64,000 bases of DNA, taken from positions 1 to 64,000 of the forward strand of contig CAMXCT020002087.1 of assembly GCA_947184155.2 (NCBI GenBank). The letters are read 5' to 3'. This document shows, piece after piece, positions 1-64,000 of the stretch. This DNA is from Cladocopium goreaui (Eukaryota > Sar > Dinophyceae > Suessiales > Symbiodiniaceae). The notes below the pieces were generated by a model. The model was not told the DNA's origin, did not search any database, and was given only the letters and a program-made list of their open reading frames with translations. The translations under genes were made by a program, and so were the position numbers. How positions within the stretch are numbered: position 1 is the stretch's first letter; each line of letters starts with the position of its first letter.

Positions 1-920
1 TGAAAAATCCAGAGCGATCACAGACAGATTTTCGCCTGGCAGCAGGGAAGAGGGGATGCCGGCAGTGAAATCCCCCGCATTGGCGAGTGATTGTCTGGTT
101 CTACCAGCGTTTCGGAAAAATGCAGCTTGGTTGGTAATGAGTGGAAAGGAAAAGCGTCCATAGACCTGATTTCTAATTTGGACATGTGTTTATTTCTATG
201 ACGCTCATGATACTTATTATACAGTATACATCATGATTATTGTAAGTACTCTTCCATCTCCAGTGTATTACAATAGGTACGGTATTATCATGATAATATC
301 ATGATAATATATTACTATGGTTATTGCCATTTTCATTATCACTACTTCTTAGCTATTATTTTTGACATGGCCTCCACCCACCAACAGTGGGCGATGAAGG
401 TTGATTGGAAACCGCTACTCTTCAGAACAGGATCGTAGAAAAAAGGGTCACTGACAACGTGGGTGAAGGCTATGTACAAGTTATTGTTATTGCTATCATC
501 CTATTGTTTTAATCACGATTTGAACTACGTATTCCAAGTTATTGCTACTATTGCCAGTATTGTCCAAGTTATTGCTATTACTCTAATTGTATGAGTATTA
601 TAGTAACCAAAAAGATCCAAAAAGATAGAAACGTAATAATCACCATTTTAGTAGGATTTTACTATATTTTACTGTTATACCTTTTTGGAGGTTACTATAT
701 GGGTTAGTCTGAAAATGGGGTACGGCTAAATCCATTCGTTGAAAAAATCATTATCCGTATACGTATTCATAAATAGCCATTTGGAGGTATACTGTTTTCA
801 GACACATCCAAAAATCATATTATATATACCCTGATTCTCAGGCATATATATATATATATACGTGTATATATATGCACCATATATGGTTGGTGAGTTATAT
901 CCCAATTATATCCCAAGCCC
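1..920. other. AT-rich non-coding flank
   Basis: No convincing coding signal. The stretch is AT-rich with short ATTATCATGATA-type repeats near 270-310 and a (TA)n run at 843-868. A small inverted-repeat element at 700-810 is listed separately. It is probably intron or intergenic DNA ahead of the first PPR-like exon. Confidence 0.5.
700..810. repeat. Inverted-repeat element, family B (MITE-like), copy 1
   Basis: It begins GGGTTAGTCTGAAAATGGGG and ends TGTTTTCAGACACATCC, so the ends are imperfect inverted repeats (GTCTGAAAA / TTTTCAGAC) about 110 bp apart with no coding potential between them. The same end pair recurs at 21705-21808, and a left end recurs at the window edge near 63956. Non-autonomous DNA transposon is an inference from structure. 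Confidence 0.6.
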
Positions 921-921
921 A

Positions 922-1012
922 GATACCATGGTTCCACTGGGACTGCTGAACGTGGCCAAGGTTGGCAAGGCCGAGCAGTGGCAACTTGCTGTGGTCCCTT
1001 TGGCATTTCGGT
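922..1012 (+). CDS. Degenerate PPR-like exon (candidate)
   Basis: The + frame reads SPDTMVPLGLLNVAKVGKAE and then QWQLAVVPLAF. It fits the dinoflagellate PPR pattern (pD-x-xx-LLNaC-KaeqWqlAlxLl), but the Cys is replaced and the last helix is poor. The local GC rise against (TA)n flanks supports an exon. Boundaries are unclear, and it could be a decayed copy. Confidence 0.4.
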
Positions 1013-3767
1013 GTTGCGTTTTCGGGGAGAAAGACTTAGTAGAAGGGGGGTATCCTATATATATATATATATACAGCATACACATGCACACGATACACGT
1101 ATATTATATATTGTATATATATATATATAATTGTGTATATAATTGTATATATATATATGTAATTACATAGTGTATACAAAGGTCATATATTATATGATTT
1201 AATATGCCCACTCCCATACTTAGAGCAGTTTCTGTCACCCAGAGACTTCATAGATTACTTTCATGTTTCACTCCCATCCTTGGAGTAATTCTTGTAATCC
1301 ATGAACTTTAAAGTCACCTTAAAGTCCCAGTGGATTCAAGATTCAAGATCTCCCCAAGCACTTTTTCCCTCTCGAATCTAGGATTCCAGATTCAAGATTT
1401 GGAAAGGGTTTCTCTTCAAATCAGTGCAGGATTGAAGATTCAAGATCCCACTTCTGGCAGAATCTTTTGAATCCAGTGGCCGGGAGGCCTTCACCTTTCG
1501 TGGCGGTCTGTAGCATACCTGGTAGCTGTATGGCAATCGATGGCACCTCTCATCACTTCCCTTGTATGGAAATGCGCCGATGTAAGCTGAACAAGGCTTT
1601 GTACGACACTTTCTGGGCATAGCTGGCTACAATTGATGTCCCAGAGTTTACATGGCACTGCAACAAAACGGTATCCAGAAATCTCACTGTGATCATCTGT
1701 GATCCAATTTTCATCCATTTTCTAAGTCGAATGGCATCTCAACTTTCTCTGTCTCAAACCATAGCAACTCAAGTTTTCATCACGTCCTGGACCTTGCCGC
1801 AACACATCCGGCGGTGCTCGATAGTTTTGTGATACCGGACCCAAAACACCCTGCAAAGCTTTTCCAAAACCTCGAAAACAAACAAAAATACTGCAAACGC
1901 CAATGAAAGACACCTGAAACATGTTTTTGTGGGTTGCCTGGAGTCTCCACTACCCTTCGTTTTTGGGGTCGTTTGCAAAACACATCTTTTTTGGGTACGT
2001 TTGATACTTTTTGAGGTCTTTTCATGCAAAAAAGGCCTTTTGTCTTCCAAGCAGGTGCTGGCTATATACACTCAGCAGTACTAAGCTAAATCATGTGAGC
2101 GTTTTGTGCTTGTCCTGTCTGATGTTGGATCAGGCACCCTCACACATCATTCAGACCCAGGTGCATAACTAAAACTTCATGGCTGAACAGCTTTGGATCC
2201 ACAATTCGTGTCGAAATATAAAACCTTCGCCTGCTTTTTATAATGAGCTGCGGGGGCAAACATTTGCACATTGCGACACTTATGCCGAACATACACGGGA
2301 TTTGAGCACATCCACTCGCCCTGATCTTGTGGCGCAAGCTGCTGAAACAGTTTTGACGGATGGACGGACGGACGTGAAAAAAAGGTGCGTTTTTTGAAAA
2401 AAAGGTCCTTTTGGTTCGGACGGGTCCAAACTGGACGGATATTTCCGTACTCTGGACGCATTTTTCCGTACTTTCGGACGCCGTCCGGACGGCCCTCAGC
2501 AAAAAAAGGTACGTTTGAAGGGAAAAATGCCTTTGCATGTTTGCGTTGTATGGGCAAATCTTCCAAGGACAAGTTGTCACCAAAATTGAGCAATGCACCC
2601 GCATGTCCGCAACTGAGTGCTGAGACCTACCCTCATGCGTGCAATAATGAAGGAGCAAAGCGCGTCCAAAAATCAAAGCAAGGAAGATCGAAACCATGGC
2701 ATCAAACACGTAAACGAGAACCAATACTTGGAAATCTTTGCTCCTGCACATTCAAGCAGCCAAAACGAAATGGCACCTGCAACAATGAGTTGCAAGTTGG
2801 CAATGTGGCACATTTATTTGATTTCCACAGTTTCAGCTGTACCTCCATGAGTGAACATCACTAACATGCAAAAAACAGTACTTGATTAACTTGATTTCAA
2901 AAAAAGTACTTTCGGAAAAATGCATTTTTTCTTGAAAGACACCAAAAATTAAGGGTCGTTGGAGAGCCAATGTATATATAGAGGATCATATCGGCATCTA
3001 TACATCGTAAATTGTATTGACAATTATTTACATCTGACGTATATACATGCGTGTGTGTGTGTGTCAGTGTGTGTGTGTGTGTCGGACATTTATACACAAT
3101 ATGTAATTTAGATATACGCGTAAAATACCTTACACATGTTTACATATTTTCAAATATGCATTGTACTGTGCATATATATATATATACATATATATATATA
3201 CATGAATGTGCAGTGGATAAACCGTAGTTGATGGTAATCGTGTAAGTGGGATTTGTGTTTTGCGATAGGAGAAATGATAAGGTCTGCATAATTAAAGCTC
3301 CTTGCAAAGTATCTCAGATTGGCAGACTGGCCATGTCGCATGCCCTCAAAGTCGAGCATGCTGCTGGATGTCTGAGATTCCCAAACGTTTCGGATATCCG
3401 TAGTATGTACGGGAATTTTTGCACGACATCAAACCACAGTTGTTGTTCCTTTCTTAGATCGAACCTGGTCTACAAAAACTTGATCCCATTGCGAAATATT
3501 GCGAACTGGGTGAGCAACATAGAATGAGATACCTCAGAGTGGAGCCGGTCCTGCCGTTAAAAATGTATAAAAAGCTGGATGGTTCACAAGTAGATGGCTT
3601 ATGGCTGTTTCAGGTTTCAAATCCTCATGAAACTAAACTCAACCTTACCTGAGATGGTTTTGGCAGCGGAATGTGTTGATTTTTGGTGGATGCTTTGAGA
3701 TAAGTACACCATGCCATGGGTCAATATGGAGCAATACCTTGCCATGGGACGGTCCAAATTCTCTCAG
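1013..3767. other. Intron/intergenic tract
   Basis: No supported exon. It holds the TTCAAGATTC inverted-repeat element (1328-1465) and a stretch at 2350-2530 with A-runs alternating with GGACGGACGG / CGTCCGGACGG self-complementary words. It also holds (GT)n at 3049-3080 and (TA)n near 3172-3200. The short frames here show no family signature. Confidence 0.5.
1328..1465. repeat. TTCAAGATTC inverted-repeat element, family D, copy 1
   Basis: The words GGATTCAAGATTCAAGATC, CCAGATTCAAGATTTGG and GAAGATTCAAGATCCC recur at about 50-60 bp spacing, mixed with the opposite orientation (CTCGAATCTAGGATTCC). The same words form clear inverted ends at 21093-21237, which marks a dispersed family. Confidence 0.55.
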
Positions 3768-3840
3768 GAGTTGCTGGCGGAACTTCCAATGAGACGGCTG
3801 GAAGCGAATGCAGTGAGCTTTAGTTCCGCACCTTGCATCA
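3768..3840 (+). CDS. PPR-like exon immediately upstream of the Element 1 insertion
   Basis: It follows an acceptor CTCTCAG|GAG and reads ELLAELPMRRLEANAVSFSS and then APCI, up to a GTGAGG donor at 3841. It matches the second helix of one PPR (LLxELxxxxLeaN) plus the start of the next (aVSFSSA). Where family members have I-S-A-C, this copy has A-P-C-I, so the repeat is slightly degenerate. Element 1 begins 16 bp downstream, in the same orientation. Confidence 0.6.
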
Positions 3841-3851
3841 GTGAGGGGAGG

Positions 3852-3856
3852 ATGAA
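3852..3856. other. Target site duplication, left (ATGAA)
   Basis: The five bases ATGAA abut the first base of the left LTR and recur directly after the right LTR at 10846-10850. A 5-bp duplication is the usual length for Ty1/copia integrases. Confidence 0.95.
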
Positions 3857-4020
3857 TGTCAGGAAACAGACCCTATTCCAGTCACCACCTGCCATGTATA
3901 GGCTAGCATGTTGTACATGAGAATTCATTTAAGACTTATGGCCATGACTTTGGCTCAAGCATCAGCGTGATAGGAAAACAAGCTGCTTGCTGCATCTTGG
4001 GGCTGTGCGCCCCGCTTTCA
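3857..4020 (+). repeat. Element 1 left LTR (164 bp)
   Basis: It starts TGTCAGGAAACAG and ends CCCCGCTTTCA. I compared it base by base with 10682-10845 and saw no difference. It contains a spliced-leader-like core at 3942-3959 and a terminal hairpin GGGGC-TGTGC-GCCCC at 3999-4013. There is no obvious TATA box. At 164 bp it is short for a copia LTR. Confidence 0.96.
3942..3959 (+). promoter_or_regulatory. Spliced-leader-like sequence inside the LTR
   Basis: It reads CCAT-GAC-TTTGGCTCAAG. The last 15 bases of the dinoflagellate spliced leader are CCATTTTGGCTCAAG, so all 15 are present in order with a 3-base GAC insertion. The same sequence is at 10767-10784 in the right LTR. It may be a relict leader fixed by retrotransposition of a trans-spliced transcript, or an acceptor/leader mimic. 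The function is inferred. Confidence 0.6.
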
Positions 4021-4034
4021 TGGTAGCGTGAGCC
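4021..4034 (+). other. Primer binding site, Element 1
   Basis: TGGTAGCGTGAGCC directly follows the LTR's terminal CA. TGG at this place pairs with a tRNA CCA end. TGGTAGC would match an initiator-tRNA-Met-like acceptor (…GCTACCA), but the following bases do not fit the human tRNA, so the primer species is open. Element 2 has nearly the same site at 35875. Confidence 0.8.
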
Positions 4035-4184
4035 TTCGGGCTTAGCACTCTGCGGTTAGACCCGCGGGTGCTGCTGGCTGCGGATTGCCCCGCGCCAGCG
4101 GTTGGTTGCGGGTCAGCCCCGCACCAACAAGTGGCTGCGGGCTAGCCCCGCGCCACAGCCAGTTGCGGGCAGACTCGCGCTGGC
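4031..4184 (+). ncRNA. Leader RNA structure: tandem array of five bulged hairpins
   Basis: After a small AGCC-TTCG-GGCT hairpin (4031-4042) come five consecutive stem-loops at 4045-4071, 4074-4098, 4101-4128, 4131-4156 and 4158-4184. Each has an inner GCGG(G)/(C)CCGC-type stem, a 4-6 nt loop and an unpaired T on the 5' side (the fifth adds one T-G wobble next to it). The outer stems differ but always pair: GCAC/GTGC, CTGGC/GCCAG, GTTGGT/ACCAAC, GTGGC/GCCAC and GCCAG/CTGGC. This compensatory change is visible directly and argues for a selected RNA fold. The position between primer site and Gag suits packaging, dimerisation or translation control, which is inference. Confidence 0.8.
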
Positions 4185-5045
4185 AAGACGGCTCCTAAGA
4201 AGAAGCCGAACAAGCGTGGGAAGCGCTCGGCAGAGCGCACTGAGGCCCGACAACAAAGGGGCCAAGAAAGAAGGAGGCTCGCCCAACAGGAGCGGGTCGA
4301 GACGAGTTATCCCGAACTGGTAGGGGGAGCCAGTTCATCTCGGGAAGCCCCCACTAGGACGGTTGTCGTAGAGGACACAACCGGCCCGAAGCCAAGAGTA
4401 AGAAGGACTCCCAGAAAGAGGGTCAGAGAAGAAGGGGGTGTACGAGTGAAACGCCTGGGTGTCACCCTCATCAACCTAAGGGAGCGGGAAGCACCGCCCC
4501 TTAGACTCAGGTCAGTTACAAGGGCCGGGACAGGTGCCAAACTCAGGTCAGCTCCAAGACGGGAACAACATAGAAGGCAGGTTCGTGAGAACTACGCCGA
4601 GGGTGCCAAGGCGATCCAAGCAGCAAGAGGAGTCTGGCATCAAAGGAGGTTTGCCCAACGAGTTCAGCTGACAAGGAGCATTCGAGCTCTTACACCAAGA
4701 GGCACCGTTGGAGAACAGGTGCGCAGGCAACTTCCTGAGGAGTGCTCGAGTTGTGACGAGCGTACCAAGAAGAACAGACCAGAAGCTGCAAAGTTTGCCA
4801 ACAAAAGGCTCAAGAGGTTGACCTTTGTCCCTGTCAAGCCTGAGTTGACACCGCTATTGCAGAAGTACCACGTTCCAAAGACCAAGAAAGCTAAGAAGAA
4901 GGTGGTTGAAGAGGACGACGAGCCGGACACCACCAACCCTGTGAATAAGAAGAAAGATGGACCCCCAGATCAATCAGATGGAGATGGGGACAGCCCAGAT
5001 TGGGGAGCAGATGACAGCTGTGCTGCAGCAGCTGCAGCAAACTAA
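4146..5045 (+). CDS. AUG-less upstream frame (about 299 codons) overlapping the gag start
   Basis: The frame is open from just after a TAG (4143-4145) inside the fourth hairpin to the stop at 5043-5045, yet I see no ATG in it. The predicted peptide is very basic in its first two thirds (many R/K, e.g. APKKKPNKRGKRSAERTEAR). It then has a KK-VVEEDDEPD acidic turn and ends in an Ala run. It overlaps the gag ATG (4957) by 89 bases, with gag in the +1 frame, and the sequence before that ATG is A/G-rich (AATAAGAAGAAAG). It could be a nucleic-acid-binding leader protein made from a non-AUG start or trans-spliced upstream AUG, or simply a GC-rich open leader. Confidence 0.45.
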   Translation, partial: PRATASCGQTRAGKTAPKKKPNKRGKRSAERTEARQQRGQERRRLAQQERVETSYPELVGGASSSREAPTRTVVVEDTTGPKPRVRRTPRKRVREEGGVRVKRLGVTLINLREREAPPLRLRSVTRAGTGAKLRSAPRREQHRRQVRENYAEGAKAIQAARGVWHQRRFAQRVQLTRSIRALTPRGTVGEQVRRQLPEECSSCDERTKKNRPEAAKFANKRLKRLTFVPVKPELTPLLQKYHVPKTKKAKKKVVEEDDEPDTTNPVNKKKDGPPDQSDGDGDSPDWGADDSCAAAAAAN

Positions 5046-8000
5046 CAATCTGGTTGGGCAGATGGCCCAAAGAATCACCTCTCAGGAGGAGCAGATCCTG
5101 AGAATGCAAGCTGAGAGGGCACGTGCAATCTCCATCAACACAGTTGAGGAGGTGCCCAGGAATTCAAGCGCAAACGCCGCTAGTTCCTCAGGTTTTGGGA
5201 TTGTGGACACCAGAACCTTGGGGAAGCCAGAAGTATTCAAAGGGGATGCAACAGAGTTCCCCGATTGGTGTTTCATCTTCAGGTCATACATGTCTTGCAT
5301 CAACGTTGCATACAATGACCTGATGGACCGGGCTGAGAGAAGCCAAACGCCATTGCCCAACAGAGCGCTCTCAGAAACAGAGAGGACACTCTCAGGCCAG
5401 CTGTACTTCGTGCTGGTCATGCTGCTGAGGAACCGGGCATTGGACATAGCCTACAACGCTGGAGTGTCAGAGGGCATTGAGGCCTACAGGAGACTATACC
5501 AGCAGTATCACCCCAAGGTGGCGTCAAGGTTCGTGGGGAGTTTGTCCCTCATCTTGGCCACTAAGTTTGGCACAGACATCGAGGCCGAACTCGAGAGCTT
5601 CGACAAAACAGTGCCACGGTACGAGATGGAGTCGGGGAAAACCTTAGATGAAGAAATACTTTTGGGTATAGTAATTCAAGGGGTTCAGGACCAATCAATG
5701 AAAGAACATCTCATCAAGAATGCCGCACGTCTCAATACGTATGAAGCTGTCAAGACTGAATTGTTGGAGATAGCTAGGACTAACCGTGTCCTGCAGTCCA
5801 TGCCGGTTGCAATGGAAATTGGTGCAACCCCCAACGCCAAAGGAAAAGGAGGTAAGAAAGGTAGTAAAAAGGGTGATGGAAAGAATTCCAAAGGTGACTC
5901 CAAAGGCAAGGGTAAAGGTACCCAACAAGCCCCACAAAATCCAAACAAGGACAAATCCTGTTTCTACTGTGGTAAGCAGGGGCATCTCAAATCAGAATGC
6001 ACAAAACGTATCAGTGATGAAAAGAATGCCCAAGGTAAAGGTAGCAGTAAGGGTAAGCCAAAGGCCAAGGCTAACCCCGGGAGCGGTAAGCCCCGCCCCA
6101 ATGCTGCAAGTCCTGATGATGAACCAGAACCACTCAGCGCCTACCCTGAGGAGACGCTCATTGCAGCTGCCGTCAACAATGGCACGCAGGAGATTTTGGT
6201 GGACACCGGGGCTGGAAGTCACTTGTTTGTAAAAGGGTTTGATAGCCATGCACGTTCAGTTTCAAAAGGGTCAAACGTTGGTATGGTTACGATTACTGGT
6301 CAGCCCTTAATCACTGGGGAGTACAAGAAAAGCACCATAAACACAGATGCTGGGAAATTCACGATCGAATACGCAGAGTCTGACAAGATCAACTTCTCAG
6401 TGCTCAGTGCTGGCAAGGCGGCACAAAGAGGCACGTGGACTGTGATTGGTCCAGACGCTCAGTTTCTTGTCCCCAGCAAATCCAGTGAATTTATCAAAGC
6501 AGCAATTGAGAAGACCCCCAACAAACTTGGGTTGGTAAAGAAAAGGGGCGTTTATTGGTTGCCGGTTTCACTTGAAAAGGGTTCAACTGGTCATGATGAC
6601 AAGCCCTTAGCAACCATGGTAGATAAAAGCCCTGGAGGGGTAGCGGGTAATGCCGCATCCCAAAGTGCGGGTAGCACCGCCAGCTGTGTGGGAAGCACCA
6701 CCGGCCAGGAAGTGATGGCAGCCATCAGACCTGCCAAGAAAGCTGTTCCAGCGGAAGAGTTGGAGGAAGAGGCGCGAGAACCGGGTGCAGTTGGGGAAAT
6801 GGAAGTAGAGGACAGGCAACAGGTTGAACCCCCTCTCCCTGAACTTGGGGAACCGCCTGCAGAACCATCTGAACCAGCAAGGCCAGTAAGAGCCAAGAAA
6901 ATCCCAGATACGGTCACCAAAGCCGAGTATGACAACCACACGATTACACACCTTCCTTTTAGAAATTGGTGTGAGTTTTGTATGGCTGGAAAAATTCGTG
7001 AGGATAGTCACCGTAGAAGAACTCCAGGAGACGACAAGGAAGTCCCCAGAGTTTCAATGGACTATTGCTTTTTGGGCAGAGTTCTTGACAACACCAAGTC
7101 TGAAGAGACAACGGTGGCTGAGTTGAAAGAGCCAACAGAAGAAGCAGAAGGAGTCATGCCCGTTTTGGTAGTCACTGACGAAAGAACAGGCTGCGTTTTC
7201 AGCAGCGTTGTGCAGAAGGGAGTGAATGATCACGCCGTCAATGTGGTAGTAGAAGCTTTGAAGTTTTGTGGTAGACAGAAAGCCATCCTGCAAACAGATG
7301 CCGAACACAGCATCAAAGCACTTGCAGAGGCATCAGCCGTGAAGTATGGCAAAGAGGTGCAACACCAAACTGCGCCACGTGAATCTCATGCGTCCAATGG
7401 GGCCGCTGAAAGGGCGGTACTGGAGCTCTCGCGACAGGTGCGCACAAACGTGAACGCACTTGAATCAAGGTACAAGGACTTCAAGCTGAAAGTTTCCAGT
7501 GTTTCATACCCGTGGCTTGTACGCCATTCAGCATGGCAATTGACCAGATTCCTGGTGAAGGCAGATGGGAAAACCCCATATGAACGACTCAAAGGTCGCG
7601 AATACAAAGGTGAAGTTGTAGAGCCATTTGAAACTGTGCACTACAAACTTGCGCAAGACGCCAAAGGCAAGCTGGACGCTCAGAGCGCCATTGGCATTTG
7701 GGTTGGAAAATCCCTGCAATCCGACGAACACTATGTCGGAACAGCAGACGGCATCCGTCGCTGCAGAAGCGCGTGGCGCAGGCCAGAAGGGCGACGATGG
7801 GAGCTGAAAAGATTCGAGGCTCTCAAGGGCGTTCCGTGGCAACCCAAAGGCGAGCCAACCTTGATGCCAGGAGCCCCAGGCACACCAAGGATTGCAGCGC
7901 CAGGAACACCAAGCGGACGCGCCCGAGGAGTGTACATCACAGTGGAACGGCAGATTCGCCATGGATCCACAGAAGGATGCCCAGGCTGTCACAGCTCAGA

Positions 8001-10629
8001 CGACAACCCAAAGCCACACAATGCAACATGCCGAGCAAGATTCGAAAAGATCATCGCCGAAGAGCGAGCGAAGGCACAACAAGGCGAAGGAAGTGCCAGC
8101 GCGCAAGTTGAAGACTTGGAAGCGCCAGCGGCCGACAATTCCTCGTCATTGTACCGCGCCAAGCGAGAGGCAGCGGGAACCGCCGCGCCTCAGGGAGTTG
8201 CGGGAGACTCCGCACTCTCAATCGCACCAAGGATCGCGGGAAGACCCGCATCCTCAGCTGATCCTGCGGGAAGCACCGCGGCTTCAGCAAGTGCCAAAAG
8301 ACCCACAGAAGGCACACAAGAAGCCCAAAAGAGGCTGAAGGCACCAGATCCAAAGGGAAGCAAACGAAACCCTGAGGTCAGTGTCCAAGAGCTGCAAGAC
8401 GCAGAAGACATCTCAACATTGCTGCTACAGCAAGACGAAAGCACGCATGCAGAAGAGAAAGGCACTTTGCCTACACTCCATGACGTGCCACTCGCAGCAA
8501 TTTTTGAGGATTCCCTCCTCGTCGGATACCCAGAGTGGGGAAATGTGACATCAGCTTTCGACGAAAGATCAGGCGAAGCGCTGCCTCTTGAAAAGGTCAA
8601 GACCGCTAGGGGCAGAGAGCTAGACAAGATGATCGAGCACAATGTCAAAACTGACATTACGTGGGAGGAGGCCAGACGACGTGGATTGAAGATAGTCCGT
8701 AGTCGCTGGGTCGACGGATGGAAAACCATCGACGGAGATCCAAGAGGTGTGAGGTCCAGATGTGTAGCCCAAGAGGTGAACACAAGTCCTAGAGAGGACG
8801 TACACTCTGGAACCCCACCGCTGAAAGCTCACAGGATGATTTTGTCCTGTGCGGCAACCAAACGCAAAGGACAACATCAGCACGACAAGCTGATCGGACG
8901 TTACGACGTCAGTGTGGCATTCTTCCATGCCACATCCACCGGCAAAATCGCCGTGGTACCGCCGGATGATCTCAACGATCAAAGACACCTATGGTATCTC
9001 AACAAGGCAATGAATGGAACTCGCGAAGCGAGCCGCCAATGGTCCGAGTTTGTAGACGGAACTGTGACCAGGAAAGGCGGATTCAGCAATGTGCCAGGAG
9101 TCCCCGGAGTGTTTTATCACAAGGAGTGGCAAGTCACAATGAGTTGTCATGGGGACGACTTTCTGGCCGAAGGCCGAGCGGAAGATCTCGACAAATTGGA
9201 TGAGTTCATGCTGCAACATTTTGAAATCAAAGTGTTGCCGCGAATCGGCAATCCTGAGCACGGAGGTCAGTGCCTGGAAGGAGACCATCTGCGCAGAGCA
9301 ATCAGGTGGACAAAAGAAGGGTTCACTTGGGAAGCAGATCGCAAATACGTCAAGCTTTTGACAAAAGAGCTTGGGCTGGAAGGAGCAAAAGGAGTTGACA
9401 CTCCGAGCTCAAAACTGACAGGTGCTGGCTGCAGAACCAGCGACAAGCCGCTAGACGCAGCGGAAGCCTCAAGATTCAGACATCTTGCAGGGACAGCTCT
9501 TTACTTGAGCTTGGGTAGACCTTCTATCCAGTACGCGTTGTCAGAAATCACTGCCGGAATGGCAAAGCCGTGTGAAATCCACATGTTGCGACTCAAAAGA
9601 CTTGGTCGCTACTTGTTGAAGTTTCCGACGGAGACTTGGCTTTTCGCCTTACAAGAAGAACCTGAAGAGTTCCAGGTTTACACAGATTCTGATTGGGCAT
9701 CAGATGCAGTCACGCGCAGATCAATGTCCTGCCACATGGAGCGATTTGGTGAGCATCTGTTAGACAGTGGATGCGCCAAACAGTCAACAGTGGCACTTTC
9801 GTCAGGAGAAGCAGAGTACTACTCCTTGACAAGAGGAGCTGCAATCGGACTGCTGACCAAACACATCTTACAATGTGTAGGGTTCAATCGAGTCAAACAG
9901 GTCATGCTGACCGACTCGACAGCAGCGAAAGGCATCGCCCAACGTTCGGGCACAGGAAAGGTCAAACACCTTAGCATCCGTGAGTTATGGTTGCAGGAGA
10001 AAGTCCGTGCAAGAGAACTAGCTGTGCGGAAAGAAAGCACAACAACGAATTGGGCTGATTTGGGCACGAAGTCTCTAACAGGCCCAAGAATCAGCGAACT
10101 GGTTCAAATTATGCCACTCTGCAGGAGAGGCATTGTTGTAGCATGCCTGCTGTGTGTGATGAACTGCGCAGCAGCACAGCCAGAGGATGAAGAGAAGGAC
10201 TCAAGCATCTTTAGCTTTTTGCTCTATATGTTTGTGGTCCACATCCTTGCACTATACGGGCTGTTTTCAGCCGTGAGAAGAAGGTTCATGAAAGAAGAGG
10301 TCTACGAAAAGATGATTCAAACAGATGAGATCAGGGCAGACAACAGAACTACGCAGACATCCACTGCGCAGAGCACCGCAAGTTCTTCAACATCCATGCC
10401 AGTATCAGGGCATGGAGGGGAACAAAGACAGAATCCAAAAGCAAAACCAAAACCAAAAGCCGAAGCGAGAGAACCACAAGATGACCTAGTGGCTATACTT
10501 GGAGGCGGTGTACGGTATCATCGCATGAGCTGCGGAATGGTGAGAGCTTTCCGTGGTAATGTACAGAACTGCCGCAGGTCACTAGCTGTTGAACGTGGCT
10601 ACACGCCATGTAAACAGTGTGGTGGTTGA
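4957..10629 (+). CDS. Element 1 Gag-Pol polyprotein (copia type) with C-terminal membrane and Cys/His extension
   Basis: The protein is 1890 aa, starting at ATG with no internal stop. Seen in order: a Gln-rich coiled-coil start (1-60); a Gag region (about 90-280); Lys/Gly-rich linkers around a CCHC knuckle C335-x2-C338-x4-H343-x4-C348; protease D416-T-G-A; integrase zinc ligands H661, H665, C672, C675 with acidic triad D702, D781, E818; RT with D1317 and the active-site box H-G-D-D (D1400/D1401) in place of Y-V-D-D; and RNase H with D1577, an SSGEAE motif near 1616-1620 and D1653. Past RNase H are two hydrophobic segments (about 1723-1740 and 1751-1770). The tail has Y-H1855-x3-C1859 … G-Y-x-P-C1885-x2-C1888, resembling the small metal-binding motif of the Ada N-terminal type. 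Together these cover capsid, processing, cDNA synthesis and integration. The role of the tail is unknown. Four short GCGGG…CCCGC-like hairpins give an AGxxAS-rich stretch near residue 1073-1113. Confidence 0.93.
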   Translation: MDPQINQMEMGTAQIGEQMTAVLQQLQQTNNLVGQMAQRITSQEEQILRMQAERARAISINTVEEVPRNSSANAASSSGFGIVDTRTLGKPEVFKGDATEFPDWCFIFRSYMSCINVAYNDLMDRAERSQTPLPNRALSETERTLSGQLYFVLVMLLRNRALDIAYNAGVSEGIEAYRRLYQQYHPKVASRFVGSLSLILATKFGTDIEAELESFDKTVPRYEMESGKTLDEEILLGIVIQGVQDQSMKEHLIKNAARLNTYEAVKTELLEIARTNRVLQSMPVAMEIGATPNAKGKGGKKGSKKGDGKNSKGDSKGKGKGTQQAPQNPNKDKSCFYCGKQGHLKSECTKRISDEKNAQGKGSSKGKPKAKANPGSGKPRPNAASPDDEPEPLSAYPEETLIAAAVNNGTQEILVDTGAGSHLFVKGFDSHARSVSKGSNVGMVTITGQPLITGEYKKSTINTDAGKFTIEYAESDKINFSVLSAGKAAQRGTWTVIGPDAQFLVPSKSSEFIKAAIEKTPNKLGLVKKRGVYWLPVSLEKGSTGHDDKPLATMVDKSPGGVAGNAASQSAGSTASCVGSTTGQEVMAAIRPAKKAVPAEELEEEAREPGAVGEMEVEDRQQVEPPLPELGEPPAEPSEPARPVRAKKIPDTVTKAEYDNHTITHLPFRNWCEFCMAGKIREDSHRRRTPGDDKEVPRVSMDYCFLGRVLDNTKSEETTVAELKEPTEEAEGVMPVLVVTDERTGCVFSSVVQKGVNDHAVNVVVEALKFCGRQKAILQTDAEHSIKALAEASAVKYGKEVQHQTAPRESHASNGAAERAVLELSRQVRTNVNALESRYKDFKLKVSSVSYPWLVRHSAWQLTRFLVKADGKTPYERLKGREYKGEVVEPFETVHYKLAQDAKGKLDAQSAIGIWVGKSLQSDEHYVGTADGIRRCRSAWRRPEGRRWELKRFEALKGVPWQPKGEPTLMPGAPGTPRIAAPGTPSGRARGVYITVERQIRHGSTEGCPGCHSSDDNPKPHNATCRARFEKIIAEERAKAQQGEGSASAQVEDLEAPAADNSSSLYRAKREAAGTAAPQGVAGDSALSIAPRIAGRPASSADPAGSTAASASAKRPTEGTQEAQKRLKAPDPKGSKRNPEVSVQELQDAEDISTLLLQQDESTHAEEKGTLPTLHDVPLAAIFEDSLLVGYPEWGNVTSAFDERSGEALPLEKVKTARGRELDKMIEHNVKTDITWEEARRRGLKIVRSRWVDGWKTIDGDPRGVRSRCVAQEVNTSPREDVHSGTPPLKAHRMILSCAATKRKGQHQHDKLIGRYDVSVAFFHATSTGKIAVVPPDDLNDQRHLWYLNKAMNGTREASRQWSEFVDGTVTRKGGFSNVPGVPGVFYHKEWQVTMSCHGDDFLAEGRAEDLDKLDEFMLQHFEIKVLPRIGNPEHGGQCLEGDHLRRAIRWTKEGFTWEADRKYVKLLTKELGLEGAKGVDTPSSKLTGAGCRTSDKPLDAAEASRFRHLAGTALYLSLGRPSIQYALSEITAGMAKPCEIHMLRLKRLGRYLLKFPTETWLFALQEEPEEFQVYTDSDWASDAVTRRSMSCHMERFGEHLLDSGCAKQSTVALSSGEAEYYSLTRGAAIGLLTKHILQCVGFNRVKQVMLTDSTAAKGIAQRSGTGKVKHLSIRELWLQEKVRARELAVRKESTTTNWADLGTKSLTGPRISELVQIMPLCRRGIVVACLLCVMNCAAAQPEDEEKDSSIFSFLLYMFVVHILALYGLFSAVRRRFMKEEVYEKMIQTDEIRADNRTTQTSTAQSTASSSTSMPVSGHGGEQRQNPKAKPKPKAEAREPQDDLVAILGGGVRYHRMSCGMVRAFRGNVQNCRRSLAVERGYTPCKQCGG
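6083..6096 (+). other. Dispersed GCGG…CCGC hairpin in gag
   Basis: GCGG-TAAGCC-CCGC, the same inner stem as the leader hairpins, in the Lys/Pro-rich linker after the zinc knuckle. Confidence 0.5.
6643..6680 (+). repeat. Two GCGGG-type hairpins in pol
   Basis: GCGGGTAATGCCGC (6643-6656) and GCGGGTAGCACCGC (6667-6680) lie 24 bp apart in the low-complexity linker between protease and integrase. The loops differ while the stems are retained, as in the 4045-4184 array. Confidence 0.6.
8173..8280 (+). repeat. Four tandem GCGGG-type hairpins in pol linker
   Basis: GCGG-GAA-CCGC (8173-8183), TGCGG-GAGACT-CCGCA (8199-8214), GCGGG-AAGA-CCCGC (8236-8249) and GCGG-GAAGCA-CCGC (8266-8279) follow at 28-36 bp spacing in the linker between integrase and RT. 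The encoded peptides share only an AGxxA core, so the nucleotide stem looks more conserved than the protein. Confidence 0.65.
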
Positions 10630-10672
10630 AGTGTTTCACTGAAAGTCAGCCAAATCACTACGTGATTCAGCT

Positions 10673-10681
10673 GTGGAGGGG
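10673..10681 (+). other. Polypurine tract, Element 1
   Basis: The run GTGGAGGGG ends at the base before the right LTR (TGTCAGG at 10682). This is the expected place and composition for plus-strand priming. Confidence 0.85.
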
Positions 10682-10845
10682 TGTCAGGAAACAGACCCTA
10701 TTCCAGTCACCACCTGCCATGTATAGGCTAGCATGTTGTACATGAGAATTCATTTAAGACTTATGGCCATGACTTTGGCTCAAGCATCAGCGTGATAGGA
10801 AAACAAGCTGCTTGCTGCATCTTGGGGCTGTGCGCCCCGCTTTCA
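10682..10845 (+). repeat. Element 1 right LTR (164 bp)
   Basis: It reads identically to 3857-4020 and is followed at once by the repeated ATGAA (10846-10850). Confidence 0.96.
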
Positions 10846-10850
10846 ATGAA
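10846..10850. other. Target site duplication, right (ATGAA)
   Basis: Matches 3852-3856. Confidence 0.95.
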
Positions 10851-11459
10851 ACATGTTTTTTTCTGCGTGTTTCATGTTGTTAATGGTCCCGCATTCCCAC
10901 AGTTCTTGGCGCGTGAAATTGTAAAATGAGCCCAGAATCATGGCTCATTGGTTCTAATGATGGGCCGCCACCAGATATAACCTTGTTTTAAGACTTCTAA
11001 GACATTCGAAGTATCACCTGGCAACTGGAGTTTGAGTCAAAGCTGGTTGACCGGAAATGGAAATCCATCTCCAAATTTGATTGCACAAAGATTTCATTTT
11101 TGTGGAATTATGATTGCAGCATATTGCAGGCCGATACTACGAGTTTCTTATTACTTGGGATACTCGTGACTGTCTTGGGATAGTCTTATGATGTCTTATG
11201 ATTTATGAGCCACTTACTAGGACAATTGCCCTCGGCTGAGTATCATTGTATGTTAACATCTATACTACGTGCATGAAACCTGCAACACCATTTCTTTCAT
11301 ATTTAAATGAATTTATTGCTTATATAAGCTTTAATTCCCATTGCACCCTTAATGCATCACCACTTTCATCAGTATATCACACAAAATTCCCCATGAATAG
11401 GTTACCTTGTTGGTTGGTATTCCCTATATCTATATATATATATATATATATATATGTCT

Positions 11460-11571
11460 TGGTAAATTATAACAACCTCACTCCGACCTCACTGGAATGT
11501 TGGTTAGTAAGGGGAATCATCCCAATATAGCACTGGTTGAGGTTAGTGAACTATTATAATTTATCCAGATT
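11460..11571. repeat. Inverted-repeat element, family C (MITE-like), copy 1
   Basis: It begins GGTAAATTATAACAACCTCA and ends TATTATAATTTATCC, inverted ends over about 110 bp. The left-end words (TAAATTAcnAcnACCTCA…GACGTCACTGGAATGAT) recur at 12826 and 18571. Confidence 0.6.
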
Positions 11572-11725
11572 TATTTATATATAAGTTATGCATTTTCCCA
11601 CTATATATCTCTGGATCAACCTTGGTTAGATACTTTAGTACTCTAATCTTTTGCTGTCAATGGTAAAATGTCCTAACCAGCCAAACAAAATTAAAACGCA
11701 TATGTATTTTTGGCAGGTATCTAAG

Positions 11726-12513
11726 GTTCGTGTATGTATATATATATAATGGAATGTATGTACTTATGTATGTATGTGTATGTATGTGTATGTATGTGTA
11801 TGTATGTGTATGTATGTATCTATGTATGTATCTATGTATGTATCTATGTATGTATCTATGTATGTATCTATCTATGTATCTATCTATGCATCTATCTATG
11901 TATGTATGTATTGTAATGTCATGTCATGTCATGTATGTATGTATGTGTGTAATGTATGTATGTATGTATGTATGTATGTATGTATGTATGTATGTATGTA
12001 TGTATGTATGTATGTATGTATGTATGTATGTATTTTGTAATGTAATGCAATGTTATGTTTTGTATGGTATGGTATGGTATGGTATGTAGGTATGGTGTGG
12101 TATGGTATGGTTTGGTATGGTGTGGTGTGGTATGGTATTGTATGTATGTATGTATGTATGTGTATGTATGTATGTGTATGTATGTGTATGTATGTGTATG
12201 TATGTGTATGTATGTGTATGTATGTGTATGTATGTGTATGTATGTGTATGTATGTATATGTATGTGTATGTATGTGTATGTATGTATGTATGTATGTTTC
12301 TATGTATCTATGTATCTATGTTTCTATGTATCTATGTATCTATGTATCTATGTATCTATGCATCTATCTATCTATGTATCTATGCATCTATCTATGTATC
12401 TATCTATGTATCTATCTATGTATCTATCTATGTATCTATCTATGTATCTATCTATGTATGCATGTATGTATGTATGTATGCATGTATGTATGCATGTATG
12501 TATGTATGTCTAT
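11726..12513. repeat. TATG/TATC compound microsatellite, about 790 bp
   Basis: Near-pure (GTAT)n blocks are interrupted by TGTA-TG, TATC and TATGG variants. Higher-order units of 8-12 bases, such as TATGTATC and TATGTGTATG, are visible, which suggests local expansion and slippage. Confidence 0.97.
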
Positions 12514-12560
12514 ATGTGTTTTAAATATACGTATAATATGTTGTCAATTTGCAATTTGCA

Positions 12561-12645
12561 AGCCATGGCGCTCCCATTCAAGCCATCTCCCAGGCCATTA
12601 CGGCCTGCGAACGAGCTTTTGCCTGGGAAGCTGCCCTGCAGATGC
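12561..12645 (+). CDS. PPR-like exon
   Basis: The + frame reads ASHGAPIQAISQAITACERA and then FAWEAALQMLGSSEG. I-x-x-A-I-T-A-C-E-R-A-F-A-W-E-A-A-L-Q-M-L is a clean PPR helix pair. It follows the long TATG satellite. The 3' end (near GGGAGTTGG) is uncertain. Confidence 0.7.
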
Positions 12646-12825
12646 TGGGATCGTCGGAGGGAGTTGGTTGGAGGGGATGGATACGCAGGGGGTTTCCAAG
12701 GAGGTTTCCATAGTCATGGGGGTACCCCAATAGCTTGATGATTTATGTTTTTTAAACTCTGTTTAAACTTGATGATTTAGGGGTACCCCTATTTTCAGAT
12801 AAAGCCACATGGTCCAGGTATTTGG

Positions 12826-12885
12826 ATAAATTACGACGACCTCATGTCACGACGTCACTGGAAATGATGGCGCATGTAAGGGTAA
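12826..12885. repeat. Family C element, copy 2 (partial)
   Basis: GGATAAATTACGACGACCTC followed by ACGACGTCACTGGAAATGAT matches the left half of the 11460 copy and the 18571 copy. The right end is not clear. Confidence 0.5.
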
Positions 12886-13925
12886 GGCCTTTTTCGGCTT
12901 AGTGAATTGGTATCATTATGATGACTGGGATGACTGGTTTGTTCCCCTTATTATTACTATTTTTATATCTTTCTTTGGGATTATAATCATTGTTACAATT
13001 ATCCAAATGTATGGTGTATGCATTTACACCAACATAAGATGGTGGTAAATGTGAGCTAAGAATGTTCATATGATGATAACAACAATACTATCCAACTGAT
13101 CAATGATGCTGGAGAAAAAAAAGTACCCTTTGCTCATCAAACATGGCTGGATTGAACATATTCCATTGGATGATGTTCCCATTCAAAAGCAAGTTTATAG
13201 GAAGATACTGGGGATTCCCAGCTGGCCATGTTTGATGAAACGGGAGGGGGACAAATCCGGTTGCTAGAAATAGGTTGCCAGTGGAGTTCGGCCAACAAAT
13301 GTACCAGTATATAAGTTTTTCTTGTGGTTTCCATAAGATGGGGATAAATCATGATATATCCTGCAAAAGTGGACATATCAAACCAGATGAATCCATTGGT
13401 TGAAACAGCTGAAACAATATGGCAATATAGGTTCGGCAATGGCGGTTGTGGGAGATACCGCAAGACTGGGCCTAAAGTCAATGTTGATGTTTGTTTATAA
13501 AAGCAGAATGTTTATTTTCAAATTGTGGTTGGCTAATGGTTTCAAAGGACATTATTAAACATATGCAAAGGAATTTGTTGATATTGTGAATACAGATAGA
13601 TGATCGACGTCATTTGATTTTGCATGGCGGTTGGGGCATGGGATTCAATGTGTTTGTGGCCCACAAACAAGTTGCAAAATACGGAACACGGGAATACTTT
13701 TTGATAAAGGCGATGACTGACCCGCAGATGACGGTCTCATTCCCATTTTTTCATTCCTATTTGGACTAGCGCGTTGCTTTCCAAACATGTTGTGTTTCTT
13801 TTGAAACATACAGAGATTATTCCTTTCGTGGTCGGAGGAAGCCCAAGATCACAATACCTGGTCTCATTTGCTAAGATATATCTGGTTATCACATGTTATC
13901 GCAAGAGATATGAGATGGTTATATT

Positions 13926-14008
13926 CGTATCAATATGTATCAGTATGTATCAATATGTATCAATATGTATCAATATGTATCAATGTGTATCAACATGTAT
14001 CAATATGT
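13926..14008. repeat. 10-bp minisatellite (ATCAATATGT)n
   Basis: About eight copies with single-base variants (CAGTATGT, CAATGTGT, CAACATGT). Confidence 0.9.
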
Positions 14009-14106
14009 TTTATTTTTACATTATACCAAATTATATCACATATCTGCTGGACAACACATATCACAATGTTAAATTTGTGTTGCGAGATGCCACGTGTTCT
14101 CCGCAG

Positions 14107-14171
14107 AAACACCCAGCGCCACGCCACGGTTAGGCTATTGGAAGACTCTCAGCCGAGCTGTCAAGGCCATG
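14107..14171 (+). CDS. Candidate exon, PPR-gene related
   Basis: It is bounded by CTCCGCAG| and |GTAGGG and reads TPSATPRLGYWKTLSRAVKA then M. It has high GC against AT-rich flanks and good splice context. The PPR resemblance is weak (one W, helix-like spacing). Confidence 0.4.
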
Positions 14172-15379
14172 GTAGGGAATATGACGCAGACATTGAGCAG
14201 ATATGGCAAATTGGATATATCTGGATAATCCACCTATGCAAGATTATCGCTCGAAATGCGAAACAGCAATAATTATTGTCGCCGGTTGCCTAAAATATCG
14301 CCGTTTCTAGTTTTTTTCGCCGTTTCAGTCTTCGCATTTTGGGTTCTTATTTTGTGTTCGCCGTTTCGTCGGGTTTTTTCGCTGTTCGTTGGGGTTTTGC
14401 GCCGTTTCAACACCGGCAAACACGTGCAAAGGCAGAAAAATACAAAACTTGCTCGCGGGCAGAAAAACATGTCGCCAGCAATAATTCCTGAAAAAGCAAT
14501 AATTTTACATACATTGGAAGATGCAGGTGTATATATATATATATACATATTGAGCAATCTCGAAAACCCTAGGTTCACAGAAAGGACATCCACAAATTTG
14601 GGAAGGTCCCATCGCTTACCACACGTTTGTACAATCATGATATATGCTAAACTTGGGGGCATTGCTTGCAGGAAACTTCTACATTTATATAATATATATA
14701 TATATAATTCACATAAATCAACGTCCAATTTGGGTATCGCTAATGTGGATATTAGAGAAATACAATGACATAACTTGACATAACCTTGAAAAGGGGTATC
14801 GCTAATTTGGGAAGGTCCCATCGCTTACCGTGTGTTTTCAACAATTTCCATCAATTTCCATAAACCAATGTCCGTCCAATACATATTTAGTATTGCCGGG
14901 TTTTTTGCGGTAGCTCATATATATATATATTTATTTATTTATCTATTTATATTTATATTTATATTTATAATATATTAGATAGTGGTATATAATGGTGTAT
15001 ATATATGTGTGTGTGTTATATTATATTATATATATATTACTATATGTATATATATATATTACATTATTGTATGTTTTTCATTATCAATTGTATAGATAAC
15101 CTGCCACATCATTATCACTCAGTTAGATTAGTGGGATATATGTACTGATTATTAGATGTGGGTTCTTAAGCACTTACGATTTCTGGGATGCAGCCAATGC
15201 AGCCGCAAGTATATCTGCATGAATCACTTGTTTGATCTGGATTAGATTTGATTAGGGGATGTATATATGATGATGATATATGATTTTTGTATGTAATGAT
15301 GTTGGCTTGTGATTCACAAACTTCCACTGGCTGATAACATGTCTTGTCATGTCTTGTCCCTGGGATTGCTTCGCCGCAG
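14172..15379. other. Intron tract
   Basis: (TA)n/(TATT)n-rich at 14917-15060. The words TTTGGGAAGGTCCCATCGCTTACC occur twice (14597-14620 and 14807-14830) around a CATTTAT…TATAATTC block, an unclassified local duplication. The region 14270-14410, with repeated CGCCGTTTC, has an open frame on both strands but no recognisable family. Confidence 0.45.
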
Positions 15380-15470
15380 GCAACAGCTTCGTGATCAACG
15401 CGGCGATCAGCGCATGCAAATCCGCCCAGCAGTGGCCACTCGGTTGGCAGCATGAGGCAGCTGGGTGGAA
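15380..15470 (+). CDS. PPR-like exon
   Basis: After CGCCGCAG|G it reads NSFVINAAISACKSAQQWPL then GWQHEAAG. INAAISAC-K-S-A-Q-Q-W is the diagnostic core. The donor is either GTTGGC (near 15453) or GTGGAA (near 15476). Confidence 0.75.
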
Positions 15471-16180
15471 AATTATCGATGGAATACCTGGTATCTACCT
15501 CCTTATCTACTGAAATGGGAATAGAAGATGCATTCACCCGTGGAAAGAGTCTGTTGTCAAACTGGAATCCATGATTTATCATGAATTCATGACATTTATC
15601 ACGGACCATGGCTGGGAGCTGAGTTCGGCTTTGGTGGAATTTTCCAACTTGGAACGGGCCTTTGGCCAAGCAAAGCTCGGAACACCCCAAGCTAGTGGTT
15701 TCCTGAAAAAGGGCTACCCCAAAGCATCCAAGTCATGACCATGATTTAGTATTGAAACGGATGGTGACTTGGGGTACCCCATATAACCTCCAAATTGTGG
15801 TTTCCTTTCATTGTGTTTCTTCGACCAATGGGTAGGATGGGATTGGGGAATCTGCCTGGATGGGTACTTTAGGACTTAAATTGGTTGCATTCTTTTGCTA
15901 TAAATGGTGACATATGTATAAGCCAACTAAACAAAACATGAAACATGCAGGGTATCTAAGGTTTGCCATGAATGAAGATGATTTTCAAAAAAAACGCAAT
16001 ACCACGAAGTCAACTTCGATTAATTCTTACATTTGCCATTCTGGTCCACTTGTTTTTGCCTGAGGTGCTATATGTACCCAAAAAATCATCCATTTATGGC
16101 AATTTCAATGGGGAACAATGTGTTTGAAAAACTAGTGGATGTTGATGGTTTTCCCACATGTTTGTCCCATTTCCCCTGAG

Positions 16181-16241
16181 GCAACAAGCCGTGGCCCTTC
16201 TGCGCTTCGGGGAGGCGCCTTACGCTAACCTTAGCTGCAAG
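16181..16241 (+). CDS. PPR-like half-repeat exon
   Basis: It sits between CCCCTGAG|G and |GTGGGC and reads LRQQAVALLRFGEAPYANLS then CK. This corresponds to the second PPR helix and linker (W)-x-x-A-V-A-L-L-R. It has high GC compared with its flanks. Confidence 0.6.
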
Positions 16242-16859
16242 GTGGGCCTTCCAATACAAACAACACCCGCGGCGAAATGGTGAAATGGTGAAATTGTTAC
16301 AACGTAGGTTTAGTCAATCAAACGCCATTTAATCTGGTTGAGAGTGGTTCTGATCTGGCATATTCCCGTTCACAAACCAACTGCTGACTTCAGGGATTAT
16401 CCCAGTTTATGGTTACCTATGTTACCTAAATATATTGGGTTATATGCTCTACGACTTAAGGATCCTTACAACCTGTGAATTTAGAATCACCATCGGGAAA
16501 TTGTACCAGCTTAGGGAAACATGAAAATCGGGTGACCCAAAAGTGGTGGCCGGGTGGGACCACCTGATGGCGGCAGAATGTTGCCCAGAACAAAAAGCAG
16601 CTGAAGACTATGGGGTACCATCGATTCAAATCTATTTGTTTTTTGGGGTATACCGGTATACCAGTATACCCTGACAACAAAATACTTGCTACCTTGGTTC
16701 GGTTGTTTTATATATATATATAGATAGGCTATGTCATATCCACATGTTTCTTGCAAGGTAAGATCAGCAATTGGCAAATTTGGCAGGATGCTCCTTGGGA
16801 GTCTCACCTTCAAAGATTGGAAACTGATGGCCGCTGATGGCTTTCCAGTGGCTTCCCAG

Positions 16860-16956
16860 GCCGATGTGATCAGCTACAGCAGTGCCATCAGCGCCCTCTC
16901 AGAGGTTGATGTGAGGGCTCCGCAGTGGGCTCTACAGATCTGGGCGGAGATGGAGG
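16860..16956 (+). CDS. PPR-like exon
   Basis: After CTTCCCAG|G it reads ADVISYSSAISALSEVDVRA then PQWALQIWAEMEV. D-V-I-S-Y-S-S-A-I-S-A is canonical, but the usual C-E-K is L-S-E and a longer loop precedes the W. The donor GTGCAG at about 16956 is likely. Confidence 0.75.
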
Positions 16957-17460
16957 TGCAGCCGGGATTCCATGGAAGATGCCTTCTGGAGAGCCTCTGT
17001 GGCAAAAAAAACCATGGAAAAACCAAGAAAAATTGAATGAAAACCATCAACAAGTGGCATTTGATCATGAAATCATGTTGATTTGACATGATCTTACCAT
17101 CAAAAGTGTGATTGCACTCCAAACAAAACATGAAACCTGAAAGATAGCGACCCTGTTAGATGATGTTCCGCACTTGGATATGGCCCACCTGAAGATTTCC
17201 ATTCTGGCTCGTGATTTCAACCAACTTACCCGAGAGGGGTTGGAGGTTTAGGCGAATTGATGGGTCGAACAGGTGGAAACATGTGGAGACCTTCCAGTTG
17301 GTTGGGTGAAACTGCACCAACCCTGGGGGCCAACCTTATGGGGATGATCTGTGATTTGGTTTCTGGGTTTCTGGGTTTCTGGGATTGTGTGTTAAAATAG
17401 AGTATCCTCAAATCACCCAAAGTGATCATCATGTTCTCCGGTAGTTTCTTCCCCTGTGAG

Positions 17461-17502
17461 GAGCAGCACGTGGAGCCAAATGTCATGACCTACAGCGCCC
17501 TG
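17461..17502 (+). CDS. Short PPR-like exon
   Basis: 42 bp between CCTGTGAG|G and |GTTGAA, reading EQHVEPNVMTYSAL. E-P-N-V-M-T-Y-S-A-L is the start of a PPR repeat. Confidence 0.65.
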
Positions 17503-17907
17503 GTTGAAAAACAACGAGGGTCTTCGATATCCACAGGGATCTTGATGTTTTCCTCTAAAGCAGGGATCCTGTAGGGGTCTCAAGGTATTTTTGTATTTTG
17601 ATAAATGTTTTCACCGGAAAATTTACCGATTACCATGGATTACGATTGATGGGAGTGGAGACCAGGATTGACCAGGGGAATTTATGAAACGTCAATTTCA
17701 TATATGCTGATGTTACATAACTTTTCTCATTTCGCATCCTGGGATTCGAGATATTCAAGTCCCCAAGCCGCATCAGACAAAGGATGGCTTAAATACAATC
17801 GCTTAGATCTTTGCGCCGGTGGGGTCATGCCACCATGGCTTCCCTTAGCATGTTATAACCAGGTTTTCACCTATGGGATGATGATCCCCAATGATCATCA
17901 TATTGTT

Positions 17908-17910
17908 AAA

Positions 17911-17943
<33 letters not shown>

Positions 17944-18042
17944 GGTGGTGTTGTTGGTGTTGGTGGTGTTGTTGGTGTTGTTGGTGTTGTTGTTGTTGTT
18001 GTTCTTGTTGTTCTTGTTGTTCTTGTTGTTGTTGTTGTTGTT
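17908..18042. repeat. GTT/GGT microsatellite
   Basis: Trinucleotide run (GTT)n with GGT and CTT interruptions on the + strand. The Gly/Val or Leu-rich frames over it are artefacts. Confidence 0.95.
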
Positions 18043-18570
18043 TGATGTTGTTTGTATATTCCCATTATATTCCCATTATATTCCCATTATATTATATTCC
18101 CATTATATTACATTCCCAATATATTCCCGTTATATCCTTGTCTCGATGGTATCATGAAATGGTTGGCTATATAACCCCATGTTTGATCGCCCTGGGTCAG
18201 ATTAAATACTCCAAAAAAACACTACCCTGGTGGAATACTCCTACTATATATCAAATCCTTCTATATCCATCAACACACGACTATTTTAAGACCCGTACAT
18301 CAACATCCGAAGACATCCATGAATCCACTGATCTGAACATAAAAAAACGTTTTGTTTCCGAAACATAGGGTACTGCAAAATCCACAGGTTTATCATCAGA
18401 TGCCCGCTTAAGTTGTCATTTTACCCCTCTTTCAGACACACCAATATTGGATATAGTTGGTTGTAAATATCCCCATGATATATATATATATATATATTTG
18501 TGTGATTCACCATGTTTTGTTGGTGCGACCCAGTATTTATATGTATTTATTTCATATTGACTATTTTCTG

Positions 18571-18660
18571 GATTAATTACAATGACCTTACTGTGACGTC
18601 ACTGAATGATAGTATCATCCCCAAATGGTTTTATTATAACAGTTATTTTCAGGTTGGTAA
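18571..18660. repeat. Family C element, copy 3
   Basis: GGATTAATTACAATGACCTT, then GTGACGTCACTGAATGATAG, parallels the copies at 11460 and 12826. Confidence 0.5.
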
Positions 18661-18799
18661 ATTAGCTAAACAATCAGCCAGATTATTTTATATATGTATA
18701 TATATATATATGCTACCCCGCCCCCCAAGACCCACCTTTTCAGATAGGAATAAGGCCACAAAAATAACATATACCCACATACACATATAAATAAAGTAG

Positions 18800-20582
18800 A
18801 CAAAAACAACGAACAAATTAAAACAGTAGAGCCCTTTAAAGAAAAAGGATCCCTACAAAATATAGAGCATTCCTCTGAACATGAAGCGTTTCTCTCTGAA
18901 GAAATGCAGTGTTTCTTTCAGAAAATTATTCGGCCTTTGTTCAATCATACAGTATTTCTTTCAAAAATAAGAAGCACTAATTATTTCTGCAAGAGAACCA
19001 CAAGTGTGGACAGATTATCAATAAATAGATCAGAATTCCTTCCTTTCATTTTTCTTGTAAGACCATTCTTAAGGAACAACTTAATTTCTTCAAAATCATT
19101 GCCTTCAAGACACGGTATTTTTTTAAACCTTAAGTAAGAAATAGTATTCTTATAGAATAAAACCATGTTTAAGGAAAGATGCAATACATCCTTTAATGAA
19201 GTTCATCCTCTCGCTCATGTTTTCTGCCTGACATCTGTTCTTAAAAGATAGACTTTACTTCTTCAAAATAATGTTGCCTGTGTTTTCAGATGTTTCACCC
19301 AAATGGAAGGTCATATTGCATACACACAACCATGACCTGTATCTTAAAAAAAAAACTACATGGACAACGGTGCATAGACGGTCGTGGCGTTTTGTGAGTT
19401 TCAATGTACTTCGGCACTGTTTGAAGTACACCGTTACAGTGGTTTTCACATGCATCCAATTTTTCTTGCTTTGACAGTGGTTATTCCATGCTAAAGTTGC
19501 AAAACATGTAGTTTTACCACAGCGAGGTGTTAATTTTCAGTTTTTTTTGATTTGACGCAACTAATTCGGTTCGGATGTTTTTTCTTCATGGCGTGGGTCA
19601 CAGCAGTTCTTCGAGCTTTGCTAGAAATTTCTTGGGTGTTGTTGTTCCAAGACTTTGTCTCCCACACCATCTATATAAGTCTATGTATATATATATACAG
19701 TATATAGTCAGGAACGCTGGGGTGCATCTTGCTTTGCCCTTTATCTTTGTACTTAAGGTACATTGGCTTTGGCAAAAAGCCTTTCAAATTTTGCCAAGTT
19801 CTCTCTATATAACATTTGTGTCCCTGCAACGGACATACCGAAGTGAAATTGTTAACTTGAGGAGTATCTGTGGAATTGCAGGAGAACGTATCCAGGGCAG
19901 CATGCGTGTGAGCAATGCACAGCGCATGACGTTATTAGCCCCACCCCACCCACCCCACCCAGCCCATGTCGAGGTATGCGCAGCTGGCATGATGCATCTG
20001 TGGAATTGCAGGAGAACGTACACTAGGCCAGCATGCGTGTGAGAACGCAAAGCTCACGACGTTATTAGCCCCACCCCACCCCACCCCCCAAACAATGTGC
20101 AAAAAACTACAAAAACACACGGCCGTCTACGCGCCGTGGGCCAAACTACATACACCACAGGGTCCTACTTCATAGAAACGTTTCTTTGTATTATTGCATG
20201 GCTTTCAATCAAATGGTTCACTCCCTTGTGAAGGAGGCTCTGCACATACTTGCACCAACACTTTCTTTCAGGAATACCAAAATCGGTTAAAATGGTTACT
20301 TAAAAAGGATTTCATTCTGTCGTAATGCTGCTGTTCTCTTTCCATAATTTCCTTTGGCTTTTCAAGAGAACTTTGCACAGAAGTAGGCCTCTTTGAACAT
20401 AGTTTTACATTCAGTTCAAATAAATGCTGCAGTCCTTTATGTAAGGTGCCTGTACAGAATGATGTCACTTTACGCAAGAAATGATGCGGCTTTATGCGAG
20501 GAATGTCATGTTTGTTGAAAAATACTGCTGCACAAGGCCTATATTGGAGGATGTTGCTTTGACAATAAACTTCAAAGTCCAT
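18800..20582 (-). pseudogene. Possible decayed minus-strand coding sequence, unrecognised
   Basis: Minus-strand frames at 20268-20582 (104 aa: many basic residues, ends NHFNRFWYS), 19255-19455 and 18981-19184 (e.g. KKIPCLEGNDFEEIKLFLKN) look more protein-like than random AT-rich DNA, but they are separated by stops and I cannot assign a family. It could be an old transposase or host pseudogene. Weak. Confidence 0.2.
19867..20095. repeat. 130-bp tandem duplication ending in (CCCCA)n
   Basis: TCTGTGGAATTGCAGGAGAA starts at 19867 and again at 19997. Both copies continue through GCATGCGTGTGAG and GACGTTATTAGCCCCACCCC. A similar TTATTACGCCCCC…CCCACCC block occurs at 35623-35665, so it may be a dispersed family. 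Confidence 0.8.
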
Positions 20583-21092
20583 GCCGAAACTTGTTACTTA
20601 CTATTATTGTTTCTAGTCTTGGCTGTCTTGGTTGCCTTGTATTTCCTTCCATGGTTTTAAGTAACTTTCTGGGAGGGTGCTCAACCCATCAGAAAGCCAA
20701 CAAAAATGCACACCTGGATGATGTCCATGAGAGGTGGCTGGGTAAACATGGTGTTTGCTTTAATCTCCATACTTGCAAGTGTGTGCTTTGCTTACCACCC
20801 CAATTTTTAGACTTATGCAATATCTTGCTGAACCTACTGCTGCTACTCTTAAAGGATGTGGATATGCATTACAACAAAACCTTGAGAAAACAAAACAAAC
20901 TAAAACAACAATTGTTCAGATAATGTCTGGTCTGAAGCTCATGATTTGTCTCTTTGGTATTACATCTATATTTTTTTGTTTTGACATCTAAAAAGAACTC
21001 AAGTTTTTTTTGATAATATGCCCTTAGCAGAACGGCCGGGCATTTGCAAGAAATTGCAATTTCTGATGGCTGACAATGCTCTAAGTACCTGG

Positions 21093-21237
21093 TTTCAAGA
21101 TTCAAGATTCAAGGCTCAGACAAAACTTCTTGGATCCAACCTCTCTGGGTTCAAGATTCAAGATGCAAGATTCAAGGCTGAAGCCCCCTTGGATTTAAGA
21201 AGTTTTTTTTAGATCTCGAATCTTGAATCTTGAATCC
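21093..21237. repeat. TTCAAGATTC inverted-repeat element, family D, copy 2
   Basis: Its left end TTTCAAGATTCAAGATTC and right end GAATCTTGAATCTTGAATCC are inverted repeats about 145 bp apart, with internal copies of the word at 21150-21175. Same family as 1328-1465. Confidence 0.7.
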
Positions 21238-21543
21238 GATGTAGGGAAGGTTGGGATGGCAACAAAGTTGCAAACAAAAACAATGTTTGATCCAAAAAAA
21301 CAAAAACTGAGTTTTGAAGTCAGAAATGTATTTAAAAGACCCTGTAAATACCGCAAACTTTGCTTAAAGGGTGGGTCTTGAGGGGGGACCATCTGGTAAA
21401 CTCCTATAATATTATTTACATCCCACGAATTTGGCGTAATGTTAGTAAAGCAATAATAAGCCACCCATATTTTGATGGTGTATACCACCCATAAACATTG
21501 TGATTTTGGGGATGCTTCCTATGGGGGACCCCCATCTCCTCAG

Positions 21544-21635
21544 GCGCTGTGCTCAGCCTTTTGGGCCGCGCAGCACAGTGGCAGAGCGCCCTGCAATTTT
21601 TGCGGAGCTTCCAGAGGCAGCGCTGCGATCCTTGC
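21544..21635 (+). CDS. PPR-like exon
   Basis: After ATCTCCTCAG|G it reads AVLSLLGRAAQWQSALQFLR then SFQRQRCD. A-A-Q-W-Q-S-A-L-Q-F-L-R-S-F-Q is a canonical PPR second helix. The frame stays open past the likely exon end, so the 3' boundary is approximate. Confidence 0.7.
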
Positions 21636-21704
21636 CGCGCATGGGAGAAGTCGAAAATCCATAGAAAACCATCTAGCAATGGGAATTGAAAATGGGGATA
21701 TACA

Positions 21705-21808
21705 TGGGTGTGTCTGAAAATAGTGTACCCCTAAACCCAATGGTTAATGATCATTATCCCTATTAAATGGCTATAATTGGGAATATACCCTATTTTCAGA
21801 CAAACCCA
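21705..21808. repeat. Inverted-repeat element, family B, copy 2
   Basis: GGGTGTGTCTGAAAATAGTG … CCCTATTTTCAGACAAACCC, near-perfect inverted ends, 104 bp, no coding. Compare 700-810 and the left end at 63956. Confidence 0.75.
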
Positions 21809-22049
21809 CATAGTGTGTGGATGTGTTTGGGCCTATTCGTAGGTACAACGAGACAAGCATAGTGATTACTTTTTTAAGTTGGCATATCGGGACCCTGTAA
21901 GCATGCTTTCTATATCTGTGTATCATTTTGTATCCACTTATATAGTGGTTTTCCCTGCTAAGTAACTTGTGCGGAGTCATATTCCAGGTACCCATTGGAT
22001 AGTCCATCTTGAGGGTCCAATCAAAGCTGCAAAACAATTACGCTCTGGC

Positions 22050-22155
22050 CATAGATGGCTGGCTGGGAAATCCCTAATCTATATAAATAGTAGTTTTAGT
22101 GGGAATTCATCCAATTATGGCTGATTTTCCAGCCAGCCAGCCAGAGGGTAGCTGG
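22050..22155. repeat. Unclassified inverted repeat
   Basis: GATGGCTGGCTGGGAAATC near 22055 is mirrored by GATTTTCCAGCCAGCCAGCC near 22123, about 60-70 bp apart. It ends CCAGAGGGTAGCTGG, which recalls family A ends. Confidence 0.5.
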
Positions 22156-23154
22156 TACTGTAGTGCGGACGTATGAACTTATATATTCTTATATATACGT
22201 ACGTTTTTGTTGGCGATTAGCTTCTGGTGAGTTAACATCTATGGCCACAGGTGATTTACCTATTCAACAGCTGTGGTTTTCCATAGCTGGAAGATCCATC
22301 TGCGCCTTGAGAGGCCGGCAAATTCATCTTTTCATGTGGCCCCCTAATCAAAAAGATCTGGTGAATCTTAGACAGTGGATTGGTACTTTAGTTTCAAGTT
22401 TTAATGTATATAATATATATAATATAGTACATATATATATATATAGTAACTATATATATATATATTACGGTAATATACAGTAAATGGGTTTACCTTGAAC
22501 CTCCAACTACCCATAATGAATCATAATGATGGGCATTTTAGCCGATTATTTTATTTATTTAGTACGCTTACCTATTCTTGAGTACTTGGAGGGTCCATCG
22601 ATATATACTGACCAGCCAGTGTTTCAATGGCGCATCTAAGATTGGCCATGTTCTGTTGTGCACGCACCAGCGCTGTGACCCTCAACACACCCACCAATTA
22701 GTTAGTTCAACAAAAACGGGCAAAGTGGCTGAAGTGAATGAGGGTCTAAGCGGATGTCTCGAAAATATGTAACCCCATTCCATCCATACCGTTGAACAAT
22801 TTGAAATGGTCATGAATTGGGGAGTACCATGGTATGTATGATATATATATATATATATGTATTTATTTATTTAATTGTATATCATGATTTTGAGACAAAG
22901 CAAGATGGAATTCAAAGGTCAATTGTGCTTGACAATTGAGTCGGAAATGAACACCGTGGATCCAGCTGTAGCTTCGGAAGTATGACTGGGGTATGATTTG
23001 GGGGGTTAAGTACCTTCTCAGGAGTACTTGGATCCATAGATATCCATAGGCTATGGTAGATTCATGTAGATTCCTAGAGAGATCTAGAGGGGAAGAATTC
23101 ATGACTTTACAAAAACATAGGTCGTAGAATCTTGTGATTTTCATCCACATTGAG

Positions 23155-23228
23155 GAGGACATCGTGGTGTACAACGCCGCAGTGAGCGCTTGTGAGAAGG
23201 GACCTTTGGGCGTCCAGGGAACGTGGAG
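23155..23228 (+). CDS. PPR-like exon
   Basis: Between ACATTGAG|G and |GTTTAA. It reads EDIVVYNAAVSACEKGPLGV then QGTWR. Clear Y-N-A-A-V-S-A-C-E-K-G core. Confidence 0.8.
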
Positions 23229-23710
23229 GTTTAACTTTTGAAACATGGGATTGAACTGCAACAATCACCAAAAAATAGGGTTGAACCATGTTGAACCATA
23301 AAAAAAAGTTGGCGTTTTATTTTGCAAAGCGTGGGGTGAGACAAAGACAACTGAGAATTTCACGGATCAAACAAAATTGTGTAAGTCCAACTTTAAGATC
23401 CAACGTGGCAAGAGTGCAATTCTTGTTGATTAAACTGATTAAACCATGAGGTTCTCAGACTTAGGCTGAAATCCAAACCAATTCGACCACTTCGGTGAAT
23501 GGTGTCCGGTGCGTCTTGGGATGATCCCAGTCTTGCGTACAACTTTGTGGATGTTTTTTCATGATTTATATGTGCAAAATATGTATAGGATATATGATGT
23601 ATGCATTGTATATGTAACATATATATATATATAGAGATCTGAAATATACGTACATATATGTACACAAAGTTGATACATTGTATGTATGTTGCATGCTGCT
23701 CACCCACCAG

Positions 23711-23801
23711 CCGTTTCGCTCCATGCCAAGGAGAGCAATGGACTTGGGCTTTGCAGTTGATCTCTGACCTGCAGGAGAAGAGACTCCAAGGCAGGGAGCG
23801 G
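23711..23801 (+). CDS. PPR-like exon
   Basis: Between CACCCACCAG| and |GTATGC. It reads RFAPCQGEQWTWALQLISDL then QEKRLQGRER. C-Q-G-E-Q-W-T-W-A-L-Q-L-I-S-D-L-Q is the second half of a PPR, complementing the first half at 23155-23228. The minus-strand frames over this stretch are shadows. Confidence 0.75.
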
Positions 23802-24174
23802 GTATGCCAGAGAAACATATGATGACACAATGGGATATCACTGATATCACCATGGATAAAATGTGAAATGAATATCACCAGATAATAGTGGCACCGTGAA
23901 GCGGCCCCAGCCATTCTGAATGGGTCCAGTGGAGATAATAGATGTGGTGTATGTTGAAGGTGGATCCCAGTGTTGCTGCCTGCAGGCTGGGCCCATGAGA
24001 TTCTCCACTGCCTGTGATATTTGTAGCTTATCATGGTTCAAAGCCAAATTTCCAGAGCTATCTGCTCTTCACATTTTGTTGGTGTTATTGGTGGGTATTT
24101 CTATGTGTCCTTGCGCCATTGGTTTGTTCTTAGATCCCGAACACCTCCCATCTGGTGTTTCTATTGGCCTGCAG

Positions 24175-24255
24175 GAACAGTGATCACCTACAATGCTCTG
24201 TTGAGTGCATGTGAAAAAGCGGGCCAGTGGCAGCAAGCGTTGCACCTCGGCGTTT
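24175..24255 (+). CDS. PPR-like exon
   Basis: After GCCTGCAG|G it reads TVITYNALLSACEKAGQWQQ then ALHLGVFL. It is the most canonical repeat core here. The 3' boundary is unclear because the frame runs on into AT-rich sequence. Confidence 0.8.
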
Positions 24256-24300
24256 TCTTGGCAATATCAATTTACAGATATCTACAGATTTTCTGAAGTT

Positions 24301-24410
24301 TAGCCTCCAGTAATCATGGAAAAATGAACATCCCAGCTATAGCAGCTCCATTCACAGGGACTTGATGGGAATTGTCGCCATGTTTGATTACCAGAGGGTA
24401 GCTGGCCCCT
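24301..24410. repeat. Family A inverted-repeat element, diverged copy
   Basis: TAGCCTCCAGTAATCATGG … CATGTTTGATTACCAGAGGG: inverted ends related to the TACCCTCTGGTAA family, about 110 bp. Confidence 0.5.
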
Positions 24411-24661
24411 TTCCAGGTCTCCTGGAGGCTCCAAGTCGACGGATGAGCCGAATGACTGGTGGTTGAAAAAATCGTTGTCCATCCAACAGCAGATTGCAAG
24501 ATGATTTATGGATATCTATATGGTATACCCATGTGGTATACCCATGGAGACCCCCAATTGATCAATGCTGAAAATCATCGTCAAATCCGCTTTTCGAAAG
24601 TTTCTTGGGAGGCATCCTCTATTTGAAATCACACACGCACACCCAACATCATGTTGATGCT

Positions 24662-24786
24662 TACCCCAGGGTAAACTAACATATATACACATAGATGTGG
24701 AAAACCCACGGATTCCCTAGAAAAATGATCTACAAATGGTGGGTTTTCCACATCTATGATCTATGTTTGTTTATATGATGGTATAT
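24662..24786. repeat. Hairpin element related to family A
   Basis: It starts TACCCCAGGGTAAACTAAC. CATAGATGTGGAAAACCCAC (from about 24689) is matched by GTGGGTTTTCCACATCTATG (from about 24738), a long inverted repeat. Confidence 0.6.
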
Positions 24787-25636
24787 GTTATACTTATTAT
24801 ATATGTGTATATATATATACTGTACACCATTTAATATTCTCATTATACAGTGTATAATATGTATATAATATATATATATATATCAATCCACATTGTTTTG
24901 GTGTCATTGGCATCTTGAGTCTCAGGCAACTGTTGGCGTGTTTGCTTCGAAGAGAGGCACAACAGGCGGGGTTTGGCGATACATGGAAGATTGAATCAAC
25001 AAAAGTGGTGCATAAAACCCAATTCGTGATAGCGATTTCCCTACAGAAGCTGTTCTCGAGTTTATTTTTTCGATATTTGCTCATGGTGGCGAAGGTTGTA
25101 GCATGGTTTGAACTGCGATATTCTCACGTACTAACTAACATATTCATTTGTCAAACTCGGGGGATTTCGTCAACAAAATCACAGATGTTTCCAAACCACA
25201 AAAGAAAAGCTGTGTTGACCGCCTGTTGGTCATCACCTCCGAGCCCCCCTCCCATTTTGAAAGTGGATGGTAGCACTGGTTCGTCCCAGTGAATGATGCG
25301 GATTGATATCATTGTGGGATATATTGTGGGATTATATATATATATATATCATCACGATTTGTTTTTTGTTTTGTTTGGTCAGTTGCTAAATTACAAGCCA
25401 TATTCATTGCCTCTTAGCACCATGTGTTATGAGTGCTGCAGGAGTCTCGATCGCTGGTGGCCAAGCTTGAGAAACTATCACCACTTCCCACAGCAAAATG
25501 CTGTAACCCCTTGGCTAAACATTCCATACATGGAGCATATGGCGAGGGCGAAATATGATATGAAACATGTATTTTGTTTGGGGATCTGTGTGGTGATTCG
25601 CTGATTTCCAAGTTGCCAACCTCTATGAGTGGCCAG

Positions 25637-25687
25637 GATCTCATTACCTACAACGCTGCTATGAGTGCTTGTGCCTGGATCATTAAA
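25637..25687 (+). CDS. PPR-like exon
   Basis: After AGTGGCCAG|G it reads DLITYNAAMSACAWIIK, then a possible GTGCGA donor. D-L-I-T-Y-N-A-A-M-S-A-C is diagnostic, after which the repeat departs from consensus. Confidence 0.75.
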
Positions 25688-25735
25688 GTGCGACCAGGAA
25701 GTTCCTATAGATTTTGGTTTGATTGAAAGTGAAGA

Positions 25736-25839
25736 TACCCTCTGGTAAACTAACATTGCTATGGAAAATCACCATTTTTAATGGGAAAATCAACTACAAA
25801 TGGCACTTTTCAATAGCTATGTTAAATTACCAGAGGGTA
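25736..25839. repeat. Family A inverted-repeat element (MITE-like), copy 1
   Basis: TACCCTCTGGTAAACTAAC … GTTAAATTACCAGAGGGTA, 104 bp, with a near-palindromic body (CTATGGAAAATCACCATTTT / AAATGGCACTTTTCAATAG). Related copies are at 53882, 55222 and 56467. Confidence 0.85.
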
Positions 25840-26334
25840 ACATGTGTACCCGTGATTCCAAGGCTTGTTGGATACAGTGGTCAATCTTGATTGGCCTGGC
25901 CTCCATGCGTGTATCTCTCATTCCAGCATTTCAATCTCTGGTGAGGTGCTTGTGTGAGTTGCAGAATGATTGTGATGTCATATTTATTCTTTTGAAATTG
26001 CGATTTTGGGGATGCCCAGTTTTTATCATCTCCATTTTGATTTGAAAAAACAAAACATGTGGTTTTACTATAGCAATCTATAGCATGATCTGAGATATGA
26101 GGAACAAAGACAAAGGGTTGTTCACAAAAGCAGTGCCTTGTTATAATAACACAAACTGGGAGTTGAGCAAGCACACACTTGGAATTTGATCAAACACATG
26201 CATTCTACATCGTTTAACTGATAATCAAGAATCACAAGGGCATGCCTACCATCGCCTACCCAAAAAGCAAGAGGTTTTACCCCTCTGGGCCCGAAACCTG
26301 CTCACGCATCTCACGCCAGCCAAAAGTGGCCTAG

Positions 26335-26415
26335 GTGAAAAGGGTGAGAACTGGCAGAAAGCATTGTCTTTGTTTCTTGCAGCACGCATAGCGACAAATT
26401 ACCACCAAGTCACAA
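26335..26415 (+). CDS. PPR-like exon
   Basis: After GTGGCCTAG|G the frame reads EKGENWQKALSLFLAARIAT then NYHQ. E-K-G-E-N-W-Q-K-A-L-S-L-F-L-A-A is a standard second helix. The 3' boundary is approximate. Confidence 0.7.
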
Positions 26416-27329
26416 CTGCTGGGTGACATGGTGTGACCGTTGGACCCCAAAAGGTTGTTTGTAAGGAATGACTCGGAATGACACAAGATGATTCTACACA
26501 CTATTTGAATCGTTGAAATTGATGGAATATGATGGAATATATTATCATCATACGTAAAGAAAATTAAAGAAATAATTCCAGTGTTACAGTGATACTCACG
26601 TGTTGACTTCCCTGATTCCAGTGTATTGAGCATGTATTCTAAAGGGGCGTTACCCACACCAGCCGTTCAATACATGCAATCTGCTGTCCGTCTAGGAAGT
26701 ACCCAGTTGAGACTTGACATATAGTGCCACCATAGCCATAATTCACAGATCACGTGGAGATGTTTATTGTCTTTTTATTTTGAACATCATACAATGATGA
26801 GGGACCCAACAGTTGCAACCCTAGGCCCTTGGCCTCAAGTTATCCTTGAGATTTTCGGGAAAATATCAACTAATTGGATCTAATTGGCACCCATTTGCCC
26901 TGATGTATTCTTGAACATGTGTTTTTTACTCTGCAAAACATTGCTGGTGTCATCCAACCAAAAAAAATGGTGGACCTGGATCAGGAAACCTAGGGAAATC
27001 ATTGTGGGCCTTGGGCAGTGGACTATGCTGTGTATCCTGGAAGCCAAGGCATTCCTCCAGGATGGACGGTTTTTTCTTTGGATTCGACCTCCAGAATCAG
27101 GGGAAATGTTGGGTTCGAAATATGTCTAGAGTGGACGTATCTTTGTCCATGCAACAAGTGTATATATATATATAATTATACTAATTATATATATATACAT
27201 AGTTATATTGATATACCATTATGTATGTATGTATATATATATACAGTACATATTTCCATGACATTGCATTGGGCTACATTTATTAGGTGATTACTTGAAC
27301 CCAAAATACACATCACCAGACACCTATCT

Positions 27330-27530
27330 TGTTGCAGTGTACCTAGAAATGCCCACAGCATACATACTTCCCGGAGAGCATCCCCCATGGATGCAGCTGC
27401 GACCTCAACGCGAGGTTTGAGATGTTGCAGGAGAAACACTTCGAAGCCGCCGCTTGGCAGAGGATAGAACTGTACTCTGCAAAGCAACTGCTGAATGCTG
27501 TACCTACTGGGACAATGATAGTCATCCTGG
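27330..27530 (+). CDS. Doubtful degenerate PPR-like exon
   Basis: After CTTGTTGCAG| one frame contains EMLQEKHFEAAAWQRIELYS then AKQLLNA, with PPR-like W spacing and raised GC. The diagnostic N-A-x-I-S-A-C is absent. Confidence 0.25.
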
Positions 27531-28001
27531 AGAAGATAGAATATGGACTGTTCAGAGATATTCCCATTTTAAGAGTTTTTAAGTGATGTTTTGAAATGTC
27601 CATTATCTACTTCAGGGTGATGATAAATTGTGGTCATGTTTGATGGAGGAACGATCTCTCCTGTCAGCTGTTAAAGTCGTTGTATTTGAAAGGAGTAACG
27701 ATGCTACTTGCACGCACTTCTAAATAAGACTGAAAGTACTGGTATAGCCTGACGTATTAAAAGACCACGGTATGGTTTGCCGCTTCAATCTTCTAGGACA
27801 TTCATGCGTTTCTTTCCGTCACTAATCTACTATGTATCGTAAGAAGTTCATTTGATAAGTGCTGTTGGTTTCAGCCATGTGCTGTTTTCCATTCTATCCT
27901 AAGTCATATTTTGATCTTTAAGCTATTCACCATTCTCTAAATACCATTGGCACGGGTACCTGAACTGAAGAACCAACCAGTCTATGTTGTTTTTCTCTCA
28001 G

Positions 28002-28109
28002 GATTTGATCTCCTACAACGCATGCATCAGTGCATGTGAGAAAGCAGGTCAGTGGTTACAAGCCTTGAAGCTGTTACACCAACTGCAAGGGCAAAAACTG
28101 CAAGGCGAT
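28002..28109 (+). CDS. PPR exon, full 36-codon repeat
   Basis: Between TTTCTCTCAG|G and |GTGATC, exactly 108 bp. It reads DLISYNACISACEKAGQWLQ then ALKLLHQLQGQKLQGD. It holds both helices in one exon, with phase-0 ends. Confidence 0.88.
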
Positions 28110-28305
28110 GTGATCATGTCACCTGGATGCAGCTTTTTCGTCGTGTGGGATTCAACTGGTCGATGATGTGTCCCGGAAAAAAGGTGAACATTCCAAGAAA
28201 TGGAAAGGGTATCCCAAGAAAGTGCAATCACAATCAATCTAACAATAAAGATGTTTAAAAGCGATGGTTCATCCTTTAATGGAAATGGAGTTCCCAAATT
28301 TTGAG

Positions 28306-28416
28306 AGTGGCCGGAGGTACTCTTCTGCCATCTCTGCATGTGAGAAGGGCAGACGCTGGGAACGTGCCATTCAACTCCTGCGAGATCTTCAGAACGAACA
28401 GCTGGAAGGCGGGACA
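28306..28416 (+). CDS. PPR-like exon
   Basis: After TTTTGAG| it reads SGRRYSSAISACEKGRRWER then AIQLLRDLQNEQLEGGT, then TGA. A complete helix pair. If not spliced before the TGA this would be a terminal exon; a donor before the stop is not obvious. Confidence 0.8.
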
Positions 28417-29071
28417 TGAAGTGCACTGATAAATCATTTCTTGATGATGTGATTCATTCCCCAATTCCCCAATTCTGGATTGTTTATCAACATGTATTTT
28501 CAAAGTGTCTCAGCTCTAGGCTAAATATTATACATGAAGCATTTTGGTGGACGCTGTTTGGTGTTGTTTCTGTCACTTCATTGAGTACACATCAAACAAC
28601 GGTGGTTGACTGGTTTGTTGGGGAAATCTGCAGGAAACCCTGAGATTTGAGGCAGTAACAACCATGGGAAATCCGGTTGTGTCAGATTTTCCCTAACAAA
28701 CTGATCCATTGAGGCAATGTCATGGATGGTTGCGAAATCCTGCACCAGTTGATAGGTGGTTAATCCCATTATTTCTAGGGTTTCAACCATCCTTTTGGTG
28801 GTGCAGGATTTCTTCCATCCGTAGTAGGGGTTGAGCCCCAGGTTTTTTTTCAACTAGGAGCCTCCACAGGGCTGGTTGGTGGTTGAACATGTTTTGGATC
28901 TTGACTTTGCTCGGGACTATCACTATATTCTTATATGTCATGGTCAAGACAGAATTTGACCATAGCCCAGTTCCTGAAGGTCAATGATATCATATGATAT
29001 CTTCGGCAATCTCCATTTCATTTTTTTCGAATACCCAATTTTCTGATGTTCAGATTGTTCCACGTCGCCAG

Positions 29072-29145
29072 GCAACGTGGTGTCTTACAGTTCAGCCATT
29101 AGTGCATGCGACAAAGGAGCGGAGTGCCTGGGTCACACTGGAAAT
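29072..29145 (+). CDS. PPR-like exon
   Basis: After CGTCGCCAG|G it reads NVVSYSSAISACDKGAECLG. Core S-Y-S-S-A-I-S-A-C-D-K-G. The likely donor is GTCACA just after CTGG. Confidence 0.78.
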
Positions 29146-30480
29146 CGCTGCTACATCATGGGCAAATGCATGTGAATGAATCCACCCAAAAAACGGGCAT
29201 ATCGGATAGTGTAAATATATATATATATATGTCTAATTATAATGTATGTATGAATTGTATACATATATATATATATACACATATCAATATGATTCATTAT
29301 GTACAGTACATAATATACCTTAAACTATGTATTGATACAGATGGTACCCATCCAGTTCGATGGTCACTCAGTTCACCTGAAAGTGCCCACGAAAGTCCGC
29401 CTGTTTTTTTGTTTCAAAGTAAGTCAGTCAGTCTAAAACATTGATTGATAAGTCTATTTGCGTAAGTTTTGTTTTTTCTTGAAATGGTGACTATAGTAAG
29501 TCTGCAAGTAAGTCTAGTCCATGGTTTTTGTTTAAAAGTAAGTCTAGTCTATAATGTCAATCCTGGATTAATAAACCCCTAGGCTGTTTAATTGGGTGGT
29601 ACCTTGGGGGGCTATATAGTTGTACATGATATATATATATATATATTATATGTTGGATACTGATTAGTGTTGGGCCCTCCCCTCAACAAGTTTGGTCTAC
29701 TCAACAACTTGGCATTTTCTTGGGGACCAGGTCTGTGGAATTCAGGATGAACAACTTAAGTAAGGATGTCAATTGAAATCAATCTACGTTCAATTGCTTT
29801 TCCTTTTAAACCTCAAAGAAATCTATTGATAAGAAAGGATTTCAATTGAAATCAATTTACTTTCAATTCATTTGAATCTACTTTCAATTGATTCTCCTTT
29901 TAAATCTAAAAAAAAATGCCCCAAATGGTTTTGTGCACAATAGGGTACCATCCAAACAATTACATTATTGAGGATCTGGGTCACTCATGGGGTACCCCCT
30001 TGAAAAATTGTTTGGGTGCTGTTTTTTAATAAGGGTTTAATAAGGCATCTAATTATCTGGGGAACCTTGCATTTTCCAGGCTTTAACATGGATATGGCTT
30101 TCTAAAGTAAATCAGCTTTACCCAAAGAAAGGTGTATAAAGGTGGATAAAGCTCCTCCTGAAAAAAAAGGATCTGAGAAAAAATATCTCACAATAGAGGT
30201 CCCCCCCCTTTCGGAAGATACTCAATAATTTTTGAACATGTTCTCACAATAGAGGCCCAGGACACCAATCGGTAGCCAACATTATATGTTACTAATATGT
30301 TACATAATGTTACATAATGTTACATATATATATATATATATATACACACATACATACATATATACATACATACATACATACATACATACATACATACATA
30401 CATACATACCCTGGAAATTGATGCGTGTATAAATTTCCTGTATCTTTTTGCTGTTTTTTTTTCCGTGGTGTTATTGTAGA
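29146..30480. other. Intron tract
   Basis: (TA)n near 29216, 29262 and 29627. There is a two-unit repeat of about 84-100 bp with TCAATTGAAATCAAT / CCTTTTAAACCT words (29765-29910), repeated AAGTCTAGTC/AAGTAAGTC words (29416-29555) and an inverted CCAAACAATT…AATTGTTTGG pair (29950-30022). A (CATA)n block lies at 30345-30410. No exon seen. Confidence 0.5.
30345..30410. repeat. (CATA)n microsatellite
   Basis: Sixteen or so near-perfect CATA units, the complement of the 11726-12513 satellite word. Confidence 0.95.
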
Positions 30481-30483
30481 ACC

Positions 30484-30578
30484 ATTGCTGCACTCATCAT
30501 GATAGACCAAGGTGGGAGCATGCCTTGTACTTGCTGCTGGAGTTGCAGGTGAATCGCGTGGAAGAAGATGTGACTCTT
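30484..30578 (+). CDS. PPR-like exon, probably frameshifted
   Basis: One frame gives TIAALIM (resembling NAAISAC) and the next frame gives RPRWEHALYLLLELQVNRVE then EDV, a clean second PPR helix. The two halves are in different frames, so this copy is either decayed or starts after the shift. Confidence 0.5.
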
Positions 30579-31533
30579 TGACGAGTGATTCGTTCGTTGC
30601 TGGGGTTGATTTCCAAGGCGTGTTTTAGTGTTTGTAGGACTTGGAATTCACGTTGCAGCATCCCATTTCAGGGGTTGTAGGGTGAGGTGGAAAAACGAGC
30701 GACTTTTGCATCTACGAAACACATGTTGGAGTTCTTTGTGGCTTTATTGGAGGTCACCTTACCACCAGGACCCATTTTCATTCGCCCCCGGGTTCGTAGT
30801 GCAAGGGTACCTAGTTAGAAAAATGCCTTGCTAGCTTTGAACTGGACATGATGTAAAAGGGAAAAGAATCCGGCAACAAATGCAGGTCACTTGAAAAACA
30901 AAGCCTTCGTTTCACACAAATAGACACAGATTAAAAAAATGAAACATAATCAAGACAGGTAATTCCAAATCATTCCAACGTTGGGGTAAATAAACCCTAA
31001 ATGGCTGCTTAATTGGGGGGTACTCGTACCATTCAAGCTCCTTTTTTCCTTCACTGTCTGCTGTAAATGAGGGGGGTTCCAAAGTCATGGTGTACCGCCA
31101 ACTCACCATGGGTTTCAGTATTTCAGTACTAAAATGGTCTAATATCATGATTTTAAAGCAAGACATTGTAACAAAGCACGGAAACAAAGTGATAAAAAAA
31201 AAAAAAACAACAACCTAGTTGTTTCATATCAATAACATATATATATATATATATACATATATATAGATACATACATATATATACATATATGCTCCTTGTG
31301 TGCTAAATATATCTACACTCGAGGATGCAGTAATTTTGACAAATATTCCAGCATCACGGAGCATGTTCGAGCAGGTAATACCAGCATAATATACATCAGC
31401 TTGCACATTTACATGGTGAATGTATGTGAATATAATTGAATATATATATATACATATGTAAGATCATCATGTACATATCTAATACACATATATATATATA
31501 AGGAAAGATGGATATTCCTCAGCCTGCCTCGAG

Positions 31534-31625
31534 GATCAGTTACAACGCAGCCATCAGCGCCTGTGACAAAGGACAGCGAGCCGTGCACTTGATGAAGGCG
31601 CATTGTTTGGGGTCGGCAGTGAAGG
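31534..31625 (+). CDS. PPR-like exon
   Basis: After CTGCCTCGAG|G it reads ISYNAAISACDKGQRAVHLM then KAHCLGSAVK. The first helix is canonical. The W of the second helix is missing. Confidence 0.75.
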
Positions 31626-33116
31626 AGAGCTCCTGAGGATCGAGGATATTTTAGGTACCAAACATATCCAAAACAGACTTTGGATTTAACAGGATTTAAC
31701 CTGTTATGTTGGGCATCTAACATATGGTAGTCATGTTAAATCTGTAAATATATATATATATGTATATGTATTCTTTTTTATGTAATATGATTTAACCTGT
31801 GATTTTAGGAGGCTTTCTGATGATTCACGGGATTTGGCACGAATCAAAGCCGATGAATTGAGCCGTGTGAAAGGGCAGTCGAGCACTAGTTTCGCCACGA
31901 TTTACTTGCTATTGTTGTGTCAAAACCAGGGGTACCAGAGTGACCCGACCCATAATTGCTCACATGTCCGTTCAGGACTCGAAAAAAACATTATGAGGGA
32001 ACCGCTAGGTACGTATACTGCCCCCTTGTCACGCGGAAATCAAGTGGCAAAATCAAACTTAGATGGACAAAGTGTTCGGAAAAATAAGTGGCAAAACCAT
32101 GCAAAACCAACATTCATTTGTAAGCCAAACCAGTACATACTGTACGTAGTTACATATATATAGATGGCAATATTTACCTTCCAGTGGTAATCTTGATCAA
32201 GATTCACCTTCAGATGCAAAATCAGTAACCAATCCGGCAACATGAGTCATGTTACGTGATACATTATGATATTAATCGAGGACATATGTTGGGAACCTTG
32301 CGTCACCCGATGCTCATGCGAGACCGTGATATGGTAGTGGTAAGCCACCATGTGAATCATGATGAATCATGATGAATCATGTGATTTTCCCATCAAAAGT
32401 TTCTGCGAGGTATTAGTTTTACTTGTTTTGAATCATTTGCAACAAGTTATAGCTAACTAACAGAACTTCTGAAGTACAAATGTGGCCTCCACAAGATCGA
32501 TCTGTGGGAATAAGGATCACTCGTGAGGTTTGTGAGTGTTCAGAGGTACCCTAGACATCCCTAAACTGGTTTTCCAGAATCTCCATGATGGTAAATACCC
32601 CAGTTTTGATGGTCAGCCACATGTGGATGGATGAAGTAATTACTCAGATTTCCTAGACTTGGTCAAAGGAAATGTTCACAGGCTTCACCATCCTTGTGAT
32701 GAAGCACAGAAAAAAATCATATGTTCCATCAGTTTCCTGTGTTTTTAAAACTCTAACAGGTCCCATTGGTTTCGCCCAAAGTCGTCGCGTTGCTTTCTCC
32801 AGTGGTTTCTCCTCACGTCCCCATGACCTCCGAACGTCGTTGCTAGAAATGATCGTTTCAGTATTGCAGCTGGATTACTTGAAAAGATCACATATATTCC
32901 CATGGTCCCCATGAAAATCATGAAAATCCCCGAAAAAAACATTTAATGGTTACTTCTACCATTATTTTAGCAGCATATGTCTACCAACTTATGTTTTTGG
33001 CTGGATTTTGCTATATAGAAAACACCAGAACTTGGATCATTGTACTCAGTACTTAGTAACCCTGGTTGGTAAGTCCACCAGTTCCTAGTTACTAACCAGT
33101 TGTTGGGTCCTCCCAG
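31626..33116. other. Intron tract
   Basis: (TA)n near 31746 and 32155. A stretch at 31810-32130 is open in the + direction but shows no family motif and no PPR core. GAATCATGAT repeats lie near 32355-32385. Nothing else supported. Confidence 0.45.
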
Positions 33117-33212
33117 CCTTGCCAAGGACTTGGAGCAGCGACGGCTTCGAAGTAACGTGGTGACCTACAACGCGGCCATCGCTGCATGTGAGCGCGCCGT
33201 GGCGTCGGAAGA
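33117..33212 (+). CDS. PPR-like exon
   Basis: After TCCTCCCAG| it reads LAKDLEQRRLRSNVVTYNAA then IAACERAVASEEG. It links the end of one repeat (L-E-Q-R-R-L-R-S-N) to the next (V-V-T-Y-N-A-A-I-A-A-C-E-R-A). High GC. A (CTAT)n run at 33219-33256 follows directly. Confidence 0.82.
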
Positions 33213-33218
33213 GGGATC

Positions 33219-33256
33219 CCTATCTATCTATCTATCTATCTATCTATTTATCTATC
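33219..33256. repeat. (CTAT)n microsatellite
   Basis: About nine CTAT units with one CTATTTAT variant, directly after a PPR exon. Confidence 0.9.
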
Positions 33257-34139
33257 TAACTATACAGATGTTTTGATCTACTCTATACATCTCTATACAC
33301 ATGATGTTTATTTTTCGATATCCATGCATGTGATTGATGTGGTAAGGGAAAAAAACAGCAACTCTGTCGTTTCACCGTTGGAAGTTGTTGGTGAAGAACG
33401 GGATTCCCAGTGATAATCCCAAGATATCAACGGTAGGAATGACGTAAGTATCCTGTAATTCAGGGAGCAAACAAAAAATCCAAAATAAACCAGGTAGGTT
33501 CGTAACATTTCATAACCCTCTACTGTATATATATATATATGTATAGTAACCAATCAACAGGGCTATTTTGAATGCCGCAAAATATCTTGCAACGATACAA
33601 AAACAGGAAGCCAACCATCCACTGATTTGGAACGTCATTTTCCCGATCTGTTGGGTTTCGTGTTTTCCCTTCACGCCTTTTTCGGCGAGACCCGCAGTTT
33701 TCTATAGTTTACCAAAAAAGAGAGGAATCAATCACACAAACAGTAGGGGTCAAAAGGCTAATATAGGCTAATGATTTTAATGCCGATCACGTTTGGATAG
33801 TCTAGGTATGGATAGATTCGAGCGACTTCACCCAGGCAAAGCTGTCAACCCTGCTGGGATGAATCGTGCCACTGAAATCTGTCATTGGAACCCCACAATT
33901 TTCAGTTGTTTTTAATGTGGTTTTTATGTTTCTCTAGCCCACATGGGTACAGGTCAACAAATGGGACATCTCCAAAATATGATCGTTGGATCCAAAACAT
34001 GGCTAGCTTTGCGGTTCCCGACTTTCCAAATAGGACCCCAGAGTTTCCGAATCTACGGTGTTTGGTTGGTTGTTGGCATTCCTTGTGTTCACACCATGTC
34101 ACACCTGCTACTTTCCGAGTATTTTCCCTGGGTCCCTAG

Positions 34140-34190
34140 GAGAGGAGGAGTGGCAGGAGGCCATTCATTTGCTGCAACAGCTCCAGGATT
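34140..34190 (+). CDS. PPR-like half-repeat exon
   Basis: After GGTCCCTAG|G it reads EEEWQEAIHLLQQLQ. W-Q-E-A-I-H-L-L-Q-Q-L-Q is a textbook PPR second helix. The next exon (34315) starts in the linker that would follow it. Confidence 0.75.
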
Positions 34191-34314
34191 GAGTTCTAGT
34201 TGGATTTTGTTTGCCTTTTACTTGGGGGGTTCAGAAAAAATCTTTCGAGTTGAGTGCTTATCAATCCTTCCTCACTTCGCAAGAGGTAAAGTTTTTTTTC
34301 TGGGGCATCGCCAG

Positions 34315-34389
34315 GAGAGGCAAATGAAGGCGGATCTCATCAGTTTCAATGCAGCAATCAGTGCTTGTGAAAAAGCAGGGCATTGGCAA
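34315..34389 (+). CDS. PPR-like exon
   Basis: After GCATCGCCAG|G it reads ERQMKADLISFNAAISACEK then AGHWQ, 75 bp. It joins naturally to 34140-34190 (…HLLQQLQ + ERQMKAD…), supporting continuous splicing across these exons. It is the last PPR exon I recognise before Element 2. Confidence 0.85.
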
Positions 34390-34719
34390 GGCAACCCGGT
34401 GATACCCCATGCACTCGAGGAACTTCACTTAGATCATCCCAGCACCCTCCTGGCCACAGCAGCAGTTTGATCCCATATGGGATCACAGTGAAGAAGATCA
34501 TTTACGTATAAGCATATATGCGAGCGGTACCCATAATATGTAACACTTATTATGTAACTGCATATGAATGTGTACATATATAATCATATATGTATATATA
34601 TATATTTATTTATTATACATATCAGTAATTAATCCCCTCCCCAATATTAAACGTCCCCCCTTCCCAAATAATAAAACCTAGGGGTAGTTTTTATCATTAG
34701 CGGGTATTTATTATTTGGG

Positions 34720-35180
34720 GGAGAAGCTTGGCCCTATACATCCCTATACTAAATTAAAAACCTTAATAAAAAGAAAAGACAGTAAAATTGTTGAATTCAA
34801 AATCAGTTGAATTCCTTTTTAAAACTTATTGAAATATTGCCCAAAATTGAATTTCGAAGCTTGCCCCTAATACTAAATAAATCAGAAACCTTAATAAAAG
34901 AACTTAAATTGTTGATGTCAAAATCGATTAAATTCCTTTTAAAATGTCATGAATATTGCCAACAAAAGGATTTCGAAGCTTTTCCCTAATATTAAATTTA
35001 AAACCTTAATTAAAATAACTAACATGTTTGATTTCAAAATCGATTAAATTCCGTTTTAAAACCTATTTATGTAAAATCTTGCCAAACATGGGATTTCGAA
35101 GCTGTTCCCTAATATAAATTTTAAAACCTTAATTAAAAGACTAGAATGTTTGATTTCAAAATCGATCAAATTCCTTTTGA
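34720..35180. repeat. AT-rich satellite, unit about 120-133 bp, 3.5 copies
   Basis: GAAGCTT/GAAGCT followed by nCCCTAATA recurs at 34723, 34856, 34975 and 35098. Each copy continues through AAACCTTAATTAAAA and CAAAATCGATTAAATTCC. Neighbouring copies are clearly related but diverged. Confidence 0.85.
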
Positions 35181-35660
35181 ACTATGAGGTCACGGGTCCA
35201 TGAGTCGCCTGGTTACGAAACCATCATTTAGGTATTTTGCCCATTGGAAATCAGACGTCAGGCAAAGGTGGCAAGTTTTCACCATCCTGAAAACTAACGC
35301 CGCTACAATTTTTTTCCTTGCAACTTTGCCAGTTGTTTTAAGAACTGTGCTGGGCTCGGCCATTTCAGCGAATTGCGCCAGCAAAACTGAAAGACACGCT
35401 GTCTCATCCGAGGGTTGACTTGGCTGCCATGTGGGCCATTGATCTTTCGGTGGTAGTTGCTTGGCAAAAAGTCTTTCAATGCCTTCCACTTTCTGTCAAT
35501 GACTTGTGTTCCAGCTTTCTTGGAAAGCACGCCGTGTTGCGTAAAGATGATGCGGCAGCCTGCAAGCGTAACATAAAAATAGGTAACAAAAAAAAGTCCA
35601 AGCGAACGCAGCAAAAGGAACGTTATTACGCCCCCCCCCACCCACCCCCCCCCAAACCCC
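35181..35660. other. Non-coding or decayed tract with C-rich block
   Basis: Minus-strand frames (e.g. 35190-35489) look weakly protein-like but have no recognisable motif. The tract ends in CCCCCCCCCCACCCACCC (35631-35665), similar to 19935-19960 and 20073-20090. Confidence 0.35.
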
Positions 35661-35874
35661 ACCCCCTGTGATTTATTTTTGTTTACGTGTCTTCACAATG
35701 CATTCATGCATGTTGACATGTATACTTAATTCATATCTCTCATGCGCACTCCGCATGGCTCAAGACTAGCAGCAAACCGCGTAGTGTAAAAAGAGAGTGC
35801 AGCAGCCACTTCTTGTCCGCAGGTGTTCATAGGTCTCCAGGGCTCCCCTAATAGAGGGAAAAGCTACCTCAAAG

Positions 35875-35887
35875 TGGTAGCGGAGCC
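35875..35887 (+). other. Primer binding site, Element 2
   Basis: TGGTAGCGGAGCC, nearly identical to TGGTAGCGTGAGCC of Element 1, lies 3 bases after a CA and 120 bp before the gag ATG. This predicts the same primer tRNA and fixes the inner edge of the left LTR at about 35871. Confidence 0.7.
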
Positions 35888-35994
35888 TGTGCCTTCGCCA
35901 AGTCTAGATCCGTGTGCCGAACTGCCGTTCTCTGCATACATTCCGTATATCGGACTTGCGGAGGCAACCTGTAGGTCAAGTTAGAGTAGTTGCC

Positions 35995-38900
35995 ATGGTC
36001 TTAATCCACAACATGGATTCAGATGAAGAACAACTCCAGATTGTCTCGTATGAAGAGCCTGAAGCATATGCCGCCACCAGTCATTCCGAAAACCGGATGG
36101 GCATCAAAATGACACCGAAGGTTCCACCCCAATTTGATGGCCAATCAAGCTGGTTTGAATATGAAGATTTAATTGATGACTGGTTAGGGATCACAACATT
36201 GGATGCAGACAAACATGGACCATCCTTAAAGAATGCCCTCATTGGTTCCGCTTCTTTTTACAAGTCGATGCTCAATAATGCCCTACTCCGAGATCCGGAT
36301 CGTGGCCTCGCTCATTTCAAGGACACATTGAGACCATACTTCGTGAAGGGAGTAAATCATGTGTTCCTTTGGCGATTCCTCCAGATGTTTCGCACATATC
36401 GAGGCCAGAGCGAATTCGTGCACTGGATAGGGTGATTTGAGATCGCGCAGAAGCGTTTGTTGGCTTCTTGGTCCGATCTGCTGGACATATCCGATCTTCC
36501 CGAGGCAGGCACTCAGGCATTTACGGCAGCACTCACAGATGAGCAAAGACTGCACTATAACCAGATAGTAACAGATGAAGATAAGCTAGCTTATCAACAA
36601 GAACTGAGAGAACAGACCATAACCAATAGAAGGACCAGACATGCACAGCAGTTTCCATTGTCAGACAATTTGATGTCACTGATTTTTCTAGTGCAAGCAG
36701 ACCTCAACGAGCAACAGCGAGAGCGCTTTGTCTCGTCCATGAACATCCGTCAGATTGCAATGCCTCAATACACCTATCTCCAAGTGAAACAGCTGTTCTT
36801 AGAACTTTTTGCCGTTTCCCGCACAGGTGTTGCAGACCCAAATATCACGCACCGCAAGCGGTCCAACTTCTACGTCATCGACGAGGGCGAGACCGAAGAA
36901 GGTGAGTACGGATTTTGGGTCTTCGATGAAGAGACGGGTGAAGAAGGTTTCACAGGTCTGTACACCGAGAACGAGTTCTGGGTTCTCAGCGCCAAGGGTT
37001 CATACTCTAAGCGCCGCATCTACGGCAGGTCCTTCAAGAAAGGTAGACCAAAGGGTTATGGCAAGAAAGGAGGAAAGAAATCAAGACCCGGCTTCCGCTC
37101 GAGGTCAAAAGGCAAAGGTTTTGCAGCATGGGAAGATGACCAGCAAGACACGGCTTTCTGGGGAAAAGGCAAGGGTAAAGGAAAAGGTAAAAAGGGCAAG
37201 AAAGGAATGATGAAAGGAAAGGATTCTTTCAAAGGAATGCCTTCATGGAAAGGAAAAGGAAAAGGTGATGCGAAGAACAAAGGAGGAACCAATCCATTTT
37301 TGTCACAACCTCCACAAGCTAATGTAGCACAGGCTGCATCATCCAGTGCATCACATGCCCCTGAAAAACAAGAAACAGCCCATGCCGAAGAAAGCTGGAG
37401 TTACGACTATGACACATACTGGACAGATGACTGGTCAGGTTATGAATCCTACTATGGATATGACGGAGATTACTCCCAAGGTGATTGGTACAATTGGTCG
37501 TATTTTGTTTCCGCTGAGGAACTGACCGACTCCGAGGACAAGCATTCAGACGTCAATTTCGAGGACGGACAGACCGACAAGATCAACCGGTTCTGTTTTT
37601 CAGGCATCCGCTTGTTCCGATTGTTCGGACACGAACTTGTAGAGGCCCTCACATTCGTGCTTCTGTTCGTGTCTGTGATGTACCAGTGCTTTTCTGATTT
37701 GAACAGGTCCCTATTGAAGAGCATTCGCCAAGTTGAGAAGAGTGTTTCTACCGGAAACGGTGAGCTGCATTCGTTTCAGCCGCGCACAAGCCCGCTCGAT
37801 TCCGTCTCTACGGAAGAGTGTGTATTCCTAAATTATGATCATGGTGCCCAACAAGCATTGCTTTGTGAATATGTAGATTTAGGTTCTCATCCGACTTATG
37901 TCATCCTTGACTCAGGTTGCACTCGAGCCATGGGATCCCGCTTTGCCATTGAACGCCTTGTACAGGCTTGCCAACAACATCCCAAGCGTGATCACATTTG
38001 GTTTTCTAAGCAACCGTGTTCAAGTAAGTTTTCATTTGCCAATGGAGAACAATCTACAGTCAAGGAAAGGTTAGTGATTCATTTTCGCAATGATCGTGCA
38101 CAAACTGGTTGGATCACAACATGCGTTGACATCCTGGACAAAGGTAAGGTTCCTATCCTCTTTTCAGTTGAACAAATGAGGAATCTTCGCATGAACATTG
38201 AGCACACTCCTGTAGGTGAGTTCATGACTTGTCCACTGTTTGGAATGCAACGCACCGCATTGGCGGTCAGTACATCCAACCATCCAGTCCTTGACATTAT
38301 GGCTCTTGCTACTTCCAGTTGGAAACCGATGTACAGCTTTCAGTCCGAAGACATCACATGCCCAGCATGCAATGGTAAACATCGACCACACACCAACAAA
38401 GAAGGTTGCAAGAGATTCAAAGGATCAGAGCCTAAGCCTGAAGAGGTGCCGAAATCGGCCAAGCCTGATTCCAAGAAGATTGTCAAGAAAGCAATTCAGC
38501 CTGATAGTAAGTTAGAAGTACCAGCTCAACCTTTTGATCCCGATGAAGAGCCAATGGTGGCCTCTGGGCCAAGTTCCGGTTCGAAGGACGGTATCCCAAG
38601 ACGTCGGGAACCTCAGATTGAAGAAGAAACTGAAGTCAAACCGGAACCTAAAGCTGGAGTAAAACTTGAAGAGAAAAAGGAACCGTCACCTAAGGGAACT
38701 TTGTCACTAGCACTTCAGAGAATTCATGATAAGCTTCAATCACCCACTGAACTTCTCAAGTTGCATTTGAAGCATTATCACATGACCACTGAACAATTCA
38801 AGAGAAGAACATCGGCTCTGAAGTTGCCAAAAGAAATCTATGACAAATTTGATCAGATTACAAAATCATGTGACACATGTTCCACTGCCAGGATTGCACC

Positions 38901-41900
38901 ATCGAGAGCTAAGGTTTCAGGAATCCGAAGTGAAGTCTTTGGTGAACTTACCTTCATTGATCATGGAGAAGTTCCGATCAATCAACAGTCAAAACTTCAA
39001 TTCCTGCTTATGTATGATGGTGCAACCTCTTTGACTACTGCTTTTGTAGTTCAAAACAGATCTGATCCGGTGACGATTTCCCATCTTCAAGAATACTTTG
39101 AAACTTATCAGCTGAATCCAAAATACATTGTTGCCGATCAAGCTTTCATGGGCATAGAGATGGAGAGTTACTACAACCGGCACAGCATCAGGCCAATCTC
39201 TCTAGGACCAGGAACACCATGGCCAAATAGAGCTGAGGCAGCCATTCGCATGTTTAAGAAACAGGTCTCATTAATGCTAATTTCCTTGAAAGATGATCCA
39301 TTGCTTGCCAACATTACTTATAAACAGTTGTTGAGACAAGCCTGCATTTCAAGGAACACCATGGTAACACTCGGTGGTGTCACTCCTATTGAATTAGCAT
39401 TTGGCAGAAGACCTGCCGATCTTACGGCGATTGAGCTCATGAATCCAGCTCAGCTCACGACTGAGGCCCCTGCTCCTGAGAGACAGATTGAAGCACTAAG
39501 GTCACTGGCGATGCGAAAGTTTCTAGAGGCAAAACAATCAGATGACCTTCGAAGAGATATTGCGAGTAAACTTCAACTTAGTGATGGACCATTCTTTCCT
39601 GGAGATAAAGTTTACTATTGGACCGAAGACAAATCAAAAATCAAATCAGACGGTTCACATGGAGGAAAATGGATAAAAGGAAAGTTGGTTTCCGTAGATG
39701 GCAGTATGGTTGGAGTTGATTTAGGAACCAGAATCGTGAAGGTCAACATCAGTAAAATCAGAAAAGACCATAATCCTATTGAGGATATTGACATTCCTTT
39801 AGAACCAATTGCACTTGCCAGTGCCGACTTTTCGGCCAAAGCTGCCGCCGGTGCCGAATCTTCGGCCAAGGGCGCCTGTACAGCAGTGAAGTCCACATGC
39901 CGCTCTGATGACCATGCAAATAACATCATAGAACACGATGCCAATCAGACAGGTCCTGAAGGTATTACATATGGTTGTTATACATGGGAGCCAGCTATGA
40001 CCGGAAAATTAGATTTCCTTGAGCTGTTTAGCGGCTCCGCCAAGCTTAGTCAAGCGGCAGCAATGCAAGGACTTCGAGTCGGCGCTCCAATAGACCTCCG
40101 CACAGGTTACGACTTGCTCACTGCCGAAGGCCGGCGAAAGGCAATGGAAGTCATTGAGCGACAACAGCCAAAAATCATCCACATGGCACCTGTTTGTGGA
40201 CCATGGAGTCAAATGCAGAATATTAATGATCCTGCTGATACTTATCAAAAAAGGAAAAAGTATCTTCCCATGGTAGAATTTTGTGCAAGAGTCGCTCTTT
40301 ATCAGATTGAACATGGCAGATTTTTCATCATTGAAAATCCTGCGACTTCCAAGATTTGGTTTACCAAACACTTTCAGCGCCTTCTCATGAAGCATACCGT
40401 AACCTATGGAACATTAGATATGTGCGCATTTGGTATGAGAGACCCAAATGGATACTACTATTACAAACCAACATCCTTACTTCACAACTTTCCTGAGGGA
40501 GTCTTGAATCCAGTTTTCAAGAGATGTAATAGTAAGTCCAAAAATGATCCAAAACATTATCATCAACCATTGGAAGGTAGTGCACCAGGATATGGATCAA
40601 GAACGAAGTTGGCACAAGTTTATCCATACCGATTTTGCAGTACTTTGATCAGATGCATCCTTCCATTAGGAAATTCACGGGCTCTCTATCCATCGCAGCT
40701 GTCACTTGCAGTAGACCTGCTGGAAGACTTGAATCTCGATGAACTGCGAGGAGTGCAAAATCAGCTTGCCGCTCTTACGGCATCCGAGCATCCGGTGTTG
40801 GCAACTGACTTGTACGAACAGGGTCTTCCAGTACGTGACTATTACACGAAACGCCTGCTCAACCGCATTAATGCTCTACCCGCTGGTAATGTTTATCATC
40901 CTGTTCAGATCGAAGCACAACAAGATGTTTCACATGTCAGACAGATGTATCTAAGTACGTCCATGTTTGACAACGCGATCATTTTTCGTGGTAGTTTTCA
41001 GTCATTGCGAGTTGAATACCGCCACACACACGGCGTACTCTTACTTTGGAAGAAGAAAGATGCGTCTCATGTTTTTCTGCGCGTACATCCTAGAGATATG
41101 TCGCAGTTGATTGCTAGCCACTGGTCAGCAATATTGTTTTGGAACAATGATGGAAGTATCCCTACAGATAATACAGATGACATTCCTGAACAAAACACCA
41201 ACATCGACCCTCCACCGGGTCTTCCACCTCAGCAGAACAACGGCCAAGATGATGAACATCCGCCTGAACATCTTAACACACCACCTTCATCACCACAACT
41301 TCCAGATGTTCCTATGCCTGACGAACCGCACACGCCGCATCCCGGCTTTCCTCCTGATGATGATCAGTTTCACACACCATTTCATTCACCACCAAGACCA
41401 AGTGATGATATGCCTGACGATGAGATGCATTCACCACAAGATGAGCCACCAGATTTGCCACCTCATCCATCATCACCACCTGATCATCCACAACCACCAT
41501 TTCCTGGAGCCACTGGCATCCCTGTTGCTCCAGATACAATTATTGTGCCCAATACGATCATACCGCCAAATATTGACGACACACCAATGACACAGAGCAC
41601 AAAGCGTCCACCAGGTGATCCACCGATACCACCTGCAACTAAGGCTCGACCATCTAGACAAATGCCTCCTGCGTCTTCAACCCAATTTCAGCCTAGTAAC
41701 CATTTGGGGGGTGATACACAGCCATCAGTCACACCAAACGCGACCACACAACCCGCTGTAGTCGCACCAAACGCTTCGAAACCGAAGAAACCCAAGCACG
41801 ATTCTGTGCCTGATGACTTTGATGATGACGAGCCTGATCCAGATGCCGCACCATCCGGACACAATGGACCGCCGATACTTCCGCTAGACGGAGACGAACC

Positions 41901-44227
41901 TTTTAATCCATCGCCAATGCCAGAGAATGATCCTCAACCAGACACTCAAGATCAGCAAGAGCAACAAGAAGAAGAAGAGGAACCAGAAGAGGATACAGAT
42001 GAAACAATTCCTTATGGTTCAACTGATACTGATGAGACTCTTGACTATAATGATCTTGTTATTGATGATTCAAAATGGTGTTTCCTGTCACAGGAACAAA
42101 AATTGTGCAGTAATACTGCTTCATTCTCTGTGCCCAGATTGATTGATGGTTCGCCAGTAGCTCTGAGCAGTGTTGAATCTTCCAATTCTATTGGTATGTC
42201 TTATTCCGTTGTCTCGGAGAGACAGCGCACCAGATGCCGTAAGACTAGATCTGATATCATTGAAGAATATCACGGCATTAATGAAGAAGACAAGGCTTTT
42301 ATGACATTGTACTCCATGACAGACAAATTTTCTTAGCTTGTTGGCAAGAAGAGAAAGGAAGCCACTCAACAAGAGAAGAGACAACTTGCCAAACAGTTTT
42401 TAGATGCAAAGAAGGCTGAATGCCAATCATGGATTGATAATGAAGTTTTTGATCTTGTTGACATGAGAAAAACCAGAGTTCGGAATTTCGTTGCCGGAAG
42501 ATGGGTTCTTACCGTAAAGAAAGACAAAGACGGTAATTTCCAGAAATGTAAGGCAAGATGGGTCCTCAAGGGTTTTCAGGACAAACAGAAGAACACCCAG
42601 CAAACTGATAGTCCAGCAGCATCACGTGCAGGTTTCCGATGTGCAACACAGCTGGCTGCGAACTATCACTGGGACTTGTACCATATGGACCTAAAGACCG
42701 CTTTCCTCCAAGGTGAAGCCTATGATGAAACTAGAGACATTATTTGTCAAATTCCACCTGAGTATGGTTATCCACCTTACATTGGTGCTAGGCTTAAGAA
42801 ACCTGGTTACGGTCTTAATGATGCGCCACGCCGTTGGTGGCAGATCATTGATAAAGCCTTACTAGACTGTGGACTTGTTCCCACACGCGCAGATAGATGC
42901 ACCTATGTTCTGTATGACAGTACTTCTAAGACAAGGACCTACCAACCACCTCGTAGTGTAACCACCGAACAGGTAACTATTTCGGAAGCAATTGACCATC
43001 TTATGGATCCGGTAGCCCGAAACAATGCTCAGGGACGCAGGACCGCATGGTTTCATTTGTCTTCATGTCGATGACCTGTTCATGGCAGGTGACAAGGTGT
43101 TTGAGTCCAAGGTCTTGTCCAGTCTGCGTAAGAACTTTGCTGTAGGTTCAGAAGACAAAAATGACATTATGTTTGTAGGACAACGCATCAAATGGAAGAC
43201 TCATGACAAGTATGGACCATACATTTCTGTTGACCAGAAACTTGCTGTCGATGCAGTTGAAGAAGTCAAGATTGATAAGTCCTTGAAGGATAACATCCAG
43301 TGCAATCCTCAACTTCACACCGCTTATCGATCAGTTCTTGGACAGCTTAATTGGTTACAGAGTAGGACACAGGTCCACATCTGTTACAAGTTTTCGCGTT
43401 GTGCCTCAGCCGCTGCTAGTCCGACCATAGGTGATGTCAGGGAAATCAACAAGGTTGTTCGAACCCTCAAGAGTCAATATGTAGATGGTAGATTCTGGCC
43501 TCTGAAGGGTTCTCAGCGTATCCTTGGCATGCCTGATGCATCCTACCGTAACAACAGTGATAAGTCTAGTCAGCGTGCTCATGTCATTTTCCTAGCCGAA
43601 GACCGCAAATTGCCTTCCAAGGGAACATACCGCAATTCCGGTTACGACACGCAAACACACCGTATAGACGGTTCCAACTCAGCAACCCGCGGGTCGATTA
43701 TTGACTATGAGAGTCATAAGATAACCACTACAACACAATCCACTACTGTTGCCGAACTGAATGCCTTAATGAAATGTTTTGGAACCTGTTTGTTTTTGCG
43801 TGCACTTTGGGCCGACATCAGTGGTGAGATCGTCCCCATACACATCCGAACAGACGCAAACAATTTAGTCACCACAGCTCAGACAACACACTTACCTGAA
43901 CAGAAGGAGACCCATCATTTAATACAAATGTTAAGACATGAAAGTAACACTGGACACTTGGATGACCTGAGCCACATTGCAAGTGAATACTGTCTAGCTG
44001 ATCCACTTACAAAGTCAACAGCAAAACCAGATCAGTTAGTGTCATCCATTACCACTGGCAAACTTGAGAATGTTGATACGCACCCGCCATTCCGGTCGTT
44101 ACTCAAACATAAGGCATTTTTGACTACGTGGGTCATTGAAACGTTGTCAGAGCCGCACAATGTATTAACATTTTTCAATGAAGATATTTCTGATTATGTT
44201 TTTGCCATGCTATACTTTGAGGAGTAA
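35995..44227 (+). pseudogene. Element 2 Gag-Pol, copia type, broken by two stops and one frameshift
   Basis: It starts at ATG 35995 and breaks at TGA 36433-36435, TAG 42334-42336 and a frameshift near 43020-43055. Both stops are in frame with the reading that follows. Seen in order: Gag; Lys/Gly-rich basic tract (37030-37300); a hydrophobic segment (about 37590-37700); protease D-S-G at 37909; a C-x2-C-x4-H…C cluster (about 38359-38410); integrase H-H-C-C ligands (38760-38875) and acidic residues near 38959, 39133 and 39232; an MTase-like domain (40006-40700); a long Pro/Asp/Glu-rich linker (41180-42060); RT with H-V-D-D at 43064-43075; and RNase H (43510-44000). With only three lesions in 8.2 kb the copy died recently, or the stops are read through. 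CGA to TGA by CpG deamination would explain the first. Confidence 0.85.
40006..40700 (+). other. Cytosine-C5 methyltransferase-like domain within Element 2 Pol
   Basis: It lies in the same frame, after the integrase C-terminal region and before RT. Motif I-like FLELFSGSA starts at 40015. Motif IV-like M-A-P-V-C-G-P-W-S-Q has its Cys codon at 40195-40197, where DNMTs have the catalytic P-C. Motif VI-like F-F-I-I-E-N-P-A has its Glu at 40332. A Y-G-x-x-D-M-C-A-F-G-M-R segment and a C-terminal part follow. The family acts on cytosine in DNA using S-adenosylmethionine. Here a Gly replaces the usual Q after the Cys, and I cannot identify a target-recognition domain. It may be an active transposon DNMT or a divergent non-catalytic relative. 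Confidence 0.75.
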
Positions 44228-44430
44228 ATTTTCGTCTCAAGAAAATTTGTGTCTGCAATCTCTTGGCTCACAGGGTTCTTATTGTTTTTCTTTTTCGCGA
44301 CGCCCGGACTCACGTCCCTTGGCACTGTTCTTGAACCCAGAAGCCAATTCTTGGAGACACCTCGAAGATCTTGTTGAAGATCGATTTCTCAAAGGTCGCA
44401 TCAAAAGGTTGACCAACTCACTTCCCTTTT
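44228..44430 (+). other. Spacer between Pol and the Tpt1 frame
   Basis: A second + frame (44178-44507) bridges this spacer and contains a plausible segment (LNPEANSWRHLEDLVEDRFL). It could be the true lead-in to the next frame with a shift near 44500, or chance. No promoter, splice site or LTR is seen here. Confidence 0.4.
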
Positions 44431-45831
44431 ATGCCTCCGAAGTTCTCAAAGCATGGCCGCACAGATCATTCCGCCTCTGCGGATTACACACCACGTGGCT
44501 TTCGTAGTTCTCGTGGCAACCGTCCACAACACACACCGCGTGGCGGTAATCCAGACAGAAGGCAAAATCGCGACACCCGGACATACGAATCTCGTAGCCG
44601 GGCCATAGACGATGCATTCGGCGCGCCTCTTGACTCTGTGCAGTCGAACAGCCGCATTTTTGCTGAGTGCATTTCTCAGGTCCTCAGAAAGCAATCCGGT
44701 ATCAAGACCAAGGAGGACCATGATTCCGCATTAGCGGACAGCAATTATGAGACCATGTCACGTCACTTGTCTTATATCTTTCGGCATACGAAGTTAATGC
44801 ACCGTGACGGATCATTGTCCTTACATGAGCTTATTAGCCATCCTGGCACAGCCAGAAAAATTCGCGCTTTGTACCGTGAAGGACCAAAATTTTTGCAAGA
44901 TTTTGACTCTAATGAGCTTTCAATGCAGGTCCGACATAGAGAAAACACTGTTACTTTCCTTATGCCCCTGGCCCACGTAATCTGCGACTCTAACAAAGCC
45001 AGGGCCATGATCGGCTATGTAACCACCGAAGATTTCCAACCAGGCATTGTTCCGATACCGGACACGTGGTTTAAGCCGGCAGACTTCGATGATGAGGTCA
45101 ACAGGGAAAGCCAAGCCGACCTGCTTGATGGTCTCGACATTGCGAGCATTTTTATCCGTTTTGAGAGTGGACATTCCACTGAGGTTGAAATTCAGCATTG
45201 CCCATTTAAGCCTGATGTTTTCCCACTAAGGTACCTCGTCCATGGAGCGAACGAGAAAAATCTTGAATCCATCCGAAGACTAGGTTTGCTCCCAGGAGGC
45301 ACCCGTGGTGGAAGGAACCATGTGCATTTCACTCTTGATTCTGCACTCAGTACGATCAGAGACGTATTACGTCCCGAATCAGACTGCATCCTAATAGCCA
45401 GACCTGGTGCCGTTACCGGCCTTGGTCCAGTGATCACTCACAACAGGTACGTCCTCACTGATCAGACCGTGCCTTTTAATCGCTTTTGCGGTGTTTGGTC
45501 CTTCGTTGATCGATCCTGGCTTGTTGCACCGGAACCGGGAGAGCTAAGGCGAATGAATGATTATACATCCAATATTGACCTTGCCATGCATGTCTGCCAC
45601 CATCAACTTTACTGGGAGAAGAAGAATGAGAATGAACAAGATGGTTTCACATGGTCACGTTCCGAATATATGGAGTATGTGGCAGAAGAAATCGAGAAAC
45701 TCCCAGTTGTAAAGAAGTTTTTGGAAAGTTTCCGTAGTGCCGATTCCGGTCCGGCCAGGCCTCTGCGAACAGAAGCAACTCCAACGACCAAGAGCTTGGC
45801 CCACCTGAGACCGAGGCAGACAAGAGAGTAA
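44431..45831 (+). CDS. Tpt1/KptA-family RNA 2'-phosphotransferase domain protein carried by Element 2
   Basis: The protein is 466 aa from ATG, intronless. The first 100 residues are basic and disordered. The Tpt1 fold runs from about 104 to 350: LSYIFRH (R118, H119), F-I-R-F-E-S-G-H-S (R243, GHS 247-249), V-H-G-A-N-E-K-N-L-E-S-I (H271), G-L-L-P…R-N-H-V-H-F (R295), then I-L-I-A and N-R-Y-V-L-T. Known Tpt1 enzymes use NAD+ to remove an internal 2'-phosphate from RNA after tRNA splicing, with an Arg-His-Arg-Arg set. All four have counterparts here, so activity is plausible. The family is usually 200-250 aa, so N- and C-terminal extensions of about 100 aa each are unusual. The frame ends early compared with a neighbouring frame (45735-46100). 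Substrate and role in the element are unknown. Confidence 0.88.
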   Translation: MPPKFSKHGRTDHSASADYTPRGFRSSRGNRPQHTPRGGNPDRRQNRDTRTYESRSRAIDDAFGAPLDSVQSNSRIFAECISQVLRKQSGIKTKEDHDSALADSNYETMSRHLSYIFRHTKLMHRDGSLSLHELISHPGTARKIRALYREGPKFLQDFDSNELSMQVRHRENTVTFLMPLAHVICDSNKARAMIGYVTTEDFQPGIVPIPDTWFKPADFDDEVNRESQADLLDGLDIASIFIRFESGHSTEVEIQHCPFKPDVFPLRYLVHGANEKNLESIRRLGLLPGGTRGGRNHVHFTLDSALSTIRDVLRPESDCILIARPGAVTGLGPVITHNRYVLTDQTVPFNRFCGVWSFVDRSWLVAPEPGELRRMNDYTSNIDLAMHVCHHQLYWEKKNENEQDGFTWSRSEYMEYVAEEIEKLPVVKKFLESFRSADSGPARPLRTEATPTTKSLAHLRPRQTRE

Positions 45832-46100
45832 AAACTCTCAAGGCAGAAATTTCCGAACGATTTAAGAAACATCTTGCCAAAGAGCGAAACAAGGAGCAGT
45901 CTTCCGCCTCGGAGAGTGAAGCTCCCAAAGGACCTGTTAAGGCCAAGCCTATGCCAAGGAAACCGAAGGATGCCGCCGCTGCGGCTAGCTCCGATCCAGC
46001 ATCCGGCCAAGTTGATCCTGACGCTGAAGTTGATCTTCAAGCAGCATCTCCCTGGGGCGGCCGCCGACAGGTTGTCAAGACAAAAGACGCCGTGAAATGA
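45735..46100 (+). CDS. Shifted C-terminal tail of the Tpt1 frame, ending in an ATGA overlap
   Basis: In another + frame the sequence continues protein-like from about 45770: SNSNDQELGPPETEADKRVK, then TLKAEISERFKKHLAKERNK, then an Ala/Pro/Lys-rich part ending PWGGRRQVVKTKDAVK. It stops at TGA 46098-46100, overlapping the ATG of the next frame (46097) as ATGA. This suggests the 44431 frame was originally longer and suffered one indel, or uses a frameshift. Confidence 0.6.
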
Positions 46101-48877
46101 ACGCTCAGGCAAAGGATTTGTTCCGCGATGCGGACGCCGCCCAAAAGTTTTTCACTAAGTTTAAAAAGGACACGGAAGAAATTCAATGGTTTCCTCGCCC
46201 TGCGGGTCCTCAATGCTGTAAGAATTTTGAAGAATGTGGATGTTCAGAGGCAATGTTCTGGTGCCACCCTTGTGGCTTTGCCTACTGCTTGGAATGCCGC
46301 ACCTGCGGCTTGTCTTGCAAACATAATATTGTTAATTTTTCCTCAGAGTTGTCCTCCGACTTTATTCCAGACAGCATCGGCTCATCCAACTCACCTTTCG
46401 ACATCGAAGAACTGGTTGATGCCGTACTGGCTGAGTCGTCGTATTTCGGCGCAACACGTCGAGAGCATGCTCAAAATCGCCAAGACAAATTCTCGGAACT
46501 GATCACGCATCTGCGTGAGGGCCGCTCAATTGGAAACACTTACCTTCAATCTTTTGCTCGTCATGGAATTGAAGATTTTGATTATACCGAATACATTTAT
46601 GAAATGCCATTTGGATGTCGAATTCCGACTCTCCAGGAGCACTTTGTTGATGCCCAGGACCAGACGCCTCTTCCGATCTGGCGACCTGAGGCTTTCTTCA
46701 AGTACCCTGATGGCGGTGACCTTAAGTCAGAAGAGATTCTCCGTTTATTGGAACTCTTCAGATCGTGCCTTCTTGGTAAGAGAGCAATCCTTGGTGTTAC
46801 CAAGCGCACTAAGGAGAACATCCATGAGTTTCAGAAGGACACGTATCAGCTTGGTATTTTGACTTTGAACCTTGGTCACATCAACCGTCTTCCGTATATC
46901 GGAGGTTGCGCCAAATTTCCAAAATGGGTACGAACTGACATCAACCACCGTGCATTGCCACATTTAGTGTTCCGTAATGCGGCCCATATTGTGTGCCTGT
47001 GCGAGGCGTCCGATGAGTACGGTGGCATTGCCGTCCATCGAGAACTAGCCGATGAGTACGGTATGATTGGAATGGTAGTGCATCCGCACATCCAGTCACA
47101 GTCCGTTGCAATTTTTATCCGTGGCTCACATGATACCGGCTCCTTTATTGAACTTTTGTGTCATCACCAAATTGAAACCTCTACCAAAGATGCACCCTTT
47201 TGGATTTTGCATGGTGCTATTTTTCGTGTTTGCCATGGCATGAACACGTCAGGAGAATTTGTTGATCCTTCCACTGGCGCTCGTGTTCCGAAACCGGACA
47301 TCGAGAAAAATGCCGAATCTACGGTGTACCAGCACGATCGCCCACTTGCATCCTCACTCGATTTTCTTGATCACTCGATCTGTGAGATCGACGGAGATGA
47401 CGACCTTGCCGTCTCCGGCGTGGAAGCTTGTGAAGTGAATCTTGGAGCCGACACTCATGACGTCCGACGTCTCATGTTAGCTGAATGCCGCATTGCGGTT
47501 TTTCATATCTCCTCATACGCATGGAGTAATGCCTATAAAGAAACGTGCCAGAAATGGCTCCAATTTGTCGCAAGCTGTATCGAACATCAGTGCGACTTTT
47601 TGTCCGGTGACGGGAATCTTTTCGCACAGCGAAGCTTTAAGGCAGACGATCACTCCGACTACCGGACATGTATTTTAATTGACATTTTGGAGCGTTTCCT
47701 TCAGCAGATTAATCTTCACCGCAGCCCGATAAACCGTATTACGTATAACGTAGTTTCATCGACCACTGCAGCCAATTACATCCGCAGTATGCGTGGAGAT
47801 GATTCTGATTGTGATTCAATGCTTTTAATTTCTCTTTGTTACGGTAAGCAGATCGCTGTCACGGAAGCACGTGCAAAAGAAGAATCAGCCTCTGCCGATG
47901 GGTTTGCAGGATCTGCCTTCTCCGACGAAGTTATGCTGAACGATGTTGAACAGCTAAAACATTTGATGGCATACGACCTTGGTCTGGCAGAAAAGGACTG
48001 TGCATGGCACTCACCTCTCCTTGCTTACGCCCAGTTGAAGGCATTGAAAAATATGCGCATCCGATCCAAGGAATCTGAAGATAAAAGACGTGAAAAATGG
48101 ATGCAGCGAACTCAAGGATATCTCGAAAAACGAGAAGAGAGGAGAGATAGTGTTCCGCCGCTGCGGACTGACTCTCACAGAAATGTTGGACGCACTCGAA
48201 GTCGATCGATCAGCAGAACCAGAACATATCGACCCAGAGCTGAAACACCAGCACCGCCTCCGGCACCTGTGCGAGGTCCAGCAGCAAAGGCCAGACCAGT
48301 TGAACCTGTGAAATATAAAGCTGCACCGAGATCCTTGAAAGAATCACCAGCTCCAACGTCATCAGGATCTTCCTCTAGTGCTAGGCCGCCTGTAAAGGCT
48401 CCTCCAGTTCCGGCTCCCGGACGAACACTAGGTGCACAGCAGCCAAGAACGCCTCCTGATCCACCGGGACCGCCGAAGACTCCACCGCCGTGGAGAGAGA
48501 GATCTCAGCAGACTGAGCAGAGGCAAACGACCAGAAAAAGGCCGATCAACGTACCTGAACCTCCGGCGCCTCCATCCCGAATATCGGGTACACAATGGCT
48601 TAACCAAGGAACAGCTTCCAGCTCTTCCGTATCTCGTAATTACGATTACAGCTATGATCAGCCGTCGCACTACAGAGTAAATCCCAACACCACTCAAGTA
48701 GAATACGTCCCAGGGTACCAGATACCCAGACAGCGTTGGGTCCAGAAATATGACGGATCGTGGCTTGACATGATCCCGCAGACACCGGATCAGTCCATTT
48801 TCTTTCATCAGACCGGTGAGCTAAGAAGGAGGAACGAATTGAGTTTTTACGGTTACTATTTCACTATGGGCTTGTAG
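46097..48877 (+). CDS. Cys-rich cluster plus EEP (DNase I-like) fold protein carried by Element 2
   Basis: The protein is 926 aa, intronless. Residues 40-76 hold a dense Cys/His cluster (C40, C41, C47, C49, C56, C59, C64, C67, C70, C74, H76), probably zinc-binding. Residues about 250-585 follow the EEP order: LGILTLNLG (N258), IVCLCEAS (E303), VAIFIRG, RIAVFHIS (H470), FLSGDGN (D505, N507), then a D/S-rich stretch where S-D-H is expected but no His is seen. EEP enzymes cut phosphodiesters, e.g. LINE endonucleases and DNase I. Missing the last His leaves catalysis uncertain. Residues 680-870 are Arg/Ser/Pro-rich. There is no RT after the EEP region, so it is not an ordinary LINE ORF2. Its ATG overlaps the stop of the preceding shifted frame. 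Confidence 0.65.
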   Translation: MNAQAKDLFRDADAAQKFFTKFKKDTEEIQWFPRPAGPQCCKNFEECGCSEAMFWCHPCGFAYCLECRTCGLSCKHNIVNFSSELSSDFIPDSIGSSNSPFDIEELVDAVLAESSYFGATRREHAQNRQDKFSELITHLREGRSIGNTYLQSFARHGIEDFDYTEYIYEMPFGCRIPTLQEHFVDAQDQTPLPIWRPEAFFKYPDGGDLKSEEILRLLELFRSCLLGKRAILGVTKRTKENIHEFQKDTYQLGILTLNLGHINRLPYIGGCAKFPKWVRTDINHRALPHLVFRNAAHIVCLCEASDEYGGIAVHRELADEYGMIGMVVHPHIQSQSVAIFIRGSHDTGSFIELLCHHQIETSTKDAPFWILHGAIFRVCHGMNTSGEFVDPSTGARVPKPDIEKNAESTVYQHDRPLASSLDFLDHSICEIDGDDDLAVSGVEACEVNLGADTHDVRRLMLAECRIAVFHISSYAWSNAYKETCQKWLQFVASCIEHQCDFLSGDGNLFAQRSFKADDHSDYRTCILIDILERFLQQINLHRSPINRITYNVVSSTTAANYIRSMRGDDSDCDSMLLISLCYGKQIAVTEARAKEESASADGFAGSAFSDEVMLNDVEQLKHLMAYDLGLAEKDCAWHSPLLAYAQLKALKNMRIRSKESEDKRREKWMQRTQGYLEKREERRDSVPPLRTDSHRNVGRTRSRSISRTRTYRPRAETPAPPPAPVRGPAAKARPVEPVKYKAAPRSLKESPAPTSSGSSSSARPPVKAPPVPAPGRTLGAQQPRTPPDPPGPPKTPPPWRERSQQTEQRQTTRKRPINVPEPPAPPSRISGTQWLNQGTASSSSVSRNYDYSYDQPSHYRVNPNTTQVEYVPGYQIPRQRWVQKYDGSWLDMIPQTPDQSIFFHQTGELRRRNELSFYGYYFTMGL

Positions 48878-48962
48878 CCCCAAAAAATTGCAATGTTCCG
48901 CATTTGCGGTCGCTTTCGTCCAATAGAAAATACCGCTTTCCAACAGCGGAGAGTAGCTTCTG
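48878..48962 (+). other. Element 2 3' region before the assembly gap
   Basis: Untranslated sequence after the last stop. It contains one more TCCG-CATTTG-CGGT inverted repeat (48898-48909) and an ACCGC…GCGG pair near 48937-48952. I found no match here to the 35660-35871 sequence, so a right LTR has not started or lies in the gap. Confidence 0.5.
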
Positions 48963-49426
48963 NNNNNNNNNNNNNNNNNNNNNNNNNNNNNNNNNNNNNN
49001 NNNNNNNNNNNNNNNNNNNNNNNNNNNNNNNNNNNNNNNNNNNNNNNNNNNNNNNNNNNNNNNNNNNNNNNNNNNNNNNNNNNNNNNNNNNNNNNNNNNN
49101 NNNNNNNNNNNNNNNNNNNNNNNNNNNNNNNNNNNNNNNNNNNNNNNNNNNNNNNNNNNNNNNNNNNNNNNNNNNNNNNNNNNNNNNNNNNNNNNNNNNN
49201 NNNNNNNNNNNNNNNNNNNNNNNNNNNNNNNNNNNNNNNNNNNNNNNNNNNNNNNNNNNNNNNNNNNNNNNNNNNNNNNNNNNNNNNNNNNNNNNNNNNN
49301 NNNNNNNNNNNNNNNNNNNNNNNNNNNNNNNNNNNNNNNNNNNNNNNNNNNNNNNNNNNNNNNNNNNNNNNNNNNNNNNNNNNNNNNNNNNNNNNNNNNN
49401 NNNNNNNNNNNNNNNNNNNNNNNNNN
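48963..49426. other. Assembly gap (464 N)
   Basis: Run of N. Reading frames crossing it are meaningless. It separates Element 2 from a long TACA satellite. Confidence 1.
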
Positions 49427-50090
49427 CATACAAAGACACATATATGCATCCCTACCTACATACATACCTGCCTACCTACATACATGCGTACATACATATA
49501 GACATACACCTACCTACACTCATTCTTACATACCTACCTTCATACATACATGTACACATGCATTCATACATACATGGATACCTAATTACCTAGATACATA
49601 CACCATCATACACCAATACCTACCTACATGCATGCACAGCGTCGTACATACCTGCCTACCCACATACATACATAAACACATATACATACCTACCTACCTA
49701 CCTACATACCTACATACCTACATACCTACATACCTACATACCTACATACCTACATACCTACATACCTACATACCTACATACACACATACACACATACACA
49801 CATACCTACATACACACATACACACACACACACATGCAAACATACAGATTCCTACCGACCGGCCGGCCGACCGACCGACCGACCGACATACATACATACA
49901 TACATACATACATACATACATACATACATACATACATACATAATCATACATACATACATGCGTACGTACGTACGTACGTACATACGTACGTACGTACGTA
50001 CGTACATACGTACGTACGTACGTACCTACATACATACATGCATGCATGCATGCATACATACATACATACATACATACCCCACCACATACC
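49427..50090. repeat. TACA/TACC/TACG compound microsatellite
   Basis: Blocks of CATA, CTACATAC, ACACATAC, GACC (49857-49887) and TACG (49965-50025), then GCAT, in succession. It is the reverse-complement type of the 11726-12513 satellite. Confidence 0.97.
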
Positions 50091-51436
50091 CCACCACAGG
50101 GGGGATGCGGGGGGGATGTGGGGGGGGTTGGAGGGGCTGGTACATATATTTGTAGATATTTCACTATATTTCCATAGTCAGAGGAGCCCCAAATCCCAAC
50201 ATGGCTCATGGTCATACCCATTTTCTTACCCAACAAAGCAGCCCCCAACACTAGGGTCTCAGACCGCCCTGCCAGATGAAATTCTGGAAGACAGTCTTCG
50301 ACAGGCCAGGGCTTGTTTTGGGAGGCCCAATTGTAGGTCACCTGAGTGTGTTTTGGTCAGGCCACCTGTGAATGTGTGGGATCCAAAATAGTAAACCATC
50401 CCCACGCATCAACCACTGTGTGGATCCCCCAGTTGTATGGTTTCCCACCACACATGGTCAGTGCAGCCACAGGATTGAGTACCACCTGGGACCATTGCCC
50501 ACATCCCGGGCCTCCAAGAATCTCCAAGACCTACATTTTCTATCCGTTTTTCGGGGTTCAATTCATTTAGGGCCTACGGTGTTCCCAAATGGATGCTTTC
50601 CCGACTCAAATTCATCAACGCTCCTCTGGTGCAGAAAAACATGCCTCTCTGAGCAAGTCCTGCGCTGCTCAGATACGATGTGGACAATTCCGGTGCCCTG
50701 TTGGACTCTTAGTTGGACTGAGTAAACCTCAGTTGGGGAGGTCCTGTCTCTACCAAATATGGAAAAACATATCCCGTGAAATACCTGAAATTGGCCATAT
50801 GATGCCATATGCAGGGTCATGAATGGCCATGGTTCCCCTGTGTCGAGGGTGAGATTATTCAAACATGTCATTTGTGAATTTCTTTCCCGTTGACTTGCTG
50901 ATTTGGGGGTATCTCATCTGGAAATGGGTCTGAACTGGGCTCTTAAACAGCTGGAACATTGCAACCTTGGGCCTTCATTTTCGCTTCATTCTTGATCTCC
51001 TTATTGTAGCTATGCTGGGGGCAGTCAACGAAATTCAATGTGCATAATATCCTATATATAATTACACATGATATATATATATACACATACATATACATAA
51101 ACACTACTATATATATATATATACATACACATACACATATATAAACACTAATATATATACATACATATTGATGATACGAAATGGCATGATCCGCCACCGC
51201 CGCAGGAATAGCTGTGATTTTTTCTAGGTCTCCTCGGTCGGATATACCGGAATTTAATGCCGTTCAGAAGATCTTTGTTTAGCGCTTGGAACTACGGTTA
51301 TTGCACATTATAACACCCAGTTCTATAGATAGTGATGCACATCAAGTAGTTACGGCAACATTCGACATGCTTCAGGTGGCTCAAGAAGTGAAGATTATAG
51401 ATGTTGAGCTGTTGATTTGAACAGTTTCTTTTGCAG
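50091..51436. other. Non-coding tract
   Basis: G-rich run GGGGGGATGTGGGGGGGG (50100-50130), then unique sequence. Open frames at 50270-50870 lack recognisable motifs. (TA)n near 51072 and 51107. A splice acceptor TTTTGCAG at 51429-51436 introduces the next exon. Confidence 0.45.
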
Positions 51437-51808
51437 CCCTGGGTTGACATGCTGCACCATTTTAGTGACACCAGTAGTCTGGCAGTTTTCGAAGATGCAG
51501 CTCTTTTCCAGGACAGAGGACTGGGGCACAGCACGCTGCTTTATGCTTTCACAAGACAAGAAGGTTATTTGTTGTGTTCACAATTTGGGCCAGCAACTTG
51601 CAACTCGGGCCCTTCCACCCTGAAGACCGAAGACCTTCATAGGTTCCGCGTTGACGACCATGACGACCGTCTGCTTCCACCGAGGGATTTCGAGGAAATC
51701 ACCGAAGTGGTTCGGAACGATTTGAAAATCGTCCGGGGACCTGAAAATCTCCGGGCAGCAGGGCTGCTGCAGGTGGCAGGTTGCGAGACACTGAAAAAGA
51801 ATCTTTAG
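51437..51808 (+). CDS. Terminal exon of an unrecognised host gene
   Basis: After GTTTCTTTTGCAG| an open frame of 123 codons reads PWVDMLHHFSDTSSLAVFED, then AALFQDRGLGHSTLLYAFTR … and ends CETLKKNL-stop. Balanced composition, a GC shift and a good polypyrimidine acceptor make this the best single host exon in the right half. It has no PPR core. It contains a D-D-H-D-D-R-L-L-P-P-R-D-F-E-E-I acidic stretch. It could be the 3' end of the interrupted PPR gene or of a separate gene. Confidence 0.6.
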   Translation, partial: PWVDMLHHFSDTSSLAVFEDAALFQDRGLGHSTLLYAFTRQEGYLLCSQFGPATCNSGPSTLKTEDLHRFRVDDHDDRLLPPRDFEEITEVVRNDLKIVRGPENLRAAGLLQVAGCETLKKNL

Positions 51809-54060
51809 GAAGTCTTCTTTCCTTTCTGATCTTGCTGGGTTATGATAATTATGCTGGGTTGCTGATATAATCTTCAAAATGCGGTGGAGATGTTAATCTG
51901 ATTGTGAAGAGTGCCTTATGCGGATAGGTTAACATCTTTGAAGCGTTTGAAAAGTGCTGAGAAGTAGTACAGCTGCTTTTGGCTGCTTGATGTTGACAGT
52001 GAATGATCTTAGCTGTCATCCTCTCAACAAAGATGTCAAGCCTCAAACTTTCGGCCGCTGTAAGCTCCAGGCTACCTTGGTAGCCCAGCTTTTTCAACTT
52101 GCTGCTTCGTGATCTTATGAATGGCATTGCAATCTGTATTGAATGGATACGTATCGGTAGGGATGGTATGGACAATTGTTGTTTTCTGTACATGTACAGC
52201 TCTGTTGCGTCTGATTTTGAAATACAAAACAACCTGGAAACTACCAGATTCTTACTTTCCCCGGTATCCGTTTTCAAGCGTCACGTTGGATGAATCTATG
52301 CTGTCAGATTCCTCATCTCCTTGGAATTCCAATGTGCTTTGACTAATAAAGCTGAATTGCCTCAATCCTCACATTGATTGGTGACATCTCTATGTTCGTT
52401 GGCTAACCAATGAATCTGAGCATATTTTTTTCGATTGATTGCAAGCATGATGAACAACCGTGAGAAATCATTGGACTTTGGGTTTTTCCCAACATTTTCA
52501 GACTAAACTCCCAGTTTGTTGCCGTCTTGGTCCACTGAAAAAGGCAGAACGTACCCTGACAAAGGTGGAATTGAGGCCGAAGGGGCGACCAAAATCCTGA
52601 GTTGGCAGGTGATTCCCATTTTTTGAGTGGATTTTTGGTGATTTTGAGGTGGATTATCATCAGGAATTCCGCAAAAGCATGTTTTTCCATGTTTTTTCTA
52701 GTTTTTGTTCCAGCATCTTTTTCTTTTCTCTGGTTTTTCAGAAATAGCTTTGTCTAGCTTTTGCTGAGGAGTGAGTCTGTTTGTCAAAAAAAATCCAGGA
52801 AGGGTTTTTACCCCGGGAAGAAGATCTCTTTCAATTGGTTTTGTTGTAGGGCGCTATCGGGTTCTGTTCAATTTTAGTACTCGTATTCCTGGTGTTCATC
52901 GTGGGCTCTCTCAGCTAGCATTTTCGGTAAAAACGATACCAGATGTGCTACAATGAAGTGGGGTCCATATATCCACCATATATGAGCCAGCATTTATTTG
53001 TGCAAAATGATTATAACGGGAATCCTAATGGGTTCGAGATTTTGGGCCATGGCCAGATCCTTTCAACCGGTCAATTTTGGATCCAAAAGGTAGGTCTTCT
53101 CGCCTGACATTCTCATGCCTTGTGATGAGCAATCCAGTTGAATAGAACTGGGTCTTCTATTTGGGATGGGTCGAAGACAACCAGTGGATGTTATACACCT
53201 TTTTGACAAAGTCGTTCCTTTTTTAAAGAAATGTCTATATATTTAGTTGCAACGAAGCTTTCCCTGGAAGTCGTGCCTTTTTGCAAAACGCAAGCAAACT
53301 CTGGTGAGCACAGCGCAACCATGTTTTTAAGTGTTTTTGTGTTTTTTCTTGCGTTCAGCTTGGGTTTAGGTATCTAGTTATGCTTAGGGTATATGTAGTT
53401 TTTGTTGCGTTCAGTTGGGGGGAAACTTTTTTTGTTGCAGCTGCTTTCTTATCAGTGACTTCTGTACGTTCAACTGTATTCAGCAACTACTGTTAAACTG
53501 CTGTTCAATTGCTGGCTGTTGCTCAGTTGCTGCCGCTGGCTACTGCCAAACTGCTGCTGGATTGCTTCTGAACTACTACCGCTAGGCTTACGTCGTACCA
53601 AGTGACCTATCTATATACAGTATACAGTCCCAATGTGATCCATGTTTATGTTTGTTTAATTACTGTATATAATCCATTTGGGGAATAGGATAGGACACAT
53701 CTCCAAAATAATCTGATGAATCATGTTGTTTATCCACAATTATTATCCACACTTGCATGGGTCTGTCAGACAACATCGGGGATTTTACACCTACCCAATT
53801 GGGGCATTTCGATAGTGAGGATGATATTTCTAAACCATTGAATAGTAAATGTGCATAAATGGAAATCAGGATTATACAGGGTACCCTCTGGTAATTTAAC
53901 ATAGCTATTGAAAATGACCATAGAAATAGTGGATTTTCCCATTAAAAATGGTGGATCTTTCCATAGTTATGTTAGTTTACCAGAGGGTATGTTACTGTAG
54001 GTCAGGATTTTCCATTTGAGGCTCCAATTTTTTGGATCAACTGATGCGGCCCGGGTGCGG
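51809..54060. other. Non-coding tract
   Basis: Unique AT-leaning sequence with no supported exon. CTGCTG/TTGCTG-rich words near 53500-53575 and a family A element at 53882-53989. Confidence 0.5.
53882..53989. repeat. Family A inverted-repeat element, copy 2
   Basis: TACCCTCTGGTAATTTAAC … GTTAGTTTACCAGAGGGTA, 108 bp, with CATAGCTATTGAAAAT mirrored by CTTTCCATAGTTATG. Ends in TA on both sides. Confidence 0.88.
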
Positions 54061-54061
54061 C

Positions 54062-54132
54062 AGGGACTTCTACTCACACCTGGATGAGAACGACGATCAA
54101 GTCGTTGATTGGCATGACGGGAATGGGTACTG
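54062..54132 (+). CDS. Candidate short exon, unrecognised
   Basis: After GGGTGCGGCAG|G the frame reads DFYSHLDENDDQVVDWHDGN then GY-stop. High GC, acidic, sensible acceptor. The true 3' end is probably before the TGA. No family recognised. Confidence 0.4.
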
Positions 54133-54191
54133 ACCTGGGACAGAATGGAGGAGAACAGCTAAATGAATATCACAGTTCATCGCAGTTGTGT

Positions 54192-54815
54192 AAATATATA
54201 ATATAATATATATAATATAATATATAAATATATATAATATATATAATATAATATATAAATATATATAATATATATATAATATAATATAATATAATATAAT
54301 ATAACATAATATAATATAATATAATATATATATATATGATATAATACATATATATAATATTATATTGTAATATATAATATATAATATAATATAATATAAT
54401 ATAATATAATAATATATATATATATGATATAATACATATATATAATATTATATTTTAATATATAATATATAATATATATATATATATTATATAATATATA
54501 TTATATATAATATATATATTATATATATAATATAATATAATATAATATATTATATATATTATATATAATATATATTATATATTATATATATATTATATAT
54601 AATATAATATATATTATATATTATATATATTATATATAATATAATATATATATATAATATATAATATAATATATTATATATATATATATATCATATATAT
54701 AATATAATATAATATCATTTAATATAATTTAATATATATATATATAAAATAATAATAATAATAATAACAATAATAATAATATATAAACTATAAATATATA
54801 TATATATAATGGAAT
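54192..54815. repeat. Long (TA)n / (TATAA)n satellite
   Basis: About 600 bp almost wholly A/T, with TATAA and ATATAATATA higher-order units and a (AATAAT)n patch at 54748-54780. Strong cruciform potential. Confidence 0.97.
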
Positions 54816-54863
54816 ATTCGCGCTGATATATGGGTTTCATATCGTTTCCTTGGTGTTCACCAG

Positions 54864-54932
54864 GATGCCCGGATTTTGAAGCGTATGGTAAATTGTGGGA
54901 TGATCTCAATGGACTCAGCGGCCTGCCTCCAT
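54864..54932 (+). CDS. Candidate exon, unrecognised
   Basis: The + frame reads GCPDFEAYGKLWDDLNGLSG then LPP up to CTCCATAG. Protein-like composition right after the AT satellite. Boundaries uncertain. Confidence 0.35.
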
Positions 54933-54934
54933 AG

Positions 54935-55065
54935 ATCGAGGTTTTTGGCCAAGACATATGTGAAATCGACCCATTGGAGGAATTTGAGGAATCCATTCAT
55001 TCAGAAGCTACCCAATTGTCCAGGAAAATGTCAAATCCCACATTTGTTGGATGCATTGTTGGATG
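54935..55065 (+). CDS. Candidate exon, unrecognised
   Basis: After CCTCCATAG| the frame reads IEVFGQDICEIDPLEEFEES then IHSEATQLSRKMSNP, amphipathic and acidic. It could continue the previous exon's gene. The right boundary is unclear. Confidence 0.35.
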
Positions 55066-55221
55066 CATCTGCTTGAAAATCAGGGGGCTGCCGCAGGAGT
55101 GGCTGTCCTTTGTGTCCCAGGGGAAGCTTCGAGACAACCGGCTGATCGATCAGGCTCCATATCTTTCCATCCAAGCGGTTGAAGGGTGGGATGAACCAAT
55201 TAGGAGAATTCCTATGTGGAA

Positions 55222-55329
55222 TACCCTCTGGCAAACTAACAGTTTGCTATTGAAAATTGCCATTGAAATAGTGAGTTTTCCCATTAAAAATTGTGATTTT
55301 CCATAGTTATGTTAGTTTACCCGAGGGTA
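55222..55329. repeat. Family A inverted-repeat element, copy 3
   Basis: TACCCTCTGGCAAACTAAC … GTTAGTTTACCCGAGGGTA, 108 bp. Body closely parallels the 53882 copy (AATAGTG-GTTTTCCCATTAAAAAT). Confidence 0.88.
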
Positions 55330-56930
55330 TGTAAAATGACCCCAATGGTTTGTGAATGGGATGAATTATTAGGTCGACTACATTGCCGTCGGACATGTGT
55401 TCAGCGTGTCCTCTGGAATCCTCTGGAACGCCGAACATTTCCAACCCCCAAAACCACCAGATTTCCAAGATTCCAAGGGGATCCAAAAAGCATGATGGTT
55501 TGATTCTTTTACATTTTTTGTTGACTTCTATATCGCAGGTGACAAAGGCAGTGTTTCCAGTGATTTGCTAAAATCCCAGAAGGGTTCCAAGAAAAAAAAC
55601 GATAGGCACGCCTTCGATTTTAATCAGTAAAGAAAGCACATGGTTTCCGGCAGTAAAGAAAGCCCATGGTTTCCGGAAGCAATTCTTCTTCCACCAATGA
55701 TTGAAACCACCGACCCAGAAATTGGTTCTTTCTGTGTCAGGTGATGGCTGAGGCCCGATGGCTGAGTGACCGCTAAGTATTGTTTGATGATAGGGGATAT
55801 TAGGGATGATACTACCCAATCTAATGTTAGTAAAGCAATAGGATCCACCATCCCCAATCACTTAGAATTTTTATGGCTGGTACATCAAGATATAGGTGGT
55901 TTATTGCTTTACCAACATTATTGGAGATTATCACAGTCCATGATGGGAAAACCCTATAAAAAGCCGTGACCAAACAGCAACCTGAATGGTAGGAATGACA
56001 TCGGGTTTGACCAAACAGCTCACGTGGCCCTGAAAATGGGCAATTAAGGGCCCAAATGGCATGAATCATGAGGAAAATCATGGGGATATAATGAGGACAT
56101 AATATCAGATCCGATGGAATATATGCAGTAACCACCAACTTGATATTGTTTTTTTGTCTGACAATCAGACTGACAATGGGGTACGTCCCGGGTACGTATA
56201 GTCTCCAACTTATGGCAATTTTTATAGGGAACACGATGATTCACCAGACCCTATTTCGAGACAAGCCCAAATAGGAGAATCATCTCTAGTGCAGGGTGGA
56301 TCTTTTTATCAAACCAGGTTGGAATGGAACCTTGAAAGAGAACCAACCATGACCCCGTATCCCTTCGAGCTTGGGAATAGCACCCAGCCAAGTATGACCC
56401 AATTCATGCCGCCACATGGCTGACTTAAAACTGCGGGACCATTGAGAACCCACCAGTCATTTAAATATAACCTCCAGTAAATCAACATAGACCCTGGTAG
56501 ATAGGGGTTGGAAGATTAGTTTCCTCCAAAAAATGGTGATTTTCAGGGTCTATGTTAATTTACCAGAGGGTATGATGATGAATGGTCGAATTGATGAATT
56601 GATGCTGAACCTCTTGACGGTTTTTCATGATATATTGAAGACTGTGGCCAGGAAACTGCCAATTGGACGATGGCAGCCACCGACATTTTCCCACCTGTTA
56701 CGAGTTTTAGATACATCCCAATATTTGCCAAGTACTTGGGATGATTTTGGATGGTTGAATGTTGACTCTTGTCAATTTTGTGGTCAAATCAGATCAAATC
56801 TAACACCTTCAGATTCATCAGATCAAACGTGGTTCGGATTGGCTGCATCCCATCTTCCAATAGCTTTACAATGCTTTACATCCCGATGTTTTCGCTAGTT
56901 TTCTTCCAGATCCTAGGAGATCAGCTCTAG
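55330..56930. other. Non-coding tract
   Basis: Short open frames without family motifs. Family A copy 4 at 56467-56572. Repeated GTTTCCGGCAGTAAAGAAAG-type words at 55629-55680. Nothing else supported. Confidence 0.45.
56467..56572. repeat. Family A inverted-repeat element, copy 4 (diverged)
   Basis: TAACCTCCAGTAAATCAAC … GTTAATTTACCAGAGGGTA with CATAGACCCTGG mirrored by CAGGGTCTATG. Confidence 0.75.
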
Positions 56931-56984
56931 GTTGGCCGCGCCGTGCGCACATCCTTGCGACGCCTTGGGTTGAAACCCTGCCAG
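56931..56984 (+). CDS. Candidate short exon, unrecognised
   Basis: 54 bp between TCAGCTCTAG|G and |GTGGGT, reading VGRAVRTSLRRLGLKPCQ. Sharp GC peak in AT-rich flanks, phase-neutral length. Confidence 0.45.
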
Positions 56985-57419
56985 GTGGGTGGTGTGAAGC
57001 GAAATGGTGACATGATGTTTGTACTGGCTAGGAGGCCAAAGATTAGTGGTGATATTAACATATTATAACATATTAACTATTAATCACTATATATCGCTAT
57101 GAATTCTATGTTCTCTTTTTAAAGCCCTAAAGAAATTGAATCGAAGCACAGCGCCCAGCATCTGGATTTATGGGGTTGTCAAAAAATGTGGCCACACTTG
57201 GGGTTCTTACGGTAGGGGTTACTGTAAGGCCGGGTGTTTATTCGAGGTGTTCTCATCCGTGTCCGGCAGATTTGGTGACCCTTACAGCACAAAAGGTCCT
57301 TCATCTTCCGTTTTTGACGGGCAGTCTCGCACGAAACGGTTGCCGGGAGACCTCTCGCGCAACCCTCTCGTCACTTTGGGCCTCAGATCGCTCTCGTTGT
57401 GGCGCGGTGTTCATTTTGA

Positions 57420-58450
57420 TAGTCAAAGACTAAGGAGATCTTGTGCAGAGATCTTGACAAGGGGGTCTTTTATAGAGAGATTGGAGATCTTGCCCCGGAG
57501 ACCTCTTATAGAGATCTTGTACAGAGAGCCTTCATAGAGATCTTGTCAAGAGATCTTGCCAAGAGGTCTCTTACAGAGATCTTGCCAACAGAGCTCTTAT
57601 ACAAACTTCTGCAGAGATCTCTTCAAGGGATCTTGCCAAGAGACCTCTTATAGGGAGCTTGTACAGAGATCTTGCCAAGAGACCTCTGATAGAGATCTTG
57701 TACAAAGATCTTGCCAAGAGGTCTCTTCCCGAGATCTTGCCAAGACAGCTCTTATAGAGAGCTTGTGCAGAGATCTCTGAAACAGATCATGCCAAGGGAC
57801 CTATTATAGGGAGCTTGTCCAGGGAGCTTGCCAAGAGACCTCTTATAGAGATCTTGTACAGAGACATTGCATGGAGGTCTGTTGAGATCTTGCCAAGAGG
57901 TCCCTTGCAGAGATCTTGCCAACAGAGCTCTTATAGACAGCTTCTACAGAGACCTCATAAAGAGATCTCGCCAAGAGACCTCTTGTGGAGATCTTGTACA
58001 GAGATCCTGCCAAATTCTTGCCAAGAGGTCTCTTACATAGATCTTGCCAAGAGAGCTCTTATAGAGAGCTTCTACAGAGATCTCTTCACGAGATCTTGCC
58101 AAGAGATCTCTTATAGGGAGCTTGCACAGAGATCTTGCCAAGAGGCGTCTTATAGAGATCTGTGTAGTGATCTTGCCAAGAGGTCTCTTATAGAGATCTT
58201 GCCAGGAGACCTCTTAAACAGATCTTGTGCAGAGACCTGGTGAAGAGAACAGAGATCTTGCTCAGAGACCTTTTACAGATAGCTTGACAAGGGATTTTGC
58301 TTTGAGATCTCTTACTCAGATCTTCTGTGGAGATCTCTTTTAGACGCCTTGTACAGATAGCCTTACAAAGGGATCTTGCACAGCAGCTTCTCCAGAAAAC
58401 CTGTAAGGAAAATCTTGCGCACAATATCCTACAGAGATCTTCGCAAAGGA
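57420..58450. repeat. Decayed array of about 20-45 bp units, roughly 1 kb
   Basis: Words AGAGATCTTG, CCAAGAGACCTCTTATAGAG and CTTGTACAGAG alternate throughout, with single-base changes. Because unit lengths and phases vary, two or more frames stay open and spell R-D-L-A-K-R-S-L-I-E-I-L-type peptides, so the long frames here are repeat by-products. It is dense in AGATCT palindromes. Confidence 0.9.
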
Positions 58451-59869
58451 ACTTGCGGAATCTAACCTGGTATCTCTCCTTCCAGAGACCGCCTTGACAA
58501 TAAACACCATGCTTTCACTACTAGGGTCGCTCTTGTCCTGCCAGCTGGGAGCCACTGATGTTTATATGTTTTTGGGTCCTTTCAACCTTTCCCTTTAGGA
58601 TCCAAACTACACACTGTTTGGGGTCTCTTGCCGGGATGTTTTTTAGAAGGCGCATGTTATTTTTCAGTCGCACGTGTAATTTATATATATATATACACAT
58701 ACACTAATATACAGCGGTTGTGTTGTATTCATGGTTTGTTCCTCAAGAAACTCTTGTGTTGGACAGGGCTTCCACTGAATTTCATAGTCGGGTTACATCC
58801 AATCATGGTGGAACTGGGGATGCTCCACTGGAAGCCAGGTCGAAGACAGGGTCAGAGCCGAGGTGGCACTTGGGTCATTGGGTCTACCGGTCTACCCCTT
58901 GGGATGATGTAAAATGACCAGCAAATGCTTTGCTTTTGGCATTTGGTTTACCACATTAGTGCAGACCTCAATATGTGCACCATTTTTTACTTTTCCATAT
59001 ATTGGGAATAATAGTCCCAACTGACGAATATTTTTCAGAGGGGTTGAAACCACCAAACAGATGATTGTATTCAAACCAACATTGACATGCACTGGACCAA
59101 CGGACCAACGTTTCCACGTTCCGGGCTGTGACCCTGGTTATTTCAGATCCCAACTCACCAAAGGTAAACCTTTGCAAATCCCTTCAAAAGGATCACATTA
59201 GGTTTATCACCCGGATCGATGTCGACGTTCATTCGTGGAAGATGGTCTGAACATGAGGAATACCCCCAAAATCTCATATCTTAATTGGGAATAGCATGCT
59301 GATAAGTCAGGGGATTTGTTTTTTCCCCATGATTTTGAGACAAACCCATGTTGAGTTTTGGCACTTTGGGTGCCAGCTGTCCGATGGGCAGTTAGCATCA
59401 TGTTCAGGCGAGTGACACTGTTGGCAGGGGAACCCAGGAAGGTTGATGATGATGATGATGATGGTGATGATGACGATTATTATTACTATTATGACAAGGA
59501 GAGGACGTTGATGTTGTTACTGCTGACGACGATGACCTTTTTTTCGTTGATCCACACACATGTGCACCTAACCAGATGTGTTTCTGCCGAAACTGGACGT
59601 GTATAGACTACCCCACTTTGCATTTAGACTTACACAACAACAAGAATCGCAAACATATTTTTTGACAGCTGATGGACTGGGACCAAAAGGGACATGACCC
59701 GCTAGGCCCAACATACCTTTTTTTTTGCGCCCTTAACATACGTAGTCTTACATAGAACAGTTGGACAGTGAAAACAATGAGGTGCGTTTACACCATTTAC
59801 AACATGTCATGAAATGACATGAATTGAGGCAATTACCAACCATTTAGACATGTGTAAGCGTTTATTCCA
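58451..59869. other. Non-coding tract
   Basis: Short (TA)n at 58682. A diverged family B-like right end (TGATTTTGAGACAAACCCATG) lies near 59331-59351. (GAT)n microsatellite at 59443-59482. No supported exon. Confidence 0.45.
59443..59482. repeat. (GAT)n microsatellite
   Basis: GATGATGATGATGATGGTGA with GAC variants. It produces a poly-Asp frame that should not be called a gene. Confidence 0.9.
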
Positions 59870-59875
59870 TTCCGA

Positions 59876-59999
59876 TCCGCTATCTCCGGACCCTGGACCC
59901 CGAAGCGTGATCCGCGGCTCAGATCAAGTGGGTTTCTTTCGCATCTTTCGGAAGGGGTTGCGCATCAACCGGCAGGTGGGGGCCTTTGAAACTTTCAAC
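59876..59999 (+). CDS. Candidate exon, unrecognised
   Basis: One + frame reads PLSPDPGPRSVIRGSDQVGF, FRIFRKGLRINRQVGAFETF, then N before AACAG|GATAGA. GC-rich and basic with W-free helices. A GTGGGG within it (59976) is an alternative donor. Confidence 0.4.
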
Positions 60000-60980
60000 A
60001 GGATAGATGATTACAAAGGATGACATGGGACAAACTGGCTGTCAGACTTATGATATATTATAGATATATCATGATATATCAGTCATGACATACTACGTAT
60101 ATGTGTCTATATATATAGAGAGATATTGTTGAACATCAAGGTTCCTATAAAATACACAGACTTAAGACTTAGTGATGCAGCGAAACCACCACGTCCTTCT
60201 CTCATGAGGATTGCTCAGATGACAACCTCAAGCGCACTTTCGCGAGTCTCTTGGCAGATCCCCAATGAAACGGAGATACTACGTGGTAGATGGTGTAGGG
60301 TATGGTGGTACCAAACCCACCACTTTAAACGGGATATAATGATGATATGACGGGGATGTGATCAAACTTTGATTTCACTCCAAAATCTATATAAACATGA
60401 ATGGCAATGGACATGCCATTTTTCATGGGGACAATGCGTGGGAACCACAGAAATGAAGGCACAAAACAAGAGGCGACTCCTGTACCAGGTTGTTGGTTTT
60501 AGCATCTTTTTGTTCACGGCCTTCTTGGGACATGATTGTCCGTGACTTATTCTTCAGGGATGCCACAAAAAAACACCAACGAGCAACACTTTTTTTGGTC
60601 TCGGAAATTGGTATGGACCCAGGAATTCTCAATGCATAGTTGTCCTCAACATGACATGGCCAGTTACAGTTACAGCATGATGATCGAATCTCAGCGCGTT
60701 CTCAGCGCATTGGCTTTCATTGCCTCCAGAAGATAGGTCATTGTAGGTGTGGAATATTTTTTTTTAAACATGAACTCTCCTAATGCCTTGGTAAACCCAC
60801 GTGTTTTCCCACAAGGGACTGGGGGCACCAGTAATTAGATCTCCTTGATCTCCCTTTAGAGGATGTTCATGATCCGGTGGCAATTTCCGCACAATTCTAG
60901 GGATATGAGTCTGCTGAACATGGGATATACCCCCCACATGGCAATTTTAGTGGGGGAAAATATTATAACAGTAGTACTAC

Positions 60981-61037
60981 CTCTCTCTCTCTCTCTTTCT
61001 GTCTGTCTGTCTGTCTGTCTGTCTCTGTCTCTCTCTG
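60981..61037. repeat. (CT)n / (CTGT)n microsatellite
   Basis: CTCTCTCTCT followed by CTGTCTGTCTGTCTGT and CTCTGTCTCTCTCTG. Confidence 0.95.
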
Positions 61038-61039
61038 TG

Positions 61040-61900
61040 AAACGAAGCAATTCTACGAGACTTCCTCAAAAAATGGCTGCGCACAGTTCCAAAACCAAGA
61101 AATTCTGCCAGACTTGCTCAAGAATTGTAAGTTCCCAGCGCCAAAGCGATGAAATTCTGCCAGGCTTCCTCAATTTTGGAACTTGACAACATCAAAAATG
61201 AAGCAATACAGTGAGACTTCCTTCAAAAATGGAAAGTCGAGTGCCTCGTTTTGCGATTTTTCCATTCAATCGTGCCACGAAAAAGTGAGGACAGGTCATA
61301 CGAAGTGCTGCACCTGTCACGCAAAACCACCTCAGCAAACCTGAAGATCTGATGCTCCAAAATGAAACCCCTGTCAGGAAATCAGCGCCCTGACCTCCTA
61401 ACATGTCTGACTCATGTGTCTTTTGTACTGCGCCTGACGCGCAAAATGCATCTTTGCAGATTCCCTTCAAATGTCCCACCTGCCATCGTGTTTTGAAATG
61501 CTACAAAACCCTCACGTTTTGCTCACTTTAGACAAGGTGCACAATCCCTTGCGCCTGCCACGCGAAACGACATCTGAACGTCCAAAAGTGGTGCTCGTAC
61601 CATTTTGACTTGGAAATGTGCTTCGCGGCACAAGTGCGTGCACTTTTTCAGCGAGCTGATGTGTTTTGTACATTTTGACTTGGAGCACCTCGACTTCCAA
61701 AAGTGGCCCGAAAATGGCATGCTTTATCATTTTTACTTTTAAATGTGTTCGCGCCACAGCGGCGTGTTTGAACATCTGAACTTCCAAAAGTTGTCCGAGA
61801 ATGTTGCGCCTTTAACATTTTTACCTCCATATGTGCTTCGTTCCACAATGGTGTGCACTGTTTCGACATTCCCTCCCACTGCCAAAATTGTTCCGTACGT
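61040..61900. repeat. Two diverged tandem-repeat blocks
   Basis: Block 1: three to four units of about 60-90 bp with GAAnnATTCTnCnAGACTTCCTCAA (61046, 61099, 61148, 61200). Block 2: ATCTGAAC/GACnTCCAAAAGTGG…ATTTTnACTT…ATGTGnTTCG near 61571, 61686 and 61773, spaced 115 and 87 bp. Old, irregular duplications. Confidence 0.65.
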
Positions 61901-63039
61901 GAGGTGTTTTTAGGCTTTTAGGTTTTTGACTTCCAGGCGTGCAATTTGTCATCTCTCATCTGGCCAGATGGCTCCACGCCCGCCACTTTAGCGAGCCTAC
62001 TTTTTTGAGCCTCCAGAGCTGCACAACATTGGAAAAACACATTGTTTCGCGACTTTTCGCGCACCTGTACCTTTTGTCTGCCGATTCTTTCTCTTCTTTC
62101 TCTTCCCTGACTCTTTCCTCCTCTGCTTTTCCATCTGTCCATAATATTGTGGGAAGTTTGACTTCTAAACTTCCTTCGATAATCCAAGCAAGACATTGTA
62201 GTCAACTCTCACCCCCCACGTTTGATGCTAAAATGCCGGTTGATGCTCAGAACGCCAGCAGGTTTTTGATTGCTTTCTGGGAACCTGGGTGGTTCAACGC
62301 CCCTCGAGGCATAGCTGACGGAGCCCTCCGTCCGGGCCCTTGAGGGTTGCCAGCATCCAGCATCCAAGGGCATACTGGGTCAGTTTCACATAATATGTGC
62401 CATGGTCAAGACTTGGGTATACTTGTATAAATTGCCCAGTTTTTTGGAATGGTCATCAATCCATTCATAGGGATTCATACTCACAATTAAATATGTTTCG
62501 ATTCCAATGGCATGGGATGAATGACCACGCCACATATCATTATACCATATTTTGATCATGCCGCATGTGTTACTATAGAATATAGAGGCATCAACATACA
62601 CTTACTTATCCCAAACAGGACATATAAATGTCGGTGAATACCTGTACATGTAGCATTTGGGATCGAGCATGTCTGCATTCCAAACCTTCTTTGCAGACAT
62701 GAAGACTTGATTTGACTGGATCAGTTCTTGGCTTGACTAGACATATATTAATTGAAGGCAAAAATCACCTGACAGATTTTGGGAATCGGACACGTCCTTC
62801 TTCCACCAGGTCTTGCTTGAATTTACAGTCGGTTAGAAGATGAACCCAATCTCAACCCAAGCCGCCTTGTCTAACAGAACCCGAAGGGTACAGTATGAGG
62901 TGGCAGAAACGGAAATCATTGGACGATCATGTTTTCAGACGAAATATATGTATATATATATATATAAATATACACCCTTACTTGTACCTTGGTAGAAATC
63001 CTTTTCCTCAGTGATTTTGTTGTTTGCGCTTGTCAGACA

Positions 63040-63136
63040 TGCGGCTGCAGCCCATCTTGGACTTTCTGCAAATTTCCTGCTTGGCAAAAACCAACAAAGA
63101 GGCGCCGGCGCTGTGTTGCCACAGCCGGGCCTTCGG
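63040..63136 (+). CDS. Candidate exon with strong splice sites, unrecognised
   Basis: Between GCGCTTGTCAG| and |GTAAGAG. It reads MRLQPILDFLQISCLAKTNK then EAPALCCHSRAFGE. GC peak and a consensus donor. The spacing I-L-x-F-L-x-x-x-x-L-A-x-x-x-K-x-A-x-A-L vaguely recalls an F-box, but I would not assign it. Confidence 0.5.
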
Positions 63137-63644
63137 AGAGTAAGAGTTTCTAATCTTATTTTGTTTTTATTGGGATCATAGAGTCGTATATAAAGGACAC
63201 ATGGTCTTAGAGGACGCATGCATACCCAAGCATGTTCCATGTTGTTTTGTGGGTTGTATGCCCATAAAGTAACCGTGAAGTGGAATTTCAAAAAAAGGTG
63301 AACTGGAAAATCAGGACATCTGCAATAGTCACAAAAGTTAGCTAATTGGTGTCATGTTCCACTGATGCTTCATTGTTTTGGGTTGATTATGTCATAGAAA
63401 TTTTGCTGGGTTAGGTGCCACCTGGATATGATTGATAGCCACTACAACTACTCCAGCCTACAGGTAACCCCCAAGTTGGAAAGTTTGGCGGTTTGCATTT
63501 ATACCAGTTGCAACAAATACCTTTTTGTAGAGAAAAAACAAGGCACGCATGTCTGTACACTGTACACACTGAACCCGTAAAGTCAAAACATATGTGTTTG
63601 TATGTGTATATATATATATACACATACAAATATATCCCCTTCGG

Positions 63645-63719
63645 TTTGGGGACGGCCCAACCCTGAGTGCCTACTGTGAGTCACTCAAGCGTGCTACAGA
63701 GGCCCAAACACTGAAAGGT
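63645..63719 (+). CDS. Candidate exon, unrecognised
   Basis: The + frame reads RFGDGPTLSAYCESLKRATE then AQTLK, ending before |GTGAGG. Helical, protein-like, high GC. The acceptor is not clear. Confidence 0.42.
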
Positions 63720-63955
63720 GAGGTGGCGTGTTTAACATCCACCGCACACATCCACGGCCGTACTTTGCAAAGTTGACCTAGGGTAAGCATCGTGGAGAGG
63801 CAAGTCACAACAACCGGTTTGAATAGAAACCACAACTTTCAAACAGTTTTGGCACAACATGAGCTCTTGCAAGTTTGGAAGGTGACCAGCAACCATTTAG
63901 ACTCATTTACAATCTATTTAGATTGTACCGGTATTTGATAACTATTTGGGGTTGC

Positions 63956-64000
63956 GGGTTTGTCTGAAAATAGTGCAACCATGAATCCACTGAAGTTTTT
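63956..64000. repeat. Family B element left end, cut by the window edge
   Basis: GGGTTTGTCTGAAAATAGTG matches the left end of the 21705 copy. The rest lies outside the window. Confidence 0.6.

Follow-up and report, generated by a model that had tools for sequence, protein, structure and literature searches.

DNA methyltransferase capture by dinoflagellate retrotransposons is exemplified by SymbioLINE-Dnmt and SymbioDIRS-Dnmt3, Symbiodinium elements with a captured, Pfam-recognised DNMT domain under purifying selection; in the accessible text of that study the capture concerns LINE and DIRS elements, and Symbiodinium Copia is described as lacking any DNMT domain (de Mendoza et al., 2018; PMC5890265). 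A sequence-only reading of the locus described here had referred to methyltransferase capture by eukaryotic LTR elements, including in dinoflagellates; the published dinoflagellate cases are LINE and DIRS elements. The RNA 2'-phosphotransferase Tpt1 (KptA) has its established role in tRNA splicing; that it is so widespread in bacteria is described as a longstanding conundrum in the accessible part of PMC6333775. KptA is also found in phages, including jumbo phages, and embedded in some RNA virus polyproteins, and has been proposed to process 2',3'-cyclic or 2'-phosphate ends (PMC9503650, accessible text). The words 'phosphotransferase' and 'Tpt1' do not occur in the accessible text of PMC5890265, nor do 'retrotransposon', 'retroelement' and 'transposon' in that of PMC9503650, and the literature searched yielded no paper linking Tpt1 to retrotransposons.

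We analyzed a window of 64,000 nucleotides (the whole stretch of DNA under study) from Cladocopium goreaui, in which positions 35667–48962 of the plus strand hold one damaged copy of a Ty1/Copia-type LTR retrotransposon that is 13.4–13.6 kb long and occurs in multiple copies. Its second ORF is Tpt1 fused to a Cys-cluster/EEP-like protein and its pol contains an MTase-like domain (Table 1), an anatomy of which we are virtually certain. The element shares with Ty1/Copia LTR retrotransposons the PR-IN-RT-RH order, an RVT_2 reverse transcriptase, LTRs of the form TG...CA and a PBS-like site, and differs from them in the MTase-like domain between integrase and reverse transcriptase and in the second ORF. 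As in Ty1/Copia, the integrase, recognised from motifs read by eye and a weak profile match, precedes the reverse transcriptase. The 13-kb coding array first noted on this strand was confirmed, with open frames at 35914–36435, 36457–42336, 42463–43074, 43025–44227, 44431–45831 and 46097–48877 and Pfam matches to RVT_2 and PTS_2-RNA. The one pattern tried for a tRNA matching the candidate primer-binding site gave a single match, no more than its control read backwards.

Table 1. Features of the retroelement copy in the window
Feature	Position	Strand	Basis
Left LTR, 205 bp, TGTGATTT...CTACCTCA, in C-rich tract	35667..35871	+	Same LTR at right end of 9/10 copies
Candidate primer-binding site TGGTAGCGGAGCC, 3 nt past LTR	35875..35887	+	Sequence reading
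Gag-like frame, start of coding region	35914..36435	+	Open frame; no Pfam match
Protease motif VILDSGCT	37900..37923	+	Motif by eye
Integrase: HHCC-like zinc motif and D, D, E (FIDHGE, VADQAF, PNRAEAA)	38764..39243	+	Motifs by eye; weak match to solved integrases, E 0.014
MTase-like domain between integrase and reverse transcriptase; ELFSG, PIDLR, APVCGPWS, IENP	39904..40776	+	Motifs, weak profile matches
Copia reverse transcriptase (RVT_2); VDD box 43061-43078	42463..43078	+	Pfam E 1.9e-20; motif
RNase H region, end of pol frame; MPDASY, VAELNA, RTDANN	43529..44227	+	Motifs; dN/dS 0.02
Pol-Tpt1 spacer, pyrimidine-rich stretch without LTR match	44228..44430	+	Conserved in aligned rows showing it
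Putative Tpt1/KptA RNA 2'-phosphotransferase; HG(A) instead of HGT	44431..45831	+	Pfam PF01885 (PTS_2-RNA), tetrad, alignment
Second half of fused protein: Cys cluster 46211-46324, EEP-like motifs 46865-48022, proline-rich tail	46097..48877	+	Frame, fusion in intact copies, motifs
Assembly gap, 464 N, expected to hold right LTR	48963..49426	+	LTR position in relatives

Only the left LTR is visible in the window itself. In nine of ten fetched copies, the 205-bp LTR reappears 106–110 bp beyond the point matching 48962, so the right LTR of the window copy should fall within the N run; both LTRs lay within range in four of the ten. Across the genome there were 40 scored LTR places, the window's included, with 12 LTR pairs among them, spanning 13.44–13.64 kb in ten cases. 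All 12 of the pairs listed enclose a reverse transcriptase place and 11 also Tpt1 and/or EEP. An LTR between the end of pol (44227) and the start of Tpt1 (44431) had been named beforehand as a finding that would separate the two, and the fetched stretches of the ten copies gave no match; the spacer is conserved in 11 of 14 aligned rows, the remaining three being in the wrong orientation. Tpt1 follows the reverse transcriptase at nearly constant spacing at 78 of 122 reverse transcriptase places, and 31 of the 122 have neither Tpt1 nor EEP nearby, both counts being among the matches listed. The Tpt1 and EEP-like frames thus belong to the copia element, as first proposed, and a neighbouring independent element was ruled out by the LTR pairs enclosing both parts and the interval free of LTR matches. 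The element is flanked by C- or G-rich tracts, in which a 5-bp target-site duplication is not distinguishable. The two frames had been read as separate; both are present, but in intact copies they form one fused protein of ~1480 aa inside the LTRs, and the window copy is frame-broken both here and in gag-pol.

The Tpt1 of the window matches PF01885 with an E-value of 6.2e-8 (33.3 bits against a gathering cut-off of 26), and at least 90 further Tpt1 places with 67–99% identity were found in the same genome, so its presence in the window is not due to chance. Its Arg-His-Arg-Arg tetrad (R118, H119, R191 and R295) does not vary among the 11 intact copies and aligns, on the Cth and yeast enzymes, with R18, H19, R68 and R121 of characterised Tpt1, where these residues are essential (PMC6333775, accessible part). 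R243 (IRFESGHS) was ruled out as the third tetrad residue, which in the Cth and yeast chains is the Arg of DKxRF, here R191. In the HGT motif for NAD+, His and Gly are likewise kept in all 11 copies, the third letter being Ala in nine and Thr in two. Among 13 aligned relatives of this copia/Tpt1-EEP family (family A), single tetrad changes occur in two, the first Arg being replaced by Glu in one and the third tetrad residue by Cys in the other. The PF01885 match, the tetrad and the HG of HGT are shared with Tpt1/KptA enzymes, and the Tpt1 part is probably active on RNA phosphates. It differs from those enzymes in ~60–75 additional residues between H119 and R295, in its Cys-cluster/EEP-like fusion and in residing on a multi-copy mobile element. 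As with viral KptA, the domain sits in a parasitic replicator, some of those viruses also having an RNA stage; the carriers there are viruses and here retroelements (PMC9503650, accessible text).

Of the profiles proposed for the three added parts, PTS_2-RNA was matched, whereas no Pfam family matched the MTase-like or the EEP-like part. In the EEP-like part, N814, E859, H1026, D1061, N1063 and H1194 are the same in all 11 copies, and these ordered N, E, H, D-x-N and H residues may represent the catalytic pattern of the EEP (Exo_endo_phos) superfamily. No EEP protein was among its PDB sequence matches, and comparing its profile with those of three E. coli EEP proteins gave a negative result, with scores no better than for six unrelated proteins, in a setting where two of three true-EEP control pairs also failed and only ybhP–yafD matched. 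We label the second half of the fused protein EEP-like from its motifs, and regard it as a probable nuclease. The MTase-like domain has 29 relatives, 21 of which carry a copia reverse transcriptase domain. It matched a PHROGs DNA methyltransferase profile (E 0.0022 for the window copy, 7.8e-5 for the best member), with phrog_757 matched by five of eight members; PF00145 was matched by none of the eight, and phage records gave a single weak match (E 0.7). E40, F42, P96, C98, P100, W101, E144 and P146 are invariant in all eight rows and Asn145 in seven; across 29 rows, C98 and N145 are at least 90% conserved without being invariant. The motifs may correspond to motif I, the catalytic Cys (motif IV) and the Glu-Asn (motif VI) of C5 cytosine DNA methyltransferases; the label MTase-like is drawn from these motifs and weak profile matches.

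The added parts are under purifying selection, with dN/dS of 0.16 for Tpt1, 0.06 for the EEP-like part and 0.07 for the MTase-like part, values that rule out chance open frames. A role of these parts in DNA marking, silencing evasion or protection from RNA damage, as envisaged in the sequence-only reading, is conjectural. Pfam detects none of the three in a complete copia element elsewhere in the window, which counts against the mechanism proposed below.

Tpt1 is also carried by other retroelements in this genome. The PF01885 cut-off was passed by all 150 scored places, out of 1496 candidates, and three of the 150 are host-like or bacterial genes; the Tpt1 genes on contigs C1 (7.4 Mb) and C5523 were rejected as host references, the neighbouring frames looking bacterial. 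Family B is a copia-like polyprotein of ~4026 aa carrying MTase-like and Tpt1 parts, of which only the MTase-like part aligned with the copia pol in profile comparison; in family C, Tpt1 lies in a retroelement that is DIRS-like by eye, and all four tetrad residues are kept in both copies read. The reverse transcriptase part of locus L032 found no match among solved structures. The Tpt1 tree does not unite families A, B and C, but its placement of B has no support (nodes 14–53) and branches are long, so the tree is no proof of independent captures. No Tpt1 relatives were found in viral_contigs, genome_contigs or phage records.

We propose, at even odds, that the element encodes an RNA-end healer through which template or primer RNA stays fit for reverse transcription; that the benefit comes through template or primer repair is rather less assured. 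Genomic RNA or primer tRNA would be damaged by metal-independent RNases, Tpt1 would take the 2'-phosphate off RNA that has been nicked and religated, or off RNA 3' ends, in an NAD+-dependent reaction, the EEP-like part may trim or dephosphorylate RNA ends, and the healed RNA could again be copied by reverse transcription. We count in favour of this the LTR enclosure, the spacing of Tpt1 behind the reverse transcriptase, the invariant tetrad, the low dN/dS and the Tpt1 of two further element types. Counting against it are the Ala for Thr of HGT in most intact copies, the motif-only identity of the EEP-like part, the single tetrad changes in two family A relatives, and the one family B copy read, in which the tetrad His is Gly and the N lobe lies outside the Pfam match. 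The element showed no RNA ligase; this and the RtcB-like fragments on contigs C317 and C4971 also count against the proposal, RtcB ligase not being known to leave 2'-phosphates. A Trl1-type ligase profile matched nowhere and is thus uninformative on the host ligase.

The kept His and Gly of the NAD site would also suit an ADP-ribosyltransferase, which by capping the phosphate ends of the element's RNA or cDNA would shield them against decay or sensing while the EEP-like part edits ends, and TRPT1-mediated RNA ADP-ribosylation has been reported (PMC9458441, accessible text); the full 2'-phosphotransferase tetrad of family A would exceed what plain ADP-ribosylation needs, and we consider this unlikely. 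Somewhat less likely again is a defence against a host RNase response, in which tRNAs or rRNA that break while the element is active would be repaired, a role proposed for phage KptA (PMC9503650, accessible text), given that neither a host RNase nor a ligase partner was identified and the element shows no ligase. The tetrad changes in family B and in two of the 13 family A relatives could point to a Tpt1 fold kept for RNA binding, catalysis being of lesser importance, particularly in family B, which is improbable in view of the invariant tetrad of the 11 intact family A copies and the four residues kept in family C. That Tpt1-EEP is carried along passively or forms a neighbouring element of its own, as the single LTR and gap of the window copy and the reverse transcriptase places without either part might suggest, is very improbable given LTR enclosure in many copies, the spacer free of LTR matches and low dN/dS, its separate-element half being already refuted.

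As further retroelements of this genome also encode an enzyme of this type, our data suggest that mobile elements there gain from repairing or marking RNA. More tentatively, Tpt1-type RNA repair may be a recurrent selected weapon of retroelements here, in at least three element types, a self-repairing class that would safeguard reverse transcription by removing 2'-phosphates or by ADP-ribosylating RNA ends. Element-borne Tpt1 may mislead genome annotation, as every scored PF01885 place passes the cut-off and three are host-like or bacterial. An RNA-repair arm would be added to the known DNA methyltransferase capture by dinoflagellate retrotransposons, and Tpt1 as selected retroelement cargo would offer natural experiments on how RNA 2'-phosphates or ADP-ribosylated ends affect reverse transcription.

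The sequence-only reading had assigned a set of frames on the forward strand to one copia-type element, and all of the frames it claimed do lie on that strand. In the window copy, Pfam recognised the copia reverse transcriptase (RT; RVT_2, E 1.9e-20) and the RNA 2'-phosphotransferase Tpt1 (PTS_2-RNA, 33.3 bits against a cut-off of 26), and protease, integrase, RT and RNase H motifs, read by eye, keep the copia order. This copy has lost its reading frame between the Tpt1 and EEP-like parts and in several places within gag-pol. Among the three cargo domains proposed, PTS_2-RNA was matched by its profile, whereas no Pfam methyltransferase or Pfam EEP profile matched.

Coordinates of the elements and features discussed (window positions unless a contig is named)
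Feature	Coordinates	Strand	Length
Family A copia element, window copy	35667-48962	+
Left LTR of family A copy	35667-35871		205 bp
CCGCATGGCTCAAG in this LTR	35751-35764
MTase-like domain	39904-40776
Assembly gap	48963-49426
Second copia element	3850-10845		7 kb
Its left LTR	3850-4020		171 bp
Its right LTR	10675-10845		171 bp
Its single open frame	4957-10629		1890 aa
Family B copy (L029+L030), stretch holding an open frame of the length given	G000:C1597:52001-66000		4028 aa

Ten copies from the genome searched (1.166 Gb, 6202 contigs) were aligned against the window, and the pieces matching it are collinear with it at 95.7-99.7% nucleotide identity. The match extends to the left LTR in five copies and begins further in for the others (on contig C5544 only at window position 44194). 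Some copies hold insertions, and the one on C1193 ends at window position 46428. Nine of the ten carry a repeat 84-100% identical to the left LTR, 106-110 bp past the point where the assembly gap of the window starts. The LTR starts with TGTG and ends with CTCA. Both LTRs lie within the stretch taken in four copies, and their own-LTR identities (87.9, 98.0, 99.5 and 100%) make some insertions look recent. Searched against the genome, with the best 40 of 313 candidate places scored, the LTR gave 12 same-strand pairs, ten of which span 13.44-13.64 kb; the two longer ones (18.2 and 20.7 kb) we read as nested insertions. Flanks are C-rich at all five 5' ends located by exact pattern and at seven of eight 3' ends, the eighth being a G tract, so that C/G tracts are seemingly preferred for insertion. 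This suggests that the family A integrase has a target preference for C-rich (once G-rich) tracts; because the flanks are such tracts, a target-site duplication is indistinguishable. The LTR also contains CCGCATGGCTCAAG, kept in 14 printed LTRs of copies, which resembles the dinoflagellate spliced leader in its 3' part.

LTR pairs, spacing and frame structure together place the Tpt1 and EEP-like frames inside the copia element, as had been proposed. All 12 LTR pairs enclose an RT match, and 11 of them a Tpt1 and/or EEP match among those listed; the exception, on C1446, is of normal length. The best 150 of 4135 RT candidates were scored (122 after removal of 28 fragments or less similar rows), together with the best 91 of 314 for Tpt1 and the best 77 of 371 for EEP. 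The two frames also accompany the copia pol in other copies: among the matches listed, at least 78 of the 122 RT places have Tpt1 downstream, mostly at constant spacing, 13 have EEP only and 31 have neither, which does not mean absence, and at least 78 of the 91 Tpt1 places have RT upstream. Of 16 loci, eight of them (L036-L043) chosen for divergence and long frames, 11 carry Tpt1 and the EEP-like part in a single frame of 1448-1504 aa that starts with ATG. In L012 and L020 the frame is clipped by the stretch taken (the genome search lists both with open frames of 1488), and in L022, L024 and L038 the frame is broken.

Among the 11 intact copies, dN/dS was computed for 11 of 55 pairs and ranged over 0.05-0.26 for Tpt1 and 0.05-0.13 for the EEP region, with higher maxima for the N-terminal linker (0.29) and the short Cys cluster (0.38); dS is saturated in the most diverged pairs. 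Because picking intact copies biases dN/dS downward, we added broken copies in a pooled set (coverage of 90% or more, 8-11 sequences per part), which gave 0.11 for protease-integrase (PR-IN), 0.07 for the MTase-like domain, 0.04 for RT, 0.02 for RNase H, 0.16 for Tpt1 and 0.06 for EEP, with stops in one of eight PR-IN and two of ten MTase-like sequences. The Tpt1 residues R118, H119, R191 and R295, unchanged in all 11 intact copies, align with R18, H19, R68 and R121 of the Cth enzyme, a tetrad described as essential in characterised Tpt1 (PMC6333775). Across 13 more diverse family A members, the window copy included, there is one E at tetrad position 1 and one C at position 3, with gaps at positions 1 and 2 in two rows and at position 3 in one. 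In the HGT motif, nine of the intact copies have A as the third letter and two have T.

The EEP label comes from sequence motifs. Ordered N, E, H, D-x-N and H motifs are present, their six residues unchanged in the 11 copies; PDB sequence searches, like Pfam, gave no EEP match, returning either nothing or unrelated proteins only. In a wider alignment (the window and 19 of 42 relatives, several rows partial) conservation of 90% or more holds for N, D-x-N and the first H, and not for E and the last H. Compared by profile, XthA, YbhP and YafD of E. coli scored no higher than six unrelated proteins, in a test that recovered only one of three control pairs of true EEPs and is therefore uninformative. 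The Cys cluster gave B-box matches below the Pfam threshold only. ANGEL2, a 2',3'-cyclic phosphatase of the EEP family, would make an appealing model for an EEP-like part next to Tpt1.

A search with the domain between integrase and RT gave 29 relatives (31-99% identity), and for 21 of these a copia RT domain was precomputed. Two relatives of the pol domain have Skav names, the prefix of Symbiodinium kawagutii, which points to a dinoflagellate as the source of the window. Alignments comprised 28 of them with the window and a separate trimmed set of eight, across which PVC-PW and E-P residues are unchanged. Five of the eight matched PHROGs phrog_757 'DNA methyltransferase', with a best E of 7.8e-5, and the description is shared by all three PHROGs families matched; a PDB profile search, like Pfam, was empty. 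Judged by these comparisons the domain is methyltransferase-like, not a demonstrated DNMT, and the methyltransferase label has backing from PHROGs but not from Pfam or PDB. Symbiodinium LINE and DIRS elements carry DNMTs, and Symbiodinium Copia is stated to be without any DNMT domain (De Mendoza et al., 2018; PMC5890265); family A, in contrast, is a Copia. A domain as divergent as this one would be missed by a PF00145 search.

A genome search with PF01885 scored the best 150 of 1496 candidates, all above cut-off, and Tpt1 was read in one copy of a second family (B) and two of a third (C). In the family B copy, CCCH fingers pass the Pfam cut-off, RVT_2 (E 0.0076) and the protease stay below threshold, and the PR-IN-RT-RH motifs read by eye are copia-like; RNase H is followed by an MTase-like domain and then Tpt1 (E 2.3e-13, covering profile positions 45-176 only). 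Its MTase-like domain is related to that of family A in hhalign (probability 96%, E 1.9e-9; 68% and 4.7e-5 against the long family A alignment). The best 150 of 541 family B candidates run from 97-99% identity at the top to 39-41% at the lowest, 14 of them within frames of 4020-4039 aa. Family C Tpt1 scored E 8.3e-27 (L031, G000:C2112) and 5.9e-26 (L032, C945). Its RT looks DIRS-like by eye, as does a possible tyrosine recombinase start in L032, and neither was recognised by Pfam or PDB search. Among 124 candidates, 24 of 27 matches are family C-like Tpt1 (44-100% identity), the others being one host-like and two bacterial genes. Before Tpt1, family C has a stretch, TITPGE.F.LLGG, that resembles a DNMT C-terminal motif by eye; in L032, the region upstream of Tpt1 gave no match to the copia MTase-like profile. 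A host-like Tpt1 gene lies on C1209 (L033, E 1.9e-52). Contigs C1 (7.4 Mb) and C5523 hold bacterial-looking genes and a Tpt1 each, with RtcB on C1, and are probably bacterial sequence within the algal assembly.

All four tetrad residues are present in families A and C, and in the family B copy G replaces the His. The three families do not group in the Tpt1 tree, with poor support for B, so that independent captures of Tpt1 by retroelement families are plausible, not proven. This cargo is not a general feature of copia elements, since the second, complete copia of the window (LTRs 98% identical) gave only RVT_2 above the Pfam cut-off and no MTase or Tpt1 match.

In literature mostly without subscription papers and preprints, we found no paper on Tpt1 in retrotransposons among the titles listed, and none on Tpt1/PTS_2-RNA in dinoflagellates or Symbiodinium; for phosphotransferase and retrotransposon in dinoflagellates, titles and abstract starts gave nothing relevant. 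Other searches led to work on a ciliate and on Oxytricha. Absence of Tpt1 retrotransposons from print is not thereby proven. An RNA-repair role like that considered here has been proposed for viral KptA, RNA-virus polyproteins included (Iyer et al., 2022; PMC9503650). It counts against a repair mechanism that no ligase partner was seen in the element and that the genome has RtcB-like fragments. These fragments, on G000:C317 and C4971, may represent host RtcB ligase exons; a Trl1-type ligase profile, of no diagnostic value, matched nowhere in the genome.

Beyond the anatomy, copy number, conservation and selection of the element, which are established, the Tpt1 part would remove RNA 2'-phosphates using NAD+. 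Such phosphates would block reverse transcription. Because all carriers reverse-transcribe an RNA, upkeep of template or primer RNA would be the simplest common benefit: Tpt1 may keep that RNA competent, for instance once metal-independent RNases have cut it and the ends have been rejoined.
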